Source: Lacrimispora xylanolytica (lineage in GTDB: Bacteria; Bacillota; Clostridia; Lachnospirales; Lachnospiraceae). From it: a stretch of 64,000 nucleotides of DNA. The translations under genes were made by a program, and so were the position numbers. How positions within the stretch are numbered: position 1 is the stretch's first letter; the number at the start of each line of letters is the position of its first letter. The notes under the pieces are model-generated. The model saw nothing but the letters and a program-made list of their open reading frames with translations. It was not told where the DNA came from and made no database searches. The stretch is taken from assembly GCF_026723765.1 (NCBI RefSeq), contig NZ_CP113524.1, positions 1,535,001 to 1,599,000 on the forward strand, given 5' to 3'. Shown piece after piece: positions 1 through 64,000 of this stretch.

Positions 1-2
1 AG

Positions 3-698
3 CCAGCTGCTATGATAACGGACACTTCACTTCATTGGGCGAAAGATTCCATTGATTATGTGGTAGGAAGAAGACTTCTGGAGGGAACTTCAGCAACTAC
101 CTTTGATCCGGATAAGACCGTAACAAAGGGAGCCGTGATAACAGCTCTTGGAAGGCTTGCAGGATTAGATGCATCTATATCTGCTATAGAATGGGCAAAG
201 AATAAGGGAATCATTCTGTCAAACGAAAGAGAGCAGTTTGCACCGGACAGTACTGTTACCCGTGAAGAAATGGCAGTTCTATTAGCAAACTATGCCAAAG
301 CCACAGGTTATAGCCTGCCTCTGAATCGTGATGCAGTAGCTTATTCCGATGCTTCTAACATTAGCACCTCTTATAAAGACTCTGTAAAAGCCATGCAGCA
401 GGCTGGCATTATAATGGGTGAAGCTGGCAATCAATTCAACCCGAAAGGGAATGCCACCCGTGCTTTAGTTTCTGCTATGCTGCATCGTTATGTAAAATTG
501 ACCATTCATTCAGCTACCGCAAGGGGCTGGGCTATAAACGATGCTGGACAAAGCATGTATTATAAGGACGGTATCGCGGTATCTGGAAAATGGTTTACAA
601 TAGAAGGGAAATATTATTATTTTAATGCCGATGGTTCCTTAGCAAAGAACACTAAAATAGACGGCTACGAGGTTGATCAGGACGGCGTGAGAAAATAG
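3..698 (+). CDS. SLH-domain surface protein, C-terminal part only (5' end outside window)
   Basis: The reading frame is open back to the window edge, so this is the tail of a longer protein rather than a gene starting at the ATG at 12. It shows S-layer homology repeats (DTS..WAKDSIDYVV, then EWAKNKGII, then a third repeat with YKDSVKAMQQAGII) followed by one choline-binding-type wall repeat (GKWFTIEGKYYYFNADGS). SLH domains usually hold proteins to pyruvylated wall polysaccharide. It is clearly paralogous to the C-terminus of the 1853-residue protein ending at 42404, sharing the same final DGVRK, but lacks about 20 residues at the SLH1/SLH2 junction and about 60 residues of wall repeats. These look like in-frame deletions. 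Full length and N-terminal function cannot be judged here. Confidence 0.88.
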   Translation, partial: PAAMITDTSLHWAKDSIDYVVGRRLLEGTSATTFDPDKTVTKGAVITALGRLAGLDASISAIEWAKNKGIILSNEREQFAPDSTVTREEMAVLLANYAKATGYSLPLNRDAVAYSDASNISTSYKDSVKAMQQAGIIMGEAGNQFNPKGNATRALVSAMLHRYVKLTIHSATARGWAINDAGQSMYYKDGIAVSGKWFTIEGKYYYFNADGSLAKNTKIDGYEVDQDGVRK

Positions 699-714
699 AA
701 TCATAAGAAGCTGC

Positions 715-750
715 AAAGGGCCTGCTGAATAAATCAGTGGGCTCTTTGTT
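715..750 (+). terminator. Intrinsic terminator after the SLH gene
   Basis: AAAGGGCCTGCTG can pair with CAGTGGGCTCTTT across a 7-base loop (three G-T wobbles), followed by a short T-rich stretch. It lies 17 bases after the stop codon. Confidence 0.7.
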
Positions 751-819
751 ATTAGATGTTTTGCTTCATGTTTTTTCCTTAAATATGATAAGATTCATCG
801 AGATAGGTTTATAAAAAAG

Positions 820-828
820 TGCTATAAT
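820..828 (+). promoter_or_regulatory. Extended -10 promoter for the AraC-family gene
   Basis: TG-C-TATAAT is an extended -10 element 22 bases before the start codon. No convincing -35 is present. The leader would be very short and carries the GGGAGGTGAG ribosome site. Confidence 0.5.
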
Positions 829-850
829 TTTTTTATAGGGAGGTGAGAAG

Positions 851-1693
851 ATGCATAATAGCCAGTGTCTGCAAAAAGCATTGGATTACATTGATAGCAA
901 TATAACAAAAAATCTAAACCTTTATGACATATCTAATGCAGCAGGATTTTCCGTACCTCATTTTTATAGACTTTTTAAAAGTCTTACAGGGGATACGGTA
1001 TATGCCTATATCTTAAGATGCAGGTTGTCTATGGCAGCCAGTCAGTTAATAGAAAACGATCAGCCTATTGCTGAAATTGCTTATAACTACGGATTTGAAT
1101 CTCATGATGTATTTACACGAGCATTTCGAAGAATATATGGAATTACTCCAATTAAGTACCGTAACAGTAAAGGCGTACCACCACTAAAAAGAAAAGAAGT
1201 GCTGAGTGGGGAATCAATATCAGATAGTCAACAAATGAAATTTAGCATATTACACTCAATCGGTTTTTATGTTATAGGAATGGAAAGACAGGCCCGGCAG
1301 TGGGATAGTGATGGGGCTGTCGGCAGGCTATGGAATGATTTTTTAGAGAGGGTGGAGGAAATAGAAGAAGCATCAAGGTCAAACGTCATGTACGGCATAT
1401 GCGAACATGAATTCTGCAATACAGAATCATTAAAATATATGGCAGCAATTGGCGTTGACAAGGTGACCATGATACCGGAAGGTATGATTAAAAGGTACAT
1501 AAAGCCCCACTGCTTTTTTTCTGCTTCTGTTCCAGATTCTATCAGTGTGCCAGACGCTTATGCCGGAGCCTTTGGCTATGCAAAGAGCTTGGGTTATAGT
1601 ATAGAGGACTACGATACAATTGAAGTTTATAACCATATGTTCTATGACCCTGAATTCTATAGATTTCAGCTTCTAATACCGATCCGGGAATAG
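851..1693 (+). CDS. AraC-family transcriptional regulator with GyrI-like effector domain
   Basis: 280 residues. Residues 1-105 hold the double helix-turn-helix of AraC regulators (AAGFSVPHFYRLFKSLTG in the first HTH; IAEIAYNYGFESHDVFTRAFRR in the second). Residues from about 130 resemble the GyrI/SOUL-like small-molecule-binding domain found in Rob- and BmrR-type regulators. The start is supported by a strong AGGGAGGTGAG site. The gene lies 12 bases upstream of a transglutaminase-like gene and probably forms an operon with it. The ligand is unknown; a role in drug or stress response is the family-based guess. Confidence 0.88.
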   Translation: MHNSQCLQKALDYIDSNITKNLNLYDISNAAGFSVPHFYRLFKSLTGDTVYAYILRCRLSMAASQLIENDQPIAEIAYNYGFESHDVFTRAFRRIYGITPIKYRNSKGVPPLKRKEVLSGESISDSQQMKFSILHSIGFYVIGMERQARQWDSDGAVGRLWNDFLERVEEIEEASRSNVMYGICEHEFCNTESLKYMAAIGVDKVTMIPEGMIKRYIKPHCFFSASVPDSISVPDAYAGAFGYAKSLGYSIEDYDTIEVYNHMFYDPEFYRFQLLIPIRE

Positions 1694-1705
1694 AATGGAG
1701 GTAAA

Positions 1706-2635
1706 ATGTCAGATATTTTGAACTATTATAAAGAGCCAGGTCTGATTACACGTTTAGATAAATATAAGTATTTCACTGATTGGCTAACGGATAATCCCAA
1801 TGCAATATGCCAGGTGGTTCAGGGGCTTCTCCTACATGATTCCTGGGTTAGTATGTATGGGGAAGATTATATTAAGTCACATGAATATGGACAAAAAACG
1901 GCTTATATGGAAGATATACTGGACAAAGCTCTTGAGCTGGACACAAGCAATTTTTCCATACCACGCCCTCCACGAAACCGTGTAATCGCATGTTGCAGGG
2001 AATTTGCTACGTTAACATGTGCGATGCTCCGTGCAAAAGGAATCCCTGCAAGAAGTCGTTGCGGTTTTGCAGCGTATTTCGGCTGGAATGGTCAATATGA
2101 AGACCACTGGATATGCGAATATTGGCATGGAAACAGATGGATTATGACAGATCCTCAACTTGATCCGTTTCAGGAAAGCATGATTATAGAATGGTCGGTG
2201 CAAAGAAATAAAAACTTCAATCCTCGAGACCTTATGTCTGATGAGTTTATTCCCGCAGGTCTGGCCTGGAAGCTTTGCAGGGACGGGAAAATAGAAGAAA
2301 ATCGTTTTGGAATTGGTTGTCCAATTAAGCCGGAATGGGGGATTCATTCCCTGCATGGTCTTTGGTTTGTGCGGGGACAGTTGTTAAGAGACTTTGCTGC
2401 ACTTAACAAGATAGAAACGGTTCCCTATCTTGTTAGAATAAGTAAGGGGCTTGACTGGAAGCCGTGGCGTCTCATTGATAAAAAGGATGAGGAATTAACA
2501 GAACAGGATTTACTACTTCTTGATACCATAGCAGAACTATCTATAAAGGCAGATGACCATATGAATGAAATATGGGACATGTATGAGTCAAATCATGAAT
2601 TAAGGGTTCCGGCTGAGATAATTATGAAAGGTTAG
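1706..2635 (+). CDS. Transglutaminase-like domain protein
   Basis: 309 residues, GGAGGT ribosome site. The central region shows the papain-like catalytic order of bacterial transglutaminase-core proteins: a Cys in VIACCREFATLTCAML, a His in EDHWICEYW, and an Asp in WIMTDPQLDPF. No signal peptide or membrane segment is seen, so it should be cytoplasmic. Such proteins are often proteases or amidases rather than cross-linking enzymes. It is translated just after the AraC-family gene, which suggests shared control. The substrate is not predictable. Confidence 0.82.
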   Translation: MSDILNYYKEPGLITRLDKYKYFTDWLTDNPNAICQVVQGLLLHDSWVSMYGEDYIKSHEYGQKTAYMEDILDKALELDTSNFSIPRPPRNRVIACCREFATLTCAMLRAKGIPARSRCGFAAYFGWNGQYEDHWICEYWHGNRWIMTDPQLDPFQESMIIEWSVQRNKNFNPRDLMSDEFIPAGLAWKLCRDGKIEENRFGIGCPIKPEWGIHSLHGLWFVRGQLLRDFAALNKIETVPYLVRISKGLDWKPWRLIDKKDEELTEQDLLLLDTIAELSIKADDHMNEIWDMYESNHELRVPAEIIMKG

Positions 2636-2777
2636 GTACAAATATCCCTCTTCCTATAGACGAACTAATGATTTCTTTAAAAGCAGTAATATGATATGAT
2701 GGAATTAGATACTGTAGATGCTTTGCCTTCGATTCTGCTGGGATCGTTTGAACACCATAATGAATTGAGATAATTTT

Positions 2778-3713
2778 ATGAAGAAAACAGAGAGACAAAA
2801 TGGAATTGTACATTTACTAAGAGCCCGGAAAAAAATGACGGCCAATGAGCTGGCTGCTTACTTTGAAGTGAGTGAGCGAACGATATACAGAGATATTGAT
2901 GCACTTAGCCAGCTGCGTGTTCCAATCATTTCCCATGAGGGCCTGGGCGGTGGCTATGAAATAGATTCTTCTTATTTCTTTCCCAGCATTAAGCTTAGTG
3001 AGAGGGAAATTTTAATGCTGTTAATGGTGTTAAAAGCAGGGGAAGAACTTCGTGTCCCCAACATGACAACCGATTATAATCTGCTAAGCGGTAAGCTGAT
3101 TAATGTTCTGTCAGAAGATGAGAAGAAACAAGCCTTAGAGGTTATCTCCCGCATCGAGTTTGACTTAATTCGAATTATGCCTAAAGGTTATGTGGAGGAC
3201 GTATTAGAACCTATATTAGAGGCGTTTTGGAGATCCTGTGATCTGCAAATAAGCTATTATCATCCGGAGAGGAACACAACAGAGCTCCGTCAGTTTTCTC
3301 CTACCAAGCTGTTGTTTGGAGAAGGAGGGTGGTATTTGAATGGTTACTGTCATCTAAGGAAGGAAAAGCGAACCTTCAGACTTGACCGAATTATATCAAT
3401 TACCTGCCTGAAGGAAGAAAATCGCTATAGGGACAGTCAACTGCCTGCGCCTCAAAAAGATAAGTTTAAGTTGGATACCTACGAATTGATTCTTGACCCT
3501 GCTCTTTATCGGATTATTAAAGAAGACTTTTATCTTCAAGATGCTGAGATCAAGTATTTAAAGGATACCCTGCATCTGATGATCCGGACGGAACACAAAG
3601 ATGAAATAAGTAAATTAGTTTTGTGCCATCCGGAACAGGTAACGCTCTTAAAACCAGATTATTTTGTGGAAGAGATTAAAGTATTAGCAAAAAAAATATA
3701 TGAGAAATATTAA
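2778..3713 (+). CDS. HTH/WYL-domain transcriptional regulator (YafY type)
   Basis: 311 residues. The N-terminus (residues 5-60) is a DeoR/HTH_11-like winged helix (MTANELAAYFEVSERTIYRDIDAL, then the GGYEI wing). The middle and C-terminus match the WYL-domain layout (GGWYLNGYCHLRKEKRTFRLDRI), a ligand-sensing fold found in many YafY-like regulators. The ribosome site is weak (GAGATAATTTT before the ATG). No obvious target stands beside it: the next gene is convergent. Confidence 0.85.
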   Translation: MKKTERQNGIVHLLRARKKMTANELAAYFEVSERTIYRDIDALSQLRVPIISHEGLGGGYEIDSSYFFPSIKLSEREILMLLMVLKAGEELRVPNMTTDYNLLSGKLINVLSEDEKKQALEVISRIEFDLIRIMPKGYVEDVLEPILEAFWRSCDLQISYYHPERNTTELRQFSPTKLLFGEGGWYLNGYCHLRKEKRTFRLDRIISITCLKEENRYRDSQLPAPQKDKFKLDTYELILDPALYRIIKEDFYLQDAEIKYLKDTLHLMIRTEHKDEISKLVLCHPEQVTLLKPDYFVEEIKVLAKKIYEKY

Positions 3714-3742
3714 AGCTCTGTTACTTTAAGCAAATATAAGCT

Positions 3743-4399
3743 TTAAATGGAATCTAACTGTTCGGCAAAACGCTGCCCCATGTCAAAAGCCTTTTTGCAG
3801 TCCTTTGGAAACTGATTTTCTCTAACCTTGGCTTTTTCATGTTTATCGAAAACGGTAGCCACGTACTTATCATAATCATTAAACTGGTAAGTATCATAGG
3901 AAAATAATGATTCACAATGGCCAAAGGCTCTTTCCATGTAGCTTTCATTACAGCTTAAGGTGGAGCGAAAGCCCATTTCCTCCATTTGCTCAGCAGTCAT
4001 ATTCATGGTGTATATAAATGCAGTTTTTATATTTCGCCCAAATATAGATTTGTAGCCTTCCGTATATGTAATATAAGGGTAGGCCAATCGCTCTAAAAAG
4101 GAATGCATCTCCCCTGTGATATCGTAAAAGTAAATGGGAGAGCCCAGGATAATGGCGTCAGCCTGCTGGATTTTCTTTAGTACTGGGTTTAAATCATCCT
4201 TTAAAGCGCAGGTGCCGTAGCTTTTTCCATCCTTAAGTTTACAGGCAAAGCAGCTGATACAGCCTTTATAGTTTAAATCATACAGATTAATCAGCTCTGT
4301 TTCAGCCCCGTTTGATTGTGCGCCCTCCAGAGCCTTTTTTAGAAGAGTTGCAGTATTGTGATTATTTCTGGGACTTCCATTGATACCTATCACTTTCAT
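3743..4399 (-). CDS. NADPH-dependent FMN reductase / iron-sulfur flavoprotein-like oxidoreductase
   Basis: 218 residues on the minus strand, AAGGAGG ribosome site. It has the flavodoxin-like start VIGINGSPRNNHNT (FMN phosphate binding), a Cys cluster GCISCFACK near residues 48-56, and ILGSPIYFYDITGEMHSFLERL typical of the family. The C-terminal part is longer than in minimal flavin reductases. It probably reduces flavin or small electrophiles in the cytoplasm. It is divergent from an HxlR regulator with a perfect inverted repeat between them, suggesting direct control. The exact substrate is unknown. Confidence 0.87.
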   Translation of the reverse strand: MKVIGINGSPRNNHNTATLLKKALEGAQSNGAETELINLYDLNYKGCISCFACKLKDGKSYGTCALKDDLNPVLKKIQQADAIILGSPIYFYDITGEMHSFLERLAYPYITYTEGYKSIFGRNIKTAFIYTMNMTAEQMEEMGFRSTLSCNESYMERAFGHCESLFSYDTYQFNDYDKYVATVFDKHEKAKVRENQFPKDCKKAFDMGQRFAEQLDSI

Positions 4400-4470
4400 A
4401 TTAAATTCCTCCTTGATTTTTATAGCTAAATTATATATCCTTTTATTAAAAGAAAAAAGAATGCACTATA

Positions 4471-4487
4471 TTGTTAGATACTAACAA
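4471..4487. promoter_or_regulatory. Inverted repeat, likely HxlR operator
   Basis: TTGTTAG-ATA-CTAACAA is a perfect 7-base inverted repeat with a 3-base centre in the divergent space between the oxidoreductase and the HxlR-family gene, 22 bases before the regulator start. Its position suits control of both genes. The assignment to HxlR is inference from location. Confidence 0.6.
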
Positions 4488-4508
4488 ATTAGTGAGCATG
4501 GAGGAAGC

Positions 4509-4856
4509 ATGTCAGACTTTAATACCCATTATGGAAATTGTCCAATGTACTATGCCATGTCAGTTGTAGAGGGAAAATGGAAGTGGATTATTCTGTGGAC
4601 AATCTATCAGGCAGGCATTGTGCGATATAACAAGTTACGTGGAGAGCTGCAACCGATTGCACATAAAACATTAAGTACCCAGCTGAAAGAGCTGGAAGCC
4701 AGTAACCTGATACATAGAGAGCAATACAATGAAGTACCTCCGCGTGTGGAATATTCTCTGACAGAGGAAGGGAAGACAATGATACCAATTCTGGAGCTGC
4801 TGTATCAATGGGGAGAAGAACATATGAAGTCTCCCTATGAAACAGGCATTTCATAA
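4509..4856 (+). CDS. HxlR-family winged-helix transcriptional regulator
   Basis: 115 residues, the usual family length. It has the characteristic N-terminal Cys (NCPMYYAMSVVEGKWKWIILW, Cys near residue 10) and the winged helix YNKLRGELQPIAHKTLSTQLKELEASNLIHRE, followed by PPRVEYSLTEEGK. HxlR/YodB/HypR-type proteins often sense reactive electrophiles or disulfide stress through that Cys. Divergent placement from a flavin oxidoreductase matches the common pairing in which such a regulator controls a detoxifying reductase. Confidence 0.9.
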   Translation: MSDFNTHYGNCPMYYAMSVVEGKWKWIILWTIYQAGIVRYNKLRGELQPIAHKTLSTQLKELEASNLIHREQYNEVPPRVEYSLTEEGKTMIPILELLYQWGEEHMKSPYETGIS

Positions 4857-4876
4857 AATACAAATGGATAGGCACG

Positions 4877-4918
4877 TAATACCGTCAGGAGTGTAAAGCT
4901 CTCTGGCGGTATTTTTTT
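4877..4918 (+). terminator. Intrinsic terminator after the HxlR gene
   Basis: ATACCGTCAGGAG pairs with CTCTCTGGCGGTAT over a short loop and is followed by a run of seven T. Confidence 0.85.
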
Positions 4919-5018
4919 ACCATCGCTCAAAACCCTGACATTCTTATGGCATAGTTTGTCTGCTATGATGATCAAAAGCAATTGTAACATCTAACATAGC
5001 AGCAGGGAGGATATATAA

Positions 5019-5126
5019 TTGAAACAAATATTAAAAATAATTGTCAGGATATTTCTAAGGATCTTTTGGGCCATCTTTGGATTGCTCATCCTATCAGGAT
5101 TATGCCAGGCACTAATCATGTTTTAA
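5019..5126 (+). CDS. Possible small membrane peptide (35 residues, TTG start)
   Basis: A TTG codon lies 8 bases after a consensus AGGGAGG ribosome site (5004-5010) and opens a 35-residue frame that begins KQILKIIVRIFLRIFWAIF. It is one basic, highly hydrophobic helix with Trp and no acidic residue, so a single membrane-spanning peptide is plausible. It sits alone between two terminated genes. Nothing identifies its function. It could be a small toxin-like, regulatory or envelope peptide, or a chance frame; the well-placed ribosome site is the main support. Confidence 0.45.
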   Translation: MKQILKIIVRIFLRIFWAIFGLLILSGLCQALIMF

Positions 5127-5391
5127 ACTAATAATCAACCGGTTAAATCAGCCAAACTGTTGATTTTTGAAGGGACAAGAAATGGTACGTTATAGACAAG
5201 GTTGACAAGAAAAAAAGTTTTATAAACGGAAGATTTTAACCATATAGAAGAGGTTTCCATGTTATAATGTGAAAAAAATTTCATAAACTTATGTCCAATT
5301 GAATAGAAAATCGCACAGAACCATTTTCATACGAATAAACTGAACTAAGAATAAAAATGAGTTGCATTTCAGGCAGTTTTCAGGAGTTCAT
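5127..5391 (+). other. Non-coding stretch upstream of the anchor-A gene
   Basis: AT-rich. A TATAAT at 5263-5268 has no good -35 at normal spacing, and a TTGACA at 5202-5207 has no matching -10 at 16-18 bases. CATGTTATA at 5259-5267 vaguely resembles a sporulation sigma-K -10, which would suit a spore-surface protein, but the match is weak. The CAGGAG ribosome site at 5381-5386 fixes the downstream start. Confidence 0.35.
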
Positions 5392-7086
5392 ATGGATAAT
5401 AACAGTTACACAAATGAAACCATGGTAACCACTGGTCTACCTTATGATAATATAAACTGGTTTAATGTAGAAGGCCAGCCTTTTGGTCCTGCCTCCGGGT
5501 TTAATGTTATTGTATTTAATGATGCCAATAACATAGTGGATATTGAGGGACCTGTGGCAATTGGCGGAAGTTTTTACAGCCCAAGAGGCTTAAGCGTTGG
5601 CTTTGCCAGAGACAGCCGTTTCAAAGAAATCGGTTACTCCCCGGATTTGGTACGTTTTTTAGTTGGCGGTAACGTATCAATGACGAAACCTCTGGTTGTT
5701 ATTGGCCACGTAGTTGTCGGCGGTGGATTCCGTGCAGGCAATGGAAGTACCTACTTAATAGGAAAAGATGGCACCACAGATGGGATACCGAGATTAAAGG
5801 AATTATATCAGGCCAATGGGGGCAGCCAATACTGGACCCCTACAGATAAAGGAGATCATTATGTGGTTCCCAGCTATGATGTTCCAAGGTTTATTCCTGC
5901 AAGCAGAGTAAATGCCAATTTACAGAAGTTCTTTGGCGATGCAAAAGAGAGCATTGGATACTATAAAAGCTGTATTGAAGCATTAACTCCCAATGGTTCC
6001 GTCATAGATAATAATTATGAATGGATTTTACGGGGAAATGATCCTGTTCAGAATGTATTTCTTGTGGATGTTAGGCCCAATGGTTTGATTAACAAAGGAT
6101 TGCGTGCTGAAGTTCCTCAGGGAAGTACTGTAATTGTAAGGCTGAGAACAGGTCCCAATGCACATCTGCAATACGGTCTTTACGGAGAGAGCAGTAAGGC
6201 GCGTAATACATTGTATGTGTTCGAGGATGCGACAAATATTTATATGGAGAAATCTTCTGATTTCTGGGGTAGCATTTTGGCACCTCAGGCCATGTTCCAC
6301 GCCCACCCAACGGGAGGTCATGTAAGCGGCAATGCGGCATTAGGATCCTTTGCGGTCAATGCAAACAGTGGGTTTGAATTTCATTTTTATCCCTTTGCCG
6401 GGAGAGTGAATTGTCAGGCTGTATCACCAGCTCCCGAACAGCCAGCCCCCGAACAGCCAGCTCCATGTCCTACATGCCCAACCTGTCCTGCTCCTGTTCC
6501 CTGCCCTGCCCCTGTTCCATGCCCTGCGCCTACCCCATGTCCCGACTGTCCGACACCCAAACCGTGTCCGACCCCAGAGCCCTGCCCCTCTTGTCCGGAC
6601 TGCCCTAAACCAGAGCCTTGTCCAGAGTGCCCGGCACCGAAACCTTGCCCCGCTTGTCCGGAATGTCCAAAACCAGAGCCTTGTCCAGTCTGTCCGGCTT
6701 GTCCGGAATGCCCGACCCCAGAGCCCTGTCCAGTCTGTCCGACTTGTCCGGAATGTCCCGCCTGCCCAGAGTGTCCCGCTTGTCCGGAATGCCCTGTTTG
6801 CGAGGAATGCTTGATCAAACCTTGCATTATAAAAGGATGTATCTGGGGCTGTGGATGCAATAAGTCTCATCAATGGGATGTGAAGCTATATAAGAGATGT
6901 GACGATACGGATACTTTATTGTATTGGATTCCCATTAACTGCTGGGGAGAGTTTGAATTCACAGTACCATATGAAGGCTTTTATATCTTAAAAATAAGAA
7001 TGGTTGAAACTTGTTGCAAGTCTTACTGGTGCAAACCTATTATTACGCTTAAAAATATTGGGGTATCTGATTTTATGGTGGAATAG
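5392..7086 (+). CDS. Choice-of-anchor-A domain protein with Cys-Pro repeat region
   Basis: 564 residues if started at the ATG at 5392, which follows AGGAG by 5 bases; a TTG 30 bases upstream lacks a ribosome site. Residues about 20-340 match the choice-of-anchor-A beta-rich domain (NVIVFNDANNIVDIEGPVAIGG, later SSDFWGSILAPQA and HVSGN). Residues about 345-475 are a low-complexity Cys-Pro array (CPTCP, CPECP, KPEPCP). A Cys-containing C-terminal domain of about 90 residues follows. There is no signal peptide, LPXTG or transmembrane helix. Cys-rich proteins without secretion signals are common in spore coats and exosporia, so a spore-surface role is a reasonable inference; secretion by another route cannot be excluded. 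Confidence 0.8.
   Translation: MDNNSYTNETMVTTGLPYDNINWFNVEGQPFGPASGFNVIVFNDANNIVDIEGPVAIGGSFYSPRGLSVGFARDSRFKEIGYSPDLVRFLVGGNVSMTKPLVVIGHVVVGGGFRAGNGSTYLIGKDGTTDGIPRLKELYQANGGSQYWTPTDKGDHYVVPSYDVPRFIPASRVNANLQKFFGDAKESIGYYKSCIEALTPNGSVIDNNYEWILRGNDPVQNVFLVDVRPNGLINKGLRAEVPQGSTVIVRLRTGPNAHLQYGLYGESSKARNTLYVFEDATNIYMEKSSDFWGSILAPQAMFHAHPTGGHVSGNAALGSFAVNANSGFEFHFYPFAGRVNCQAVSPAPEQPAPEQPAPCPTCPTCPAPVPCPAPVPCPAPTPCPDCPTPKPCPTPEPCPSCPDCPKPEPCPECPAPKPCPACPECPKPEPCPVCPACPECPTPEPCPVCPTCPECPACPECPACPECPVCEECLIKPCIIKGCIWGCGCNKSHQWDVKLYKRCDDTDTLLYWIPINCWGEFEFTVPYEGFYILKIRMVETCCKSYWCKPIITLKNIGVSDFMVE
6427..6810 (+). repeat. Cys-Pro coding repeat array
   Basis: Degenerate tandem units encoding CPxCP, KPCP and PEPCP motifs, with repeated blocks such as CCAGAGCCTTGTCCAG and TGTCCGGAATG. 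The array is C-rich on the plus strand, unlike the flanking sequence, and is likely prone to length variation by slippage or unequal recombination. Confidence 0.85.
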
Positions 7087-7120
7087 TTTGAGACTGATTG
7101 TAACATTGATGCACTTTAAC

Positions 7121-7168
7121 AAAAACTGCTGCAAGTGGGGGATATCCCTTCATTGCAGCAGTTTTTAT
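7121..7168 (+). terminator. Intrinsic terminator after the anchor-A gene
   Basis: AAAAACTGCTGCAA (7121-7134) pairs exactly with TTGCAGCAGTTTTT (7153-7166), giving a 14-base perfect stem with an 18-base loop and T-tail. Confidence 0.9.
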
Positions 7169-7404
7169 ACTGAGAGAAATGTATTGTGCAGATACGATAA
7201 CTGGTGTGGGCATGGACAGGCTAAAGAAAAGATACTATTTAAATAAGAAGAAACTGGAAAAAAGAGGAAATGGAATCAATTAAATTGTTCCTTAAAAAAT
7301 ACAGAATATTTTATGAGAGACCATTTTTATTGAAAAAAACCAGGATTTGTAACCATTTTCCAAAATAATACAATAAATGACAAAATATTCCTCTTTTTTC
7401 CCTG

Positions 7405-7433
7405 TTGAAATACGGGGTACCGGTCGATATAAT
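7405..7433 (+). promoter_or_regulatory. Sigma-A promoter of the motAB leader transcript
   Basis: TTGAAA and TATAAT are separated by exactly 17 bases. Transcription would start near 7440, about 460 bases before the motA start codon. Confidence 0.75.
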
Positions 7434-7453
7434 ATACATAAGATTAAAAAAAT

Positions 7454-7567
7454 AAATCAGCTTGCAATAAAAAGCCCATATTTTGGGTCTAATGAAGGGC
7501 AGTCAGGCTGATTTAGAAATCCTGATTGAAAGCAAGGGGATCATGGGATTAAGAAAGAATTTCCCAT
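7454..7567 (+). promoter_or_regulatory. Candidate structured 5' leader RNA
   Basis: AAATCAGCTTG (7454-7464) pairs with CAGGCTGATTT (7504-7514) in an 11-base stem enclosing a GC-containing inner part where GCCC (7474-7477) can pair either with GGGT or with GGGC (7497-7500). A second hairpin ATGGGA (7543-7548) / TCCCAT (7562-7567) follows. It begins just after the sigma-A start site. It does not match the riboswitch consensus motifs I know, including c-di-GMP-I, so no ligand is proposed. Confidence 0.45.
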
Positions 7568-7899
7568 AGAATGGAGGTTTTTGATCTGATGTAATTTGTG
7601 AAATTATTAATTATTTAGGAATTGATTGGTTTTAAAGTTAAAATGTGGTAGACTATATAAAATCTATGACGGCAGCATGTAATTGCCTTTGTTCCTAAGT
7701 TCAGATGTATTTTTACATTCGACAAACAATTAGAGTGAAAAAGTGTGAATATGTCGAAAAACAGTTAAAAAACGAGATTTAACGATTATTTAACACAAGA
7801 TTAGTAACAAATATATTATACTAGAACGGATTGGCACATTGGAATTACTAAGTTTAGCCACATACATAACAACTAAACTGTATTTACAAAGGAGAAACT

Positions 7900-8685
7900 A
7901 TGGAATTAACTACCATCCTAGGCGTTATCGTCGGAGTTGTCGCCGTTGTTGGAGCGATGATTTTTAAGCACATTGATTTTGCTGTACTTTTAAATCCGGC
8001 AGCCTTTTTTGTAATTATTGTTGGCACCATCGCGACGATTTTAAATTCATTTCCAGGCAAAAATTTAAAAAAAATCGGCTCTTTGTTCAAGATCCTTTTT
8101 ACAAATAAGAAGGAAGCATCAGAGGCTGAGTTGATCGACTTAATCTATAATTTATCGAAGCAGGCTCGTTCCGAAGGTCTTTTATCCCTGGAAGCTAAGG
8201 TAGAAGAGATTAAGGATCCTTTTTTAAAGAAAGGGGTTCGATTGCTGGTCGACGGTACTGGAGCAGAACTGATCGAAGAGATTTTGGAAACGGAAATAGC
8301 GGGAATCGAAAAGCGTCATGAAATCAATTCAAGTATTTTCTCCTCAGCTGGTATGTATGCTCCTACCCTGGGTGTATTGGGTGCGGTTTTCGGTCTGATT
8401 GCAGCCATGTCTCATATTAATGATACAGACCAGATGGCGGAAGCGATTTCTGCAGCATTTATTGCTACTATTTTAGGTATCTTTACAGGCTATGTATTAT
8501 GGAATCCATTTGCAAAAAAGCTTAAAGTTAAAAGCCAGCAGGAAATAATGACAAAAGAAATGATTATAGTAGGTATCTTATCCATGCAGAATGGAGATTC
8601 TCCGTTTATATTAAAAGAGAAATTACTTGCCTCTTTACCGAAATCTACTCAGAATAAAATTAACGGACAAGATAAAAAGGGATAA
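7900..8685 (+). CDS. motA: Flagellar motor stator protein MotA
   Basis: 261 residues, standard length. Four membrane helices: two at the N-terminus (residues about 3-20 and 28-48) and two after the cytoplasmic loop. The loop carries the conserved charged residues that contact FliG (ARSEGLLSLE) and the later APTLGVLGAVFGLIAAM helix holds the conserved proline of the ion channel. With MotB it forms the peptidoglycan-anchored stator that converts ion flow into flagellar rotation. It has an AAAGGAG ribosome site and lies 11 bases upstream of motB. No flagellar structural genes lie nearby. Confidence 0.95.
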   Translation: MELTTILGVIVGVVAVVGAMIFKHIDFAVLLNPAAFFVIIVGTIATILNSFPGKNLKKIGSLFKILFTNKKEASEAELIDLIYNLSKQARSEGLLSLEAKVEEIKDPFLKKGVRLLVDGTGAELIEEILETEIAGIEKRHEINSSIFSSAGMYAPTLGVLGAVFGLIAAMSHINDTDQMAEAISAAFIATILGIFTGYVLWNPFAKKLKVKSQQEIMTKEMIIVGILSMQNGDSPFILKEKLLASLPKSTQNKINGQDKKG

Positions 8686-8696
8686 GGTGATTACGA

Positions 8697-9482
8697 ATGT
8701 CAAAAAAGAGAAAGCATGCACATCAGGAAGAGGAAGCTGGAGAAGCTTGGCTGCTGCCTTATTCCGACTTAATGACTCTTCTCCTGGCAGTTTTCATTGT
8801 ACTTTTTGCGGTTAGTAAGATTGATGCCAGTAAAGCACAGGAGATGTCAGAACAGTTCGCCGCAGCCAACATGGATAAGAATTACACTGGCAATGGGTCA
8901 GGAAGCGGCAGTGGCGGTGGTGGCGGTGGTCCCCAGTCAGGAGGCCCCTTAAATATTGAAACAAAAAGTGAGCTTGAGAGCTTTTTCGGAGAATATGAAC
9001 TTAAAAAACTGGAAGCTTTAAAGGTAGAGCTTGATAATAAAATCCACTCAGATGGTATGGACCAGTCTGCTTCCACCATGATTGACATGCGTGGTCTGGT
9101 AATCCGGTTAAACAATGCGGTACTGTTCGAATCGGGAAGTGCAGAGATAAAAAAACACGAGGATACTTTGATAGAAGTTGCAAGTATTCTGAATACAACA
9201 GATAACTACATACGTATTGAAGGCCATACAGATAATACTCCCATCAGACGAAGCCCTTATGCTTCCAACTGGGAATTATCTACTGCCAGAGCAGTTAATG
9301 TGGTAAAGCTCTTTATTAACAAATGCAATTTTCCGCCGGATAAGCTGATTGCAGTAGGCTACGGAGAATATAAGCCGGTAGCGGATAATGGAACAGCAGA
9401 AGGAAGATCAAGCAACAGACGTATTGATGTTATTGTTTTAAGTTCTAAATATAATAATCTGGAAGAACATCAAGTAAAGTAG
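8697..9482 (+). CDS. motB: Flagellar motor stator protein MotB
   Basis: 261 residues. A single N-terminal helix contains the ion-binding Asp24 in PYSDLMTLLLAVFIVLFAV. It is followed by a Gly/Ser-rich linker and a C-terminal OmpA/MotB peptidoglycan-binding domain (RIEGHTDNTPIRRSPYASNW, then GRSSNRRIDVIV). It partners MotA. The Gly-rich linker (residues about 65-80) replaces the usual plug-region spacing but the functional residues are intact. Confidence 0.95.
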   Translation: MSKKRKHAHQEEEAGEAWLLPYSDLMTLLLAVFIVLFAVSKIDASKAQEMSEQFAAANMDKNYTGNGSGSGSGGGGGGPQSGGPLNIETKSELESFFGEYELKKLEALKVELDNKIHSDGMDQSASTMIDMRGLVIRLNNAVLFESGSAEIKKHEDTLIEVASILNTTDNYIRIEGHTDNTPIRRSPYASNWELSTARAVNVVKLFINKCNFPPDKLIAVGYGEYKPVADNGTAEGRSSNRRIDVIVLSSKYNNLEEHQVK

Positions 9483-9550
9483 AAGCAGCCACTTCTGGTT
9501 ACAGATGCAATTTTCATGTTTAATTTAATACCGAAAACAGATATAAGATG

Positions 9551-9589
9551 AACCAGTATCAGGATGGAATTCCTGGCACTGGTTTTTTT
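9551..9589 (+). terminator. Intrinsic terminator after motB
   Basis: AACCAGT..CAGGA pairs with TCCTG..ACTGGTT, followed by seven T. It separates motAB from the exopolysaccharide operon. Confidence 0.92.
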
Positions 9590-9689
9590 ATGTGTTTAAG
9601 GAGTATTTTACAGAGAATATGTGGCAAAATAAAACAAATCCATTTGATTTGACTAAGGCAGAGAACTTGAAGCAAAAGAGGGACTTTGT

Positions 9690-10655
9690 ATGAACAGACT
9701 TTGTATTGTAGTACCCTGTTATAACGAAGAAGAAGCACTTGCATATACCAATAAGGAATTGATTAGCATCATACAAAGGCTGGTGGAAGCGGGGAAAGTG
9801 GGGCGCGGCAGCTTTATTCTTTATGTGGATGATGGTAGCAGAGACAAGACCTGGAATATCATAGAGGAGTATCATAAAGAGTCTCCCTTTGTCTATGGAT
9901 TAAAGCTGGCTAAAAATAGTGGTCATCAAAATGCGCTTACAGCAGGACTTCTTGCGGCAAAGGATTACGGAGATATGATTGTATCCATTGATGCTGATTT
10001 GCAGGATGATGTTTCTGTCATAGAGGAGATGGTAGATAAATTTATTCAGGGCTATGACATTGTTTATGGAGTCAGAAAGAAAAGAGATACCGATACTTTT
10101 TTTAAAAGAACAACTGCCCTTGGTTTTTACCGGTTAATGCGGGCAATGAAGATTGATATTGTATACAACCATGCAGATTACAGGCTCATGTCCAAACGGG
10201 CCGTAGAGGTATTCTCCCGTTATGAGGAGAGAAATCTCTTTTTAAGGGGAATCATCCCCTTGATTGGATATCGATCCACAGTCGTTACGTACGACAGGAA
10301 ATTAAGAATTGCCGGAGAATCCAAATATCCTTTCAGCAAGATGCTTTCTATGGCTTTTGAGGGTATAACTTCCTTTAGCATTCAGCCCATCCTCATGATT
10401 ACGAATCTTGGCCTGTTGATTGTGCTCTTTAGCATTCTGGCAGCGATCTATGGGTTTTATTCCTATTTATCGGGAAGAGTAGTAGCAGGCTGGACCTCTA
10501 TTATTTTGTCCATATGGTTTATCGGCGGGGTTCAGCTTTTGTCGGTTGGCCTCATAGGAACTTATATCGGAAAGATTTATATAGAAGTAAAACAGCGTCC
10601 CAGGTATAACGTGGAAACAAATAATCTTTTGGAGAAACAGCATGAAGAATCGTGA
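9690..10655 (+). CDS. GtrB/DPM1-like family 2 glycosyltransferase
   Basis: 321 residues. N-terminal GT-A domain with VVPCYNEEEA, the nucleotide/metal motif DADLQDD near residue 112, and GESKYPFSKM. It ends in two transmembrane helices, the layout of enzymes that move a sugar from a nucleotide donor to polyprenyl phosphate (GtrB, YkcC, dolichol-phosphate-sugar synthases). First gene of the polysaccharide operon; its stop overlaps the next start by 14 bases. The likely role is to make a lipid-linked sugar used by the GT-C-like membrane proteins at 10642 and 18324. The sugar is unknown. Confidence 0.88.
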   Translation: MNRLCIVVPCYNEEEALAYTNKELISIIQRLVEAGKVGRGSFILYVDDGSRDKTWNIIEEYHKESPFVYGLKLAKNSGHQNALTAGLLAAKDYGDMIVSIDADLQDDVSVIEEMVDKFIQGYDIVYGVRKKRDTDTFFKRTTALGFYRLMRAMKIDIVYNHADYRLMSKRAVEVFSRYEERNLFLRGIIPLIGYRSTVVTYDRKLRIAGESKYPFSKMLSMAFEGITSFSIQPILMITNLGLLIVLFSILAAIYGFYSYLSGRVVAGWTSIILSIWFIGGVQLLSVGLIGTYIGKIYIEVKQRPRYNVETNNLLEKQHEES

Positions 10656-12180
10656 AGAGTCGTTTGCAGCCAGGCATCTTACCAGATTCGTGACGTTTCT
10701 GAGTAAGATCAGGGGATTTTTAAGAAATGTGAATTTTAAGATGGAAGGCAGGTATTCCCCATCCCGGCTGGCTCTTCTTGTTACAGTCATAACTGCGATA
10801 ATTGCTTTTGTCATTCTCTTTTTACCTAATTATCTTGGAGTGGCAGGAGACGGTTCCACCGATGAGGTGATGAGATCAGCTGGTATTTACTATATAGAAA
10901 GAGAGCCGGACCTCATTTATAACAATTATTTTATAAAAACCTACTCAACCGTTGCATCGGGGGAGGATATGCCGGGCAAGACTATAAACAGTCAGGTAAT
11001 CATTTTAAGGATAGCGAAGTCACTGGATTATTTATTTACAAGAGACCATTATTTTGATATCCGGTTTTTAGGACTTCTTTATCTGATCCTTTATCTTCCA
11101 GCCGTGTATCTCTTGATTCGGGAGGTATGTAAGCGGGTGAGGCAATTTACCGAGGGAGCATTGATTGCGGCAGCCGGACTCGTAATTTTTTCTGATATCG
11201 GATACGTAACCTACTTTAACTCCTTTTATCCGGAAGCCATATGGCTCATTGCAATGCTCTACTGTGTTGGTGCCTCTATGTCTTTTCAAAAAGAACGGTC
11301 CGGCTACCGGGATTTTTTTAGTCTGATGCTGTTTTTATTCTCGGCTGTCATTTTACTCAGCTCCAGACGTCAATGTGCAGTTCTTGGTTTTTTATTTGCC
11401 ATATATGTCATCAGGCTTATTTTTGTAAGAAGAAATTTTATCTGGGGAGTTAGCTGCATAGGAACTGCTTTTGTTCTCAGCCTGATTTCTATTTTATGTA
11501 TTTTCATCTATCCATCTGATTTCGGTGAGACCAGCAAATTGCATGCAATGACAAGAGGGGTATTATTTGTATCATCAAGTCCATCAGAAACCCTTGAGGA
11601 GTTCGGAATCAATCCTTCTTATGAGCTGTTGACCGATTCCTCGGCTTACGATTATCTGCCCCTGGTAAAGGCAGGAGATGATTCCTTGTACCATGGGTTT
11701 CTGGATCAATACTCGGCTTCTGACATAGCCGTCTATTACCTTCGCCATCCGGGAAGCATGTTAGGAATGATTGATGTCTCCATTGGGGCAGGAATGGATA
11801 TCAGAAGAGGAAGCTGCGGAAATTATGAAATATCTGCGGGAATGCCCCTAAAGGCGAAGAGTCTTTTCTGGTCAGGCTGGAGCACCTTTAAGATGATGTC
11901 GGCGCCTAAAACCATTGGTTATCTTATTGTGCTTACGGGGTTTATCTTCTTCCTGTTTTACAAAGGGTATTCCATTCGGCCTGGAGAAAATCGGAGCAAT
12001 ACCATTTTTTTAGATATGCTTATTACTGTTTTAGGGGTGCTGTTATCCCAGTCAATCATCGTAATTATTGGCAGTGGTGATGCTGAAATGGTTCAGCGCA
12101 CCTTCCTGGTGGGACTTTCCCTTGATATTATGACATATTGTGTGTTTGCGGAGCTGCAGCATAAGATAAAGATCGTTTAA
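10642..12180 (+). CDS. Polytopic membrane protein, GT-C-like
   Basis: 512 residues with about ten hydrophobic helices and an early extracytoplasmic segment (GDGSTDEVMRSAGIYYIE) followed by TYFNSFYPEAIWLIAML and SSRRQCAVLGFLFAIYVI. The topology fits GT-C glycosyltransferases that use polyprenyl-phosphate sugars, but no family-defining motif was confirmed. Ribosome site GGAGAAACAGC; its start lies inside the preceding glycosyltransferase gene, implying coupled translation. It probably decorates the exported polysaccharide or a wall glycopolymer; it could also be a polymer-length or export factor. Confidence 0.6.
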   Translation: MKNREESFAARHLTRFVTFLSKIRGFLRNVNFKMEGRYSPSRLALLVTVITAIIAFVILFLPNYLGVAGDGSTDEVMRSAGIYYIEREPDLIYNNYFIKTYSTVASGEDMPGKTINSQVIILRIAKSLDYLFTRDHYFDIRFLGLLYLILYLPAVYLLIREVCKRVRQFTEGALIAAAGLVIFSDIGYVTYFNSFYPEAIWLIAMLYCVGASMSFQKERSGYRDFFSLMLFLFSAVILLSSRRQCAVLGFLFAIYVIRLIFVRRNFIWGVSCIGTAFVLSLISILCIFIYPSDFGETSKLHAMTRGVLFVSSSPSETLEEFGINPSYELLTDSSAYDYLPLVKAGDDSLYHGFLDQYSASDIAVYYLRHPGSMLGMIDVSIGAGMDIRRGSCGNYEISAGMPLKAKSLFWSGWSTFKMMSAPKTIGYLIVLTGFIFFLFYKGYSIRPGENRSNTIFLDMLITVLGVLLSQSIIVIIGSGDAEMVQRTFLVGLSLDIMTYCVFAELQHKIKIV

Positions 12181-12234
12181 AAAGTATGGAATCTGGTTGT
12201 CTTAGGTGTAGAAGAATAGGAGGAAAAAGGACAA

Positions 12235-13098
12235 ATGACAAAGCATAAATCGTATGGCTATCTGTTCCAGGATCTGGGGCTGGTCTTATTGCTCGCCTGT
12301 CTGTTTACAGGGGCTTTGACCGTGAGCTACACGCCCAAACCATTGCTTTTTGAAGCCGTGCTTATGCTTCTTTTCATCTTTTTAGCAATACTTCTCACTG
12401 GCTTTAAGCTGTTTGGTCTGTCCATTGTGCTGTCAGGTCTGGAGGTCCTCATTTATACGGCTTACCGCTTGTATCTGTTTCTTGCCTATGAGACGGAAAT
12501 TCCACTGATCAGCTTTGTGTGGATATTTCTTCCTATACTATCCGTAGCAGCCATGTATTTGTTTGTTTCCGGCAATCGAAAGCTGGAACTGGAAAATGAT
12601 ATCTTAAGGGAGCAGGTGGAGGAACTGGTCATGGTGAATCCACTTACAAAGCTATATAACTTAAGAAGCTTGTATCATGATCTGTATATTCAGGTATCCT
12701 ATGCAGAAAGAAACAAGCTCCCCCTGTCTCTCATGGTCATCGTGCTTAAATATGAATCAGAGCTTAAAAGCATTTTGTCACGCCAGAATTATGAGAGGGT
12801 GATACAGCGTCTGGCTCAGATTGTATCCGACACCGTCCGGGTAGAGGACAAGACTTACTCTACCGATCACAAAGGAAGTCTGGCAATCATTATGACCTGT
12901 GACAAGGAAGGAAGCGAAATTGCTATGGGGAGGCTGCGAAGCCGGATTTCAGAAAGGGATGCTTTTTCTGACATTGCCGATCATGCCATTAAGATAGAAG
13001 TGAAAATGGCCAGCATGGAATACAGTAAGGAAGAGTTTGGAGATGACATGATGCAATTTAAGCAAAGGGTAGAAAATGAACTTCAATACGATGTGTAA
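12235..13098 (+). CDS. Membrane protein with degenerate GGDEF domain (YdaK-like c-di-GMP receptor)
   Basis: 287 residues. Four membrane helices (about 13-30, 37-58, 60-83, 91-111), a short coiled segment, then a GGDEF-fold domain from about 130 (NPLTKLYNLRSLYHDL). The catalytic GGDEF position reads DHKGS (211-215), so cyclase activity should be lost. The inhibitory-site motif RxxD is kept five residues upstream (Arg202-Val-Glu-Asp205). That is the pattern of c-di-GMP receptors such as PelD and B. subtilis YdaK, which sits in the ydaJKLMN exopolysaccharide operon. The surrounding genes have the same content, so this is probably the c-di-GMP-sensing switch for the synthase. Confidence 0.82.
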   Translation: MTKHKSYGYLFQDLGLVLLLACLFTGALTVSYTPKPLLFEAVLMLLFIFLAILLTGFKLFGLSIVLSGLEVLIYTAYRLYLFLAYETEIPLISFVWIFLPILSVAAMYLFVSGNRKLELENDILREQVEELVMVNPLTKLYNLRSLYHDLYIQVSYAERNKLPLSLMVIVLKYESELKSILSRQNYERVIQRLAQIVSDTVRVEDKTYSTDHKGSLAIIMTCDKEGSEIAMGRLRSRISERDAFSDIADHAIKIEVKMASMEYSKEEFGDDMMQFKQRVENELQYDV

Positions 13099-14692
13099 AA
13101 GATGGATAATTGGTTTTGCCATGTATGTCTTATCCGCATTATACTGTCAGCCAGCGGTTTGGGCCGCGGATCAAAAGCAGATAGAAAAAGGCGATATTCT
13201 CATTATTTACAGTGACGGTTCTGATAAGAATACTGGGAGGATGGTCTCTGATATGGTTGAAATCCTCACGTATCAAAGCTTTAAAGTAAGCTATGGAACT
13301 GCTTCTGAGTGCATGGATGACCTAAATAAATTCTCTTATGTCATCTGTTACGATATCACCACGTACCCCAGTGAATTTCCAGAAAAGCTTAGATTGTACG
13401 AGGAGAATCACACCGGGGAGACGAAAGAAGCAAGTCATATCTTTTTTGTTGGCAATGAATTTTTAAAGGCATACCTTGATCAGACAGGAAGGGACCAGTC
13501 TTATGAGTACATCAAAAGTACAACGGGTAAGATTCGTTATAATTTTGATGATCTGAGCCAGCGGTCCAGTATGGCAAAGGAACCGTTTTTTCTGTTTTTA
13601 AAAAACTTAAGTTATAAAAATGGAGGACTTACTGTAAGTGAGAAAGAAGGATATGTTTGTGCAAGAGAAGGGGCTTTGACTCATTTACCGGTAACGGATT
13701 TCGATGATCCACTGATAAAGGCTGTATTCATAAAAGAAGTGGCCCAGTGGAAATGGCCCTTTAACGGAAGTCCCAATATATTTCCTCAATATATTATAGT
13801 TAATAAGGTTTACCCTTATGAGGATCCAGAAAAGCTGATGGGCGTGGTTAAAATGCTGGTAAAAGGAAAGACACCATTTGTCATATCAGTCATGCCCATG
13901 TATGTGAATGGGGATTATCCGGCTATGGTCCGCTTTTGTGAGATTCTACGGTATGCCCAGGCAAATGGAGGGGCAGTTATTATCAATACTCCCATCAATC
14001 AGATGAATCCCCTTGATAAAAATGTTGTTCTGGATTATCTGGCACAGGCCCTCTCAATCTACAACAAACAGGGAGTGTATCCTCTTGCCTTACAGGTGCC
14101 CCGTAATTGGATGTTTCACCCGGATACCATTGAGATCATGAGGCATTTTAAGACAATCGTTACCTCCAACGAGGAGGATTCTTATCTTGATGCATCAGAG
14201 GGAAACACCAATGAGGTCTATAAAGACGGCCATCAGTGGATTGGCAGTTCTGTGGCTCTTGACGACCTTGGTACAAGCTATGTTTCCGCTTATTCCACTG
14301 CAGTTTGGATTTCCATGGAAGCGGATCCATCTGAAATCCTGTTAAAAATCAATGCCTGCCGCAGCTCCAGGATTCCTTTAAAAAGCCTGTGGGACATGGA
14401 ACACAGCTACTGGATGGAAAAGGATTTAATGACGTATGGAAATCAAGGTCTGATTCTCAATCAAAAGAAACAGGATTTGAGCTTTCTTCCAAGCACTTAT
14501 GTGAAAAATTTTGATTATCACAGAAATATGCTCCAGCGGTTTTCCAAGGACTTAACATCTCAAAACCGTTTGCTGATTTTCATGGTGGGTATTACCTCTC
14601 TGGTTTTTCTCCTGTTTATCTTGTTTGCCAGATACAACAACCGCAGAAATTATTTCTTTGGGAGTGGAGAAAAAGAGAAAGACCAGGGTTAA
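13076..14692 (+). CDS. DUF2334-type exopolysaccharide protein (YdaL-like)
   Basis: 538 residues, overlapping the previous gene by 23 bases. A signal sequence (KRWIIGFAMYVLSALYCQPAVWA) is followed by an extracytoplasmic region and a C-terminal helix (LLIFMVGITSLVFLLFILFA), so the body faces outside. The central part (KVYPYEDPEKLMGVVKMLVKGKTPFVISVMP) resembles DUF2334, a divergent polysaccharide-deacetylase-like fold; B. subtilis YdaL is the operon counterpart. Clear deacetylase metal residues were not confirmed. It may modify or guide the nascent polymer. Confidence 0.72.
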   Translation: MNFNTMCKRWIIGFAMYVLSALYCQPAVWAADQKQIEKGDILIIYSDGSDKNTGRMVSDMVEILTYQSFKVSYGTASECMDDLNKFSYVICYDITTYPSEFPEKLRLYEENHTGETKEASHIFFVGNEFLKAYLDQTGRDQSYEYIKSTTGKIRYNFDDLSQRSSMAKEPFFLFLKNLSYKNGGLTVSEKEGYVCAREGALTHLPVTDFDDPLIKAVFIKEVAQWKWPFNGSPNIFPQYIIVNKVYPYEDPEKLMGVVKMLVKGKTPFVISVMPMYVNGDYPAMVRFCEILRYAQANGGAVIINTPINQMNPLDKNVVLDYLAQALSIYNKQGVYPLALQVPRNWMFHPDTIEIMRHFKTIVTSNEEDSYLDASEGNTNEVYKDGHQWIGSSVALDDLGTSYVSAYSTAVWISMEADPSEILLKINACRSSRIPLKSLWDMEHSYWMEKDLMTYGNQGLILNQKKQDLSFLPSTYVKNFDYHRNMLQRFSKDLTSQNRLLIFMVGITSLVFLLFILFARYNNRRNYFFGSGEKEKDQG

Positions 14693-14733
14693 AAAATCTG
14701 TTTCTTTGAATGTTTTAATTTGTGGGAGGGTAT

Positions 14734-16035
14734 ATGTCAATTGTCGATGTACTGGCGTTGTATTCCATCTTTGCCATATGGGGACTGATGTTTTTAAATA
14801 TTATGCTTTCCATTGGCGGTTTTCTCTATATTATGAGGATGTACCGCACAGATGGTCATAAAGCAATTCCGGAATATCCAATGGTAACTGTCATGGTTCC
14901 TGCCCATAATGAAAGTATTGTGATTCAAAAGACCATGGAAGCCTTGATAAAGCTTGATTATCCCAGGGATAAATATGAAATCATTGTGGTCAATGACAAT
15001 TCTACGGATAATTCCAGTGAGGTGCTGAAACAGATACAGCATGACAATCCGGAGTCCAGAATCATTGTAATCAATACGGACAATATTGTGGGAGGAAAGG
15101 GAAAATCCAATGCATTGAACATCGCACTTTCCGTGGCGTCAGGTACAGTAATCGCAATCTATGATGCAGACAACACCCCGGAACGGCAGGCGCTTAAAAT
15201 TCTCGTAGAGAATCTGATGTCAGATGATAAATTAGGTGCTGTAATCGGTAAATTCAGGACCAGGAATAAGTATGCGTCTCTGCTTACCAGATTTGTTAAC
15301 ATCGAAACCCTTGCCTATCAGTGCATGAACCAGGCCGGACGTTTTTTCTTTTTTAAGCTGTGTACCATACCTGGTACCAACTATGTAATCCGAAGAGAGC
15401 TGATCGATCAAATGGGTGGCTGGGATGTCAATGCACTTGCAGAGGATACGGAAATCAGTTTTCGCTTGTACCGTATGGGATATTATATTAAATTTATCCC
15501 CCACGCAGTCACCTGGGAGCAGGAACCTCAGATCCTAAAACAGTGGTTCAAACAAAGAACCCGCTGGGTAAAGGGAAACTTATATGTGTTGAAAAGCAAT
15601 TTTAAATATGCGTTTGATCCGGAAGCCGGAAGAATGAGGCTTGATGTGATTTACTATGCTTTGGTCTACCTTCTGATGTTTACTTCCCTTGTTTTTTCCG
15701 ATTTGATCTTTGTCATGGGAATTCTGGGTTTTTGGTATGTGACCCTGGGAGGCTTCTCTTCCCTTCTTTGGGAGATGGCCATTCTGTTATTTGTGTTAAA
15801 TGTTGCAATTACCCTATCGGTAGAAAAAAATGAGTTTAATTTCAGCAACCTGTTACTCACCTTTGTTATGCTGTTTACCTATGCAAAGCTATGGGTGCTG
15901 GTGGTTTTAAACGGAATGATACAGGGCGTTCAGGACAGGCTTTTTAACAAGGAAGTCATATGGGATAAAACAGAGCGCTTTGAAGAAGCAGGTGGGAAGA
16001 GGAAAGAGAAAAAAACTGGGAATACTAAGCAATAA
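14734..16035 (+). CDS. Cellulose-synthase-like family 2 glycosyltransferase (YdaM-like)
   Basis: 433 residues from the ATG at 14734; a GTG 12 bases upstream falls inside the GGGAGGG ribosome site and is rejected. It has an N-terminal membrane helix, then the processive GT2 signature: VPAHNES, VVNDNSTDN, the DAD metal motif (IYDADNTPER), the acceptor-site ED (LAEDTEISF) and the processivity motif QRTRW (KQRTRWVKG). C-terminal membrane helices follow. This is the polymerase and exporter of the operon. It lacks a PilZ domain, so c-di-GMP control would have to come from the degenerate GGDEF protein. The polymer is probably a beta-linked hexose or hexosamine chain. Confidence 0.88.
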   Translation: MSIVDVLALYSIFAIWGLMFLNIMLSIGGFLYIMRMYRTDGHKAIPEYPMVTVMVPAHNESIVIQKTMEALIKLDYPRDKYEIIVVNDNSTDNSSEVLKQIQHDNPESRIIVINTDNIVGGKGKSNALNIALSVASGTVIAIYDADNTPERQALKILVENLMSDDKLGAVIGKFRTRNKYASLLTRFVNIETLAYQCMNQAGRFFFFKLCTIPGTNYVIRRELIDQMGGWDVNALAEDTEISFRLYRMGYYIKFIPHAVTWEQEPQILKQWFKQRTRWVKGNLYVLKSNFKYAFDPEAGRMRLDVIYYALVYLLMFTSLVFSDLIFVMGILGFWYVTLGGFSSLLWEMAILLFVLNVAITLSVEKNEFNFSNLLLTFVMLFTYAKLWVLVVLNGMIQGVQDRLFNKEVIWDKTERFEEAGGKRKEKKTGNTKQ

Positions 16036-16078
16036 GCTGGAGAATATGCCGCCGTTTGCGGAAGAATCGAGGATGATG

Positions 16079-18301
16079 ATGAAAATACAAAAAAAGCTTT
16101 GGGTATCTCTGGTACTCGTCCTTTTCATCTTAGAAGGGCTGGCACCCAGAGTATATGCAGAAATAAGGCCAACTGCTCAGACTGTGATAAGTAAAGGACA
16201 GCCGGAAACTGAAAGTCAGGCGCCCCTCCTTCCGGTTGCTGATCCGGAGGGAGCGGCCCCGCCGGAAGTGACTGAGCCGGCCCATGAGCCCACCACCTAT
16301 ACCCAGGATGATTTTTTTACTCAGAAAACCTTAAAAGGAATTTATTCGTCTGCTGATCTTTATTTCTTTGCGCCCAGTTATTGGGATGTAAAGTATGTTT
16401 ATGCCCAGCTTCAGTATGATGTCAGCCAGCTTTTGGAAGGAAAGGCCTCCTCCATAACTCTGTCAGTCAATGGTGTGCCCATTCAGTCTTACCGTCTGGA
16501 GTATAAAAATGGCAGCCCTCAGATTCTCTACGTAAAGATACCGGTAAGTGAAATTCGTACCGGTTTTAACTCCCTGACCATTTCTGCTTATGCCAGGCTT
16601 TTTGATGAGGAAGGCTGTGTGGATGATGCTTCGGATGCCAACTGGCTTCGGATTTATGATACATCCCATATCAGGAGCGGTTATGAGGTCAAAGACCCGG
16701 AGCAACGGATTTCATATTATCCCTATCCTTTTATGTCCACCTATAATCCCACAGGAAAAGGTCTTACTATTGCTGTTTCCGATCAGGCTGTAAGTGGAGA
16801 GGTAGCTGCGGCTATGAATATAATGGCGGACTTAAGCTCTGAGACGAAAGCTAAGAATGAGATTGAAGTATGCCTTTTATCTGATGCAGCAAATAAAGAT
16901 ACCACCAGAACCATACTGGTATCTGCCTACGATAACCTTCCTGCGGAATATAAAAATCTGGTAGGCAAAGCTCCTGATTCCACTGGAAATGCCACCGTAA
17001 CATTTACCGATGATTCTCAGGGCAGACCGCTTCTCATTATAACGTCTATGGAAGAAGATAGCCTGATAGAGGCTTCCAATATGCTTATGGATGAAAACCG
17101 GGTGATGCAGGAGAGCGGTCAGACTGCTGTCATAGAAAAAGGAAGCGGTCAGATCGCCATGAACGCAGGGAAGCAAAGCGACATGATGGCAGGAAATTAT
17201 ACGCTGGAGGATATTATGGGCAGCGGACTGATGTTTGTCGGTCCCTTTCACCAGGACAATTACGTCTATCTTCCCGTAACTGGAGATTATGTGCTTTCAG
17301 AAGGGGGAAAAGTAGCATTAAAATTCAGATACAGCGAGAATCTTGACTTTACAAGATCCCTAGTCACTGTATCCTGGGGAGAGATACCAATTTCCAGTAA
17401 ACGCCTAAGCAAGGAAAATGCCTCCGGAGACGAGCTGAATTTTGAAATGCCAGGGGATATTTTAGGTACGGCTGCAAGCAGCATAAAGATATCCTTTGAT
17501 TTAGAGATTGCAGATCTGATCTGCACACCTAGACAAAGTGATATGCCATGGGCTTATGTTTCCAAAGAATCCACTCTTTTCTTACCTCCTTCTAATGGGA
17601 TAAATCTTTCCTTTGATGTAAAAGGTTCCCCGTTTCGAAGTCAGGGGAAATTTAATCAGGTTATGCTAATAATACCGGATAAGCCTTCTGGAGATGAACT
17701 GAACCTTCTTGGGCAGGTTGTAGCTATGTATGGCAGCGGAATAAAGCCCTATGGAAGCCTGCTCGTAAGAAAGGGAAGTGAGTTTCAAAAGGATGATGGG
17801 GATTATAATATCATAACTGTGGGGACGTTTCTTGATAATAGCCTGATCGCCCAGATCAATGATAGCTTAAGCTTCCATTATACCCCCGATGGGACAGGAT
17901 TTGAAAGCAATGAGCAGCTTATTTTATCAAGAGACTACGCAGGCCAGATTGGAATCATGCAGCTGATAAAATCTCCCTTTTCCTTAAACCGGGGATTACT
18001 TGCAATTACCGGGTGCAGCAGCGAGTCCATATCTCGCGTCCAGGAATATCTAAGGCAAAGCAAAAAAAGGGATGAGCTTAAGAAGGATTGTGTGATCATT
18101 GCACCTGATTCCAGCATCACTGCCTTTCAATTCATTCAAGGCACAGCAGCGAATGCAGAACCAGCGCCTATGGAAAAACTGGTTCAAAACAAAAGGTCTG
18201 TGATATTTACCATTGTCGCAACTTCAGCCATGTCCTTGATTCTGGTTGCGGTTATCATCATATTGCTGCGTATCCGTATGTATCGGAAACGAGACGAATA
18301 A
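16079..18301 (+). CDS. BcsB-like exopolysaccharide subunit (YdaN-like)
   Basis: 740 residues from the ATG at 16079, 6 bases after GAGG. Upstream in-frame ATGs would add a long basic stretch before the signal peptide (KIQKKLWVSLVLVLFILEGLAPRVYA). The body resembles cellulose-synthase regulatory subunit BcsB: two jelly-roll-type beta regions (SPSYWDVKYVYAQLQYDVS-like entry near residue 100; second near 430) alternating with alpha/beta regions. It is anchored by a single C-terminal helix. It would sit outside the membrane against the GT2 synthase and receive the growing chain. Positional equivalent of B. subtilis YdaN. Confidence 0.82.
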   Translation: MKIQKKLWVSLVLVLFILEGLAPRVYAEIRPTAQTVISKGQPETESQAPLLPVADPEGAAPPEVTEPAHEPTTYTQDDFFTQKTLKGIYSSADLYFFAPSYWDVKYVYAQLQYDVSQLLEGKASSITLSVNGVPIQSYRLEYKNGSPQILYVKIPVSEIRTGFNSLTISAYARLFDEEGCVDDASDANWLRIYDTSHIRSGYEVKDPEQRISYYPYPFMSTYNPTGKGLTIAVSDQAVSGEVAAAMNIMADLSSETKAKNEIEVCLLSDAANKDTTRTILVSAYDNLPAEYKNLVGKAPDSTGNATVTFTDDSQGRPLLIITSMEEDSLIEASNMLMDENRVMQESGQTAVIEKGSGQIAMNAGKQSDMMAGNYTLEDIMGSGLMFVGPFHQDNYVYLPVTGDYVLSEGGKVALKFRYSENLDFTRSLVTVSWGEIPISSKRLSKENASGDELNFEMPGDILGTAASSIKISFDLEIADLICTPRQSDMPWAYVSKESTLFLPPSNGINLSFDVKGSPFRSQGKFNQVMLIIPDKPSGDELNLLGQVVAMYGSGIKPYGSLLVRKGSEFQKDDGDYNIITVGTFLDNSLIAQINDSLSFHYTPDGTGFESNEQLILSRDYAGQIGIMQLIKSPFSLNRGLLAITGCSSESISRVQEYLRQSKKRDELKKDCVIIAPDSSITAFQFIQGTAANAEPAPMEKLVQNKRSVIFTIVATSAMSLILVAVIIILLRIRMYRKRDE

Positions 18302-18323
18302 CAAGTTTTGAATGAGGAATGGT

Positions 18324-20300
18324 ATGAAATTAGAAAAAAACTGGTTCTATTATTTATGCATCTCATTGTCCATTGTGGGCTTTGCCTATATTTTGATCTG
18401 TGGCGTTTCGGAGATAGGAAATAGTCAGGAATATCCCTATGCAAGGAAAGGCATGCTCATTCTCATCTTTTTCCTTACCTGGGTCGGAGTTCATTTTATC
18501 GCATTGCTGTTAGCAAGGCTTGATATTGGGACGAAGCTGGAAAAGAAAAAAACATTCATGTCTGTGATGGAAGGTGCTTATGTAGTTTTAATCCTGTGGG
18601 CGGCTTTCTTCCTTCGCTATGCAGTGATAACCCATCTTCCTATGGAGCCGGCCTCTGACTACAAAACTTATTATGAAGTGGCAGAAATGATGAAACGTGG
18701 TACGTTACAGGAGAAAGGGGAGGGATATTGCAACTACATTGCCATGTTTCCTCATATCATTGGTTATTGCTACATCTTAAAACAGGTGTTTGTTCTATTT
18801 GGAACCAGTGTATGGAATGGACAGCTTGCCAATGTTCTGTTTTCTGTTGGAACCGTTTTAGTTATTTATCGAATCGCCAGGAAAATAGGTGGCAGGCTTC
18901 CAGGTGTAATTGCACTGACTGCAGCAGCTTTTTGGCCGTCTCAGATCCTTTATATCAATATGCTGGCATCTGAGTATTCCTTTTCTTTTTTCCTTTATTT
19001 ATCTCTCCTTTTATTTCTTCATCTTGTTATGGATTATCACGGGGATACCAAGCATGGAGTGAGAGGGCTTCTCCTTCATATTCTGTTAGGCTGTCTGATT
19101 GCAGTTACTTCTGCCATAAGGCCGATGGCATTGATTCTTTTAGTAGCCATTCTCATATGTATACTTCCCCTGAAAATGAGGCTGCCAAATATACCTCAGA
19201 ACAGCATTCCTGTTTTGGTGCAGCTTTTGGGAAAAGGCTGGGTCCGGGGGATTTTAATTCTGGCCTCCTATCTGATCCTGTCAAACGTCTTAACTACAAA
19301 TACGGAGCTTACCATTAACCGTTCCGTTCCTTCCTTTTCAGAATCCGTTGGCTACAATCTTCTGGTGGGGTTAAATGAGAAATCAAGGGGCGGCTGGAAT
19401 GAGGAGGATTCTAAGTTTTTATATGAAAATCTGGAACGTACCGGTTCTCCTATAGAGGCTCAGATTGCCTGCCGGAAGGAAGCGATGAAGCGTATCAAGG
19501 AAGATCCAAAGGCTTTGTTTGATTTATTTATCAACAAATATGAATTACTTTGGGGAAATGATGATTACGGTGTTACCTGGAATCAGGCGTTTTTAAAGGA
19601 GCAGAATCATCTGACTCCAGAGCGGGCAGGTTTTCTCATTGAGTCCAGAGAAACAAACCATATGGTCTATATGGTATTTGCATTATTTTCCTTTATGACC
19701 TTCATTTATCTGCTAAAGAGAAGGGCTTCTTATCTGTATGTCCCTATTCTTATCTATCTTGGAACGGTAGGAATGCACCTTTTGGTGGAGAGCCAGAACC
19801 GGTATCATTTTCATGTGCTTCCGGTCTTTATGATCGTTGCTTCCGTGGGAATTGGATATATCTTTGAAAATGCCGTAGGATTTGTAACCTCCCAGGATCT
19901 TATAAAGCAGGATAGGGATAAAATAAAGCTTAAGGAAGAACTTGCGTTAAAGCATTTTGAGGAAGAGGAGCATGAGGCAATTAAAACCCGCTACCATAAA
20001 ATGACCAATGCCTTTGATATGAAATCAGCCATTGATAAAGGGAATGTGATTGTAACCGTTTCTAAGAAATACATGGAAGACGCTCCTGTAAAAGAAAATG
20101 ATGTCAATAGGGAGACAGAAGCAATACCTCCTAAATTTCATGAGAAGGAAAGAGACAAATTAATCAATAAGATACAAACCCTGGAAAGGTCTAATCAGGA
20201 ATTATTAAAAAAAGTGAATGCTCTTAAGAAAAAGACAGCAGGAAACTTAAAGCATACGAGAAAGCCCCCCAAATTAAATCTTTGGAGAAAACCAAAATGA
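18324..20300 (+). CDS. ArnT/PMT-like membrane glycosyltransferase with coiled-coil tail
   Basis: 658 residues from the ATG at 18324 (GAGG six bases upstream; an ATG at 18312 overlaps that site). About ten to twelve membrane helices, with an early acidic extracytoplasmic loop (PMEPASDYKTYYEVAEMM) as in GT-C enzymes of the PMT/ArnT superfamily. Residues about 525-655 are cytoplasmic, charged and predicted to coil (KLINKIQTLERSNQELLKKV), an unusual extension. It probably uses a polyprenyl-phosphate sugar made by the GtrB-like enzyme. The tail may tether other cytoplasmic operon components. Confidence 0.7.
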   Translation: MKLEKNWFYYLCISLSIVGFAYILICGVSEIGNSQEYPYARKGMLILIFFLTWVGVHFIALLLARLDIGTKLEKKKTFMSVMEGAYVVLILWAAFFLRYAVITHLPMEPASDYKTYYEVAEMMKRGTLQEKGEGYCNYIAMFPHIIGYCYILKQVFVLFGTSVWNGQLANVLFSVGTVLVIYRIARKIGGRLPGVIALTAAAFWPSQILYINMLASEYSFSFFLYLSLLLFLHLVMDYHGDTKHGVRGLLLHILLGCLIAVTSAIRPMALILLVAILICILPLKMRLPNIPQNSIPVLVQLLGKGWVRGILILASYLILSNVLTTNTELTINRSVPSFSESVGYNLLVGLNEKSRGGWNEEDSKFLYENLERTGSPIEAQIACRKEAMKRIKEDPKALFDLFINKYELLWGNDDYGVTWNQAFLKEQNHLTPERAGFLIESRETNHMVYMVFALFSFMTFIYLLKRRASYLYVPILIYLGTVGMHLLVESQNRYHFHVLPVFMIVASVGIGYIFENAVGFVTSQDLIKQDRDKIKLKEELALKHFEEEEHEAIKTRYHKMTNAFDMKSAIDKGNVIVTVSKKYMEDAPVKENDVNRETEAIPPKFHEKERDKLINKIQTLERSNQELLKKVNALKKKTAGNLKHTRKPPKLNLWRKPK

Positions 20301-21907
20301 AACCAGTTCATCCATTGTCAAAACCAGAAAAAATCTTATTTGCCATCCTCTGTATTCTGGCTGTCACTGTAATTTCAGGCAGCATACTGCTTCTTGTATA
20401 CCCGACAGCAAAAAAACAGGTGCTAAATCAAAGGGAGGAAGAAAAGACAGAGGATAATTTTCTTGATGATACAACAAGCCTGCTGCCGGAATACTGTAAT
20501 TTAAATGAAAAAATACCGGATATCTCATTTCAGGATGAGAGCGGAAAAAAGGTATCCATCCGGGACTTTGAAGGAAGAACGACCATCCTTACATTCTGGG
20601 CCAGCTGGTGCCCGGATTGTCAAAAGGAGCTGTCGGTTATGAAGGAGTTACTTAAGACGGCTGAAAAATACGGGGATATTAATTTTTTACTGATCAATAG
20701 GCTGGATCATAAGAAAGAAACAAAGGAAAGGGCCAGTCAGTACTTAACTGAGCAGGGAATAGACTTAAATACGTATTATGACGATGGTCTGTCTGCCTAT
20801 AAAACATTGGGATTACACAATATTCCTACCTCCTTGTTTCTTGATGAACAGGGAATCATCCGGGCATGGAGTCCCAGACAGATCATAGAAACTTCTGTAT
20901 TGGAAGGATATTTAAAGGATACCATAGAAGGAAGCGGTAAGGTGACCTGTGATTTTATTACAGGAAATATGATGGATGACAAAGGCGGAATCCACACAAG
21001 CTATGAAAGCTCCAGAGAAGAAACAGAAAGGAGCGACGTTCTGAGCGAGTCCCAGGGGGGGATGCTGGAATTTGCAGTATTAAATAATAACAAACAGCTG
21101 TTTGATAAAGTCTTTTCCTTTATTACCGGTAAGATGAATTTATATGGGCTGACCGCCTGGAAGATTTCAGGAGATATGCCTGCAGATTCCAATGCTCTGC
21201 TTGATGATTTCAGAATTGTAAGTGCCCTCATAGCAGCAAACCAGGTATGGGGCGGTTATGAGGAAGCAATTAAAGATTACACCGCAGCAATTGTCAGGTA
21301 TGGGGTAAACAATGGACAGTATGTGGATTTTTACGACAGGAAGTACAGGCAGTACGCAACGCGGTTCACTCTATGCTACGGAGATCTTAAGACAATGTCT
21401 GAATTAGCAAAGCGGGATGAGACCCTAAAGGAACCATATGAAAAAGCCAGAAAGCTGATTGAGGAAGGCAGAATCAGTGACAGCTTTCCTTTGTATTATA
21501 GCTGGTATAATTTTAAGACCAGGGAGTATGAGAGGGACGATTTAAATACGGCGGAGGCATTGGTCACGCTGTTACATCTGGCAGAAGCTGATATGCTTCC
21601 TAAGGAAAGCATATCCTGGCTGAAAAAAGAGATTTCAGGGGAAGGAATCAAAGCACGCTATACGGTGGAAGGACAGCCAGTAAACGGCTATCAATATGAT
21701 TCAACAGCTGTCTATGCTCTGACAGCTATGATCGCCAGAGAAATTGGGGATAGAGACCTGCAGGGAAAAGCCTTAAAGAAAATGGAGATCATGAGAATTG
21801 TTAATACATCTTATGCCTACCATGGAGCCTTTGGCATGACCGATGGAACCGGTATCATTGCCTTTGATCAGATCATGGCTATGCTGGCTTATGAATATAC
21901 CAGATGA
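20297..21907 (+). CDS. Membrane-anchored thioredoxin-like / GH8-like fusion protein
   Basis: 536 residues. The start ATG at 20297 overlaps the previous stop as ATGA and follows GGAG by 9 bases; a TTG at 20282 is less likely. One N-terminal anchor helix (about 12-35). Residues about 70-205 are a TlpA/ResA-type thioredoxin domain with the redox pair in WASWCPDCQKE (Cys105, Cys108) and a cis-Pro loop (HNIPTSLFLDEQG). Residues about 215-536 resemble glycoside hydrolase family 8: SESQGGML holds the likely acid Glu251, and LLDDFRIVSALIAAN matches the GH8 Asp motif. B. subtilis YdaJ, in the related operon, is also GH8-like, but I know of no thioredoxin domain there. It is likely to trim the polymer outside the membrane, with a thiol-redox activity attached. 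Confidence 0.8.
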   Translation: MKPVHPLSKPEKILFAILCILAVTVISGSILLLVYPTAKKQVLNQREEEKTEDNFLDDTTSLLPEYCNLNEKIPDISFQDESGKKVSIRDFEGRTTILTFWASWCPDCQKELSVMKELLKTAEKYGDINFLLINRLDHKKETKERASQYLTEQGIDLNTYYDDGLSAYKTLGLHNIPTSLFLDEQGIIRAWSPRQIIETSVLEGYLKDTIEGSGKVTCDFITGNMMDDKGGIHTSYESSREETERSDVLSESQGGMLEFAVLNNNKQLFDKVFSFITGKMNLYGLTAWKISGDMPADSNALLDDFRIVSALIAANQVWGGYEEAIKDYTAAIVRYGVNNGQYVDFYDRKYRQYATRFTLCYGDLKTMSELAKRDETLKEPYEKARKLIEEGRISDSFPLYYSWYNFKTREYERDDLNTAEALVTLLHLAEADMLPKESISWLKKEISGEGIKARYTVEGQPVNGYQYDSTAVYALTAMIAREIGDRDLQGKALKKMEIMRIVNTSYAYHGAFGMTDGTGIIAFDQIMAMLAYEYTR

Positions 21908-21930
21908 AAATGAAAACGAGGTGATATAGC

Positions 21931-23034
21931 ATGAAACGCATTATGGTGGTGTTTGGGACAAGGCCGGAAGCCATTAAAATGTGCCCTCTTATCAAAGTGT
22001 TAAAAGAACGGCAAAATGCCCGGGTAAGTGTTCTGGTCACAGGTCAGCACAGGAAAATGCTGGATCAGGTGCTAAATGCTTTTGATGTAATTCCGGATTA
22101 TGATCTTTCCATTATGAAGGAAAAACAGACATTGTTTGAAATTACAGCCAACATACTAAATGGGATCAAAGCCATTTTGGAAAAAGAGCAACCGGATCTG
22201 GTACTGGTTCACGGGGATACCACCACGACCTTTGCCACGGCCCTTGCCAGCTTTTATTTACAGATTCCGGTAGGCCATGTAGAGGCAGGGCTTAGAACCT
22301 ATGATATCTATTCTCCTTATCCGGAAGAATATAACAGACAGGCAGTCAGCATTGTGGCCCGGTATCATTTTGCACCGACGGAACAGGCAAAACTAAATCT
22401 CATAAAAGAAGGAAAAGATAAGGACAACATATATGTGACTGGGAATACCGCCATTGATGCCCTAAAAACAACCATAAGAAAGGATTACAGCCATGAGGAG
22501 CTGACATGGGCCTTGGGAAGCAGAATAATCCTTTTGACTGCTCATAGGCGGGAGAATATAGGAAAACCCATGGAGGGTATCTTTCACGGGATTAAGAGGA
22601 TTCTGGAAGAAAATCCTGATGTAAAGGTCATTTATCCCGTCCATTTAAATCCTCTCATCAGAGAGATTGCAGGTTCTGTTTTTCAGGATGAGGAACGGGT
22701 TCATCTGATAGAGCCTCTGGATGTACTTGACTTTCACAATATTCTTGCAAGAGCCTATCTTGTATTAACGGACAGCGGAGGAATCCAGGAAGAGGCGCCA
22801 AGCCTTGGAAAACCAGTACTTGTCCTGCGGGATACTACAGAACGGCCGGAGGGAATCAAAGCAGGTACACTTTGCCTGGTAGGAACGAAAGAAGAAGCAA
22901 TTTACCAATCCATAAGAAACCTGCTTCATGATAAAGCGGCCTACAATAAGATGTGTCAGGCCAGTAATCCTTATGGGGATGGCTTTGCCAGCAAGCGAAT
23001 CGCGGATATTCTGCTTAGAGAGAACGAATCATAG
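21931..23034 (+). CDS. wecB: UDP-N-acetylglucosamine 2-epimerase (non-hydrolysing)
   Basis: 367 residues, GAGGTGA ribosome site. Family motifs are complete: GTRPEAIKMCPLI, VHGDTTTTFATALASFY, HVEAGLRTYDIYSPYPEEYNRQ and DSGGIQEEAPSLGKPVLVLRDTTERPEG. It interconverts UDP-GlcNAc and UDP-ManNAc in the cytoplasm. Last gene of the polysaccharide run, 23 bases after the GH8 fusion gene, so ManNAc (or a derivative) may be a building block of this polymer or of a wall glycopolymer. The enzyme also serves teichoic-acid linkage in Gram-positives, so the link to this operon is positional. Confidence 0.93.
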   Translation: MKRIMVVFGTRPEAIKMCPLIKVLKERQNARVSVLVTGQHRKMLDQVLNAFDVIPDYDLSIMKEKQTLFEITANILNGIKAILEKEQPDLVLVHGDTTTTFATALASFYLQIPVGHVEAGLRTYDIYSPYPEEYNRQAVSIVARYHFAPTEQAKLNLIKEGKDKDNIYVTGNTAIDALKTTIRKDYSHEELTWALGSRIILLTAHRRENIGKPMEGIFHGIKRILEENPDVKVIYPVHLNPLIREIAGSVFQDEERVHLIEPLDVLDFHNILARAYLVLTDSGGIQEEAPSLGKPVLVLRDTTERPEGIKAGTLCLVGTKEEAIYQSIRNLLHDKAAYNKMCQASNPYGDGFASKRIADILLRENES

Positions 23035-23219
23035 AAATGTCCAATTATGGAGCAGAAAATTCCGAAAATTCGTGAATTATGAAATTGCATGAATGAAATA
23101 TATAGTGTAGAATCTTCTTTAAGATCAGGTGCTTCCTATGTAATTGAGAAACAGCGGACTCATGATTAGAATTAGTAACATCATAGCATAAGATTTGAGT
23201 GGAAAGCGGAGGATTCATC

Positions 23220-23537
23220 ATGAATATGTTTGAGCATGTAACAGTCATTAAAAAGGCAAATGTATATTACAATGGGAAAGTAACCAGCCGTACCGTATAC
23301 TTAGAAGACGGTACAAGAAAAACACTTGGAATTATTCTTCCTGGAGAATATGAATTTGGTACCGACGAGAGAGAGAAGATGGAAGTGCTGGCAGGAACAC
23401 TGCATGTTTTATTGCCAGGGGAAGAAAATTGGACTAGCTATGGGGAAGGACAGGCATTTGAAGTTCCTTCTAACAGTAAATTTAAGGTTTCTGCCGATGA
23501 TGTGGCAGATTATTGCTGTTCCTATATCCATGAATAA
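23220..23537 (+). CDS. ppnP: Pyrimidine/purine nucleoside phosphorylase PpnP
   Basis: 105 residues from the ATG at 23220, which follows GGAGGA by six bases; an in-frame GTG at 23199 is upstream of that site. Small cupin of the former DUF1255/YaiE family: NVYYNGKVTSRTVYLEDGTRKTLGIILPGEY, then EVLAGTLHVLLPGE and GQAFEVPSNSKFKV. The family splits many nucleosides with phosphate to base and ribose-1-phosphate. Monocistronic, with a terminator-like hairpin after it. Confidence 0.92.
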   Translation: MNMFEHVTVIKKANVYYNGKVTSRTVYLEDGTRKTLGIILPGEYEFGTDEREKMEVLAGTLHVLLPGEENWTSYGEGQAFEVPSNSKFKVSADDVADYCCSYIHE

Positions 23538-23565
23538 TTTTTTGAACGTAGAATAACATAATACA

Positions 23566-23607
23566 AGGAAAGCCTTCAAAAACAGAACTATTTTGAAGGC
23601 TTTCCTT
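23566..23607 (+). terminator. Strong hairpin after ppnP
   Basis: AAGGAAAGCCTTCAAAA pairs without mismatch with TTTTGAAGGCTTTCCTT across an 8-base loop. The T-tail is short, so it may act in both directions or as an RNA-stability element. Confidence 0.75.
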
Positions 23608-23665
23608 CTGTTAAGAGATGGACGTTTGAATATAAATGAATGTGAATAAATAAAAGGCGGTAAGA

Positions 23666-24277
23666 ATGAAAAAGCTGGACAGAGAGTTTTATAATAGGGA
23701 TTCGATTGTAGTAGCGAGGGAGCTTCTTGGCAAGGTACTTGTTCATGAAATTGACGGTAACAGGATTTCTGCCAAAATCGTTGAAACAGAAGCATATATG
23801 GGAGTGGAAGATAAGGCAGCCCATTCCTATGAGGGAAGAAGAACGCCCAGAGTGGAAGTCATGTACGGAGAGCCTGGATTCACCTATGTTTTTATGATTT
23901 ACGGCATGCACTCCTGTTTTAATGTGGTAGTGAATAAGAAAGGAACGCCCCAGGCCGTTTTAATCAGAGCAGTTGAACCTATGGAGGGATTGGAATGGAT
24001 GGCACAAAAGCGATTTGGAACGCCATATGAAGTACTGACTAAAAGCCAGAGAAAAAGTCTTACAAACGGACCGGGAAAACTATGCAGAGCATGTTCCATA
24101 GACAGAAGTTTAAATGGAATGGATTTGTGCAGCAATGAGTTATATATAGAAGGAGGAATCAAGGAAGAGTTTGACATCGTAACAACAAAACGTGTTGGTA
24201 TTGATTATGCAGAGGAAGCAAAGGACTTTCCCTGGAGATTTTATATAAAAGACAATGAAAATGTCTCAGTGAAATAG
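23666..24277 (+). CDS. 3-methyladenine DNA glycosylase (AAG/MPG family)
   Basis: 203 residues, normal for the family. It shows LLGKVLVHEIDG, the catalytic region KIVETEAYMGVEDKAAHSY (active-site Glu), PGFTYVFMIYGMHSCFNVV and LTNGPGKLCRACSIDRSLNG. It removes alkylated or deaminated purines from DNA. It is monocistronic, with AAGGCGG before the ATG. Confidence 0.93.
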   Translation: MKKLDREFYNRDSIVVARELLGKVLVHEIDGNRISAKIVETEAYMGVEDKAAHSYEGRRTPRVEVMYGEPGFTYVFMIYGMHSCFNVVVNKKGTPQAVLIRAVEPMEGLEWMAQKRFGTPYEVLTKSQRKSLTNGPGKLCRACSIDRSLNGMDLCSNELYIEGGIKEEFDIVTTKRVGIDYAEEAKDFPWRFYIKDNENVSVK

Positions 24278-24409
24278 AAGTTTGATGAAAATATGAAGAT
24301 TTTAAAGCTGATGTCAGGACTGATTGCAGCAGAGATGTTTAGTGAAGACCAAGGTACGGAATCATTCTTTCAATCATATTATATTAAAAACTGTTTTAGG
24401 AAGTTATGA

Positions 24410-25315
24410 ATGATCGATCAACAGCAATACGTCATTTTATCTCTGGAATTACATTTGTTTTTCGGCCGCATCATGAAAGAACATTCTATTTTTCTGGAAG
24501 CCGGATTTACGCCTGCAAACCCCAACTTTAGCAATGTAGCAGATCAGTTCAAAGAACAATTCGAGAATGTTTTGTATCATGCAGTCGTTTTAGGCAATGG
24601 GATCATTACTCCCAACGTGGTATCTTCCGGTGAAATCGTAACTGAATATACCTTAGGTACGGAACAAAAGACCCAGAATTTTACTGGTATCGTAATCAAT
24701 CAGGATATTACGAGAATGGAAGCGGACCTTTATGGTCTTGAGAATCCTCAAATCACATCGGATATGGTACAGCAGGTAAGACAGTTAAATACTCAGACCA
24801 TACCATTGCTGGACGGCCTGATTGAATTTAAGACAAGAGTATTAAATGAAGTATTGGCATGCAATATGTTTACCATGAATTATCCGCTGCTCATTGATCA
24901 TATTTTGAGGGAAGCTAATATGTACCGGAGTCAGCTTGCCGCGCTGGAAAGTGGAGAGTATCCCTATAACGATGTAAAAGATACAGAACTATTCTGGGAT
25001 CAGATCATGATGGAGCATGCTTTATTCATCCGGGGATTATTAGATCCCACGGAAGGCGAGCTGATTAATACATCAAACAACTTTGCTCATGAGTACGCAG
25101 ATCTTTTGGAAATGGCCAGAAATGCCACAGATGCAACCATGGAACAGATTACAGGAGAGACTCTGGAGGAAACTCTTAGGTATCAGAACTTCAAGGAAGC
25201 CGGTACCAGTGGAATCTCTGAATGCAAAATACGCAGTATTATTTTACCCCTTCTTGGTGACCATGTGCTTAGAGAAGCCAATCATTTTATCCGTTTGTTA
25301 AACCAGTTTCGCTAA
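24410..25315 (+). CDS. DUF2935 helical metal-binding protein
   Basis: 301 residues, all-helical, with two related halves: LELHLFFGRIMKEHSIFLEAGF at the start and ELFWDQIMMEHALFIRGLLDPTE near residue 190. Each carries the conserved Glu/His of DUF2935, a ferritin-like fold known structurally from Bacillus homologues to bind metal. DHILREANMYR and DHVLREANHFIRLL form the matching second ligand sets. Cellular function is unknown in the family; iron-related or oxidative-stress roles are guesses. It stands alone, with its own terminator. Confidence 0.85.
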   Translation: MIDQQQYVILSLELHLFFGRIMKEHSIFLEAGFTPANPNFSNVADQFKEQFENVLYHAVVLGNGIITPNVVSSGEIVTEYTLGTEQKTQNFTGIVINQDITRMEADLYGLENPQITSDMVQQVRQLNTQTIPLLDGLIEFKTRVLNEVLACNMFTMNYPLLIDHILREANMYRSQLAALESGEYPYNDVKDTELFWDQIMMEHALFIRGLLDPTEGELINTSNNFAHEYADLLEMARNATDATMEQITGETLEETLRYQNFKEAGTSGISECKIRSIILPLLGDHVLREANHFIRLLNQFR

Positions 25316-25354
25316 AATCATATACTGCAATTTACTTATTTATAGTGGATACAG

Positions 25355-25396
25355 AAAAGAGGTAATCTTTGGTAATTCAAAGAATACCTCTTTTTT
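25355..25396 (+). terminator. Intrinsic terminator after the DUF2935 gene
   Basis: AAGAGGTAATCTTTG pairs with CAAAGAATACCTCTT across a short loop, followed by a T-run. Confidence 0.88.
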
Positions 25397-25398
25397 AC

Positions 25399-25427
25399 TT
25401 GACTTATACAGTTGGACGATATATAAT
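25399..25427 (+). promoter_or_regulatory. Sigma-A promoter of the PadR/DUF2812 operon
   Basis: TTGACT and TATAAT are exactly 17 bases apart, about 70 bases before the padR start. Confidence 0.85.
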
Positions 25428-25438
25428 CAAAATGTACA

Positions 25439-25460
25439 GTTTAACTATATATAATTAAAC
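25439..25460. promoter_or_regulatory. Palindromic operator, probably for the PadR protein
   Basis: A 22-base near-perfect palindrome: GTTTAA and TTAAAC arms around a TATATATA centre, with a single mismatched pair. It lies just downstream of the -10 element, over the expected transcription start, where a repressor would block initiation. Confidence 0.65.
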
Positions 25461-25494
25461 GATATAAAGTCATACGATATAAAGGAGAATGATA

Positions 25495-25821
25495 ATGAAT
25501 TATAACAAGCTGTTACCTCTCACAGAAACGACGTTTTACATTATGCTGTCTCTGGCAACTCCGTCCCATGGCTATGCCATCATGCAGAACGTTGAGTTAT
25601 TAAGCGAAAACAAAGTAAAGGTAGCTGCTGGAACACTTTACGGAGCCATAGAAAATTTATTAAAGCAGAAACTGATTATTGAAGTAAAAAGCGAAGACAA
25701 ACGCCGCAGGGTTTATACTCTGACCCCGGATGGAAAAGAGTTATTGAAACTAGAAATTGAGCGGTTAAGACACCTGATTCAAATATCAGAAGGAATAGAG
25801 CTTGGAGGCAAGGAACGATGA
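25495..25821 (+). CDS. PadR-family transcriptional regulator
   Basis: 108 residues from the ATG at 25495, seven bases after AAAGGAG; the ATG at 25489 is too close to that site. Winged-helix sequence TETTFYIMLSLATPSHGYAIMQNVE, then VAAGTLYGAIENLLKQKLII and the wing KRRRVYTLTPDGKELL. The short C-terminal helix is typical of PadR subfamily 2. The stop overlaps the next ATG (ATGA). PadR paired with a DUF2812 protein is a common Firmicute arrangement that is often autoregulated. Confidence 0.92.
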   Translation: MNYNKLLPLTETTFYIMLSLATPSHGYAIMQNVELLSENKVKVAAGTLYGAIENLLKQKLIIEVKSEDKRRRVYTLTPDGKELLKLEIERLRHLIQISEGIELGGKER

Positions 25822-26432
25822 AAAAATTTAAAATTATTCCAGACTTTGTAAATGAAGAAAAGTTTTTGAATGATATGGCACAACAGGGATATTATCTGGA
25901 AAAATACAATACCCTTGGTGTATATACGTTTCGGGAAGCGGAACCACAAAGTCTCAGTTACAGAATTGATTACCGTACATTTTCTGGCAAAAAGCAGTTT
26001 GAAGACTATTGTGCCTTATTTGAGGACGCAGGCTGGGAACATGTTTACGGAACTCGTTATTCCGGTTCCCAATACTTTCTTCCCATACCAGGAAGGGCAC
26101 AAACAGATGATATATTTTCAGATAAAGAATCGAAAGCTGGACGGTACAAACGATATTCCTCCCAATGCTTTGCTTCCCTGATGTTAATGATCACCTGGCT
26201 GTTTCTATTAAATTCAGATAACTGGAAAATCTGGAATGTGAAAAGCTGGTATTTTACTCCCGGGCTTTGGGATATGCCTGGTTCTCTGTTTTGGAAGGCA
26301 TTTCTCTTTGAAACACCCTTTGTAATTTTGAGGGTTGCGCCGATGATACTCTTTTTCTTTATGGCAATTTTATATGGATATTGGTCCTTTAAAGCGAAGG
26401 ATCTCTATAAAAAGGAGCTTGACGTCCACTGA
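25818..26432 (+). CDS. DUF2812 membrane protein
   Basis: 204 residues. Residues 1-100 form the soluble DUF2812 domain (FKIIPDFVNEEKFLNDMAQQGYYLEKY, YRIDYRTFSGKKQFEDYCALFEDAGWEHV). Two or three membrane helices follow (about 117-130 and 165-190). Translated with the PadR gene by a 4-base overlap. Such pairs are often regulatory modules in which the membrane protein acts with or on the PadR system; its biochemical function is unknown. Confidence 0.85.
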   Translation: MKKFKIIPDFVNEEKFLNDMAQQGYYLEKYNTLGVYTFREAEPQSLSYRIDYRTFSGKKQFEDYCALFEDAGWEHVYGTRYSGSQYFLPIPGRAQTDDIFSDKESKAGRYKRYSSQCFASLMLMITWLFLLNSDNWKIWNVKSWYFTPGLWDMPGSLFWKAFLFETPFVILRVAPMILFFFMAILYGYWSFKAKDLYKKELDVH

Positions 26433-26460
26433 TTTTTATCATTGGGCGTCAAGCTCTTTT
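26415..26460. terminator. Bidirectional terminator between convergent genes
   Basis: GAGCTTGACGTCCA pairs with TGGGCGTCAAGCTC across 14 bases, with T-rich and A-rich flanks. The hairpin includes the last codons of the DUF2812 gene and abuts the stop of the minus-strand gene. Confidence 0.85.
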
Positions 26461-27438
26461 CTACAGTTTACGGAATATCTCTGGTTTTGATTCTATCATG
26501 AATAGAAAGTTCTTTTTCAAATCTGGATTGTGGTTTAAATAATTCTGCATACAAGTAAATAAAAGAAGCCTGCGGTATTGAAAAAAGACATCAATCTGAT
26601 CCAGCCATAGCTCATCCAGATGGTTTTCTGTTTCATAGCCGTTGATAAAATAGTCAAAATAGCGTTTCAATGGTTCCTTGTTATAAACCTCATTCATCAT
26701 ACCTCCAGATAAGTCGAACATGATCCCCTGAGCAGGAACCGTAATATCCTGAAGGAAAAAGTTACAGGAAGAACAGTCAAAATCAATCAGTGTAATCTGA
26801 TGATTCTTAGTTATGATATTATTTTTGTGATTATCATTATGAATAAAGCCATAGGTATTCCGGTCAATGGGAAGTTTCGATAAACCTGCTTCCATGCTCC
26901 GCCATTCTTCCTTTACCCCTTCGTCTTTGCACCAATTGGTAAAAAAGTGTATTTCGTCCTGGTGCCCGAACTGGGAGGGATTTACGGTAATGTTTTTCCA
27001 AATAGGATAGTTCTTTGTTAAACGATGGGCTTTTCCCATTAATTTGCCCCAGTGCCAGCTTAATTTTGTAGAAAGCAGGCTGGTATCCGGACTTTTGCCT
27101 TCACAAAACTTCATGGAATAGGCAAGAAAGATATGTTTCTCATCCTCGAACGTCTCATAGAGCCTGCGGCTTTCATTTTTTTCCGGATAAGCGATGTCAA
27201 TTCCATTTTCTCCAAGATACTGTACAAATGTCAGCCGTTCTTCCAGTGCAGCAAGTTCCTTGGTTCCGGGTGTTTCAAAGGCTAAAATCTTCAACACCTT
27301 TTTCTGGCCCTTACTATGGTAGGAATATGCAATACCATCAGAATCCTCCCGTCCGCCCCCTAAAAAGCTAAGATCGGCCTCTTTGATTCCATAGGAATGG
27401 CAAAGATGAGACAATGCTTTTTCAGATACTGTTATCAT
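26461..27438 (-). CDS. Kinase-fold phosphotransferase (APH family)
   Basis: 325 residues from the ATG at 27438 on the minus strand, preceded by AAGGAG; an upstream in-frame ATG would add 30 residues with no ribosome site. Aminoglycoside-phosphotransferase/choline-kinase fold: catalytic loop GFIHNDNHKNNII (Brenner-type HxDxxxxN) and metal-binding LIDFDCSS. The substrate is unknown. Proteins of this group phosphorylate small metabolites more often than antibiotics, so resistance should not be inferred. Confidence 0.85.
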   Translation of the reverse strand: MITVSEKALSHLCHSYGIKEADLSFLGGGREDSDGIAYSYHSKGQKKVLKILAFETPGTKELAALEERLTFVQYLGENGIDIAYPEKNESRRLYETFEDEKHIFLAYSMKFCEGKSPDTSLLSTKLSWHWGKLMGKAHRLTKNYPIWKNITVNPSQFGHQDEIHFFTNWCKDEGVKEEWRSMEAGLSKLPIDRNTYGFIHNDNHKNNIITKNHQITLIDFDCSSCNFFLQDITVPAQGIMFDLSGGMMNEVYNKEPLKRYFDYFINGYETENHLDELWLDQIDVFFQYRRLLLFTCMQNYLNHNPDLKKNFLFMIESKPEIFRKL

Positions 27439-27640
27439 ATAGTTCTCCTTATTGGCTAAGATAACTATAGTATATCGTATCAGCCGGAATAGAGAAAGCT
27501 TAATTATGGAACCATTAGATCGTTTCACATTTTGTCTATGCCCTTATGATTGAGCACATGACAAGAAAAGTAAATACATACAATGAAGTAATATGGTTAC
27601 TTACAGGTGGGTACTGGACGAAATCAAAGGAGGATTTTTC

Positions 27641-28144
27641 ATGGATTATAAGAAAGCTGCCAGCTATTGGCTGGATAAAGAGAAGGAGTCCGTCCGAATG
27701 GACGAGATTACTCTATGGCAACATATGGAATCATTTATCAAGGGGCACAACACCTGTGCACTCTCTACGGGCTGTAACGATTTTGTTCGCTGTACTCCCA
27801 TTGAGTACGAATTTAAGGATAAGAAATTTTGGCTGTTTTCTGAAGGCGGGCTTAAATTTCGGGGACTGGAAGGAAATCATAATGTTTGCCTTGCCATTTT
27901 TAACAGCTATACTGGTTTTGGCCAGCTGGGAGGAATGCAGGTCACGGGCACAGCCGCGCTTGTAGAACCATGGACGGCAGAATACATGGATTTACTGGCA
28001 TATAAAATGATTCCGCCGGAGAACTTAAAAAAATTGCATACTGCCTTATACCTGATTAAAATCACGCCTTTGCGCATTGATTATCTGTGTTCTGAATTTA
28101 AAACCCTGGGCTTTGATCCAAGACAGTACCTGATTTTTTCCTGA
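27641..28144 (+). CDS. FMN-binding split-barrel (pyridoxamine-oxidase-like) protein
   Basis: 167 residues from the ATG at 27641, seven bases after a consensus AAAGGAGG. An upstream in-frame ATG at 27593 would add 16 residues but lacks that site. The sequence MESFIKGHNTCALSTGCNDFVRCTPIEYEFKDKKFWLFSEGGLKF follows the FMN split-barrel pattern. It probably binds flavin or haem in the cytoplasm and acts as a small-molecule reductase; no pathway context is visible. Confidence 0.78.
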   Translation: MDYKKAASYWLDKEKESVRMDEITLWQHMESFIKGHNTCALSTGCNDFVRCTPIEYEFKDKKFWLFSEGGLKFRGLEGNHNVCLAIFNSYTGFGQLGGMQVTGTAALVEPWTAEYMDLLAYKMIPPENLKKLHTALYLIKITPLRIDYLCSEFKTLGFDPRQYLIFS

Positions 28145-28172
28145 TACCATGGGGGAGTGAAGTCTGCCATGA

Positions 28173-28236
28173 TGACCGGAATGAAAAAGCTTTTTTCATA
28201 AATGAAAGAGGCTTTTTCATTCCGGTCATATTTTTT
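28173..28236. terminator. Bidirectional terminator between convergent genes
   Basis: TGACCGGAATGAAAAAGC (28173-28190) pairs perfectly with GCTTTTTCATTCCGGTCA (28211-28228), an 18-base stem followed by a T-run. Confidence 0.92.
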
Positions 28237-29065
28237 ACTCATTTTCATTCAGCAAATGCAGCAGCTGTAAATCCATATAGTAATTGTACTTGGAAGCTGC
28301 GGATACGTTTACCATTTTAGAGACCAGGTATGCGTGATTATCAATACAGATATTCCGCTCCTTTGTATATTCAATCATCTCATTGAGTGCAAGAACCAGA
28401 TTTTCCTCAGAGTATAAAAAGCGTTTCGTCAGATAACGGCCTTCGGGAAGAATTCTGCATGACAGGCCAGGTATTTTCTGATCGGAAAAGATACCAAACC
28501 CTTTCACTTTAAGGTGATTGTCCGCATTCAGCTCTGGAATGGAATAATAAGTACACATGATATTTGTTTCGCTGTTGCTTTTATTAAAGCCATCCATGGT
28601 ATTGCGGCTTACATGTTTATCCAGATCATAGATGGAAACATCCAGTTCATTATAGTATAGATTTCTGGTAAGGAGATACTGTTCAAATATTTCAATTTTT
28701 TCTGGATATTTCATTCGATGCTTCAAATCATTGATGAGACTGCCGGTTACTTTTCTGGAATATTCCAGGTCACTGATTTTTTGATTTAGCTGGTTCTGAT
28801 GGGACTCTAAAATCGTTAACAATTTATCAATTCCGTTGCCTTCCTGGATTAAAATTTTAATATCTTCCAGTGGAACGTTAAGTGTTTTGTTTAAATAACG
28901 GATTACGTCAATAATAAAAAACTGATCATAGCTATAGTAACGGTACTTGGTGAAAGCGTCTGTTTGAGAGGGTTTCAGCAAGTTGATCTGATCATAATTC
29001 CGAAGTGCCTTTATCGGAATATTTAAAATACGTGATACTTCCCCAATTGAATATAGTTTTGTCAT
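28235..29065 (-). CDS. MerR-family transcriptional regulator (BmrR/BltR-like)
   Basis: 276 residues from the ATG at 29065 on the minus strand; a GTG nine bases upstream is an equal alternative because the ribosome site is weak. N-terminal MerR winged helix (YSIGEVSRILNIPIKALRNYDQINLLKPSQTD, YRYYSYDQF), a coiled dimerisation helix (ILESHQNQLNQKISDLEYSRK), then a GyrI-like ligand domain ending near MVNVSAASKYNYYMDLQLL. Divergent from the Fe-S/flavin operon, whose promoter has the long 19-base spacer and central dyad used by MerR activators. It should therefore switch that operon on in response to an unknown ligand. Confidence 0.9.
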   Translation of the reverse strand: MTKLYSIGEVSRILNIPIKALRNYDQINLLKPSQTDAFTKYRYYSYDQFFIIDVIRYLNKTLNVPLEDIKILIQEGNGIDKLLTILESHQNQLNQKISDLEYSRKVTGSLINDLKHRMKYPEKIEIFEQYLLTRNLYYNELDVSIYDLDKHVSRNTMDGFNKSNSETNIMCTYYSIPELNADNHLKVKGFGIFSDQKIPGLSCRILPEGRYLTKRFLYSEENLVLALNEMIEYTKERNICIDNHAYLVSKMVNVSAASKYNYYMDLQLLHLLNENE

Positions 29066-29083
29066 TTTTTTCACACTTTCTGG

Positions 29084-29114
29084 TTGACTCTGCCCCTATG
29101 GCAGACCATATAGT
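29084..29114 (+). promoter_or_regulatory. MerR-type promoter with 19-base spacer and dyad
   Basis: TTGACT (29084-29089) and TATAGT (29109-29114) are separated by 19 bases, too long for unaided polymerase. Overlapping the -35 and filling the spacer is the perfect dyad TCTGCC-CCTAT-GGCAGA (29089-29105). This is the classic geometry of promoters remodelled by MerR proteins. Confidence 0.82.
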
Positions 29115-29189
29115 CTATTATAGATTATTAATAAAAAGAGTCAATAAGAGTTATTTTGTCAAATGAAAGGAAGAGAACGGAGGGCTTTA

Positions 29190-31265
29190 ATGGAAAAGGT
29201 GTCAATTACGATTGATGGATATTCTTTGGAGGTTGATTCAGGAAAAAGCATACTAAGCGCAGCTTTGGAAGCAGATTTATATATACCCCATCTGTGTCAT
29301 CATCCTGATCTGCCGGATGCAGGCGAATGCAGACTTTGCGTGGTGGAGATTGAAGGCCAGGGTGAAATCAAAACATCATGTACCACCCAGGTGGAAGATG
29401 GAATGGTAATACATACAAAGACAGAGAAATTAAATAATATGCGCCGGCTTTCCATGGAACTGATGCTGGCAAATCATGTGGATGACTGCACCACCTGTCC
29501 TAAATATCTAAAGTGCGAATTGCAGTCCTTAATTCAATATTTGGAGGTCAGCACCTCAAGGCTTCGAAGAACCTTAAACAGTGTGCCTGTAAATACGGTA
29601 AATCCACTGTTTGTCCGGGACTTGAACCGCTGTGTATCCTGTGGCCGCTGTGTAAGAGCCTGTAAGGAATTACGTGGTGTTGATGTATTAAATTATGAAA
29701 TGACAGAAGATGACAGGGTCGTGGTAGACGTTAAAAATCACCACACCATGGCAGAAGAGAACTGCCGTTTCTGCGGAGCATGTGTAGAGGTATGCCCGAC
29801 GGGAGCCTTGCAGGATAAGGAAGGGGTCTTTAAGCCGAATTTAAACCGGGAGCTTGAACTGATTCCCTGTAAAGCAGAATGTCCCATTCATACGGATGTT
29901 CCAAAATACGTCCGCGCCATCAAGGAAGGAAGATATCAGGATGCCATTGCCACCATCAGAGAAAAGGCACCTTTTCCCCATTCCCTGGGATATGTGTGTA
30001 TGGCATTTTGTGAAAGTGCGTGCAGGCGAAAGGAAATCAACCAGTCCCTGTCCATCCGTGAGCTTAAGAAATTTGCAGCAGCAAAGGATGAGGGGCTTTG
30101 GAGAGAGCACGTGACCTACAAACCGAAAACAGGAAAGCGGGTAGCAGTGATAGGAAGCGGTCCAGCAGGTCTGACCGCTGCGTATTATTTAACAAAGCTG
30201 GGCCATGAGGTCACTGTCTTTGAGAGATCGCCGGTGGCAGGGGGAATGCTGTCTACGGGAATTCCAAAATACCGGCTTCCAAGAGAGGCCGTTCAGGCAG
30301 AGATTTTGGAAATAGAACGGACAGGAGTCACCATATTAACCAATACAAAAGTAGAATCCTTAGAGGATCTGAAAAGAGAGGGCTTTGATAAAATATTACT
30401 GGCGGTTGGGGCCGGGAAGGGAAACCGTCTGCCCATAGAAGGAGCTGATTATAGCAATGTCTATGAAAATATTGAGTTCTTAGAAAGAGCGTCCTTAGGA
30501 GACTCAGAGCCTGTGGGAGAAAAAGTAATCGTCCTTGGAGGAGGAAATGTCGCATTTGACTGCGCCAGACAAGCCCTGCGCCTGGGAGCGAAGGACGTGG
30601 TAATTGCATGTCTGGAAAGCAGGGAAGCCATGACTGCCAGCGAAGAGGAGATTTCAGAGGGACTAAAAGAAGGAATCAGACTGATGAATGGAAGAACCTT
30701 TCTTGCAATCGAAGGTTCTGAAAATAAGGGCACAGGAGTTAGGTGTCAGGAGGTATCTTCCTTTACCTTTGATGAAAACGGGAAATTGCAGTTAGAAGTA
30801 AAACCCGAATCAGAACATGTATTAAAAGCGGATACCATTATCTTTGCTGCCGGACAAAAGCCAGAGCTGCCAAAGCAATGGGATGTTCCAGTAAAGAAGG
30901 GCAATCTCATTGATACAGACGATGATATCAGAGTAAAAGGCAGAGAGGATTTATTTGCTGCCGGAGACGTTGTTTATGGAACTCATTCCGTGGTACAGGC
31001 CATTGCCGCAGGCCGTAAGGCTGCTTTAGTCATTGGCAAGGAGTTAAATGGGGATGGGGATATTGAAGATAAGCTTGCAAAAGACGTGACACCAAATCCA
31101 TGTTTGGGAAAATCGGAAGGCTTTTTAAAGACCGAACGACAGGGCTGCGTGGATTCGTGCTACAAGGAATCAGCCGCGTGCACAGAAGCCGGAAGATGTC
31201 TGCAATGTGATTTAAGAACCCAGATCACAAGGCCTAAGCTTTGGGTACATTATAAAATCAAGTAG
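29190..31265 (+). CDS. Multi-cluster Fe-S / FAD NAD(P)H oxidoreductase (NuoG N-terminus fused to GltD-like)
   Basis: 691 residues from the ATG at 29190, five bases after CGGAGGG. Domains in order: a [2Fe-2S] plant-type ferredoxin (HLCHHPDLPDAGECRLCVVE), a NuoG-type His/Cys cluster (HVDDCTTCPKYLKC), two [4Fe-4S] motifs (CVSCGRCVRAC and CRFCGACVEVCPTG), then a GltD/NfnB-like region with FAD fold GSGPAGLTAAYYL and NAD(P) fold LGGGNVAFDCARQALRLG. It ends in a Cys motif (CTEAGRCLQCDLR). It should carry electrons between NAD(P)H and ferredoxin or the partner flavoprotein. First gene of a three-gene operon under the MerR-type promoter. Electron bifurcation is possible but not shown. Confidence 0.87.
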   Translation: MEKVSITIDGYSLEVDSGKSILSAALEADLYIPHLCHHPDLPDAGECRLCVVEIEGQGEIKTSCTTQVEDGMVIHTKTEKLNNMRRLSMELMLANHVDDCTTCPKYLKCELQSLIQYLEVSTSRLRRTLNSVPVNTVNPLFVRDLNRCVSCGRCVRACKELRGVDVLNYEMTEDDRVVVDVKNHHTMAEENCRFCGACVEVCPTGALQDKEGVFKPNLNRELELIPCKAECPIHTDVPKYVRAIKEGRYQDAIATIREKAPFPHSLGYVCMAFCESACRRKEINQSLSIRELKKFAAAKDEGLWREHVTYKPKTGKRVAVIGSGPAGLTAAYYLTKLGHEVTVFERSPVAGGMLSTGIPKYRLPREAVQAEILEIERTGVTILTNTKVESLEDLKREGFDKILLAVGAGKGNRLPIEGADYSNVYENIEFLERASLGDSEPVGEKVIVLGGGNVAFDCARQALRLGAKDVVIACLESREAMTASEEEISEGLKEGIRLMNGRTFLAIEGSENKGTGVRCQEVSSFTFDENGKLQLEVKPESEHVLKADTIIFAAGQKPELPKQWDVPVKKGNLIDTDDDIRVKGREDLFAAGDVVYGTHSVVQAIAAGRKAALVIGKELNGDGDIEDKLAKDVTPNPCLGKSEGFLKTERQGCVDSCYKESAACTEAGRCLQCDLRTQITRPKLWVHYKIK

Positions 31266-31282
31266 GAGAAGGAGGGCGGATT

Positions 31283-31966
31283 ATGGTATTAAAAGAAAGA
31301 GAACAGTGGAAAGAAAAGTCTGTGGATGAGATCAAAGACTTTGTATCAAGTGCGTACGAAGAAGCAAATAGCCCTTGTCCGGTGGATCGGCTAAAGGCCC
31401 TTTCTGACTCCCTTCGCCGCAAAAGCTGTGGGGAATGTGTCATCTGCAGGGAGGGGATCTTGCAGCTTTCCGTTCTCACAGAAGCCATTACCCAAGGAGG
31501 CGGCCGGGAGGGGGATATAGACGTAATAAATGAAATATCCCAGGATATGTCCATAGGCTCAGGCTGCGATTTTGGCAGGGAAGTGGGAAAAATAGCAAAA
31601 GATATCATAGACAATGAACGAGAGCAGTTCGAACGCCATATTAAGAGAAAGCGCTGTGACTCACTGGTCTGTAAAAAATTCATTACTTATTATATATCAC
31701 CGGAAGCCTGTATTGGCTGTAACTTATGTGCTAAGGCATGTAAGGAAGAAGCCATAAAGGGCAGCAACGGACTGATTCACATCATTGACTCAGCCTCCTG
31801 CACAAAATGCGGGGACTGCGTACTGGCCTGTGAGTCTGGTGCCATAAAAAAATCGAGTACTTCTGTGCCCAATCTTCCAACCATACCGGTGCCAGTGGGA
31901 AGTACTCCTTCCGATTCAAGTCAAGGCAGCTTAATGTCTCCAAGGAGACGTAGAAGAAGCGAATAA
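31283..31966 (+). CDS. Iron-sulfur protein: NuoF C-terminal cluster domain plus two [4Fe-4S] ferredoxin motifs
   Basis: 227 residues, 17 bases after the previous stop. Residues about 35-110 match the C-terminal [4Fe-4S] domain of NuoF/HydB (RRKSCGECVICREGILQLSVL, then the distant Cys in IGSGCDFGREVGKIA). Residues about 133-195 are a 2x[4Fe-4S] ferredoxin (CIGCNLCAKACKEEAI, CTKCGDCVLACESGAI). The NuoF flavin and NADH domains are absent, so it should only relay electrons. A Ser/Pro/Arg-rich tail follows. Confidence 0.87.
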   Translation: MVLKEREQWKEKSVDEIKDFVSSAYEEANSPCPVDRLKALSDSLRRKSCGECVICREGILQLSVLTEAITQGGGREGDIDVINEISQDMSIGSGCDFGREVGKIAKDIIDNEREQFERHIKRKRCDSLVCKKFITYYISPEACIGCNLCAKACKEEAIKGSNGLIHIIDSASCTKCGDCVLACESGAIKKSSTSVPNLPTIPVPVGSTPSDSSQGSLMSPRRRRRSE

Positions 31967-31988
31967 ATCAAAAACAGGAGGAAGTATC

Positions 31989-33440
31989 ATGAGAGAATTC
32001 GATGCAGATATCGCCGTAATAGGCGGTGGGGCAGCAGGACTTGCAGCAGCAATTACAGCAGCAGAAAAAGGGGCAAAGGTTATTGTACTTGAGAAGGCCA
32101 ATACCACAGGAGGATGTGCCAATATGGCAATGGGGCTTCTCGGTGTGGAAACAAAGCTTCAAAAGGAACGTCTGATTGACCTTACAAGGGAGCGGGCGTT
32201 TGAAAAATTCATGGATTATACTCACTGGAGATGTGATGCAAGGCTTGTGAAAAACTATATTTACCAGTCTTCAGAGACCATTGAATGGCTTCAGGATATG
32301 GGCGTTGAATTTGCATTGCCATCCAAATACTTTCCTGGTTCAGAGGCTACATGGCACATCATCAAACCGAAAACCGGAAATCCAGGGCTTCGTGCAGCTG
32401 CAACCATGATAAAGGCAATGACAGAGCGGGCAGAAGAGCTTGGTGTTACGATAATGCTGGAAACTCCCGTGAAGAATCTCATCAAAGACAATGGAGATAT
32501 CATCGGTGTGACTGCCAGTGATAAGGATGGAGAGCTGGAGGTATATGCCGGTGCCGTTATTATTTCAACCGGTGGATTTGGTGACAGTCCTGAATTCATT
32601 AAAAAATATACTCCTTATGAATGGGGAAAAGATCTTTATTCCTATCGGATACCAGGACTGACGGGTGACGGCATTCAGATGGCCTGGGATGCTGGCGCTG
32701 GAAAAGATTATATGGACATGGAGCTGGTATTCTTTGCGCCTAATACAGGCGGCTACGCACCCATTGAGCTACCCTTCCGTCAGCCAAACCTGTTTGTAAA
32801 TCTTGATGGCAAACGTTTTTATAATGAAGAGGTGGTGGAGAATCCTGTTTTCTCTGTTAATGCCATTGCGCGCCAGAAAAACCGTGTTGTATTTTCCATT
32901 GTCGATGATAACATTTTAAAGCGGTATGAGGAAAATGGTCTGGACCTCATTAATGTGGTAACGTCTTCCATGGACATGTCTTATTTTAATCAGGAAATGG
33001 AAGAGCATGTAAGAAACGGCAGTGACGTTTTGTTCGTGGCAGATACCATAGAAGAGCTGGCAGAAAAAACTGGTATCGATAAAGAGGGATTAGCAGAGAC
33101 CTTAAAACAGTATAATGAGGCGTGTCAGTCAGGGCTCGATGAGGAATTTAATAAGAAGAAGAGATATTTAAAGCCCATTGATGGTCATAAATTCTATGCG
33201 CTTAAATTTGCTCCAAGTGCTTACGGCAGCATGGGAGGAATCAAAATAAACGAGAAGACAGAGGTCATCACGGAGCAGGCAGATATAATTCCAGGTCTTT
33301 ATGCGGCTGGTACGGATGCATACTCTATCTGTAATCCTGATTACGTATTTGTGCTTCCAGGAAATAGTCTTGGATTTGCAGTTAACAGTGGAAGAATGGC
33401 AGGAAAACATGCAATTGAGTACATTAAAAGCCTGGATTAA
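31989..33440 (+). CDS. FAD-dependent fumarate-reductase-like flavoprotein
   Basis: 483 residues, CAGGAGG ribosome site. FAD-binding start DIAVIGGGAAGLAAAITAAEKGAKVIVLEK, with later YRIPGLTGDGIQMAWDAGA and C-terminal GLYAAGTDAYS..GNSLGFAVNSGRMAG, as in the FrdA/SdhA, urocanate reductase and ketosteroid dehydrogenase superfamily. Soluble, no signal peptide. The context of two Fe-S partner proteins suggests it is the terminal reductase of an electron-transfer chain reducing a C=C bond. Fumarate is one candidate substrate, but active-site residues were not fully matched. Another enoate, an aromatic or a drug-like molecule sensed by the MerR protein is equally possible. Confidence 0.85.
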   Translation: MREFDADIAVIGGGAAGLAAAITAAEKGAKVIVLEKANTTGGCANMAMGLLGVETKLQKERLIDLTRERAFEKFMDYTHWRCDARLVKNYIYQSSETIEWLQDMGVEFALPSKYFPGSEATWHIIKPKTGNPGLRAAATMIKAMTERAEELGVTIMLETPVKNLIKDNGDIIGVTASDKDGELEVYAGAVIISTGGFGDSPEFIKKYTPYEWGKDLYSYRIPGLTGDGIQMAWDAGAGKDYMDMELVFFAPNTGGYAPIELPFRQPNLFVNLDGKRFYNEEVVENPVFSVNAIARQKNRVVFSIVDDNILKRYEENGLDLINVVTSSMDMSYFNQEMEEHVRNGSDVLFVADTIEELAEKTGIDKEGLAETLKQYNEACQSGLDEEFNKKKRYLKPIDGHKFYALKFAPSAYGSMGGIKINEKTEVITEQADIIPGLYAAGTDAYSICNPDYVFVLPGNSLGFAVNSGRMAGKHAIEYIKSLD

Positions 33441-33483
33441 TGAGCGGAAATAACATAAAGACAGGTTAGCTATGATACATCAT

Positions 33484-33522
33484 AAAAAACAGGGACAAGC
33501 ATCTTGGGTCCCTGTTTTTTTA
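33484..33522 (+). terminator. Intrinsic terminator of the redox operon
   Basis: AAAAAACAGGGAC pairs with GTCCCTGTTTTTTT; strong stem with T-run. Confidence 0.92.
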
Positions 33523-33544
33523 AAAATGATTTAATAAGTTCTTC

Positions 33545-33573
33545 TTGTCGAATTATGGTATTTTAGGTATAAT
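33545..33573 (+). promoter_or_regulatory. Sigma-A promoter of the histidine kinase / response regulator pair
   Basis: TTGTCG and TATAAT are separated by 17 bases, 70 bases upstream of the TTG start. A CCGCA/TGCGG hairpin lies in the leader. Confidence 0.75.
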
Positions 33574-33642
33574 TAAGCATACTTTTTTCTGGCCGCATGC
33601 AGAGAGTGCGGTCTCGTTGATGTTTCCATTGGAGGTAACAGC

Positions 33643-35574
33643 TTGGTTAAACGATCCATTACAGCCCTTCTTATGCTATTCTTTTTCAGTTCCCTGCTTT
33701 TTCTGTCAATGCCAAAGCACATAGACCGGTATGTAAGTAATCCCCGGGGAGTGCAAGGAGTCATTGACTTATCCAATTGGAATATGGATGAGACCAAAAT
33801 TCTGCGATTAGACGGAGAATGGGAATTCTATTGGAATCAACTCCTTACACCGGAAGATTTCCATTCAAAAGCCCAGCCTGAACTGTCTGCTTATATGCAG
33901 GTACCAGGATTATGGAACGGAACGGAAATTGACGGCAAAAAACTGCCGGCATTTGGCTGCGCCACCTATCGGCTCAAATTAAATCATGTTCCAGAAAGTG
34001 AAGTACTGGGGCTTAAGAGGGGCAATGCCCGATTTTCCAGCAGGGTCTTTGCTAACGGCTACGAAATAATCTCAGATGGAGTTCCGGCTTACCAGGCGAA
34101 GGATTATAAATCCGGGAATACACCTAAGCTTGGATTCTTTCAAAATGATAGTGAAAACATGGAGATTATTGTACAGGTAGCTAATTATGAATATATGAAT
34201 TCCGGAATTCCTGTCTCCCTGGAGCTTGGCAGAGAAGATGCCATGCTGTATCAGCATCAGAAAAACAATATGCTGGCACTTGGGATTTTTGTAATTTTAT
34301 GGACCATCGCATTTTTATACCTGATATTCTTTGTGGTCGCCCGGATTAAAGGAATCAGGGAATATATATTACCGCTGTTTTCCTTATTTTGTTTTGTGTT
34401 TGCACTTGGCAATGGATTATCCGATCAACGGCCTCTATTATTTTTCTTCCCTGATATCTCATTTACTCTGGCGTTTAAAATGAAGGATTTCTTTTTATCC
34501 TTTAATTTTATTACCCTGATGTGGGTGTTTCATAAGTTTGAAAATGGACTGTTGCCATTGCGTCCTGTGAAAATCATATCCTTACTATATGGATTCTATC
34601 TGATGGCGGTGCTGTTACTACCAATACACGTTTACTATGAAATACACCAGGTAGTCATGATCTGCAACACAATTATACTTTTGGCGCTGCTGATTCGTGC
34701 CGTACAATTATACATAAAAGAAGCAAAAGGGCTTTTGCTCTATGTTTCCGTGCTGGCAGTTAATCTGTATTCTCTTGATTGTATTTTGTTTTCTCTGGGA
34801 TTAAAAGCCAATTCCGGCTTTTCCCAGGTATTTATGATGATTTTTGCTGTAGTAATGATCTTACTGCTATCTATGCATTATCTTACGGCAATCTCTCAGC
34901 TGCAAACCTCTGTTTTACGAACTCAGGAAGCGGAAATCGCTTTTTTAAGAGCTCAGATTAACCCCCATTTCTTGTATAATGCCTTAAATTCCATCGCTGC
35001 TTTATGTGCTACCGCACCGGAAAAGGCAGAAGAGGTGGTAGTGGAGCTATCTCAGTATTTAAGGCGCAGCTTTGATTTTAAGCGGATTGACGCCATGACC
35101 ACCCTGGGAAAAGAACTGGAATTACTGGAAGCATATCTTTACATAGAGAAAACACGTTTCGGGGATCGGCTGAATGTAGAATATGACATCGATGAAACCT
35201 TAAATATTCCGATTCCTCCCCTTATTTTACAGCCTCTGGTTGAGAATGCAGTTCGACATGGGCTTATGAATAATGTTTTAGGCGGCACTGTAACCATATC
35301 CATAAAACGTCAGCAGGAAGAGGCGGTCTTTACGATTGAGGACAATGGCGTTGGAATAGAAGCGGTAAGAATCAGCGAGTTGCTGGAGGAAAAACCGAAG
35401 TCAGGTGGTATTGGGATGTGGAATATCAATCAAAGGCTTCACATGCTTTATAACAGAGGGCTGACCGTTTGCAGTGAAATCGGCCGTGGAACCAGGATTA
35501 GCTTTTCCCTGCCTCTGACAAAGGATAAAAAACCGGGAAAAATATGCCGTTTGAGAGGAGGCAGCCATAGATGA
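33643..35574 (+). CDS. 7TMR-DISM sensor histidine kinase (LytS/YehU-type kinase core)
   Basis: 643 residues, TTG start six bases after GGAGGT. An N-terminal membrane helix, an extracellular beta-sandwich of the 7TMR-DISM type (LDGEWEFYWNQLL...VPGLWNG) to about residue 210, seven membrane helices (about 215-425), then a His_kinase domain with INPHFLYNALNSIAAL (phospho-His) and an ATPase domain (PPLILQPLVENAVRHG, DNGVGI, GGIGMWNINQRL). The extracellular sandwich suggests carbohydrate or other ligand sensing outside the cell. It overlaps the response regulator by 4 bases (ATGA). Confidence 0.92.
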   Translation: MVKRSITALLMLFFFSSLLFLSMPKHIDRYVSNPRGVQGVIDLSNWNMDETKILRLDGEWEFYWNQLLTPEDFHSKAQPELSAYMQVPGLWNGTEIDGKKLPAFGCATYRLKLNHVPESEVLGLKRGNARFSSRVFANGYEIISDGVPAYQAKDYKSGNTPKLGFFQNDSENMEIIVQVANYEYMNSGIPVSLELGREDAMLYQHQKNNMLALGIFVILWTIAFLYLIFFVVARIKGIREYILPLFSLFCFVFALGNGLSDQRPLLFFFPDISFTLAFKMKDFFLSFNFITLMWVFHKFENGLLPLRPVKIISLLYGFYLMAVLLLPIHVYYEIHQVVMICNTIILLALLIRAVQLYIKEAKGLLLYVSVLAVNLYSLDCILFSLGLKANSGFSQVFMMIFAVVMILLLSMHYLTAISQLQTSVLRTQEAEIAFLRAQINPHFLYNALNSIAALCATAPEKAEEVVVELSQYLRRSFDFKRIDAMTTLGKELELLEAYLYIEKTRFGDRLNVEYDIDETLNIPIPPLILQPLVENAVRHGLMNNVLGGTVTISIKRQQEEAVFTIEDNGVGIEAVRISELLEEKPKSGGIGMWNINQRLHMLYNRGLTVCSEIGRGTRISFSLPLTKDKKPGKICRLRGGSHR

Positions 35575-36635
35575 AGGCAATGATAGTAGACGATGAAGAG
35601 CTGGCTCGCAGCCGCCTTTCCATTTTACTGGCAGAGGTAGAGGATATTACTCTTTGCGGCTCCTTTGGCACGGCGGCAGAGGGACTTAATTACATTGAGA
35701 AGCAACCTGTGGATGTGGTTTTTCTGGATATCACCATGCCGGAGATGGACGGCCTGGAGTTTGCAAATCTCCTGTTGGAGCGGGGGCACTCTGCCAGTGT
35801 TGTATTTGTTACCGGTTACGGAGAGTATGCACTGGAGGCCTTTGAGCTGGAAGCATCGGATTATCTCCTTAAGCCTATTAGCAGGGAGCGTTTGGCAAAA
35901 ACCATAAATCGTCTTACCAAGATGAAACGGATGGAAGCCAGCCGTCTTTATATCACCTGTTTTGGAGGATTTCGTGTTTCCGTACAGGAGGAAGGTGGAC
36001 ACGTCATCAGCTGGCGGTCTCCAAAGGTAGAGGAGCTGTTTGCCTATCTGGTCTGGAAGGGCAGCGTCAGCCGGGATGAAATTGCAGATACCTTGTGGGA
36101 AGGCTTTACCTTAGATAAGGCCATGAAAAATTTAAATTCCACGGTCTATTACATCCGTAAGGCCCTGCAGCAGTATGGGTTAGAGGATTGCCTCATAACC
36201 ACCCGAAAACAGATTTCCCTAGATTCCAAACGAGTTTTTTGTGATTTATATGAGTTTCAGCAGATGCAGAATTCAGCGTGGAAAACGGAAAAAGACCTGG
36301 AACGGCTGAGTGAACTTTACCGGGGAGGCCTGTTTCAGGGGAAAACATATGAGTGGTCCTTTGGAAAAGCGCAGACTCTTGAAAAAAGCATGATATCCAA
36401 TCTGTTAAAAGCAGGAGAAAAAAGGGAGCAGCTAAAGCTTGAGGAAGAGGCAGAGCAGCTCTATCTTCGCGCCCTGGAGCTGGATCCCTTTCACGAGATT
36501 GCCTGTGGCCGGCTTTTGAATTTTTATATGCGGCTTGGAAGAAAAGAAAAAGAAAAGCAGCTTCGAAAGGAGATCGAGAAGCTGTTTTCCGACGATGCAC
36601 CGCCCCCGCTGTTGATTTTTAAAAATCGTTTATAA
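35571..36635 (+). CDS. Response regulator with SARP/BTAD output domain
   Basis: 354 residues. Receiver domain 1-118 with acidic pocket and phospho-Asp (MIVDDEE, FLDITMPEMDG, KPIS). Residues about 125-225 are an OmpR-like winged helix (ITCFGGFRVSV, EELFAYLVWKGSVSRDEIADTLWEG). Residues 240-350 are a bacterial transcriptional activation domain with TPR-like helices (LYLRALELDPFHEIACGRLLNFYMRLGR). LytS-type kinases usually pair with LytTR regulators, so a SARP-type output is uncommon. The neighbouring giant SLH gene is a plausible target. Confidence 0.9.
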   Translation: MKAMIVDDEELARSRLSILLAEVEDITLCGSFGTAAEGLNYIEKQPVDVVFLDITMPEMDGLEFANLLLERGHSASVVFVTGYGEYALEAFELEASDYLLKPISRERLAKTINRLTKMKRMEASRLYITCFGGFRVSVQEEGGHVISWRSPKVEELFAYLVWKGSVSRDEIADTLWEGFTLDKAMKNLNSTVYYIRKALQQYGLEDCLITTRKQISLDSKRVFCDLYEFQQMQNSAWKTEKDLERLSELYRGGLFQGKTYEWSFGKAQTLEKSMISNLLKAGEKREQLKLEEEAEQLYLRALELDPFHEIACGRLLNFYMRLGRKEKEKQLRKEIEKLFSDDAPPPLLIFKNRL

Positions 36636-36654
36636 TAAAATACAATAAAATTTT

Positions 36655-36708
36655 AATACCCGTATCATGGACAAGTCTGTTTAAAAGTCCTTGATATGGG
36701 TATTTTTT
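36655..36708 (+). terminator. Intrinsic terminator after the response regulator
   Basis: AATACCCGTATCATGGAC pairs with GTCCTTGATATGGGTATT, followed by a T-run. Confidence 0.88.
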
Positions 36709-36842
36709 GTTATCCACAGCCCTTTGTTGTTTATTCTCCGTTGATTGTAGTGTTGTATAATATCGCAAGTAATATTAAAGGGGGATGATTGGTGAAAGGC
36801 CCAGTCAGGTAATACTACATAACTTTACAAGGAGGATAAGAT

Positions 36843-39800
36843 ATGAAAAAACACAGACCTTTCCAGCGTTCTTTGGCATTGGCGTTATCAATGGTCATGG
36901 TGCTGGGCGGAATACCGATTCCGGTATCAGCGAATGTTCTGCCGTCAGAGAATGAACAAGAAATCATCTCATTTGAGCCATTGGCAGAAGAAACAGAATA
37001 TCAATCCGTGCCAATCGGCACGAAGCTTAGGGAGCTTGACCTGCCTAAGAAATTAATGGCAACCATAGAAATAACAACTACCGGAGAAATTCCTTCCGAA
37101 ACCGTGGAAGAGCCAGTGGAAGCTCCAACCGAGGAAACTGAAACGGATGGCAGCTCTCAGGAGCCCACAAAACCCCAGGAACCTGAGGAAACCAATGAAA
37201 CTGAAACACCTGATGCGACCAGCAGTAACGCATTTCGGGCATATAGCGTCAGTGTCGATTCCTTTGATGAAAATGATACTGAGATTACAGATGTAGAGGA
37301 AACTCAGGTAGTGGAAAAAATTATTTCCGTACCGGTAACATGGAGCCCAGAGCAGGATTTTGAATCAGATGTGGCAGGAGATTATATTTTTGAGCCGACA
37401 ATTTCTGATGAGTATGTGATTGCAGCGGGTGTAGATCTGCCGACCATTACGGTATCAGTTGGTAATATGATGCTTAGAGGAAACGGTTGGTATAAACGAA
37501 CAAATGTGCTGGATTTAACAGCTGATATGGTCATGTTTCAAAATGCCATTGGGGGAATGACAGGAGCAAATCCCTTAGACTCAGATATCACAATTACTGG
37601 TGAGGGCTGGTATTGGTATTTAAATGGTTCTGAAGATTACAATTATCCTGAAAAAACTCTTTTACTTGATGGTATTAATTTAGATACTGCAGATTTCAAA
37701 AGTTTAATCGTACCTGAAGGAACGACCATTATTCTTGCGGATGGAAGCCACAATTTTATTAATAATACCTATGCATATACCCCTGAACTTAGTGTTGGTA
37801 TATCCGGGGATTCCCTTACAATTGCAGGGGATGGTGAATTATATGTAACACTTGGAAGTACATCTAGTTATGGAAGCATCGGAATCGATTCTAATTCAGA
37901 TTTTACGTTGGAGGATTCTAAGGTTTACATACGATTCAATAATAGTAGTGAAAATAACTATACCTTACTAACGCAGGATGGTGGCTCGGGCTTCACCGTT
38001 TATCAAAGTTCCAATAGCGGTGATTATAACATAGAAGCTACTTGGGACGAAATCCAAAGAAAGTATACCTACAATGGTGGCACTGCTGTCACTGCAGTTA
38101 TGCTTGTAAATGGAACTTCCTTACACCCTGCTGCAACCATTTCAGATAAGACCGTATCTGGCAGAGCTGGAAAAATGCTCACTGGTGAAAATGATGTTAC
38201 AATTTCAATCCTTAATGACTCATTGATAGAGTTACAGGAAAATGATAATGTATCCAGTTGGTTCAGCCATCTTCCAATTGGACTCACTGCAACCGTGAAA
38301 AGTTTCTTACCTGAAAGCGTTACCATTGCTTTCTCCGGAACTCCAACTGTTGAGACAGATGAAGTAATGAATATTACAATTCCAGCTGATTACTTGACGA
38401 ATGGCATGTTACCTGTAACCGTTAATAACAATGCCAAATTCTATATTACTGGCAATAATCCCCGTAACAGTGACCTGGATTTGACAGCGGAAGTGTTGAC
38501 CTATGCAAATACATCTGGAGGTATAGGAAATGCATCTCCTATTACAGATAATATTACAAATACGAGTGAGGGCTGGTCATGGTATTTATATGGAGATGAG
38601 GTTGCAGGGTATCCTGGGAGAACACTTGTATTAGATGGTTTGAATCTTCATGGTAAAATTAAATTACCTAGCAATGCAACAATCCTATTAGCAGATGGAA
38701 GCTTAAGCTCGGCATTGGCTCCTACAAATGTGATAGAAGGAACACAAGTAACAATCAAAGGGTCTGGTCAATTGATTGTTGAGGGGACCAGTACGGAGGG
38801 TACAACAGGGATTCGTACGACTACACTGACAATTGAAGATGGTATCGTAAGAGTATCAGCTCCATTAGCAACTAACGGTTTCATTATCAATACTAGTACC
38901 TTGAATATTACAGGCGGAACTCTTTATGCTAAATCAAATATCGGTGGTTATGCGGTTGGTTTACTAAATTTGACTCCAAATCAAGGACTTACCGTATTAC
39001 AGAAGGCAGATGATGATTATGTTGAAGATGTAAATTTAAAATACATTGGTTATTGTTATACTTTTTTTAGAAATGATGGCAGCAAAGCCAATGACTTGAA
39101 ATTCACCGTAGAAAAGCCAGCTCCTTTTGCCACTGTGGAAAATAAAGTTATATCCGGTATCACGAATAATGCACTTACCGGACACGATTTTATAACAGTA
39201 TCTCTGGAAAATGAAACATATGACAACTTAAATGAAGGTGACGTTGTATCAAGCTGGTTCCAGAATCTACCTAAGGGAATCACTGCGAGATTAGAAAATA
39301 ATTATTCTAATAAAGAAGTTACCATTCGATTTACCGGAACACCAATGAAAAAATCAACGGAAGCTATGAATATAGTTATTCCCGCAGGTAATCTGGCCGG
39401 AGGTAAAGCATTATCCGTAAAGGCCAATAGCGATGCCAGGTTTGATATCGTAGAAGCCGGAGTTCGAACCACTACTTTGGATTTAACGTCGGATATTGTT
39501 TGGTACCGCAACATAAATGGTGAACTGGTTAGTAAAAATCCTGCCAGAAGTGACATCGATGACACATCAGAAGGCTGGTCATGGTATCGTGGCCATAACG
39601 ATCTTATATTAGATGGTATAAAACTAATTACCTCTGATAGTGTTGGAATCAGGGTTCCAAATGCAACAAGGGTCTTTTTGGCTGAGGAAAGTGATAATAA
39701 TATAAGTGTTTTAGATACCGACAGCGATAATGCCATCAAAGGCATTTATGGTATTGGAGATATGGAAATATCAGGCAATACTGGTATCCTTCAAGTTACT

Positions 39801-42404
39801 GCGGGGAACACAATTGGGAACTTTAGTGCCGGCATCCATGCGATAGGCAGCATTTATTACTACGGGGGTAATGTCACAGCAACCGCAGGAGATTCTTCTT
39901 CTATGAGTTTTGGTATTGTCTCAGATAGTGGTATTTCTATTACAGGTGGTACCATATATGCAAAAAGCGGTTCAGTCACTGATATTGATGGAATAGCTAC
40001 AGCCATCCGTGCAAGATACGGGATTACCAATGAAGGAATGGAAGTATTCCAAAATGTGGAAGGAGATTACACAGAACCAGCAATTGTAAGAGATAATGGC
40101 AATACAACCTCTAATTATGTATTTGCAGGAGATAATATTGCTTCCGATCTTAGAATTACAACCCAAGGAACCATAAACAATACAGGAGGTTCCGCAAACA
40201 TTACGTTCAAAGGTACTACCATAGATTTAAAACAATTACCCTCATTATTTACCGTGGATCAGAACGCAGGTAATCGAATTTATGCGGTTGAGGAAGGCGG
40301 TAGTGGAGCAGGTACAATCACTGGCAGCATACTTACAGTGACAAAAGCAGGAACCATCCGCATCAGTCTTTCAACAGAAAAGACACAAACTCACCCGGCA
40401 GGTGCAAAGGTATATGCAGTCCTTACGGTGAAAAAAGGAGAGAAGGCCACTTCACCAGTTCACTTAAGTGTCGTAAATGCGACTACAAATGGCGGAAGCG
40501 ATGGAAAGATTACAGGTCTTACCCCCAATACCAAATACGAGTACAAAAAAGACGGAGCTTCCTACCAAGAAGTAACTACCAATGAACGTGGGGAAATCAC
40601 AGGACTGTCTACTGGGTCCTATGTGGTGCGTTTTGCAGAAAATGAACTGTATGGCGCAAGCTCTGATTCATTGGCTGTCACAATTGGTCAGCCAGATGAT
40701 GACAACGGCGGCAACAACGGCGGAAATAATGGCGGTAACACAGGAGGAAACTCCGGCAGTGATTCTGACAGAGACTCCGGCAACTCAACCACAAACGGAT
40801 CCCGGCCCACTCAGGCAGTCACAGGTGCTGCTCAAAATGCAGCCGAAGTTGACAGTAAGGGAAATGCAGTGGTAAGTGTATCTGATAAAAATATCACAGA
40901 TGCAATTGCAAATGCCAGAGCAATCGCAGCCCAAAAGGGTGTGAACGCAGGCAATATCGCAGTATCCATCCATGTATCAACAGGCGGTCAGGATGCCTCT
41001 GCCGTTACGGTCAATCTGCCAAAGAACATTCAGCAGCAGGTAATCAGTAACAAAATTTCCAGTGTAGAGCTGATGATCGACCGTCCGGATATCACACTTG
41101 GTATCAATCTGGCAGCAGTAACCGAAATTAATAAGCAGGCAAATGCAGACGTGCAGCTTACCGCAAAAAAAGTGGATCCTTCCACACTTAGCGGTGCAGC
41201 TAAAAATAAAATCGGCTCACGTCCTACCTATGATTTAAAAGCAAGCTATGAAGGCGGAGCAAAACATGTATCTAATTTTGGAGCAGGTTCTGTATTCGTA
41301 AGCATTCCTTACGCTCCTGCATCCGATGAAGCCATTGGTGGCCTGTATGCCGTTTATGTGGACGAACAGGGAAATCCAACCCGGGTGGAAGGTTCCGCAT
41401 ACGACAGCAACAGCAAGAGCCTGATCTTTAAGACCAACCATTTCTCCGTATATGGACTGGGCTATGAATCTCCGGCAACAAAATTAACGGATACCAGTGG
41501 AAACTGGGCCAAAAATTCCATTGACTATGTGGTAAACAGAGGACTTATAAATGGAAGCACAGAAACCGTATTTTCACCGGATCAGGCAATTACCAGGGGA
41601 GTCCTGGCCGCAGCACTTGGCAGATTAGCGGCCATTGACGTAAACGCTTATGGAAATAACAGCTTCACTGATGTAAAGGCTGACAATGGATACCGTCCTT
41701 ATATGGAATGGGCCAATGAAAAAGGAATCATACAGGGCAATGTAAATAATCAGTTCGCTCCAGATCAGGCAGTGACCCGTGAAGAGGCAGCTGCAATTTT
41801 TACAAATTACGCAAAAGCAACTGGTTATGAACTTCCAGTAGCCCGTGTTCCCTTTGCTTTTTCAGATGGAGCAAAGATTGAAAACGGATATCAGGAAGCA
41901 GTAGCTGCCATGCAGAAAGCTGGAGTTATCATTGGCAAAGAAGGAAGCAGCTTTCAACCGAAAGCAAGTGCAAGCCGCGCAGAAATATCTGCTATGCTTC
42001 ACCGTTACATTAAACTGACCATCAATCCAATCACAGCACAGAACTGGGCAAAGAATGACAGTGGTCAGTACATGTACTTCAAAGATGGAAAAGCAGTTTC
42101 TGACTGGCAGACCATTGATGGTGTAAGATATTACTTTGAACCATCTGGCATATTAAAAACCGGTTGGGTCAAGGACGGCCAGAACTGGCGTTACTACGAC
42201 CTTAAAACAATGATGGTTGGTTTTAAAAATATCACTGACAATGGCATGGAAAAAACATACTACTTTAGCAACGAGGGCATTATGGTATCTGGCAAATGGC
42301 TGGAGATCGAAGGGAAATGGTATTACTTTAACAAAGACGGCTCCCTTGCCAGAAGCACAAAAGTAGATGGCTATGACATTGACGAAACAGGTGTAAGAAA
42401 ATAA
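36843..42404 (+). CDS. Giant SLH-anchored surface protein with internal repeats
   Basis: 1853 residues, ACAAGGAGG ribosome site. Signal peptide (KKHRPFQRSLALALSMVMVLGGIPIPVSA), then an acidic Glu/Thr/Pro-rich spacer to about 140. Three related modules start near residues 222, 544 and 877, each with LDLTxD.., a GEGWxWY motif and LxLDGINL; the first two are followed by an Ig-like linker (VSSWFxxLPxGLTA). A Gly/Asn/Ser-rich linker lies near 1285, a domain with VTVNLPKNIQQQV near 1390, three SLH repeats at about 1546-1727, and choline-binding-type wall repeats at about 1735-1850. It is therefore exported and wall-bound. Adhesion or carbohydrate binding is likely, with no enzyme domain recognised. 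Confidence 0.9.
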   Translation: MKKHRPFQRSLALALSMVMVLGGIPIPVSANVLPSENEQEIISFEPLAEETEYQSVPIGTKLRELDLPKKLMATIEITTTGEIPSETVEEPVEAPTEETETDGSSQEPTKPQEPEETNETETPDATSSNAFRAYSVSVDSFDENDTEITDVEETQVVEKIISVPVTWSPEQDFESDVAGDYIFEPTISDEYVIAAGVDLPTITVSVGNMMLRGNGWYKRTNVLDLTADMVMFQNAIGGMTGANPLDSDITITGEGWYWYLNGSEDYNYPEKTLLLDGINLDTADFKSLIVPEGTTIILADGSHNFINNTYAYTPELSVGISGDSLTIAGDGELYVTLGSTSSYGSIGIDSNSDFTLEDSKVYIRFNNSSENNYTLLTQDGGSGFTVYQSSNSGDYNIEATWDEIQRKYTYNGGTAVTAVMLVNGTSLHPAATISDKTVSGRAGKMLTGENDVTISILNDSLIELQENDNVSSWFSHLPIGLTATVKSFLPESVTIAFSGTPTVETDEVMNITIPADYLTNGMLPVTVNNNAKFYITGNNPRNSDLDLTAEVLTYANTSGGIGNASPITDNITNTSEGWSWYLYGDEVAGYPGRTLVLDGLNLHGKIKLPSNATILLADGSLSSALAPTNVIEGTQVTIKGSGQLIVEGTSTEGTTGIRTTTLTIEDGIVRVSAPLATNGFIINTSTLNITGGTLYAKSNIGGYAVGLLNLTPNQGLTVLQKADDDYVEDVNLKYIGYCYTFFRNDGSKANDLKFTVEKPAPFATVENKVISGITNNALTGHDFITVSLENETYDNLNEGDVVSSWFQNLPKGITARLENNYSNKEVTIRFTGTPMKKSTEAMNIVIPAGNLAGGKALSVKANSDARFDIVEAGVRTTTLDLTSDIVWYRNINGELVSKNPARSDIDDTSEGWSWYRGHNDLILDGIKLITSDSVGIRVPNATRVFLAEESDNNISVLDTDSDNAIKGIYGIGDMEISGNTGILQVTAGNTIGNFSAGIHAIGSIYYYGGNVTATAGDSSSMSFGIVSDSGISITGGTIYAKSGSVTDIDGIATAIRARYGITNEGMEVFQNVEGDYTEPAIVRDNGNTTSNYVFAGDNIASDLRITTQGTINNTGGSANITFKGTTIDLKQLPSLFTVDQNAGNRIYAVEEGGSGAGTITGSILTVTKAGTIRISLSTEKTQTHPAGAKVYAVLTVKKGEKATSPVHLSVVNATTNGGSDGKITGLTPNTKYEYKKDGASYQEVTTNERGEITGLSTGSYVVRFAENELYGASSDSLAVTIGQPDDDNGGNNGGNNGGNTGGNSGSDSDRDSGNSTTNGSRPTQAVTGAAQNAAEVDSKGNAVVSVSDKNITDAIANARAIAAQKGVNAGNIAVSIHVSTGGQDASAVTVNLPKNIQQQVISNKISSVELMIDRPDITLGINLAAVTEINKQANADVQLTAKKVDPSTLSGAAKNKIGSRPTYDLKASYEGGAKHVSNFGAGSVFVSIPYAPASDEAIGGLYAVYVDEQGNPTRVEGSAYDSNSKSLIFKTNHFSVYGLGYESPATKLTDTSGNWAKNSIDYVVNRGLINGSTETVFSPDQAITRGVLAAALGRLAAIDVNAYGNNSFTDVKADNGYRPYMEWANEKGIIQGNVNNQFAPDQAVTREEAAAIFTNYAKATGYELPVARVPFAFSDGAKIENGYQEAVAAMQKAGVIIGKEGSSFQPKASASRAEISAMLHRYIKLTINPITAQNWAKNDSGQYMYFKDGKAVSDWQTIDGVRYYFEPSGILKTGWVKDGQNWRYYDLKTMMVGFKNITDNGMEKTYYFSNEGIMVSGKWLEIEGKWYYFNKDGSLARSTKVDGYDIDETGVRK

Positions 42405-42740
42405 AAAATATGTAATTAGCCAAAAGGCCGCAGGATTCTCTCCAGAGTCCGCGGCCTTTTTCTATCCCCACAGTAACCTAAAAACATGGAGATGAAGCGC
42501 TGGTCCTGTAGAACTCTGGATTGGGAGTCATTTATGGGAGGGTATAAGAACAAGAACTTTAATTGGTTAAAGTATATAAAAAAACAATAAAAAGCGTTTA
42601 ATATTTCACAAAATATACAATATGAACTTAAATGTTTCTTTATGGCCTTAATATTTTCATCATCAGAGGTTTGTGTTATTCTCGTTTTGTAGCAAAAACA
42701 ACAAAAGATAGAATCGAGTTGAAAGGGAAGGGGATTAATT
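42405..42740 (+). other. Non-coding stretch before malic enzyme
   Basis: Apart from the terminator at its start it is AT-rich with no supported small gene. A weak TTTTCA-17-TATTCT pair ends near 42685. No clear operator or riboswitch was seen. GGGAAGGGG before 42741 is the malic-enzyme ribosome site. Confidence 0.5.
42422..42462 (+). terminator. Intrinsic terminator after the giant SLH gene
   Basis: AAAAGGCCGC pairs with GCGGCCTTTT, with an additional inner stem AGGA..TCC, followed by T residues. Confidence 0.92.
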
Positions 42741-43913
42741 ATGAATTATTTTGAGGAGAGTTTAAAGTTACATGAACGTCATGCAGGAAAGATGGAAATC
42801 AGATCTAAGGTTCAGGTAGTCACAAGAGATGATTTAAGCCTCGCTTACACACCAGGTGTTGCTGAGCCTTGCAGGAAGATCCATGAAAATGAAGACGATG
42901 TTTATAAATACACTTCAAAAGGAAACATGGTGGCAGTGGTCACAGACGGTACTGCAGTTCTTGGTCTTGGAGATATCGGTCCAAAAGCAGGTCTTCCAGT
43001 TATGGAAGGAAAGTCCATACTGTTTAAAGAATTTGCAGGTGTTAACGCATTTCCAATCTGCCTTGATACCAAGGAAGTGGATGAGATTGTAACCGCCGTT
43101 AAGATGATTGCTCCAGGCTTTGGCGGTATTAATCTTGAAGACATTTCCGCACCAAGATGCTTTGAGGTAGAAGAAAAGTTAAAAAAAGAGCTTGATATTC
43201 CAGTATTCCACGATGACCAGCATGGTACTGCTATCGTAGTGCTGGCTGGAGTGATCAATGCCTTAAAGGTTGTAGGTAAGGATATTAAAGATGTAAAAGT
43301 AGTGGTAAATGGAGCAGGAGCAGCAGGTACCGCCATCTCAAAGCTTTTACTTGTATGTGGAGTATCCAATTTAATTGTTTGTGATAAAGTGGGAATTTTG
43401 TATGATGGAATTGAAGGCGTTGATTATGCAAAACAGGATCTTGCAAAAATCACAAACCCGGATCATTTAACAGGAGATTTAAGTGTTGCATTAAAAGGCG
43501 CTGATGTATTTATCGGAGTATCGGCTCCTGGTATTGTAAGTAAGGAAATGGTCAGCTCCATGAACAAGGATTCCATTCTCTTTGCCATGGCAAATCCAAC
43601 TCCTGAGATCATGCCTGATCTTGCCAAGGAAGCAGGAGCAAAGGTTATGGGAACCGGACGCTCTGATTTCCCGAATCAGGTAAATAACGTTCTTGCTTTC
43701 CCTGGAATCTTTAAGGGTGCCTTAGAAGTAAGAGCCAAGGAAATCAACGAAGAAATGAAGCTTGCAGCAGCATATGCCATCGCTTCCATGATTCCAGATG
43801 ACGAGCTGAATGATGAAAATGTTCTTCCCAACGCACTGGATAAAAGCGTATCTGAAAATGTGGCAGAAGCCGTGAAAAAAGCAGCCAGAGAGACTGGTGC
43901 AGCCAGAATATAG
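42741..43913 (+). CDS. NAD(P)-dependent malic enzyme
   Basis: 390 residues, the short bacterial form. Motifs: SLAYTPGVAEPCRKI, VVTDGTAVLGLGDIGPKAGLPVMEGK, the metal site LEDISAPRCFEVE and PVFHDDQHGTAIVVLAG, and the nucleotide fold VVNGAGAAGTAISKLL. It decarboxylates malate to pyruvate with CO2 and NAD(P)H. Followed 47 bases later by a KdgT-family permease and then a CitA/DcuS-type two-component system. This resembles dicarboxylate-utilisation loci, so malate-responsive expression is likely. Confidence 0.93.
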   Translation: MNYFEESLKLHERHAGKMEIRSKVQVVTRDDLSLAYTPGVAEPCRKIHENEDDVYKYTSKGNMVAVVTDGTAVLGLGDIGPKAGLPVMEGKSILFKEFAGVNAFPICLDTKEVDEIVTAVKMIAPGFGGINLEDISAPRCFEVEEKLKKELDIPVFHDDQHGTAIVVLAGVINALKVVGKDIKDVKVVVNGAGAAGTAISKLLLVCGVSNLIVCDKVGILYDGIEGVDYAKQDLAKITNPDHLTGDLSVALKGADVFIGVSAPGIVSKEMVSSMNKDSILFAMANPTPEIMPDLAKEAGAKVMGTGRSDFPNQVNNVLAFPGIFKGALEVRAKEINEEMKLAAAYAIASMIPDDELNDENVLPNALDKSVSENVAEAVKKAARETGAARI

Positions 43914-43960
43914 ATGACCATGACTGGAAGGTAAGCTTGTATGAAAAATAGGAGGATTGA

Positions 43961-44950
43961 ATGATGCAGATTCCAATAAAAAAGACCCTCGATAAAATTC
44001 CGGGCGGTATGATGGTAGTTCCTTTATTCTTAGGCGTTATCGTAAACACGTTTTTTCCACAGTTCTTAGAGTTGGGTGGATTTACAACAGCCCTGTTCAG
44101 TAAATCCGCTTCACAGCCCATTTTGGCTTGCTTTATGTTTTTAATCGGTTCCCAGATCCATTTTAAACTGGCTCCTAAGGCAATTAAAAAAGGTGCTATC
44201 CTGATTACAGGTAAGTTTATTGTAGGAGCAGGAATTGGTATTCTTGTTGGTAAGATCTTTGGCCCGGCGGGTGTTCTTGGTCTTTCCCCCTTAGCAGTTT
44301 TATCAGCACTGACAAACTGCAACGGCGGCCTTTATGCTTCCCTGGCATCCCAGTATGGAGATGAAACAGATGTAGGAGCATACGCTATCCTTTCCATTAA
44401 GGATGGTCCCTTCTTTACTCTAATTGCTCTTGGAGCCTCCGGTCTTGCCGTAGTTCCTATAAAAGCGGTAGTTGCAGTAATGATTCCAATTGTAATTGGT
44501 ATGATATTAGGAAACCTGGATAAAGATATGAGAGCATTTTTAGGAAGCAGTAAGCTTTTACTTATTCCATTCTTTTCCTTCCCACTGGGTGCTGGAATGA
44601 ATCTGGAGACCATTATAAAAGCAGGCGGCCCTGGAATTATCCTTGGTCTTGTGGCTTCCTTTACAGGAATCGGCGCTTACATTCTTTTAAAGCTGTTTCG
44701 GGAAGAACCGATTATTGGTCTTGCAACAGGCTCCACAGCTGGTAATGCAGTAGCAACACCTGAGGCAGTAGCAATGGCAGATCCTTCACTTGCAGTCGTA
44801 GCGGCAGCAGCAACGGCTCAGGTAGCAGCAGCCTGTGTTGTATCAGCCATTACCTGTCCCTTCATTGTATCTTTTGTATTTAAAAAGCTTAGGGATAGGC
44901 AGATGAAAGCGACCCAAAGAACCGGTGTGGGTGGTGAATTAGCCAAATAA
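43961..44950 (+). CDS. 2-keto-3-deoxygluconate permease (KdgT) family transporter
   Basis: 329 residues, AGGAGG five bases before the ATG. About ten hydrophobic helices with the KdgT-family pattern: KIPGGMMVVPLFLGVIVNTFFP, LTNCNGGLYASLASQYGDETDVGAYAILSIKDGPFFT and GSTAGNAVATPEAVAMADP. The family imports 2-keto-3-deoxygluconate by proton symport. Its place between malic enzyme and a dicarboxylate-type sensor suggests it may carry malate or another hydroxy/keto acid here. Substrate assignment is inference. Confidence 0.87.
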   Translation: MMQIPIKKTLDKIPGGMMVVPLFLGVIVNTFFPQFLELGGFTTALFSKSASQPILACFMFLIGSQIHFKLAPKAIKKGAILITGKFIVGAGIGILVGKIFGPAGVLGLSPLAVLSALTNCNGGLYASLASQYGDETDVGAYAILSIKDGPFFTLIALGASGLAVVPIKAVVAVMIPIVIGMILGNLDKDMRAFLGSSKLLLIPFFSFPLGAGMNLETIIKAGGPGIILGLVASFTGIGAYILLKLFREEPIIGLATGSTAGNAVATPEAVAMADPSLAVVAAAATAQVAAACVVSAITCPFIVSFVFKKLRDRQMKATQRTGVGGELAK

Positions 44951-44972
44951 ACAGTTTGAACGCGTTAACATA

Positions 44973-45034
44973 AAGATACTCCCATGGAGGCAGACAATAT
45001 ACATTTAAGTCTGTGTCCACTGGGAGTGTCTTTT
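44973..45034 (+). terminator. Intrinsic terminator after the permease
   Basis: AAGATACTCCCA pairs with TGGGAGTGTCTT, extended by an inner GGCAGAC/GTCTGTGTCC stem, ending in TTTT. Confidence 0.85.
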
Positions 45035-45070
45035 GTGCGTGATTGCTGGTTTGCGGTCTGTTTTAAATTA

Positions 45071-45099
45071 TTGTGGTGCAGTAGATAATTTGGTACAAT
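45071..45099 (+). promoter_or_regulatory. Sigma-A promoter of the CitA/DcuS-type two-component system
   Basis: TTGTGG and TACAAT are separated by 17 bases, about 25 bases before the start codon. Confidence 0.7.
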
Positions 45100-45124
45100 A
45101 GGGGAAGAAAGGAATTACGAGGCG

Positions 45125-46753
45125 ATGGATAGAAAAAAACCAATGAAGCTGCAGACAATGATGATGTTGCTGGTCATTGCAGTCGTATTTGTTTCAATCA
45201 CTATAATAATTACATTTGTTGCTACCTGGATGACCAGGAACATAGAAAAAGAAGCAAGGACCAATGTTATGAATGTGGCAGAGCTGGTGGCACATTCCAA
45301 TGAAGTGGTGGATGCCCTGGAGAAAAAGGATACGAAGGTCATTTCTGCGTATGTTGATATGCAGCTTAAAAATCTGGAGCTGGTGGATTATATCACTGTG
45401 GCAGATAACAAGGGTGTCCGGTATTCCCATCCCAATCCTCAGATGATTGGAAAAAACTTTGAGGGTGGAGATGAGGACCGGGTGGTACGCCTTGGAGAGA
45501 CCTACGTCTCTCAGGCAACGGGAACCTTGGGAAAATCACTGCGTGCCTTTGCCCCGGTTTATGATGAGAATCATCAGGAGATTGGATTTGTCTCTGTCGG
45601 TACTCTGATTGAGCGTATTGAAAAGGCAAAGCATCTGGCTGTTTTTTATATTATTTTAATTGGGTTTGGTGGTTTGTCCGCTGGCAGTGTGGGTGCATTT
45701 TTACTGGCAAATCATATTAAAAAGATTCTCCTTGGTCTGGAACCGGATGAGATTACAAAGCTTTACCATGAGAAAATCGGTATTTTAGATGCCATACATG
45801 AAGGCCTGGTTGCCATTGACCAGGAAGGACGGATTACTCTCATGAACGACTCTGCCCTGCAGATTCTTGGGTTTGATAAGGATGAGATGAAGAACCAGGT
45901 CATAGGACGGGATGTGGAAGAGGTGGTCCCCAATACCCGTATGATGAATATCTTGAGCACCAGGCAGGCGGAATTTGATGATGAGCAGAAGCTGCAGGAT
46001 ACGGTGATACTAACCAATCGGATCCCTATCATGAACAAAGGGCAGGTGATTGGAGTAATTGCCAGCTTCCGTGATAAAACTGAGGTGAGAAAGATGGCAG
46101 AAGAGCTGACCGGAGTAAAAAAACTGGCGTGGTCCTTGCGGGCGCAGAACCATGAATTCATGAATAAGCTTCATACCATTGCAGGTCTGATTCAGCTGGA
46201 GGAATATGAAGAAGCACTGCAATTTATCTCTGATGTTGCCAGGATCAGAACTGAGGTCAGCCATATATTGACAAATCAGATTAAGGATTCTTCCATATCA
46301 GCTCTTTTGTTGGCAAAGTATAACAAGGCAGAGGAATGCAGAATTAAGCTGACCATTGATGAAGGCTCCAGGCTTAATAAGCTTCCGGAAGGTGTAAATG
46401 CTCAGGATCTTGGTTCGGTCATAGGAAATCTGATTGAAAACTCTCTGGATGAGGTGAAAAATGACGGAACAGGCAGAATTGATATCCGCATTGTAGAGGA
46501 AACACAATTTCTGACCATTCAGGTAAAGGATAACGGAGGAGGAATCCCTCTAGAGCTACAGGAAAAGATATTTGACCAGGGCTTTTCTACCAAGGAGGGT
46601 CAGAGAGGTTGTGGATTATCCATTGTAAAGAAGATTATTGAGGAATGTGGGGGAGCAATTTGTCTGACTTCAGAAGGAGGGGCACAGTGGGATATTGCTA
46701 TACCAATGGAAAGGAGGGGGGAACTTGATTGGAGTCATGATTGTGGAGGATGA
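45125..46753 (+). CDS. CitA/DcuS-family sensor histidine kinase
   Basis: 542 residues. Membrane helix about 12-35, extracytoplasmic single-Cache/PDC domain to about 170 (VDYITVADNKGVRYSHPNPQMIGKNFEGGD, GFVSVGTLIERI), second helix about 175-195, cytoplasmic PAS domain (ILDAIHEGLVAIDQEGRITLMN), then the H-box AQNHEFMNKLHTIAGLI and an ATPase domain (VIGNLIENSLDE, KDNGGGIP, GCGLSIVKKI). Members sense citrate, malate, fumarate or succinate. Overlaps its response regulator. With malic enzyme upstream, a C4-dicarboxylate ligand is likely. Confidence 0.92.
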   Translation: MDRKKPMKLQTMMMLLVIAVVFVSITIIITFVATWMTRNIEKEARTNVMNVAELVAHSNEVVDALEKKDTKVISAYVDMQLKNLELVDYITVADNKGVRYSHPNPQMIGKNFEGGDEDRVVRLGETYVSQATGTLGKSLRAFAPVYDENHQEIGFVSVGTLIERIEKAKHLAVFYIILIGFGGLSAGSVGAFLLANHIKKILLGLEPDEITKLYHEKIGILDAIHEGLVAIDQEGRITLMNDSALQILGFDKDEMKNQVIGRDVEEVVPNTRMMNILSTRQAEFDDEQKLQDTVILTNRIPIMNKGQVIGVIASFRDKTEVRKMAEELTGVKKLAWSLRAQNHEFMNKLHTIAGLIQLEEYEEALQFISDVARIRTEVSHILTNQIKDSSISALLLAKYNKAEECRIKLTIDEGSRLNKLPEGVNAQDLGSVIGNLIENSLDEVKNDGTGRIDIRIVEETQFLTIQVKDNGGGIPLELQEKIFDQGFSTKEGQRGCGLSIVKKIIEECGGAICLTSEGGAQWDIAIPMERRGELDWSHDCGG

Positions 46754-47399
46754 TCCCATGGTAATGGAAATAAACTCCAAGTTCTTAAAAAGAGTGGAGG
46801 GATTTTCCTTATACAAAGGAGTATCCAATCTAGAAGAGGCAAAAAAGGTGATGATGTCAAAAAAACCGGATTTGATCCTTTTAGATGTTTATCTTCCCAA
46901 TGAAAATGGAATGGATTTTCTAAAATGGATTCGTAGTCAGGGCCTGGATGCGGATATTATATTAATAACTGCGGATAAATCCATCGAGCGGATTCAGCAG
47001 GCATTTCGCTATGGGGTGGTGGATTATCTGATTAAGCCTTTTCGGTTCGAACGTTTTAAAGAGGCTCTTTTGCAGTATAAAGACAGGTTTGACAGCTTTA
47101 AAAACAGCGAAGTCATCGAGCAAAAGGATTTGGACCGGTATTTATCTGGTCAGATTGCCGCCCAGAACGAAGAGGATTTCACCAAAGGTTTTAATAAGTA
47201 TACATATCACGCTATATGGGAAAAGATTGAAGAGGGCGCAGAAGAATATTATACCGCAGAAAATCTGGCTGAGATGCTTCAGATTGCCAGAGTTACCGTG
47301 AGAAGATATTTAGAGCTGATGGAAAAGGAAGAAAAAATATATAAATTAGTGGAGTACGGAAAGGTGGGAAGGCCACAGCATAAATACCGGAAAGCTTAA
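46725..47399 (+). CDS. CitB/DcuR-family response regulator
   Basis: 224 residues from a TTG at 46725 located about seven bases after AAGGAGG; this overlaps the kinase gene by 29 bases. Receiver domain with MIVEDDPMVMEIN, phospho-Asp in LILLDVYLPNENG and LIKPFRFERF. C-terminal helix-turn-helix YTAENLAEMLQIARVTVRRYLELME followed by the family-typical GRPQHKYR end. Expected to activate transport and metabolism genes for the acid sensed by its kinase, plausibly the malic enzyme / permease pair. Confidence 0.92.
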   Translation: MIGVMIVEDDPMVMEINSKFLKRVEGFSLYKGVSNLEEAKKVMMSKKPDLILLDVYLPNENGMDFLKWIRSQGLDADIILITADKSIERIQQAFRYGVVDYLIKPFRFERFKEALLQYKDRFDSFKNSEVIEQKDLDRYLSGQIAAQNEEDFTKGFNKYTYHAIWEKIEEGAEEYYTAENLAEMLQIARVTVRRYLELMEKEEKIYKLVEYGKVGRPQHKYRKA

Positions 47400-47434
47400 A
47401 GAATGAACCAATCAGATGGAGAGGAAGATTTTAA

Positions 47435-48232
47435 GTGGATACAGTAACGGAGTTAAGTGGTGGAAATATGTCCAGGGTTTATAAGAACGAGGGGGCTGTC
47501 TACAGAGATTTAAAGCCTCAAAGCAATACGATTCACCGGTTGCTTCAGCATCTTGAAAACAAAGGGGTTTCTTTTACACCACGTTTTCTTGGCCTTCAAG
47601 ATACGACTCAGGAGGTGCTAAGCTTTGTGGAGGGAAATACCCTGGACGATTATCCCGCTGCTCACGATATGGAACAAAAATGCCTGACAGTCCGATTGGC
47701 TGCTGAGCTATTGAGACAATACCATGATGCAACCCTCGATTTTAAAAGACTTCCAGATGATATCTGGTTCTTGCAGTATGATGGTCCTCTAAAGCAGGAG
47801 GTTATTTGTCATAATGATTTTGCACCGTATAACGTTACCTTTCAAGAACACACACCTATCGGCATTATAGATTTTGATACGGCTTGCCCAGGACCGAGAA
47901 TATGGGATGTGGCTTATGCTGCGTATCGCTTCGTACCTTTAGGAATAGAAGTCTATGATCCGAAGAATAAGGAATACAGGAAATACCATAAGGAAAAGGA
48001 TGCAAACGAACGGAGAATCTTGCTTCATGAATTTTTAAGCGCCTACGGCATGGATGATACCTTTGAATTGCTTCGTCAGGTATTATTACGACTGGAGGCA
48101 TTGGTGGCGCTTTTTGACTGGGAATGTAAGAAAGGGAATGCAGCATTTTTAAAAATGAAAGAAGAAGGGCATCAGGATTTTTATAGGAATGAGATTATAT
48201 TTATAAAAGAATCTATGGCTGATTGGATCTAA
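47435..48232 (+). CDS. Kinase-fold phosphotransferase (APH/choline-kinase family)
   Basis: 265 residues, GTG start after GAGGAAG. Catalytic loop VICHNDFAPYNVTF and metal site GIIDFDTACPGPRIWDVAYA identify the APH fold; RDLKP near residue 24 lies in the nucleotide-binding part. Substrate unknown. It follows the two-component system by 35 bases and may be read through from it, but no functional link is evident. Confidence 0.85.
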   Translation: MDTVTELSGGNMSRVYKNEGAVYRDLKPQSNTIHRLLQHLENKGVSFTPRFLGLQDTTQEVLSFVEGNTLDDYPAAHDMEQKCLTVRLAAELLRQYHDATLDFKRLPDDIWFLQYDGPLKQEVICHNDFAPYNVTFQEHTPIGIIDFDTACPGPRIWDVAYAAYRFVPLGIEVYDPKNKEYRKYHKEKDANERRILLHEFLSAYGMDDTFELLRQVLLRLEALVALFDWECKKGNAAFLKMKEEGHQDFYRNEIIFIKESMADWI

Positions 48233-48270
48233 GAAGTTTGACCGCAGCTCATCATATGTTACAATGATTC

Positions 48271-48320
48271 ATCCAGGCAGTTGAGAAGGATTAATTTCCT
48301 CTCTCTGCCTGGATTTTTTT
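48271..48320 (+). terminator. Intrinsic terminator before the 4-hydroxybutyrate operon
   Basis: ATCCAGGCAG plus AGAAGGA pairs with TCCTCTCT plus CTGCCTGGAT, followed by seven T. Confidence 0.92.
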
Positions 48321-48492
48321 GGTGTTAATTTTTTGACAATACAGCCTGTGATAAGAATATAATCCCTTATGATGAAAGGAAAAACATGGGTTTATGTTGT
48401 CAAAAACAAAAGAAATGGAACGGAATAATGAGATAAAAAATTGTTTAAAACGTCAAATGAAATAAATAAATGTGGACAAATAATAGTAATAA

Positions 48493-48547
48493 TTTAAATG
48501 ATTGTGTGATAGAATTATAAAATGTTGTTTAATGTGCATAAAAACAA
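48493..48547 (+). promoter_or_regulatory. Possible sigma-A promoter with operator for the sucD operon
   Basis: TTTAAA (48493-48498), 17 bases, TATAAA (48516-48521). Immediately downstream TTGTTT (48525-48530) and AAACAA (48542-48547) form an inverted repeat with an 11-base centre. The site vaguely recalls Rex operators (TTGTTAA..TTAACAA) but the spacing is wrong, so the regulator is unassigned. Confidence 0.4.
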
Positions 48548-48670
48548 GTATATAAAAATCCTATCGTTTATGATAAAAAACTAGTATTTCTAATTATTGA
48601 GAAAAAGAGTTAAACTATTATCAAGAACAATGTTAAAAAAATCACTAACAACGATTAGGAGGAAGCGAAA

Positions 48671-50029
48671 ATGAGTCAATTTATTCAGTCATTGGTAGAA
48701 CGTTCCAGAAATGCACAACAGATTCTATGCACCTATGATCAGGAAAAGACGGACGAAATTGTAAAAATGTTTGCAAAGGTTGTCTTTGACCATGCGGAGC
48801 CACTTGCAAAGCTGGCAGCGGAAGAAAGCAGAATGGGTGTTTACGAGGATAAGGTAACAAAGAACAAGGGGAAATCCAGAAATATCTGGAATGCTTTAAA
48901 GGGTAAGAAGTCCATTGGAATCATCGGAAGAGATGAGGAGGCAGGTCTCATTGAAGTAGGAAAGCCCATGGGAGTCATTGCAGCGGCCACTCCATGTACC
49001 AATCCGGTAGTTACGCCCATGTGCAATGCCATGTTTGCAGTAAAATGTCAGAATTCCATTATCATAGCACCTCATCCAAGAGGTAAGAAATGTGCCATGG
49101 CTCTGGCAGAGCTATATTACAAAGAATTAGACCGCATGGGAGTTCCCAGAGACATTTTCCTGGTGATTGAAGCTCCTACCGTGGAGCTGACCACGGAACT
49201 GATGTCAGCCTGTGATGCTGTAATTGCAACTGGTGGTATGGGCGTTGTGAAATCAGCTTACTCCAGCGGTAAACCAAGCTACGGCGTGGGACCAGGTAAT
49301 GTTCAGGGGCTTGTAGATGAAGGAATTGATTACAAGGCAGCAGCAGGACGAATGATTGCAAGCCGTATCTTTGATAATGGAATCATCTGTTCCGGAACTC
49401 AGAGCATCATCGCACCGAAGAAGGATTACGATATCATTATAAAAGAATTTGTATCTCAGGGTGCTTACTACATTGATGACCCGGCAGTACTTGCAACTTT
49501 GGCAGAAGTGGTATTCCCAGGCGGTATTATCAATAAGAATGTAGTAGGACAATCGGTAAGGACCATTGCAGACCTGGCAGGCATTACGGTACCGGAAGGC
49601 ACCAAAGTTATTATCGTGAAGCCGGAAAAACATGGGGCTGGCGTGGTATGGAGCAAGGAAAAGATGTGTCCTATGATGGCTGCCTACAGCTATGAGACAT
49701 GGGAAGAAGCAGTGGAGATTGCCTATGATAACCTTTTGGTAGAAGGGGAAGGCCATTCCGCAGATATTCAGTCTGACAATCAAGCTCATATCGAATATGC
49801 AGGAGTCAGACTTCCAGTCAGCCGGGTGGTTGTCAATCAGACCTGTTCCAGCATGGCAGGAGGAGCTTTTGCAAATGCTCTAAATCCAACCACAACGCTT
49901 GGATGCGGAAGCTGGGGAAACAATGCGATCAGCGAAAATCTGTTCTACACTCATCTGATGAACAAGAGCCGCATCGCATTTGTGAAGAAACATTGGAACC
50001 AGCCGTCTGATGAAGAAATTTTTGCATAG
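48671..50029 (+). CDS. sucD: CoA-acylating succinate-semialdehyde dehydrogenase
   Basis: 452 residues, CoA-acylating aldehyde dehydrogenase family. Catalytic Cys240 in FDNGIICSGTQS; NAD-site sequence VIAAATPCTNPVVTPMCNAMFAVK; GNVQGLVDEGID. It reduces succinyl-CoA to succinate semialdehyde (or the reverse). The assignment over acetaldehyde dehydrogenase rests on the next genes, which encode the remaining steps of 4-hydroxybutyrate metabolism as in C. kluyveri. First gene of the operon. Confidence 0.88.
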   Translation: MSQFIQSLVERSRNAQQILCTYDQEKTDEIVKMFAKVVFDHAEPLAKLAAEESRMGVYEDKVTKNKGKSRNIWNALKGKKSIGIIGRDEEAGLIEVGKPMGVIAAATPCTNPVVTPMCNAMFAVKCQNSIIIAPHPRGKKCAMALAELYYKELDRMGVPRDIFLVIEAPTVELTTELMSACDAVIATGGMGVVKSAYSSGKPSYGVGPGNVQGLVDEGIDYKAAAGRMIASRIFDNGIICSGTQSIIAPKKDYDIIIKEFVSQGAYYIDDPAVLATLAEVVFPGGIINKNVVGQSVRTIADLAGITVPEGTKVIIVKPEKHGAGVVWSKEKMCPMMAAYSYETWEEAVEIAYDNLLVEGEGHSADIQSDNQAHIEYAGVRLPVSRVVVNQTCSSMAGGAFANALNPTTTLGCGSWGNNAISENLFYTHLMNKSRIAFVKKHWNQPSDEEIFA

Positions 50030-50041
50030 GAGAATCCGCTT

Positions 50042-51157
50042 ATGAAGGAAGTAATTTTAAAGTCACAGATTTCATATTACGATACCTGCGCTGAATTCGC
50101 TAAGGATTTTAATTTAGGAAGCGATGATCTGGTATTGACCAATGAATACATATATAACCCTTACTTCGGTGAAATGGGATTAAAGGTTCATACCATTTTT
50201 CAGGAAGCTTACGGGAGCGGAGAGCCTACAGATATAATGGTGGATGCCATTTTAGAAGAGGCTGCAAAGACGGATTGTAAACGAATCATAGCCATCGGAG
50301 GCGGTACGGTCATAGATATTGCAAAGATTATGGCAGTATCAACAGGGGAGTCTTTGGATTTTCTGTATGAAGCCCCTGATCGGATAGAAAAGAAACGGGA
50401 ACTGGTCATTCTTCCTACCACCTGTGGAACAGGAAGCGAGGTAACCAACATTTCCATCGTGAACCGGACCAGATTAGGGACAAAGGTGGGGCTGGTGTCA
50501 CCCCATATGTATGCCGATGATGCGGTACTGGTGCCAGAGCTTTTAAAGGGGCTGCCCTTTGGTGTATTTGCCACCAGCTCCATCGACGCCCTGGTCCATG
50601 CGGTAGAATCCAGTTTATCACCAAAGGCCACTCCTTATACCAAGCTGTTTGGCTACAAGGCCATTGAGATGATTATAAGGGGATACCAGAAGATAAGAGC
50701 AGAAGGAAAAGAAGCCAGACTTCCCATTATGAAGGATTTCCTCATTGCCAGCAATTACGCAGGTATCGCATTTGGCTCCGCAGGCTGTGCCGCGGTTCAC
50801 GCCACAAGCTACCCCCTTGGAGGAACCTATCATGTGGCTCATGGGGAAAGCAATTACGCCATGTTTACCGGTGTTTTAAAGAATTATATGGAAATACGCC
50901 AGGATGGGGAAATCGCAGTGATGAACCAGCGCCTTTCTAAGCTTTTAGGATGCAGCGTGGATACGGTTTATGACCAGCTTGACGATTTGCTTGGAACTAT
51001 ACTTCCTAAAAAGCCTCTTCATGAGTACGGTGTTAAGCCGGAAGACCTTTTCGTCTTCACAAAGAGCGTCATGGAGCAGCAGGGAAGGCTGATGGCAAAT
51101 AATTTTGTGCCCTTGGATGCACAAAGAGTTCTTAAAATTTATCAGGAACTATTTTGA
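50042..51157 (+). CDS. 4hbD: NAD-dependent 4-hydroxybutyrate dehydrogenase
   Basis: 371 residues, iron-containing alcohol dehydrogenase family. NAD motif AIGGGTVIDIAKIMAV, LPTTCGTGSEVTNISIV, and metal ligands in SSIDALVHAVESSLS and HVAHGESNYAMF. It interconverts succinate semialdehyde and 4-hydroxybutyrate. The length and operon order agree with the C. kluyveri enzyme. 12 bases after sucD, suggesting coupled expression. Confidence 0.9.
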   Translation: MKEVILKSQISYYDTCAEFAKDFNLGSDDLVLTNEYIYNPYFGEMGLKVHTIFQEAYGSGEPTDIMVDAILEEAAKTDCKRIIAIGGGTVIDIAKIMAVSTGESLDFLYEAPDRIEKKRELVILPTTCGTGSEVTNISIVNRTRLGTKVGLVSPHMYADDAVLVPELLKGLPFGVFATSSIDALVHAVESSLSPKATPYTKLFGYKAIEMIIRGYQKIRAEGKEARLPIMKDFLIASNYAGIAFGSAGCAAVHATSYPLGGTYHVAHGESNYAMFTGVLKNYMEIRQDGEIAVMNQRLSKLLGCSVDTVYDQLDDLLGTILPKKPLHEYGVKPEDLFVFTKSVMEQQGRLMANNFVPLDAQRVLKIYQELF

Positions 51158-51175
51158 GCTTATTGATGGAACAAC

Positions 51176-51207
51176 GCTTTGCATCGCTGACAGTCAGTCT
51201 GCAAAGC
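51176..51207 (+). promoter_or_regulatory. Intercistronic hairpin between 4hbD and abfD
   Basis: GCTTTGCA pairs with TGCAAAGC, enclosing a second stem CTGA-CAG-TCAG. No T-run follows; the abfD ribosome site lies directly downstream. More likely an RNA-stability or processing element than a terminator. Confidence 0.5.
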
Positions 51208-51226
51208 AAAAAAGGAGAAGATAGTT

Positions 51227-52675
51227 ATGGCTTTGATGACAGGGGAAGAGTATGTAGAAAGCATGCGTAAAATGAAACTCAATGTTTATATGTTTGGGGA
51301 AAAGATCGAGAACCCGGTTGACGACCCGATTTTAAGACCGTCGCTGAATTCGGTAAAGGCCACTTACGACTTAGCTCAGATGCCGGAATATGAAGATCTG
51401 ATGACAGTGACTCTGGAGGACGGAAGAAAGATCAACCGGTTTGCCAATATTCACACAAGTACAGATGATCTGATGAAAAAGGTAAAGATGCAGAGGCTCT
51501 GCGGTCAGAAAACGGCTTCCTGCTTTCAGCGCTGTGTCGGTATGGACGCATTTAATGCGGAATGGTCCACCACCTATGAGATTGACAAAAAGTATGGAAC
51601 TCATTATCACGAAAATTTCAAAAAATATCTGCGAATGGTTCAGGATGAGGATTTGACCGTTGATGGTGCCATGACGGACCCAAAAGGGGACAGGGGTCTT
51701 GCTCCTCATGAACAGCCGGATCTTGATATGTATTTGAGAGTGGTGGAGCGCAGGGAAGACGGTATCGTGGTAAGAGGAGCCAAGGCTCATCAGACAGGTA
51801 TCATTAACTCTCAGGAAGTGATTGTCATGCCAACGGTCGCCATGGGCCCTGATGATAAGGATTATGCGGTATCCTTTGCGGTTCCTACGGACGCTGATGG
51901 AATTGTCATGATCATCGGAAGACAGTCCTGTGATACCAGAAAGCTGGAGGGAAGCCAGATTGACGTTGGAAACAGCCAGTTTGGGGGCGTGGAAGCTCTG
52001 GTGGTATTTGACGACGTATTTGTACCAAATGACCGCATTTTCATGGATGGGGAATATGAATTTGCAGGAGTTTTGGTGGAACGGTTTGCCGGGTATCACA
52101 GACAGTCCTACGGTGGATGCAAGGTGGGAGTTGGCGATGTATTAATTGGTGCTACAGCTTTGGCAGCCGATTATAACGGAGTGCCAAAAGCGTCTCATAT
52201 TAAAGATAAACTGATTGAAATGACCCATTTAAACGAGACCCTTTATTGCTGCGGTATCGCCTGTTCTGCAGAAGGTACGCCTACGGAATCCGGAAATTAT
52301 ATTATCGACCTTCTTCTTGCCAATGTCTGCAAGCAGAACGTGACCAGATATCCCTATGAGATTGCCCGTCTGGCAGAGGACATTGCAGGTGGCCTTATGG
52401 TAACAGCTCCATCTGAAAAGGATTTAAAGGATCCTGTGGTGGGCGGTTACGTGGACAAATACTTAAAAGGGGTAGAAGGAGTCTCTACAGAAAACCGGTT
52501 AAGAATTCTTCGTCTCATTGAAAATATCACCTTAGGAACTGCGGCAGTCGGATACAGAACCGAATCTCTTCACGGTGCTGGCTCTCCACAGGCACAGAGA
52601 ATCATGATTTCCCGCCAGAGCAATATGGGCAGGAAGAAAGAGCTTGCAAAGGCAATTGCCAATATTAAGGATTAA
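51227..52675 (+). CDS. abfD: 4-hydroxybutyryl-CoA dehydratase / vinylacetyl-CoA isomerase
   Basis: 482 residues, AAAGGAG ribosome site. The [4Fe-4S] ligands known for this flavoenzyme are present: Cys99 and Cys103 (KTASCFQRCVGMD), His291 and Cys298 (ERFAGYHRQSYGGCKVG). It removes water from 4-hydroxybutyryl-CoA by a ketyl-radical mechanism to give crotonyl-CoA, and isomerises vinylacetyl-CoA. FAD-dependent and oxygen-sensitive, consistent with an anaerobe. This enzyme is the diagnostic step of the operon. Confidence 0.96.
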   Translation: MALMTGEEYVESMRKMKLNVYMFGEKIENPVDDPILRPSLNSVKATYDLAQMPEYEDLMTVTLEDGRKINRFANIHTSTDDLMKKVKMQRLCGQKTASCFQRCVGMDAFNAEWSTTYEIDKKYGTHYHENFKKYLRMVQDEDLTVDGAMTDPKGDRGLAPHEQPDLDMYLRVVERREDGIVVRGAKAHQTGIINSQEVIVMPTVAMGPDDKDYAVSFAVPTDADGIVMIIGRQSCDTRKLEGSQIDVGNSQFGGVEALVVFDDVFVPNDRIFMDGEYEFAGVLVERFAGYHRQSYGGCKVGVGDVLIGATALAADYNGVPKASHIKDKLIEMTHLNETLYCCGIACSAEGTPTESGNYIIDLLLANVCKQNVTRYPYEIARLAEDIAGGLMVTAPSEKDLKDPVVGGYVDKYLKGVEGVSTENRLRILRLIENITLGTAAVGYRTESLHGAGSPQAQRIMISRQSNMGRKKELAKAIANIKD

Positions 52676-52716
52676 GCTCTTTTATCAAATTAATATGCCA
52701 GGGAGGTCATATAGGT

Positions 52717-54033
52717 ATGGATTGGAAAGAGATATATTTATCAAGACTGAAAACCATGGAAGAGGCTGTTCAGCTGATCAAATCCGGTGACCGGGTAGTC
52801 ATCGGCCACGCAGTGGGAGAACCCATGAAGCTGGTGGATACCATGGTGGACTATGCCGCTAAGGCTGATTTAAAAGACATTGAGATATTCCAGCAGGTGG
52901 ATATGGGGCATTCCCTTTATGCACAGCCTGGAATGGAAAAACATTTCAGGGAGAACAGCCTGTTTTTAGGGGCTAAAACAAGGGATTGCGTCAACAGCGG
53001 ACGGGGTGACTTTACACCATGCTATTTTTACCAGACCCCTTATTTCTTTAAGGAAGTTAAAAGGCCAAATGTGGTTTTAGTAACCTTATCCCTGCCCGAT
53101 GAACACGGTTATTGCAGCTTTGGAGTATCCTGCGATTATACAAAGCCGGCAGCAGAGGCAGAGGGGGCAAAGGTAATCGCTGTTGTAAATCCCAATATGC
53201 CAAGGACTCTTGGAGACAGCTTTATCCATGTAAATGATATTGATGTCATCGTAGAGGACGATACCCCTATTCCGGAGCTGGGGCTTCCACACATCGGAGA
53301 TGTGGAAATGGCCATTGGGGAGCATATCGCCTCCCTGGTCAATGACGGAGACTGTCTCCAGCTTGGAATCGGAGCCATTCCCGATGCTGTACTTAAATTC
53401 CTTGGTAATAAAAAGAATCTGGGCATTCATTCAGAGATGATCTCTGATGGGGTGGTAGATCTTTATGAGCAGGGAATCATAAATTGCAGCGCAAAGAATT
53501 TCAATCGGGATAAGATGGTGGTATCATTTCTTATGGGGACCAGGAAGCTTTATGATTTTGCAGATGACAATCCAGGCCTTTTCATGGCTCCTGTTGACTA
53601 TGTCAATCACCCGGCTATTATTGGAAGAAATGACAATCTGGTTTCCATTAACTCTTCTATAGAGGTCAATCTTATGGGAGAGGCCTGCTCCGAGGCCATG
53701 GGCTTAAAGCAGTTTTCCGGAATCGGCGGGCAGGTGGATTTCATTCGTGGTGCTTCTTTTTCCAGAGGAGGAAGATCCATCCTGGCCTTTCCTTCCACCG
53801 CGAAAAAGGGAACCATATCAAAGATTGTGCCTTATCTGACCCAGGGAGCCACGGTTACAACTACAAGGAATGATGTGGATTATATTGTGACCGAACATGG
53901 GATTGCAAAAATGAAGGGAAATACGTTAAGAGAAAGAGCACGTCAGCTGATTAGGATTGCAGCACCTCAGTTTAAGGAGGAATTGGCGGAGGAATTCCAA
54001 AGACGTTTTGCCGAAAAATATCAGGAGGTGTAA
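52717..54033 (+). CDS. abfT: 4-hydroxybutyrate CoA-transferase (first of tandem pair)
   Basis: 438 residues, the normal length. Type I CoA-transferase with the active-site Glu240 in GIHSEMISDGVVDLY, GIGAIPDAVLKFLG before it, and the late CoA-loop IGGQVDFIRGASFSRGGRSILAF. It transfers CoA from acetyl-CoA (or another acyl-CoA) to 4-hydroxybutyrate, feeding AbfD. The ribosome site is GGGAGG. It ends four bases before a close paralogue. Confidence 0.9.
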   Translation: MDWKEIYLSRLKTMEEAVQLIKSGDRVVIGHAVGEPMKLVDTMVDYAAKADLKDIEIFQQVDMGHSLYAQPGMEKHFRENSLFLGAKTRDCVNSGRGDFTPCYFYQTPYFFKEVKRPNVVLVTLSLPDEHGYCSFGVSCDYTKPAAEAEGAKVIAVVNPNMPRTLGDSFIHVNDIDVIVEDDTPIPELGLPHIGDVEMAIGEHIASLVNDGDCLQLGIGAIPDAVLKFLGNKKNLGIHSEMISDGVVDLYEQGIINCSAKNFNRDKMVVSFLMGTRKLYDFADDNPGLFMAPVDYVNHPAIIGRNDNLVSINSSIEVNLMGEACSEAMGLKQFSGIGGQVDFIRGASFSRGGRSILAFPSTAKKGTISKIVPYLTQGATVTTTRNDVDYIVTEHGIAKMKGNTLRERARQLIRIAAPQFKEELAEEFQRRFAEKYQEV

Positions 54034-54037
54034 CTTC

Positions 54038-55351
54038 GTGGACTGGAAAAAAATCTATGCTTCAAAGTTAAAATCCCCTCAGGAGGCTGTAAAAATCATT
54101 TGCTCAGGGGATACGGTATTAATCGGTCATGCGGCATCAGAACCGGATCTTCTACTTAGTGCCATGGTTGATTATGTAGTAGATCAGGATTTAAAAAATA
54201 TCCATATTGTGCAGCAGCACGATATGGGAGCATGCAGGTTTTTTGAGCCTGGTATGGAAAAGCATTTTCGGTATACATCACTGTTTATCGGAGCCCGAAG
54301 CAGAAGCTTTGTTGCAGAGGGGAAGGGAGATTTTACCCCATGCTTTTTCAACCGGATTCCAAACTACGTGACGCAGACCGATTGTGCAGATGTATTTTTA
54401 GTAACACTTTCACCACCGGATGAACACGGCTATTGCAGCTACGGGCTTTCCTGTGATTTTGCCAAAGAAGTGGGGGAACAGCAAAATACAAAGGTCATCG
54501 CAGCGGTGAATCCTAATATGCCTAGGGTCATGGGAGATAACTTCATCCATGTCAGCAATCTGGAAGCAATCGTTGAAAGCAATGAGCCCATCCATGAACA
54601 TGGCCGCCCAGTCATCGGAGAGGTGGAGGAAAAGATTGGGGAAAACATTGCAGGACTTGTCCGGGATGGGGATTGTCTGCAGCTGGGAATTGGAGCAATT
54701 CCCGACGCGGTCTTAAAATTCCTGGGAGATAAAAGGGATCTTGGCATTCATTCCGAGATGATCTCTGATGGAATCATAGACCTCTACGAAAAAGGAGCCA
54801 TTACCGGGAAAAAGAAGAACATTGACCGGGAGAAGATGGTGGTTACCTTTATGATGGGAACCAGAACTCTTTATGATTTCGTCCATGACAATCCAGCCAT
54901 CTGCATGATGCCGGTCAGCTATGTAAATGATCCCTTTGTCATAAGCCAGAATGATAATGTGGTATCCATTAATTCAGCATTGCAGATTGATCTTATGGGG
55001 CAGGTGTGTGCGGAAGCCATTGGCTTAAAGCAGTATTCAGCCGTAGGCGGTCAGATGGACTTTGTAAGAGGCGCTTCTGCATCAAAGGGAGGCCGGTCCA
55101 TCATTGCCTTTGGCTCTACGACAAAGGGAGGAACCATTTCTAAAATCGTTCCGTTCCTTACCGAGGGGGCTGCAGTTACAACCAGCAGAAATGATGTGGA
55201 TTACATTGTAACAGAAAATGGGATCGCTCGTTTAAAGGGAAAATGTCTAAGGGACCGGGCAAAGGAACTCATAAAGATTGCCGCTCCAGCATTCCGGGAT
55301 GAGTTATCCAAAGAATTTGAGAAGCGTTTTGGAGAAGTGTTATTCGTTTAA
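54038..55351 (+). CDS. 4-hydroxybutyrate-type CoA-transferase (second of tandem pair)
   Basis: 437 residues from the GTG at 54038, which follows AGGAGGTG; a longer in-frame opening at 53957 lies inside the previous gene and is rejected. It is paralogous to its neighbour throughout (same DWKxIY start, active Glu in GIHSEMISDGIIDLY, VGGQMDFVRGASASKGGRSI). Divergence in the substrate-side loops (VQQHDMGACRFFEPGME versus FQQVDMGHSLYAQPGME) hints at a different acid, perhaps succinate, butyrate or another hydroxyacid. It may supply succinyl-CoA to sucD, which the operon otherwise lacks. Confidence 0.88.
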   Translation: MDWKKIYASKLKSPQEAVKIICSGDTVLIGHAASEPDLLLSAMVDYVVDQDLKNIHIVQQHDMGACRFFEPGMEKHFRYTSLFIGARSRSFVAEGKGDFTPCFFNRIPNYVTQTDCADVFLVTLSPPDEHGYCSYGLSCDFAKEVGEQQNTKVIAAVNPNMPRVMGDNFIHVSNLEAIVESNEPIHEHGRPVIGEVEEKIGENIAGLVRDGDCLQLGIGAIPDAVLKFLGDKRDLGIHSEMISDGIIDLYEKGAITGKKKNIDREKMVVTFMMGTRTLYDFVHDNPAICMMPVSYVNDPFVISQNDNVVSINSALQIDLMGQVCAEAIGLKQYSAVGGQMDFVRGASASKGGRSIIAFGSTTKGGTISKIVPFLTEGAAVTTSRNDVDYIVTENGIARLKGKCLRDRAKELIKIAAPAFRDELSKEFEKRFGEVLFV

Positions 55352-55372
55352 GGAAGATTGGGGAGGGGATAT

Positions 55373-55696
55373 ATGAATATTGTCATGATTTCTAATTTGC
55401 TGGAAACCCTTATGATTGTATGCTTTGGCTTGTCTTGGCCATTTTCCATACATAAATCTTATGTTTCCAGAACGGCGAAAGGAAAGAGTCTTTCTTTTGA
55501 GTTTTTCATCTGGCTGGGATACATATTCGGGATTGTAAGAAAATTCTTGCTGTACAATGCGGACCCTACCGGGAATGACTGGCTGTTTTTCTTATCCTGG
55601 TTCTTCTACTTTTTGAATTTTGTTGAAATTACTTTCGATATGTATCTTTATAAGAGAAATGTAAGATTAGATAAAGAGAGAGAACTGGAGAAGTAA
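55373..55696 (+). CDS. Small PQ-loop / SemiSWEET-like membrane protein
   Basis: 107 residues from the ATG at 55373, four bases after GGGGAGGGG. Three membrane helices; LSWPFSIHKSYVSRTAKGKSLS is the PQ-loop/SWEET-type first repeat with Pro in the helix, and a second segment IWLGYIFGIVRKFLL follows. Half-size (three-helix) members dimerise to form small-solute transporters. It may transport a fermentation-related solute, but nothing shows which. Last gene before the hairpin at 55703. Confidence 0.72.
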   Translation: MNIVMISNLLETLMIVCFGLSWPFSIHKSYVSRTAKGKSLSFEFFIWLGYIFGIVRKFLLYNADPTGNDWLFFLSWFFYFLNFVEITFDMYLYKRNVRLDKERELEK

Positions 55697-55702
55697 AAAA
55701 TA

Positions 55703-55745
55703 CCATGTTACGGCCCGGATAGGATTCCGGGCCAGGATAACATGG
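55703..55745. terminator. Long hairpin ending the 4-hydroxybutyrate operon
   Basis: CCATGTTA pairs with TAACATGG and GGCCCGG with CCGGGCC in one long interrupted stem. The T-tail is weak (AATTTT). It separates convergent genes and may serve both. Confidence 0.75.
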
Positions 55746-55766
55746 CAATTTTAGTATCTTTTTGTA

Positions 55767-56054
55767 TTAAAGCTGATGATTAAGTATTTTATGTGCCATT
55801 GTAAGCAGTTCGGGATTGGTTTCTTCTACTAAAATGATATCCTTTATAGCAGGAAATGCCTGGCTGATCTCAAGAGAAATCAATTCCTCATTGGTACTGT
55901 GAGCGGCAGGACACCCGGAACATTTCCCGGTGAGCCGGACCCTTAAAACATCGTTTTCAAGGCTTAAAACAATAACATTGCCGCCGTGGGCCGCTAAAGA
56001 GGGCCGCACCTTTGCATCAAGAACAGATTCAATTTGTTTCCGTGTGATATCCAT
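55767..56054 (-). CDS. NifU-like C-terminal domain protein (Fe-S carrier)
   Basis: 95 residues on the minus strand from the ATG at 56054, preceded by AAAGGAGG; a further in-frame start six codons upstream overlaps that site. The NifU C-terminal fold with IESVLDAKVRPSLAAHGGNV and the cluster-binding CSGCPAAH pair. Such proteins carry a [4Fe-4S] cluster to target apoproteins. Divergent from the LysR gene and next to the Fe-S dehydratase operon, so a role in maturing AbfD is conceivable but unproven. Confidence 0.85.
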   Translation of the reverse strand: MDITRKQIESVLDAKVRPSLAAHGGNVIVLSLENDVLRVRLTGKCSGCPAAHSTNEELISLEISQAFPAIKDIILVEETNPELLTMAHKILNHQL

Positions 56055-56114
56055 AGATAACCTCCTTTGCATAGTAGTCTATCAATGCATGGCCGGTTTG
56101 TCAATTGGGGTAAC

Positions 56115-56126
56115 GATATCAATATC
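56115..56126. promoter_or_regulatory. Short dyad in the NifU-like / LysR divergent region
   Basis: GATAT-CA-ATATC is a perfect inverted repeat 20 bases before the LysR start; ATAG-TAGT-CTAT near 56074-56085 is a second. Either could be a LysR binding half-site; assignment is tentative. Confidence 0.35.
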
Positions 56127-56145
56127 TTATGAAAGAAGTGATGGT

Positions 56146-57036
56146 ATGACTGCCAATTTTGAACACTATAAAGTTTTTTACTATGTAGCAAAATATAAGA
56201 ATTTTACCAGAGCGGCTAATGCCTTGGTCACAAGCCAGCCATCCGTTACATACTGCATGCAGAACTTAGAAAGTATGCTTGGGTGCAAACTGTTTATACG
56301 GTCCAGAAAAGGCGTGACTCTTACGGCAGAAGGAGAATTGCTCTACAGCTTTGTGGCTCCGGCCTGCAAGCAGCTGATGCAGGGAGAAGAAAAACTTCGG
56401 GAACTGATGGGGGAGCAGCATGATCATATCAATCTAGGGGCTACCCAGATGTCCATGCGTTCCTATCTGGTAGAGAAGCTTAAGATATTCCAGGAACAGT
56501 ATCCTCAGGTGAAGTTAAATATCTTTAACTATAATACAGAGCAGACCTTAAGCGAATTAAAGGCTGGAAAGATAGACCTGGCAATTATCACAACTCCCAT
56601 TGACAATGAACAGCGGTTAAAGGTGGTTGATGTAAAGCCCTTTAAGAGCATTTTAGTAGGGGGAGATAAGTATCAGGAATATGGAGAGAGGAAGATGTTT
56701 CTCTCAGAAGTGGTGAAGCTTCCTCTCATTACCATGTGCAGTACCTCTACTACCTTTGGTTTTCTTCAGGAATTTTACCGCTCCTGCGGCCTCACCATGC
56801 AGCCTGCCATTGAGGTAGCTACCATGGACTTAATCATACCGGTAATCAGAAAGAACCTTGGCATCGGCTTTGTACCGGAGGAATTTGCGATTCCCTTCCT
56901 GGAGAGAAAAGAAATCATGGAAATCAAGCTTCATGAACAGATTCCTGAGCGTAAAATCTGCATTGTCAGTGACGAGAACAGGCCTCTTAGCACAGCAGCC
57001 AGGGAATTACAAAACATGCTGGAGTGCCAGAAGTAG
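56146..57036 (+). CDS. LysR-family transcriptional regulator
   Basis: 296 residues from the ATG at 56146; a longer open frame upstream runs through the divergent NifU-like gene and is rejected. The N-terminal HTH reads FYYVAKYKNFTRAANALVTSQPSVTYCMQNLE, followed by a LysR substrate-binding domain (INLGATQMSMRSYLVEKLKIFQEQYPQVKLNI). It ends 20 bases before the MaoC-fusion gene on the same strand, so it is probably co-transcribed with that block and may control it, the 4-hydroxybutyrate genes, or both. Confidence 0.9.
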   Translation: MTANFEHYKVFYYVAKYKNFTRAANALVTSQPSVTYCMQNLESMLGCKLFIRSRKGVTLTAEGELLYSFVAPACKQLMQGEEKLRELMGEQHDHINLGATQMSMRSYLVEKLKIFQEQYPQVKLNIFNYNTEQTLSELKAGKIDLAIITTPIDNEQRLKVVDVKPFKSILVGGDKYQEYGERKMFLSEVVKLPLITMCSTSTTFGFLQEFYRSCGLTMQPAIEVATMDLIIPVIRKNLGIGFVPEEFAIPFLERKEIMEIKLHEQIPERKICIVSDENRPLSTAARELQNMLECQK

Positions 57037-57056
57037 CCGGTTGTCTGGAGGATTTC

Positions 57057-57782
57057 ATGATCATTGGAATTAAGTATTGCGGAGGCTGTAATCCATTTTA
57101 TAACAGGGCAAAACGGGTGGAGAAATTCAGAAAAGACAACCCGGAACATGAATATGTAAATTCTGCTGAGGATATGGTCTGTGATTATTGGCTGGTGGTC
57201 TGCGGCTGCAGCCGAAGATGTGCGGATATAAAAAATCTGAACGCCCATAAGAAAGTAGTTCTGTTATGGGATGAAGAAAGCTTTCAAAGTCTTCAAGGGG
57301 AGCTGCGGGCATCAGGGAAAGAAGAACCGGAAAAAGCAAGGGAAAAAAGAATTCTTTCTCTTTGTGAAGAGGCATCCATAAAACGAACCATATCCAGGGA
57401 GGATGCAGAATGCTTTGCCCGGTTAACTGGAGATGAAAGTAAGCTCCATCTGGATGTGCAGACGGCATTAAAGGCTGGTTTTGAAGGACCTCTGGTACAC
57501 GGAATGCTATTGGATTCCCTGGTCTCAGCCCTTATGGGGACCAGACTTCCAGGAAGTGGTACCGTCTATGTGGAGCACAATACCAGGTTCATTCGTCCTG
57601 TTTACTGGGGGGATACTGTGGAAATCACCGTCCGGTTCGTTTCCTTTGAGGAAGAGGATGACCATTATATGGGGCTTTTTTACGGAACCTGCAAAAACCA
57701 GCTTGGGCAGAGGATTCTTTCGGTAAGCTGCAGACAGAAGATGATGAAAACCCTATTTATAGTGGCAGGAGAAAAGGAGTGA
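57057..57782 (+). CDS. Cys-rich N-terminal domain fused to MaoC-like hydratase domain
   Basis: 241 residues from the ATG at 57057, after TGGAGG. Residues 1-60 contain six cysteines (Cys8, Cys11, Cys42, Cys49, Cys51, Cys55; motifs YCGGCNPFYNRAKR and VVCGCSRRC), suggesting metal or Fe-S binding or redox; I do not recognise the family. Residues about 105-235 are a MaoC/hot-dog domain with the R-hydratase catalytic dyad pattern TGDESKLHLD (Asp and His), GPLVHGMLLDSLVSALMG and ITVRFVSFEEEDD. It could hydrate or dehydrate a carrier-bound or CoA-bound 3-hydroxyacyl chain. The two-domain fusion is unusual. Confidence 0.75.
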   Translation: MIIGIKYCGGCNPFYNRAKRVEKFRKDNPEHEYVNSAEDMVCDYWLVVCGCSRRCADIKNLNAHKKVVLLWDEESFQSLQGELRASGKEEPEKAREKRILSLCEEASIKRTISREDAECFARLTGDESKLHLDVQTALKAGFEGPLVHGMLLDSLVSALMGTRLPGSGTVYVEHNTRFIRPVYWGDTVEITVRFVSFEEEDDHYMGLFYGTCKNQLGQRILSVSCRQKMMKTLFIVAGEKE

Positions 57783-57788
57783 GGCAGT

Positions 57789-58025
57789 ATGACAAATCTG
57801 GAAACATACAACCGGCTGTTTATCCGGGATTTAAGGGTAAAGGAAGAGGACCTTTCCGGTCTTAAATACAGAGGAACCCGTTCCTGGGATTCTCTGGGAC
57901 ACATGGACTTAGTCGCAGACTTAGAGGAGGCGTTTGATATTCATATCTCTACATCGGATGTCATGAACATTTCTTCCTACGAAAAGGGAAAGGAAGTCCT
58001 GCTAAAATACGGGGTCGTGATGTAA
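57789..58025 (+). CDS. Acyl carrier protein
   Basis: 78 residues, usual ACP size. The phosphopantetheine serine lies in RSWDSLGHMDLVADLEEAFDI (Ser near residue 35), and the protein is acidic overall. Six bases separate it from the previous gene. It is a dedicated, pathway-specific carrier rather than the main fatty-acid-synthesis ACP, judging by its divergent DSLGHM motif (house-keeping ACPs have DSLDxVE). Confidence 0.88.
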   Translation: MTNLETYNRLFIRDLRVKEEDLSGLKYRGTRSWDSLGHMDLVADLEEAFDIHISTSDVMNISSYEKGKEVLLKYGVVM

Positions 58026-58044
58026 AGGAAAGGAGCAGCCATTT

Positions 58045-59121
58045 ATGATAGATTATGAAGGCATTCTGAAGAGAGGGCCGTTTTCTGTCACACAGGCTGA
58101 AAAGAGAAGGCTTTACGGAGAATGGCTGACAGAGCTTACGGAGCATCACAGACAGAACTGCAGCCCTTACGATCAGATGCTGACGAACCTGATGATTCCG
58201 CGTCTTAAAGATATGGAAGAGGAAGAAATCCCCATGGTTCCAGTAGGTATTTTTAAGGAAATGAAATTGACCAGTATCGGAGAAGATAAGGTGTTTAAAG
58301 TCATGACCTCATCAGGAACCAGCGGGCAGAAGGTTTCTAAAGTCTATCTGGACCGGGAAACAGCCGAGTACCAGCAACGGGCACTGGCAAATATCGGAAG
58401 CGATTATTTTGGAGATTCCAGGCTGCCTTTCCTGATCATTGACAGCCCTCAGGTATTAAAGGACAGAAACATGTTCTCTGCCAGAGGAGCGGGGATTCTT
58501 GGTTTTTCGATCTTTTCTTCCAGGCTCTTTTACGGGCTTGATGAAGATATGAACCTTGATTTAGAGGGGATAGAGAAATTTCTGGAGCAATATCAGGGGA
58601 AAAAGGTCCTCATCTTTGGTTTTACCTATATCATCTGGACCTGCCTTTATCAGGCACTCAAGCAATCCGGGAGAAAGCTGAATCTTTCAGACGGCATTTT
58701 GATCCATGGAGGCGGATTTAAAAAGCTGAGGGATCAATCCGTGTCTCCGGAAGAATTCAAGGAAAGGCTATGGGAAGTCACTGGATGCAGAAGCATTCAT
58801 AACTACTATGGAATGGCGGAGCAAACAGGAAGCATCTATATGGAATGCTCCCATGGGCATCTCCATGCAAGTATTTATTCTGACATTATCACCAGAAGAG
58901 CCAGGGATTTTTCTATCTGTTCTCATGGAGAAAAAGGAATCATACAGGTGCTCTCACCACTGGCTCATTCCTATCCCGGTCACTCTATACTTACGGAAGA
59001 TGAGGGTATCATTCTTGGAGAGGATGATTGCCCCTGTGGTCGTAAGGGAAAACATTTTAAGGTATGCGGAAGGATTCACCAGGCGGAAATAAGGGGGTGC
59101 AGTGACACCTATGAAGGCTGA
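58045..59121 (+). CDS. LuxE-family acyl-protein synthetase
   Basis: 358 residues. ANL-related fold of the LuxE/PaaK group: PVGIFKEMKL, the nucleotide loop MTSSGTSGQKVSKVYLD, ILIHGGGFKKL and HNYYGMAEQTGSIYMEC, with a late cluster CPCGRKGKHFKVCGR. In luminous bacteria LuxE activates a fatty acid as acyl-AMP, takes it as a thioester, and passes it to the reductase LuxC. Here it sits beside an ACP and a LuxC homologue, so it probably activates an acid or transfers an acyl group for reduction. No luxAB luciferase genes are present. Confidence 0.88.
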   Translation: MIDYEGILKRGPFSVTQAEKRRLYGEWLTELTEHHRQNCSPYDQMLTNLMIPRLKDMEEEEIPMVPVGIFKEMKLTSIGEDKVFKVMTSSGTSGQKVSKVYLDRETAEYQQRALANIGSDYFGDSRLPFLIIDSPQVLKDRNMFSARGAGILGFSIFSSRLFYGLDEDMNLDLEGIEKFLEQYQGKKVLIFGFTYIIWTCLYQALKQSGRKLNLSDGILIHGGGFKKLRDQSVSPEEFKERLWEVTGCRSIHNYYGMAEQTGSIYMECSHGHLHASIYSDIITRRARDFSICSHGEKGIIQVLSPLAHSYPGHSILTEDEGIILGEDDCPCGRKGKHFKVCGRIHQAEIRGCSDTYEG

Positions 59122-60322
59122 GATTACCTATCTGGCAGGAGTGGAAAAACCAAAGGCAGAGCCTTCGGCCCCATTTGACACATTGGTTTTGAATTTTCTG
59201 GAGGCGCTTTCTAAGGAAATACGAAGGGATAGAGAATCATTAAAATATCCGGAAATGGCTGCATTTGGGTTCTGGATAAGAAGGGCTCATGTGGAGGAAT
59301 TTAAAAAGCGGTATGAAGATGGCCGGGTCCGTATCGGCAGAGGTGTGGTTTTTCATATGGCAGCTTCCAATGTTCCCTTGCTATTTGCATACAGTATGGT
59401 CATGGGTCTGCTGGCTGGAAACAGCTGCGTTGTACGAATCTCAATCCGATGTCAGGAAGAGGATTTCAAACTATGTGAAATCATAGACAATCTTTTGAAC
59501 ATACCGCCATTTGCCTCTATAAGGGACCGAATTTCAGTTTTTTCCTGTGAAAGAGACCATGAAATGGTAAGAAGCTGGGCAGAGGCTTGCGATGGATTGA
59601 TGGTATGGGGCGGTAATGAAACCATATCAGCCATTAGAAAATGGAATTTAAGGCCCGATGGAGTTTCCGTCATGTTTCCAGACCGGTATTCCATCTGTAT
59701 TCTGGATCAGAAGAGCATCGCCAGAATGCAAGGAGAAGAATTAAGGAACTTAGCACACTCCTTTGTTAATGACACCTATGCCATGGATCAGAATGCCTGC
59801 TCCAGTCCTCGTTATATCATATGGAACCAAGGGGAAGAGAAAGAAGAGGCAGAAGCAGTTCACAGAATGTGGTGGGAAGCCGTAGAAAAGGAAGCTGTTT
59901 CCTATGATTTAAGTCCTCATAAAGCCACAAAGAAGTATGAAGCACTGTGCAGATATACCATGACAATGGAAGGCATTATAAAAACAGAGAGGTATGGTAA
60001 TCTGGTTTATACAATTCTTCTGTCCGGGATACCCAAAGCTCCAGAAACGTACCGGGGAACCTGGGGATTGTTCTTTGAGTATCAGGGAGATTACCGAAAG
60101 GTTCTTAAGGAACTGGCAGTGAGTCAGCTCCAGACGGTGACCTATTATGGATTGGATTCAAAGGAACTCATGGATTATGTAATGGATCACCACCTTTATG
60201 GAATCCACAGAATAATACCTGTGGGAAATGCCATGAAGATGGATCTGATCTGGGATGGGCAGGATACGATTCGTATGTTGTCCAGGGAAATTATCCGGGA
60301 GGAAGAGCATGGGTCTGTTTGA
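59102..60322 (+). CDS. LuxC-family acyl-CoA/acyl-protein reductase
   Basis: 406 residues from a GTG at 59102 close to GGGGGTG and overlapping the previous gene by 20 bases; an ATG at 59111 is possible. Aldehyde-dehydrogenase-like fold: GRGVVFHMAASNVPLLFAYSMVMGLLAGN, VWGGNETISAIRKW and the catalytic Cys233 in MDQNACSSPRY, as in LuxC. It should reduce an acyl thioester to an aldehyde with NADPH. Its partner LuxE and an ACP are adjacent, forming a complete reductase module. Confidence 0.9.
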   Translation: MTPMKAEITYLAGVEKPKAEPSAPFDTLVLNFLEALSKEIRRDRESLKYPEMAAFGFWIRRAHVEEFKKRYEDGRVRIGRGVVFHMAASNVPLLFAYSMVMGLLAGNSCVVRISIRCQEEDFKLCEIIDNLLNIPPFASIRDRISVFSCERDHEMVRSWAEACDGLMVWGGNETISAIRKWNLRPDGVSVMFPDRYSICILDQKSIARMQGEELRNLAHSFVNDTYAMDQNACSSPRYIIWNQGEEKEEAEAVHRMWWEAVEKEAVSYDLSPHKATKKYEALCRYTMTMEGIIKTERYGNLVYTILLSGIPKAPETYRGTWGLFFEYQGDYRKVLKELAVSQLQTVTYYGLDSKELMDYVMDHHLYGIHRIIPVGNAMKMDLIWDGQDTIRMLSREIIREEEHGSV

Positions 60323-61724
60323 AAACGAATTATTTTATGAAAAACGTTTGCTGGCAGAAGATGATGAGGGCGGCAGGGTATCCTATCAGGATTTAAACTC
60401 TTTTTCAGAGGAATTGATCCGGCGCGTGGGAGGAAAAAAGCTGATTTTTATTCTATGCGAAAATACCATAGGTTCCCTTCTTGGTTATCTTGGCTGTTTA
60501 AAAACAGGAGTTGTTCCCCTGATGCTGGAAAAACAAATCAATCCCCAGCTATTGGCCCGGCTGATGGAAGAATACTGCCCCGCCTTTTTATATGTGCCGG
60601 AAGACTGCCTCACAAAAACAGGGGAATGTGAGATTGTCTGGAGAGTCAAGGGATACTGTTTATGTGAGAGAAAAGCCTTTCATTCTCCCTCTCTTTACGG
60701 AGAGCTTTCCCTTCTTCTGACCACATCAGGAAGTACGGGAAGTCCCAAGCTTGTAAGGCAGAGTAAGGACAATATTGTTGCGAATGCAGAATCCATCTGT
60801 TCCTATTTGAAAATCCAGGAGAAGGAGAGGCCTGTCACCACGCTTCCCATGAATTATACCTATGGATTATCCATAATAAACAGCCATGTAAAAAAAGGCG
60901 CTGCCATTTATCTCACCACCAAAAGTATTGTGGAACGCCCGTTTTGGGATTTTGTAAAAGAAAGGGAGATTACATCCTTAGGCGGTGTTCCATATACGTA
61001 TCAGCTTTTAAAAAGGATTGGATTTCTGGAAATGGAGTTACCGGAGTTAAGAACCCTGACTCAGGCAGGAGGAAAACTTCCAACGACTCTCCATAAAGAA
61101 TTCGCGGTCTACGCCAAAGAGACAGGAAAGCAATTTGTGGTCATGTATGGGCAGACAGAGGCCACTGCGAGGATGGGATACCTTCCGGCTGACAGCGCTG
61201 TGGAGCGGTGCGGCAGCATGGGAGTTGCCATACCAGGAGGGAGATTCTGGCTGAGAGATGACATAGGAGAAGAAATCAAAGAACCTTTCGTCCAGGGAGA
61301 GCTGGTGTATGAGGGAGATAACGTAGCACTTGGCTATGCTTCCAGCAGAGAGGATTTGAAAAAAGAAGATGAATGGAATGGAATCCTTTATACGGGAGAT
61401 ATGGCAGAACGAGATGCCGATGGCTTTTATTACATAACAGGAAGAAAGAAACGTTTCATCAAACTCTTTGGCAACAGGGTAAACCTTGATGAGGTGGAGA
61501 GGCTTTTAAAGGAACATTTTGAAGGAGTTGATTTTGCTTGTCTGGGAAGGGATGACAGCCTGATCATTTATACGGATACCAAAGGGGAAGAAGGCTTTAA
61601 GGAGATCATGGAATATCTATATGAGATTACCGGGATCAGCCCCAGAGCCATGACGATCAGATCGGTGAGTACAATTCCTAAAAATGAATCAGGAAAAACC
61701 CTTTACAGTGAGCTGGAAATATAG
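60309..61724 (+). CDS. AMP-forming acyl ligase (ANL superfamily)
   Basis: 471 residues from the ATG at 60309, after GGGAGG, overlapping the LuxC-like gene by 14 bases. AMP-binding motifs: LLLTTSGSTGSPKLVRQSK (P-loop), VVMYGQTEATARMGYL, and LYTGDMAERDADGFYYITGRKKRFIKLFGNRVNLDEVE with PKNESGKTLYSEL giving the final Lys. It is shorter than full acyl-CoA synthetases, with a truncated N-terminus, like ligases that load acyl carrier proteins. It probably activates a free acid and may charge the neighbouring ACP. Confidence 0.88.
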   Translation: MGLFENELFYEKRLLAEDDEGGRVSYQDLNSFSEELIRRVGGKKLIFILCENTIGSLLGYLGCLKTGVVPLMLEKQINPQLLARLMEEYCPAFLYVPEDCLTKTGECEIVWRVKGYCLCERKAFHSPSLYGELSLLLTTSGSTGSPKLVRQSKDNIVANAESICSYLKIQEKERPVTTLPMNYTYGLSIINSHVKKGAAIYLTTKSIVERPFWDFVKEREITSLGGVPYTYQLLKRIGFLEMELPELRTLTQAGGKLPTTLHKEFAVYAKETGKQFVVMYGQTEATARMGYLPADSAVERCGSMGVAIPGGRFWLRDDIGEEIKEPFVQGELVYEGDNVALGYASSREDLKKEDEWNGILYTGDMAERDADGFYYITGRKKRFIKLFGNRVNLDEVERLLKEHFEGVDFACLGRDDSLIIYTDTKGEEGFKEIMEYLYEITGISPRAMTIRSVSTIPKNESGKTLYSELEI

Positions 61725-61756
61725 AAAGCAAATAAACAGATCAAACAGGAGGTCTA

Positions 61757-62941
61757 ATGATGGGGGAAAAGGTTGTTTTAGCTGGTGCATGCCGTACGGC
61801 AATCGGATCAATGGGAGGAGCTTTAAGTACAGTTTCTCCAAAGGATTTGGGGGCGGTAGTGATCCAGGCTGCATTAAAGCGGGCAGGGGTCCCGGCGGAA
61901 CAGGTTGATTTTGTATATATGGGTTGTGTCATCCAGGCGGGGCTTGGACAAAACATTGCCAGGCAGGCTTCCTTAAAAGCAGGCATTCCCGTGGAAACTC
62001 CAGCCGTAACCGTCAATGTGGTCTGCGGTTCCGGATTAAACTGTGTCAACCTGGCGGCGGAAATGGTTCTCAGTGGAGATGCGGATATCGTGGTAGCCGG
62101 AGGAGCCGAAAATATGTCCATGGCTCCATATCTGTTAAAAGATGCCCGTTACGGTTACCGGATGAATCATGGTCAGATTGTAGATTCCATGATTAACGAT
62201 GCCTTATGGGATTCAACAAACGATTATCATATGGGAGTCACGGCTGAAAATGTCGCAGAGCAGTGGGGGCTCACAAGAGAAGAGCTGGACCGCTTTGCAG
62301 CCTCCAGCCAGCAAAAAGCTTGTGCCGCACAGGAATCCGGTCGGTTTGATGATGAAATCGTACCCATAGAAATCAAAAAAAGAAAAGAAACCATAATTTT
62401 TGATAAAGACGAAGGTCCCAGACCTGGAACTACCTGGGAAGGTATTTCAAAGCTGAAACCAGCCTTTAAAAAGGAGGGAATCGTGACGGCAGCCAACTCC
62501 TCCAGCATAAATGATGGGGCTGCGGCCATTGTAGTTATGAGCGAAAAAAAAGCAAAGGAGCTTGGGATTAAACCTATGGCATTCTGGGAAGCCGGAACTC
62601 TGGCAGGTGTGGCCCCTGAAATCATGGGAGTCGGCCCGGTAGCTGCCACGAAAAAACTGTTAAAAAAGACGAATCATTCGGTAGAGGACTTTGATCTCAT
62701 TGAGGCAAATGAGGCATTTGCAGCCCAGTCTCTGGCTGTAGCTCGTGATTTAAACCTTGATATGTCTAAAGTCAATGTTAATGGCGGAGCCATTGCCTTA
62801 GGTCATCCCGTGGGAGCATCCGGCTGTCGTATCCTAGTGACCTTACTTCACGAGATGGAGAAACGAGATGCGAAACGAGGGCTTGCCACCCTTTGCATAG
62901 GAGGCGGTATGGGCTGTGCCACCATAGTGGAGCGAGAGTAA
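61757..62941 (+). CDS. thlA: Acetyl-CoA acetyltransferase (thiolase)
   Basis: 394 residues; AGGAGG is four bases before this ATG and seven before the next ATG at 61760, so either may be used. Thiolase motifs: nucleophilic Cys in [38 protein letters not shown] (His), and [13 protein letters not shown] (Cys). It condenses two acetyl-CoA to acetoacetyl-CoA, the first step to butyryl-CoA. It lies 32 bases after the ligase gene, with crt and hbd next in order. Confidence 0.93.
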
Positions 62942-62977
62942 ATCCGTTACGATTAAAATGGAAAGAGGGGTCAGCTT

Positions 62978-63754
62978 ATGAAATTTGTTACATACGAAGT
63001 GGAAGGCCAGACAGGATTGATTACCATTAACCGTCCAGATGCACTCAATGCCTTAAACAGTCAGGTGCTTGAGGAACTGGATCACATACTGGATGAAATA
63101 GATCAAAGCTCAGTAAGAGCACTGATTTTAACAGGAGCCGGAGAGAAATCCTTTGTGGCAGGAGCAGACATTGGAGAGATGAGTTCTTTTTCAAAGGAAG
63201 AAGGAGAGGCCTTTGGAAAAAGAGGAAACGATATTTTTAAACGCCTGGAAACCTTTCCGATTCCCATCATAGCGGCTGTCAATGGCTTTGCCCTTGGAGG
63301 TGGCTGTGAGCTCTCCCTAAGCTGTGATATCAGAATCTGTTCGGAAAATGCCGTATTCGGTCAGCCGGAAGCAGGTCTGGGAATCACTCCAGGTTTTGGA
63401 GGCACTCAGAGGCTGGCACGAATTGTAGGGCCAGGAATGGCAAAACAGATGATCTTCACCGCAAGAAATATTAAGGCAGAGGAAGCATACCGAATCGGCC
63501 TGGTGAATGCCATCTATCCCCAAAATGAGCTTTTGACCGAGGCGAAAAAAATGGCAAAAGGGATTGCAGACAATGCTCCCATAGCAGTGAGAAACTGTAA
63601 AAAGGCCATCAATGACGGTCTCCAGGTAGATATGGATCAGGCAGTGGTAATCGAAGAAAAGCTGTTTGGTGACTGCTTTGAAACTTACGATCAAAAAGAA
63701 GGAATGGGTGCATTTTTAGAAAAGCGGAAAGAGAAGAGATTCATGATGAAGTAA
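62978..63754 (+). CDS. crt: 3-hydroxybutyryl-CoA dehydratase (crotonase)
   Basis: 258 residues. Crotonase fold with the oxyanion-hole segments SFVAGADIGEM and GFALGGGCELSLSCDIRI and the catalytic Glu in FGQPEAGLGITPGFGGTQRLAR. It dehydrates 3-hydroxybutyryl-CoA to crotonyl-CoA. Located between thiolase and hbd as in butyrate operons; both this route and the AbfD route in the same window end in crotonyl-CoA. Confidence 0.93.
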   Translation: MKFVTYEVEGQTGLITINRPDALNALNSQVLEELDHILDEIDQSSVRALILTGAGEKSFVAGADIGEMSSFSKEEGEAFGKRGNDIFKRLETFPIPIIAAVNGFALGGGCELSLSCDIRICSENAVFGQPEAGLGITPGFGGTQRLARIVGPGMAKQMIFTARNIKAEEAYRIGLVNAIYPQNELLTEAKKMAKGIADNAPIAVRNCKKAINDGLQVDMDQAVVIEEKLFGDCFETYDQKEGMGAFLEKRKEKRFMMK

Positions 63755-63797
63755 TGTGATAAAAGCTGCATTGGTAGAGTGAAAAGGAGGTATTGGG

Positions 63798-64000
63798 ATG
63801 AAAGTGGGAATTATCGGCGCAGGAACCATGGGCTCAGGAATCACCCAGGCATTTGCCCAGACAGAGGGTTATGAGGTTTGCTTATGCGATATTAACGAGG
63901 AGTTTGCGGCAAATGGGAAAAAGAAAATTGCTAAGGGCCTGGAACGAAGAGTGTCAAAAGGAAAGATTACACAGGAAAGTGCGGATGAATTGCTTTCCAG
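63798..64000 (+). CDS. hbd: 3-hydroxybutyryl-CoA dehydrogenase (N-terminal part, runs off window)
   Basis: 67 codons are visible after an AAAGGAGG ribosome site. The NAD-binding start KVGIIGAGTMGSGITQAFAQ is the dehydrogenase Rossmann motif, followed by VCLCDINEEF and KGKITQESADELL. It should reduce acetoacetyl-CoA to 3-hydroxybutyryl-CoA. The remainder, including the C-terminal helical domain, lies beyond the window. Confidence 0.92.
   Translation, partial: MKVGIIGAGTMGSGITQAFAQTEGYEVCLCDINEEFAANGKKKIAKGLERRVSKGKITQESADELLS

Follow-up and report, generated by a model that had tools for sequence, protein, structure and literature searches.

In the 64,000-nucleotide stretch of Lacrimispora xylanolytica DNA analyzed here (the window), a cassette of five genes lies between a 4-hydroxybutyrate (4HB)/AbfD operon and thl-crt. 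The open reading frame (ORF) list places all five on the + strand at 57057-61724, exactly where the original prediction had put a MaoC fusion/ACP/LuxE/LuxC/ligase block, and their families agree with it as well. The genes of the region are as follows.

48671..50029, + strand: acylating aldehyde dehydrogenase, SSADH-like (PF00171; NCBIfam acylating aldehyde dehydrogenase families below cut-off)
50042..51157, + strand: iron-type alcohol dehydrogenase, 4HB-dehydrogenase-like (NCBIfam families including NF058672, below cut-off)
51227..52675, + strand: AbfD, 4-hydroxybutyryl-CoA dehydratase (1u8v, E 4e-239)
52717..54033, + strand: CoA-transferase 1, butyryl-CoA:acetate type (TIGR03948, 1.6e-92, below cut-off)
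53957..55351, + strand: CoA-transferase 2 (clusters with CoA-transferase 1; from the ORF list only, no family-library scan)
55358..55696, + strand: small SWEET/PQ-loop-like membrane protein (named by eye)
55767..56072, - strand: NifU-like protein (PF01106, 2.7e-18)
56148..57036, + strand: LysR-type regulator, immediately before the cassette (PF00126, PF03466; start approximate, ORF 55930-57036)
57057..57782, + strand: CGGC-MaoC, a CGGC domain (residues 1-87) fused to a MaoC hydratase/dehydratase (PF01575, 5e-18)
57789..58025, + strand: ACP, phosphopantetheine Ser35 (weak Pfam matches and an invariant Asp-Ser)
58045..59121, + strand: LuxE-type acyl-protein synthetase, Cys352 (PF04443, 3e-51; 7xc6_E, 7.7e-17)
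59102..60322, + strand: LuxC-type reductase, Cys233, residue 94 Leu (PF05893, 1.4e-31; 7xc6_A, 0.006)
60255..61724, + strand: AMP-forming acyl ligase, predicted ACP loader (PF00501, 3.8e-37)
61757..62941, + strand: thl, acetyl-CoA acetyltransferase (family scan)
62978..63754, + strand: crt, short-chain enoyl-CoA hydratase (family scan)

The cassette proteins retain the residues expected of active enzymes. LuxC Cys233, predicted to be intact, is invariant in 39/39 homologues; the PF05893 score is above the gathering score, this LuxC is the only match to that family in the genome, and its DQNAC aligns with DQQAC of the 7xc6 LuxC, though this match is weak (E 0.006). LuxE Cys352 is invariant in 38/38 homologues, aligns with a Cys of the 7xc6 LuxE and is presumed to be the acylated C-terminal Cys. 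The hydratase and the ACP within the block were both confirmed: the MaoC domain has a PhaJ-type fold, matching PhaJ 1iq6 by profile (1.8e-16) and Foldseek (9.9e-12), with the Asp/His motif GDxxxLH visible in the alignment, which we take to be the catalytic motif of (R)-specific enoyl hydratases. Pfam scores for the ACP are weak (PF14573 4e-5 and PF00550 1e-3, both below the gathering score), but 34/34 homologues keep the attachment-site Asp-Ser unchanged. The ligase had been described as short, but it is 489 aa long (~471 from an alternative start at an internal ATG, ~60309; the ORF overlaps LuxC by 68 nt), it has the C-terminal lysine motif, and its motifs are kept in 34/34 aligned homologues. 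As predicted, scans of the neighbouring genes from 48671 to 63754 (all but CoA-transferase 2) found no luciferase (luxAB) family. The ORF list and Pfam scan gave no LuxD-type acyl-ACP thioesterase gene in the block; MBL, abhydrolase or TE-type genes occur near the core in relatives only, with no MBL hydrolase detected in the window or in 13 fetched loci of the genus.

The crotonyl-CoA routes proposed for both flanks are also real, with AbfD, the SSADH-like and 4HB-dehydrogenase-like enzymes and two CoA-transferases upstream, and thl and crt downstream. AbfD Cys99, Cys103, His291 and Cys298, presumably the cluster ligands, are conserved in 46-47 of 47 rows. The SSADH-like gene is found in 12 of the 13 fetched genus loci, the 13th (L188) beginning at a contig end. 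The CoA-transferase 2 ORF overlaps CoA-transferase 1 at its start, and the true start is probably internal. The small membrane protein has no Pfam or NCBIfam match, and in several other loci the Lux operon begins with a NifU homologue.

Linkage to AbfD was surveyed in 397 genomes, with a Lux genome defined by a LuxC match at E<=1e-30 (n=27). AbfD is present in 14 of the 27 Lux genomes against 2.3 expected among the 397, an expectation that ignores kinship and a count that includes G000 and G321, which are one species. Lux and AbfD share a single locus in 10 of these 14 (10/27 Lux-bearing family genomes) and lie on separate loci in G229, G256, G299 and G379. Two of the ten loci, in G269 and G048, are broken by contig ends; the two G048 contigs overlap within LuxE and the preceding gene (372 bases, 97%). 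The core also occurs at an AbfD locus in two genomes of another family, so that linkage spans two families and several genera, and the gene order varies (A1, A2 and family f56). The run from AbfD to Lux is co-oriented in L125, L167, L059, L049, L055 and L054, and L059-type loci have an operon without CoA-transferase. Within Lacrimispora the five cassette genes are present or absent as one unit; several genus genomes keep the 4HB operon without the cassette, and L196 is a natural deletion of it. A 47-row alignment gave no AbfD signature of note for Lux linkage, residue 402 being loosely enriched. L035 and L002 were taken as the same genome, as were L183 and L003, because the contigs in each pair match in length. 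Since a single AbfD gene is split between L112 and L039, the count of 7 changes is an overcount. The inspection left out G850, which has AbfD without Lux, and G699, whose LuxC lies at the edge of a contig; the counts include L195, in which several genes have broken frames, and L187, whose MaoC ORF is short.

In 4/4 divergent Lux loci, AbfD and the NifU-led Lux operon are each preceded by sigma-54-type motifs, against a background of 0.0064 per 280 bases, and a motif with <=1 mismatch lies upstream of 12/52 AbfD genes. Among divergent loci that lack Lux or are cut off, L094 has both motifs while L095, L098 and L104 have the AbfD motif only; L095, cut off after CGGC, has none before NifU. The paired sites belong to other loci, and in the window no sigma-54 site with <=1 mismatch was found near the cassette. 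Between 48100 and 64000, sigma-70-like sites show no excess (25 vs 26.4 in shuffles), and there are 23 terminator-like sites vs 15.1 (sd 4.1) in shuffles. With AbfD adjacency in several genera and paired motifs in four loci, the proposed link to a crotonyl-CoA route is not a chance feature of a single genome.

The Cys-rich CGGC domain was found in 20/397 genomes, all 20 with AbfD, and lies <=6 kb from AbfD in 18 of them. In A1 loci it is fused to MaoC, in L125 to a FabA-like domain; L129 has a CGGC-FabA-like fusion without Lux genes, and G229 has a CGGC-dehydratase and ACP without ligase, LuxE or LuxC. CGGC is absent from 14/34 AbfD genomes and from L054, so AbfD does not need CGGC. The domain has no Pfam family (chance-level matches only), a PDB search with its profile was negative (best E 1.3), and structure comparison of its predicted model, which is Rossmann-like, gave no clear match. 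A thioredoxin-like [2Fe-2S] ferredoxin, guessed from the Cys spacing, is unsupported by the Rossmann-like model and the lack of PDB or Pfam matches; such ferredoxins are missing from the structure-match rows shown, an absence that excludes nothing.

In the LuxC tree, from which the distant LuxC of L061-L063 were omitted, the AbfD-linked sequences form two groups. A single clade was rejected at a borderline level (p 0.024, then 0.0495 in another test), for a group named after a tree had been seen. LuxC residue 94, which we tentatively place in the acyl tunnel by ALDH numbering, is L/M/F in 25 linked and N/Q in 31 unlinked rows (56/56); this rule was derived from 37 rows and then held in 19 further rows (6 outside the genus). 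Since the residue changes only twice on the tree, a kinship-aware sign test (p 0.5) cannot reach significance. No separating column was found in LuxE, ligase or ACP, leaving LuxC residue 94 as the only one. With looser criteria, LuxC had 5 columns (random sets mean 0.85, max 4), LuxE and ligase 2 each (random max 2) and ACP 1 (random max 0). These residue tests omit L002/L003/L035, with L183 staying among the genus rows.

The ACP/ligase/LuxE/LuxC core is not new, as it is also found in glycan-type clusters and flagellin islands; the new part is its second context, at AbfD loci. Glycan markers (DegT, NeuB, PglD, split transketolase, GT28 and FkbM homologues) occur in 22 of 26 loci without AbfD (30 loci counted, minus the contig-end linked loci L039, L042 and L188 and the distant L061); of the other four, L165 has an SDR only and L038, L043 and L060 have no marker. 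Homologues of these markers occur in 0/25 AbfD-linked stretches (23 distinct genomes). Conservation in unrelated contexts, which the original prediction had counted against itself, therefore holds for the core but not for the CGGC-dehydratase, which is tied to AbfD, and that prediction as a whole is partly supported.

Similar ACP/AMP-synthetase/LuxE/LuxC sets are described in Aeromonas (group II) and Enterobacteriaceae flagellin-glycosylation islands, where, in the portions of these papers available, their function is only suggested (PMC7874193, PMC4875605). The likeness is by protein kind, four core kinds being shared, and the settings differ: pseudaminic-acid/glycosyltransferase genes and a 3-oxoacyl-ACP reductase (FabG) in the islands, CGGC-MaoC and AbfD without glycan genes at the cassette. 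The luxCDE fatty-acid reductase (7xc6) shares with the cassette the LuxE and LuxC families, both catalytic Cys, presumably the order acyl-AMP, acyl-Cys, aldehyde, and, in several cassette relatives, a thioesterase-type gene near the core. Unlike luxCDE, the cassette has its own ACP, a second AMP-forming ligase, a hydratase and an AbfD context, with no luciferase among scanned neighbours and no identified LuxD homologue, and the NCBIfam cut-offs for luminous equivalogs are far off (LuxE 69.7/550 bits, LuxC 41/750 bits). The flanking operon, with AbfD, CoA-transferases and 4HB dehydrogenase, resembles the 4HB/4-aminobutyrate to crotonyl-CoA pathway, whose gene list, as far as the source was available, has no ACP, LuxC or LuxE (PMC5715108). 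The cispentacin AmcB/AmcH ACP-ligase pair gave weak NCBIfam matches to our ACP and ligase, far below cut-offs (22/80 and 86/370 bits). Literature searches, whose scope excluded supplements, preprints and most subscription papers, found nothing for 4-hydroxybutyryl-CoA dehydratase with LuxE and no match containing LuxC for 4HB, LuxC, ACP and Clostridium combined; for LuxE, LuxC, gene cluster and Clostridium none looked relevant, judged by listing.

LuxE and LuxC together are expected to reduce an acid to an aldehyde. Our tentative reading, which we put at a little under an even chance, is that the cassette is an accessory biosynthetic LuxCDE-like acid reductase wired to the AbfD operon, converting a carrier-bound short, probably C4, acid to an aldehyde. 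Its observed basis is the genes with their intact residues, the repeated linkage to AbfD, the co-occurrence of CGGC with AbfD, and co-oriented runs or paired motifs; from these we infer the step order, substrate, release step and product. The ligase would adenylate the short acid and load the dedicated ACP, and the CGGC-fused hot-dog enzyme (MaoC in the window, FabA/FabZ type in other loci) would interconvert enoyl-ACP and (R)-3-hydroxyacyl-ACP. A thioesterase may then free the acid, a candidate being the MBL-fold hydrolase of related loci, which the window's block lacks. LuxE would re-activate the acid as acyl-AMP and hold the acyl group on Cys352, and LuxC would accept it on Cys233 and use NAD(P)H to reduce it to the aldehyde. 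The AbfD route most likely supplies the acid as an apolar C4 unit (crotonyl/3-hydroxybutyryl), and the aldehyde would be a low-flux biosynthetic product, not a main fermentation product.

Other explanations were weighed against this biosynthetic reductase. It is unlikely, given the glycan markers at loci without AbfD and the similar island sets, that the cassette serves surface-sugar synthesis by providing an acyl or aldehyde precursor, with AbfD no more than a neighbour: the linked stretches carry no such marker, they have CGGC and promoter motifs in common with AbfD, and their LuxC residue 94 differs from that of unlinked loci. Slightly less likely still is that ligase, LuxE and LuxC turn succinate into succinic semialdehyde, which 4HB dehydrogenase would convert to 4HB for AbfD. 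In 24 other AbfD genomes tested, the SSADH-like enzyme of the window has no close orthologue (best 41%), and 6/9 other Lux-linked genomes of that set have 4HB-dehydrogenase homologues (>=49% identity), as such a feeder would predict, but the window and genus loci already have an SSADH-like gene, the ACP and hydratase are left unexplained, residue 94 is apolar, and GABA transamination can also provide the semialdehyde.

The fermentation branch, one of two roles suggested in the original prediction, in which butyrate, crotonate or 3-hydroxybutyrate passes through aldehyde to alcohol as an electron sink, has Fe-type alcohol dehydrogenases in or near several linked loci to recommend it. We consider it improbable because ATP would be spent at both ligase and LuxE, where an AdhE/acyl-CoA route is cheaper, and because the 4HB operon persists without the block in the genus, including the natural deletion L196. 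It is just as improbable that the cassette is a mere passenger at a favoured site with no metabolic tie to AbfD; the core does occur in the same family without AbfD, and the cassette comes or goes as a unit within the genus, but recurrent linkage in varied gene orders, paired motifs and CGGC fusions are hard to ascribe to chance.

A more specific version of the biosynthetic reading, which we hold to be speculative and rather unlikely as a whole, is a dedicated pathway of gut-type Clostridia. AbfD-derived C4 units would move off CoA onto a private ACP (or be processed directly in L059-type loci), be hydrated by the CGGC-dehydratase and undergo reduction by LuxE/LuxC, yielding a C4 aldehyde that serves as a signal or natural-product block; AbfD might itself act on the ACP-bound acid. 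If right, the biosynthetic reading would connect a well-studied gut fermentation enzyme with a reactive short-chain aldehyde that is so far undescribed, an uncharacterised, AbfD-associated Cys-rich domain would gain a name, and orphan ACP/LuxE/LuxC sets, including those of flagellar and surface-glycan islands, would gain a testable function. On the same condition, metagenomic abfD counts might reflect more than the 4-aminobutyrate butyrate pathway.

Open reading frames and Pfam matches bore out the five-gene block of the original prediction at 57057–61724 on the forward strand (a MaoC fusion with a Cys-rich N-terminal domain, here called CGGC, then ACP, LuxE, LuxC and an AMP-forming ligase), and its LuxC is the sole PF05893 match in the 4.52 Mb, single-contig genome. 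This protein shares 97% identity with the LuxC of Clostridium sp. 12(A) and 90% with that of [Clostridium] aerotolerans DSM 5434, by whose NCBI taxonomy placement we take the window's genus as Lacrimispora (Lachnospiraceae). An acylating aldehyde dehydrogenase, a 4-hydroxybutyrate-dehydrogenase-like enzyme, 4-hydroxybutyryl-CoA dehydratase (AbfD), two CoA-transferases, a small membrane protein and a LysR regulator lie 5′ of the cassette on the same strand, with LysR ending 20 bases before it; thl starts 32 bases after it and is followed by crt, and a nearby NifU-like gene has the opposite orientation. Elsewhere in the window, a PMT-type glycosyltransferase adjoins a BcsB-like cellulose synthase subunit (15980–20300), and a surface protein of 1853 residues carries choline-binding repeats and S-layer homology domains (36843–42404).

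The catalytic Cys233 of LuxC, predicted to be intact, was kept in all 39 homologue rows and LuxE Cys352 in 38/38, while the ACP serine and the ligase's nucleotide-binding motif core and last lysine were each present in 34/34. LuxE aligned over nearly its full length with the LuxE of 7xc6 (E 7.7e-17), and LuxC aligned weakly with the same entry (E 0.006). MaoC resembles PhaJ (1iq6) both by sequence (1.8e-16) and by predicted model (pLDDT 77), and AbfD matched 1u8v over its full length, with conservation among aligned rows of a Cys/His set that we take to be the cluster ligands.

Among 25 Lacrimispora genomes, LuxC was found in 15, all of them among the 20 with AbfD, and we examined five AbfD operons of the genus that have no Lux genes (L196–L200). 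In four of these (L197–L200), one being a second AbfD operon copy in the cassette-bearing genome G847, LysR is directly followed by ORFs, identified in L199 as an acyl-CoA dehydrogenase and EtfB/EtfA. The fifth, L196, is a natural deletion of the cassette, which leaves only an 88-residue ORF (L196:6477–6743) made of the CGGC start joined to the ligase end. Together with the presence and absence pattern in the genus, this deletion marks the cassette as a discrete, dispensable unit, whose limits coincide with the predicted block ends.

Searching 397 family genomes for LuxC gave 37 at E ≤ 1e-10, of which 27 were at E ≤ 1e-30, and the neighbourhoods collected were mostly of two kinds, glycan-type and AbfD-bearing. 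Glycan-type loci combine the core (ACP, ligase, LuxE and LuxC) with DegT aminotransferase, NeuB, PglD, split transketolase, SDR or glycosyltransferase genes, as assigned by Pfam. A glycan marker was present in none of 25 AbfD stretches (23 distinct, as two genomes were counted twice) versus 23/30 without AbfD, or 22/26 once one distant LuxC and three linked loci at contig ends are set aside. The core itself is a known kind of gene set. Two published accounts describe flagellin islands with ACP, 3-oxoacyl-ACP reductase, AMP-dependent synthetase, LuxE and LuxC in Aeromonas group II, where a liposugar component of the glycan was suggested (PMC7874193), and with Acp, LuxE, LuxC, CaiC and FabG in Enterobacteriaceae (PMC4875605); the glycan-type loci resemble these sets in gene content. 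The glycan-type core often stands beside a split transketolase (L047, L050, L056, L057, L123, L128, L164, L166, L168), which suggests a route to an unusual sugar from an aldehyde plus two-carbon transfer. In the open-access papers searched, we found no account of a core wired to AbfD with a CGGC-dehydratase.

AbfD was detected at E ≤ 1e-60 in 34/397 family genomes and co-occurred with LuxC (E ≤ 1e-30) in 14, against 2.3 expected if kinship is ignored. Ten of the 14 have both at one locus, G000 and G321 being the same species, and four (G229, G256, G299, G379) have them at separate places. Contig ends cut two of the ten: AbfD runs off the contig in G269, and in G048 two contigs share a 372-base overlap (97%), from the end of an MBL-fold hydrolase (MBL) gene to the start of LuxE. 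Two gene orders recur. The first (A1) reads, outside the genus, NifU, CGGC-MaoC, ACP, MBL, LuxE, LuxC and ligase; within it, LysR is directly 5′ of CGGC-MaoC, and MBL went undetected in 13 genus loci, with L004, placed among them in trees, having one. The second (A2) reads AbfD, NifU, CGGC alone, CoA-transferase, permease, ACP, ligase, LuxE and LuxC, with variants lacking CGGC and permease (L054) or permease and CoA-transferase (L059). At AbfD loci L036, L049 and L055 a permease-like protein adjoins the CoA-transferase; the L049 protein matched nothing in NCBIfam and the L055 protein nothing in Pfam.

A class-wide search found LuxC at E ≤ 1e-25 in 9/391 genomes, and one of the six new genomes whose neighbourhood was examined is AbfD-linked (L125). 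L125 belongs to a different family from the window, and of 40 genomes of that family searched 5 have LuxC, two of them AbfD-linked (L125 and L167). These two have AbfD, NifU, CGGC-dehydratase, CoA-transferase, a small ORF (DUF1097 in L125), ACP, MBL, LuxE, LuxC and ligase in one run whose genes are no more than 80 bases apart.

Allowing at most one mismatch (background 0.0064 per 280 bases), a sigma-54-type motif precedes AbfD and another precedes the NifU-led Lux operon in all four divergent Lux loci (L036, L039, L046, L096). The pair also occurs in L094, which has no Lux genes; in L095, where the sequence breaks off after CGGC, only the AbfD motif is present. No such motif lay near the cassette in the window.

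The CGGC domain (57057–57317 in the window; also L094, L099, L107 and L109) matched no Pfam family, and a profile search gave no PDB relative; its predicted model is Rossmann-like with no clear structural match. CGGCN, Tyr15, Arg17 and GC-x3-C are invariant in 13 sequences. The domain occurs in 20/397 genomes, all among the 34 with AbfD, and lies within 6 kb of AbfD in 18; in G289 the two are on different contigs, and in G368 CGGC is near a contig start and AbfD near the start of another. AbfD has no need of it, since 14/34 AbfD genomes lack it. CGGC stands unfused beside AbfD at loci without Lux genes (L107, L109, L099); its fusion partner is MaoC in A1 loci, and a FabA/FabZ-type dehydratase (PF07977) in L125 and L129. 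Two different hot-dog enzymes on one AbfD-tied domain suggest that acyl-ACP hydration or dehydration matters in this setting. The Lux-free AbfD locus at L129:2241–14587 carries CGGC-FabA-like and ACP genes, with amidohydrolase, MFS and molybdopterin oxidoreductase genes after them.

In LuxC trees A2 formed a firm group (100/99) within glycan-type sequences and apart from A1, and a single clade of all linked rows was marginally rejected (p 0.024 and 0.0495 in two tests, the group having been named after the tree was seen). The arrangement in the LuxE tree was weakly supported, and Lux linkage was scattered over the AbfD tree. One LuxC column, residue 94, split linked (L/M/F) from unlinked (N/Q) rows completely; it lies four residues past the Asn of the SNVP motif, in a region that presumably lines the acyl tunnel in aldehyde dehydrogenases. 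Six further rows from outside the genus followed suit (one linked, F; five unlinked, N), as did 13 further genus rows, all L, which are closely related and of which one comes from a genome in the earlier set, for 56/56 rows overall. On the tree, residue and linkage each change only twice, leaving a kinship-aware test with two pairs (p 0.5), and the tie between this residue and AbfD linkage is suggestive, short of proof.

Set beside the observed gene content, intact residues, recurrent linkage and promoter-motif pairing, what is known of these families points to a route in which the ligase would load ACP, the hydratase would act on the acyl-ACP, a thioesterase would release the acid, and LuxE and LuxC would reduce it. 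Relatives carry three kinds of thioesterase-type gene near the core: seven linked loci have MBL, L049 has an abhydrolase and L055 a homologue of it, and L048 has a PF00975 thioesterase, of which L052 and L124 have homologues. None was found in the window's block, and LuxE there may therefore obtain its acyl group by a route other than the freed acid. LuxE and LuxC are fused in one ORF of about 770–790 residues in L046 (4690–7038), L056, L124, L126 and L127, which supports direct hand-over between them. The AbfD linkage and the apolar residue 94 make a C4 acid the leading candidate for the substrate. Of the two outcomes originally proposed, a fermentation branch or a small signal or natural product, the two ATP-consuming steps and the dispensability of the cassette favour the biosynthetic side over energy metabolism.
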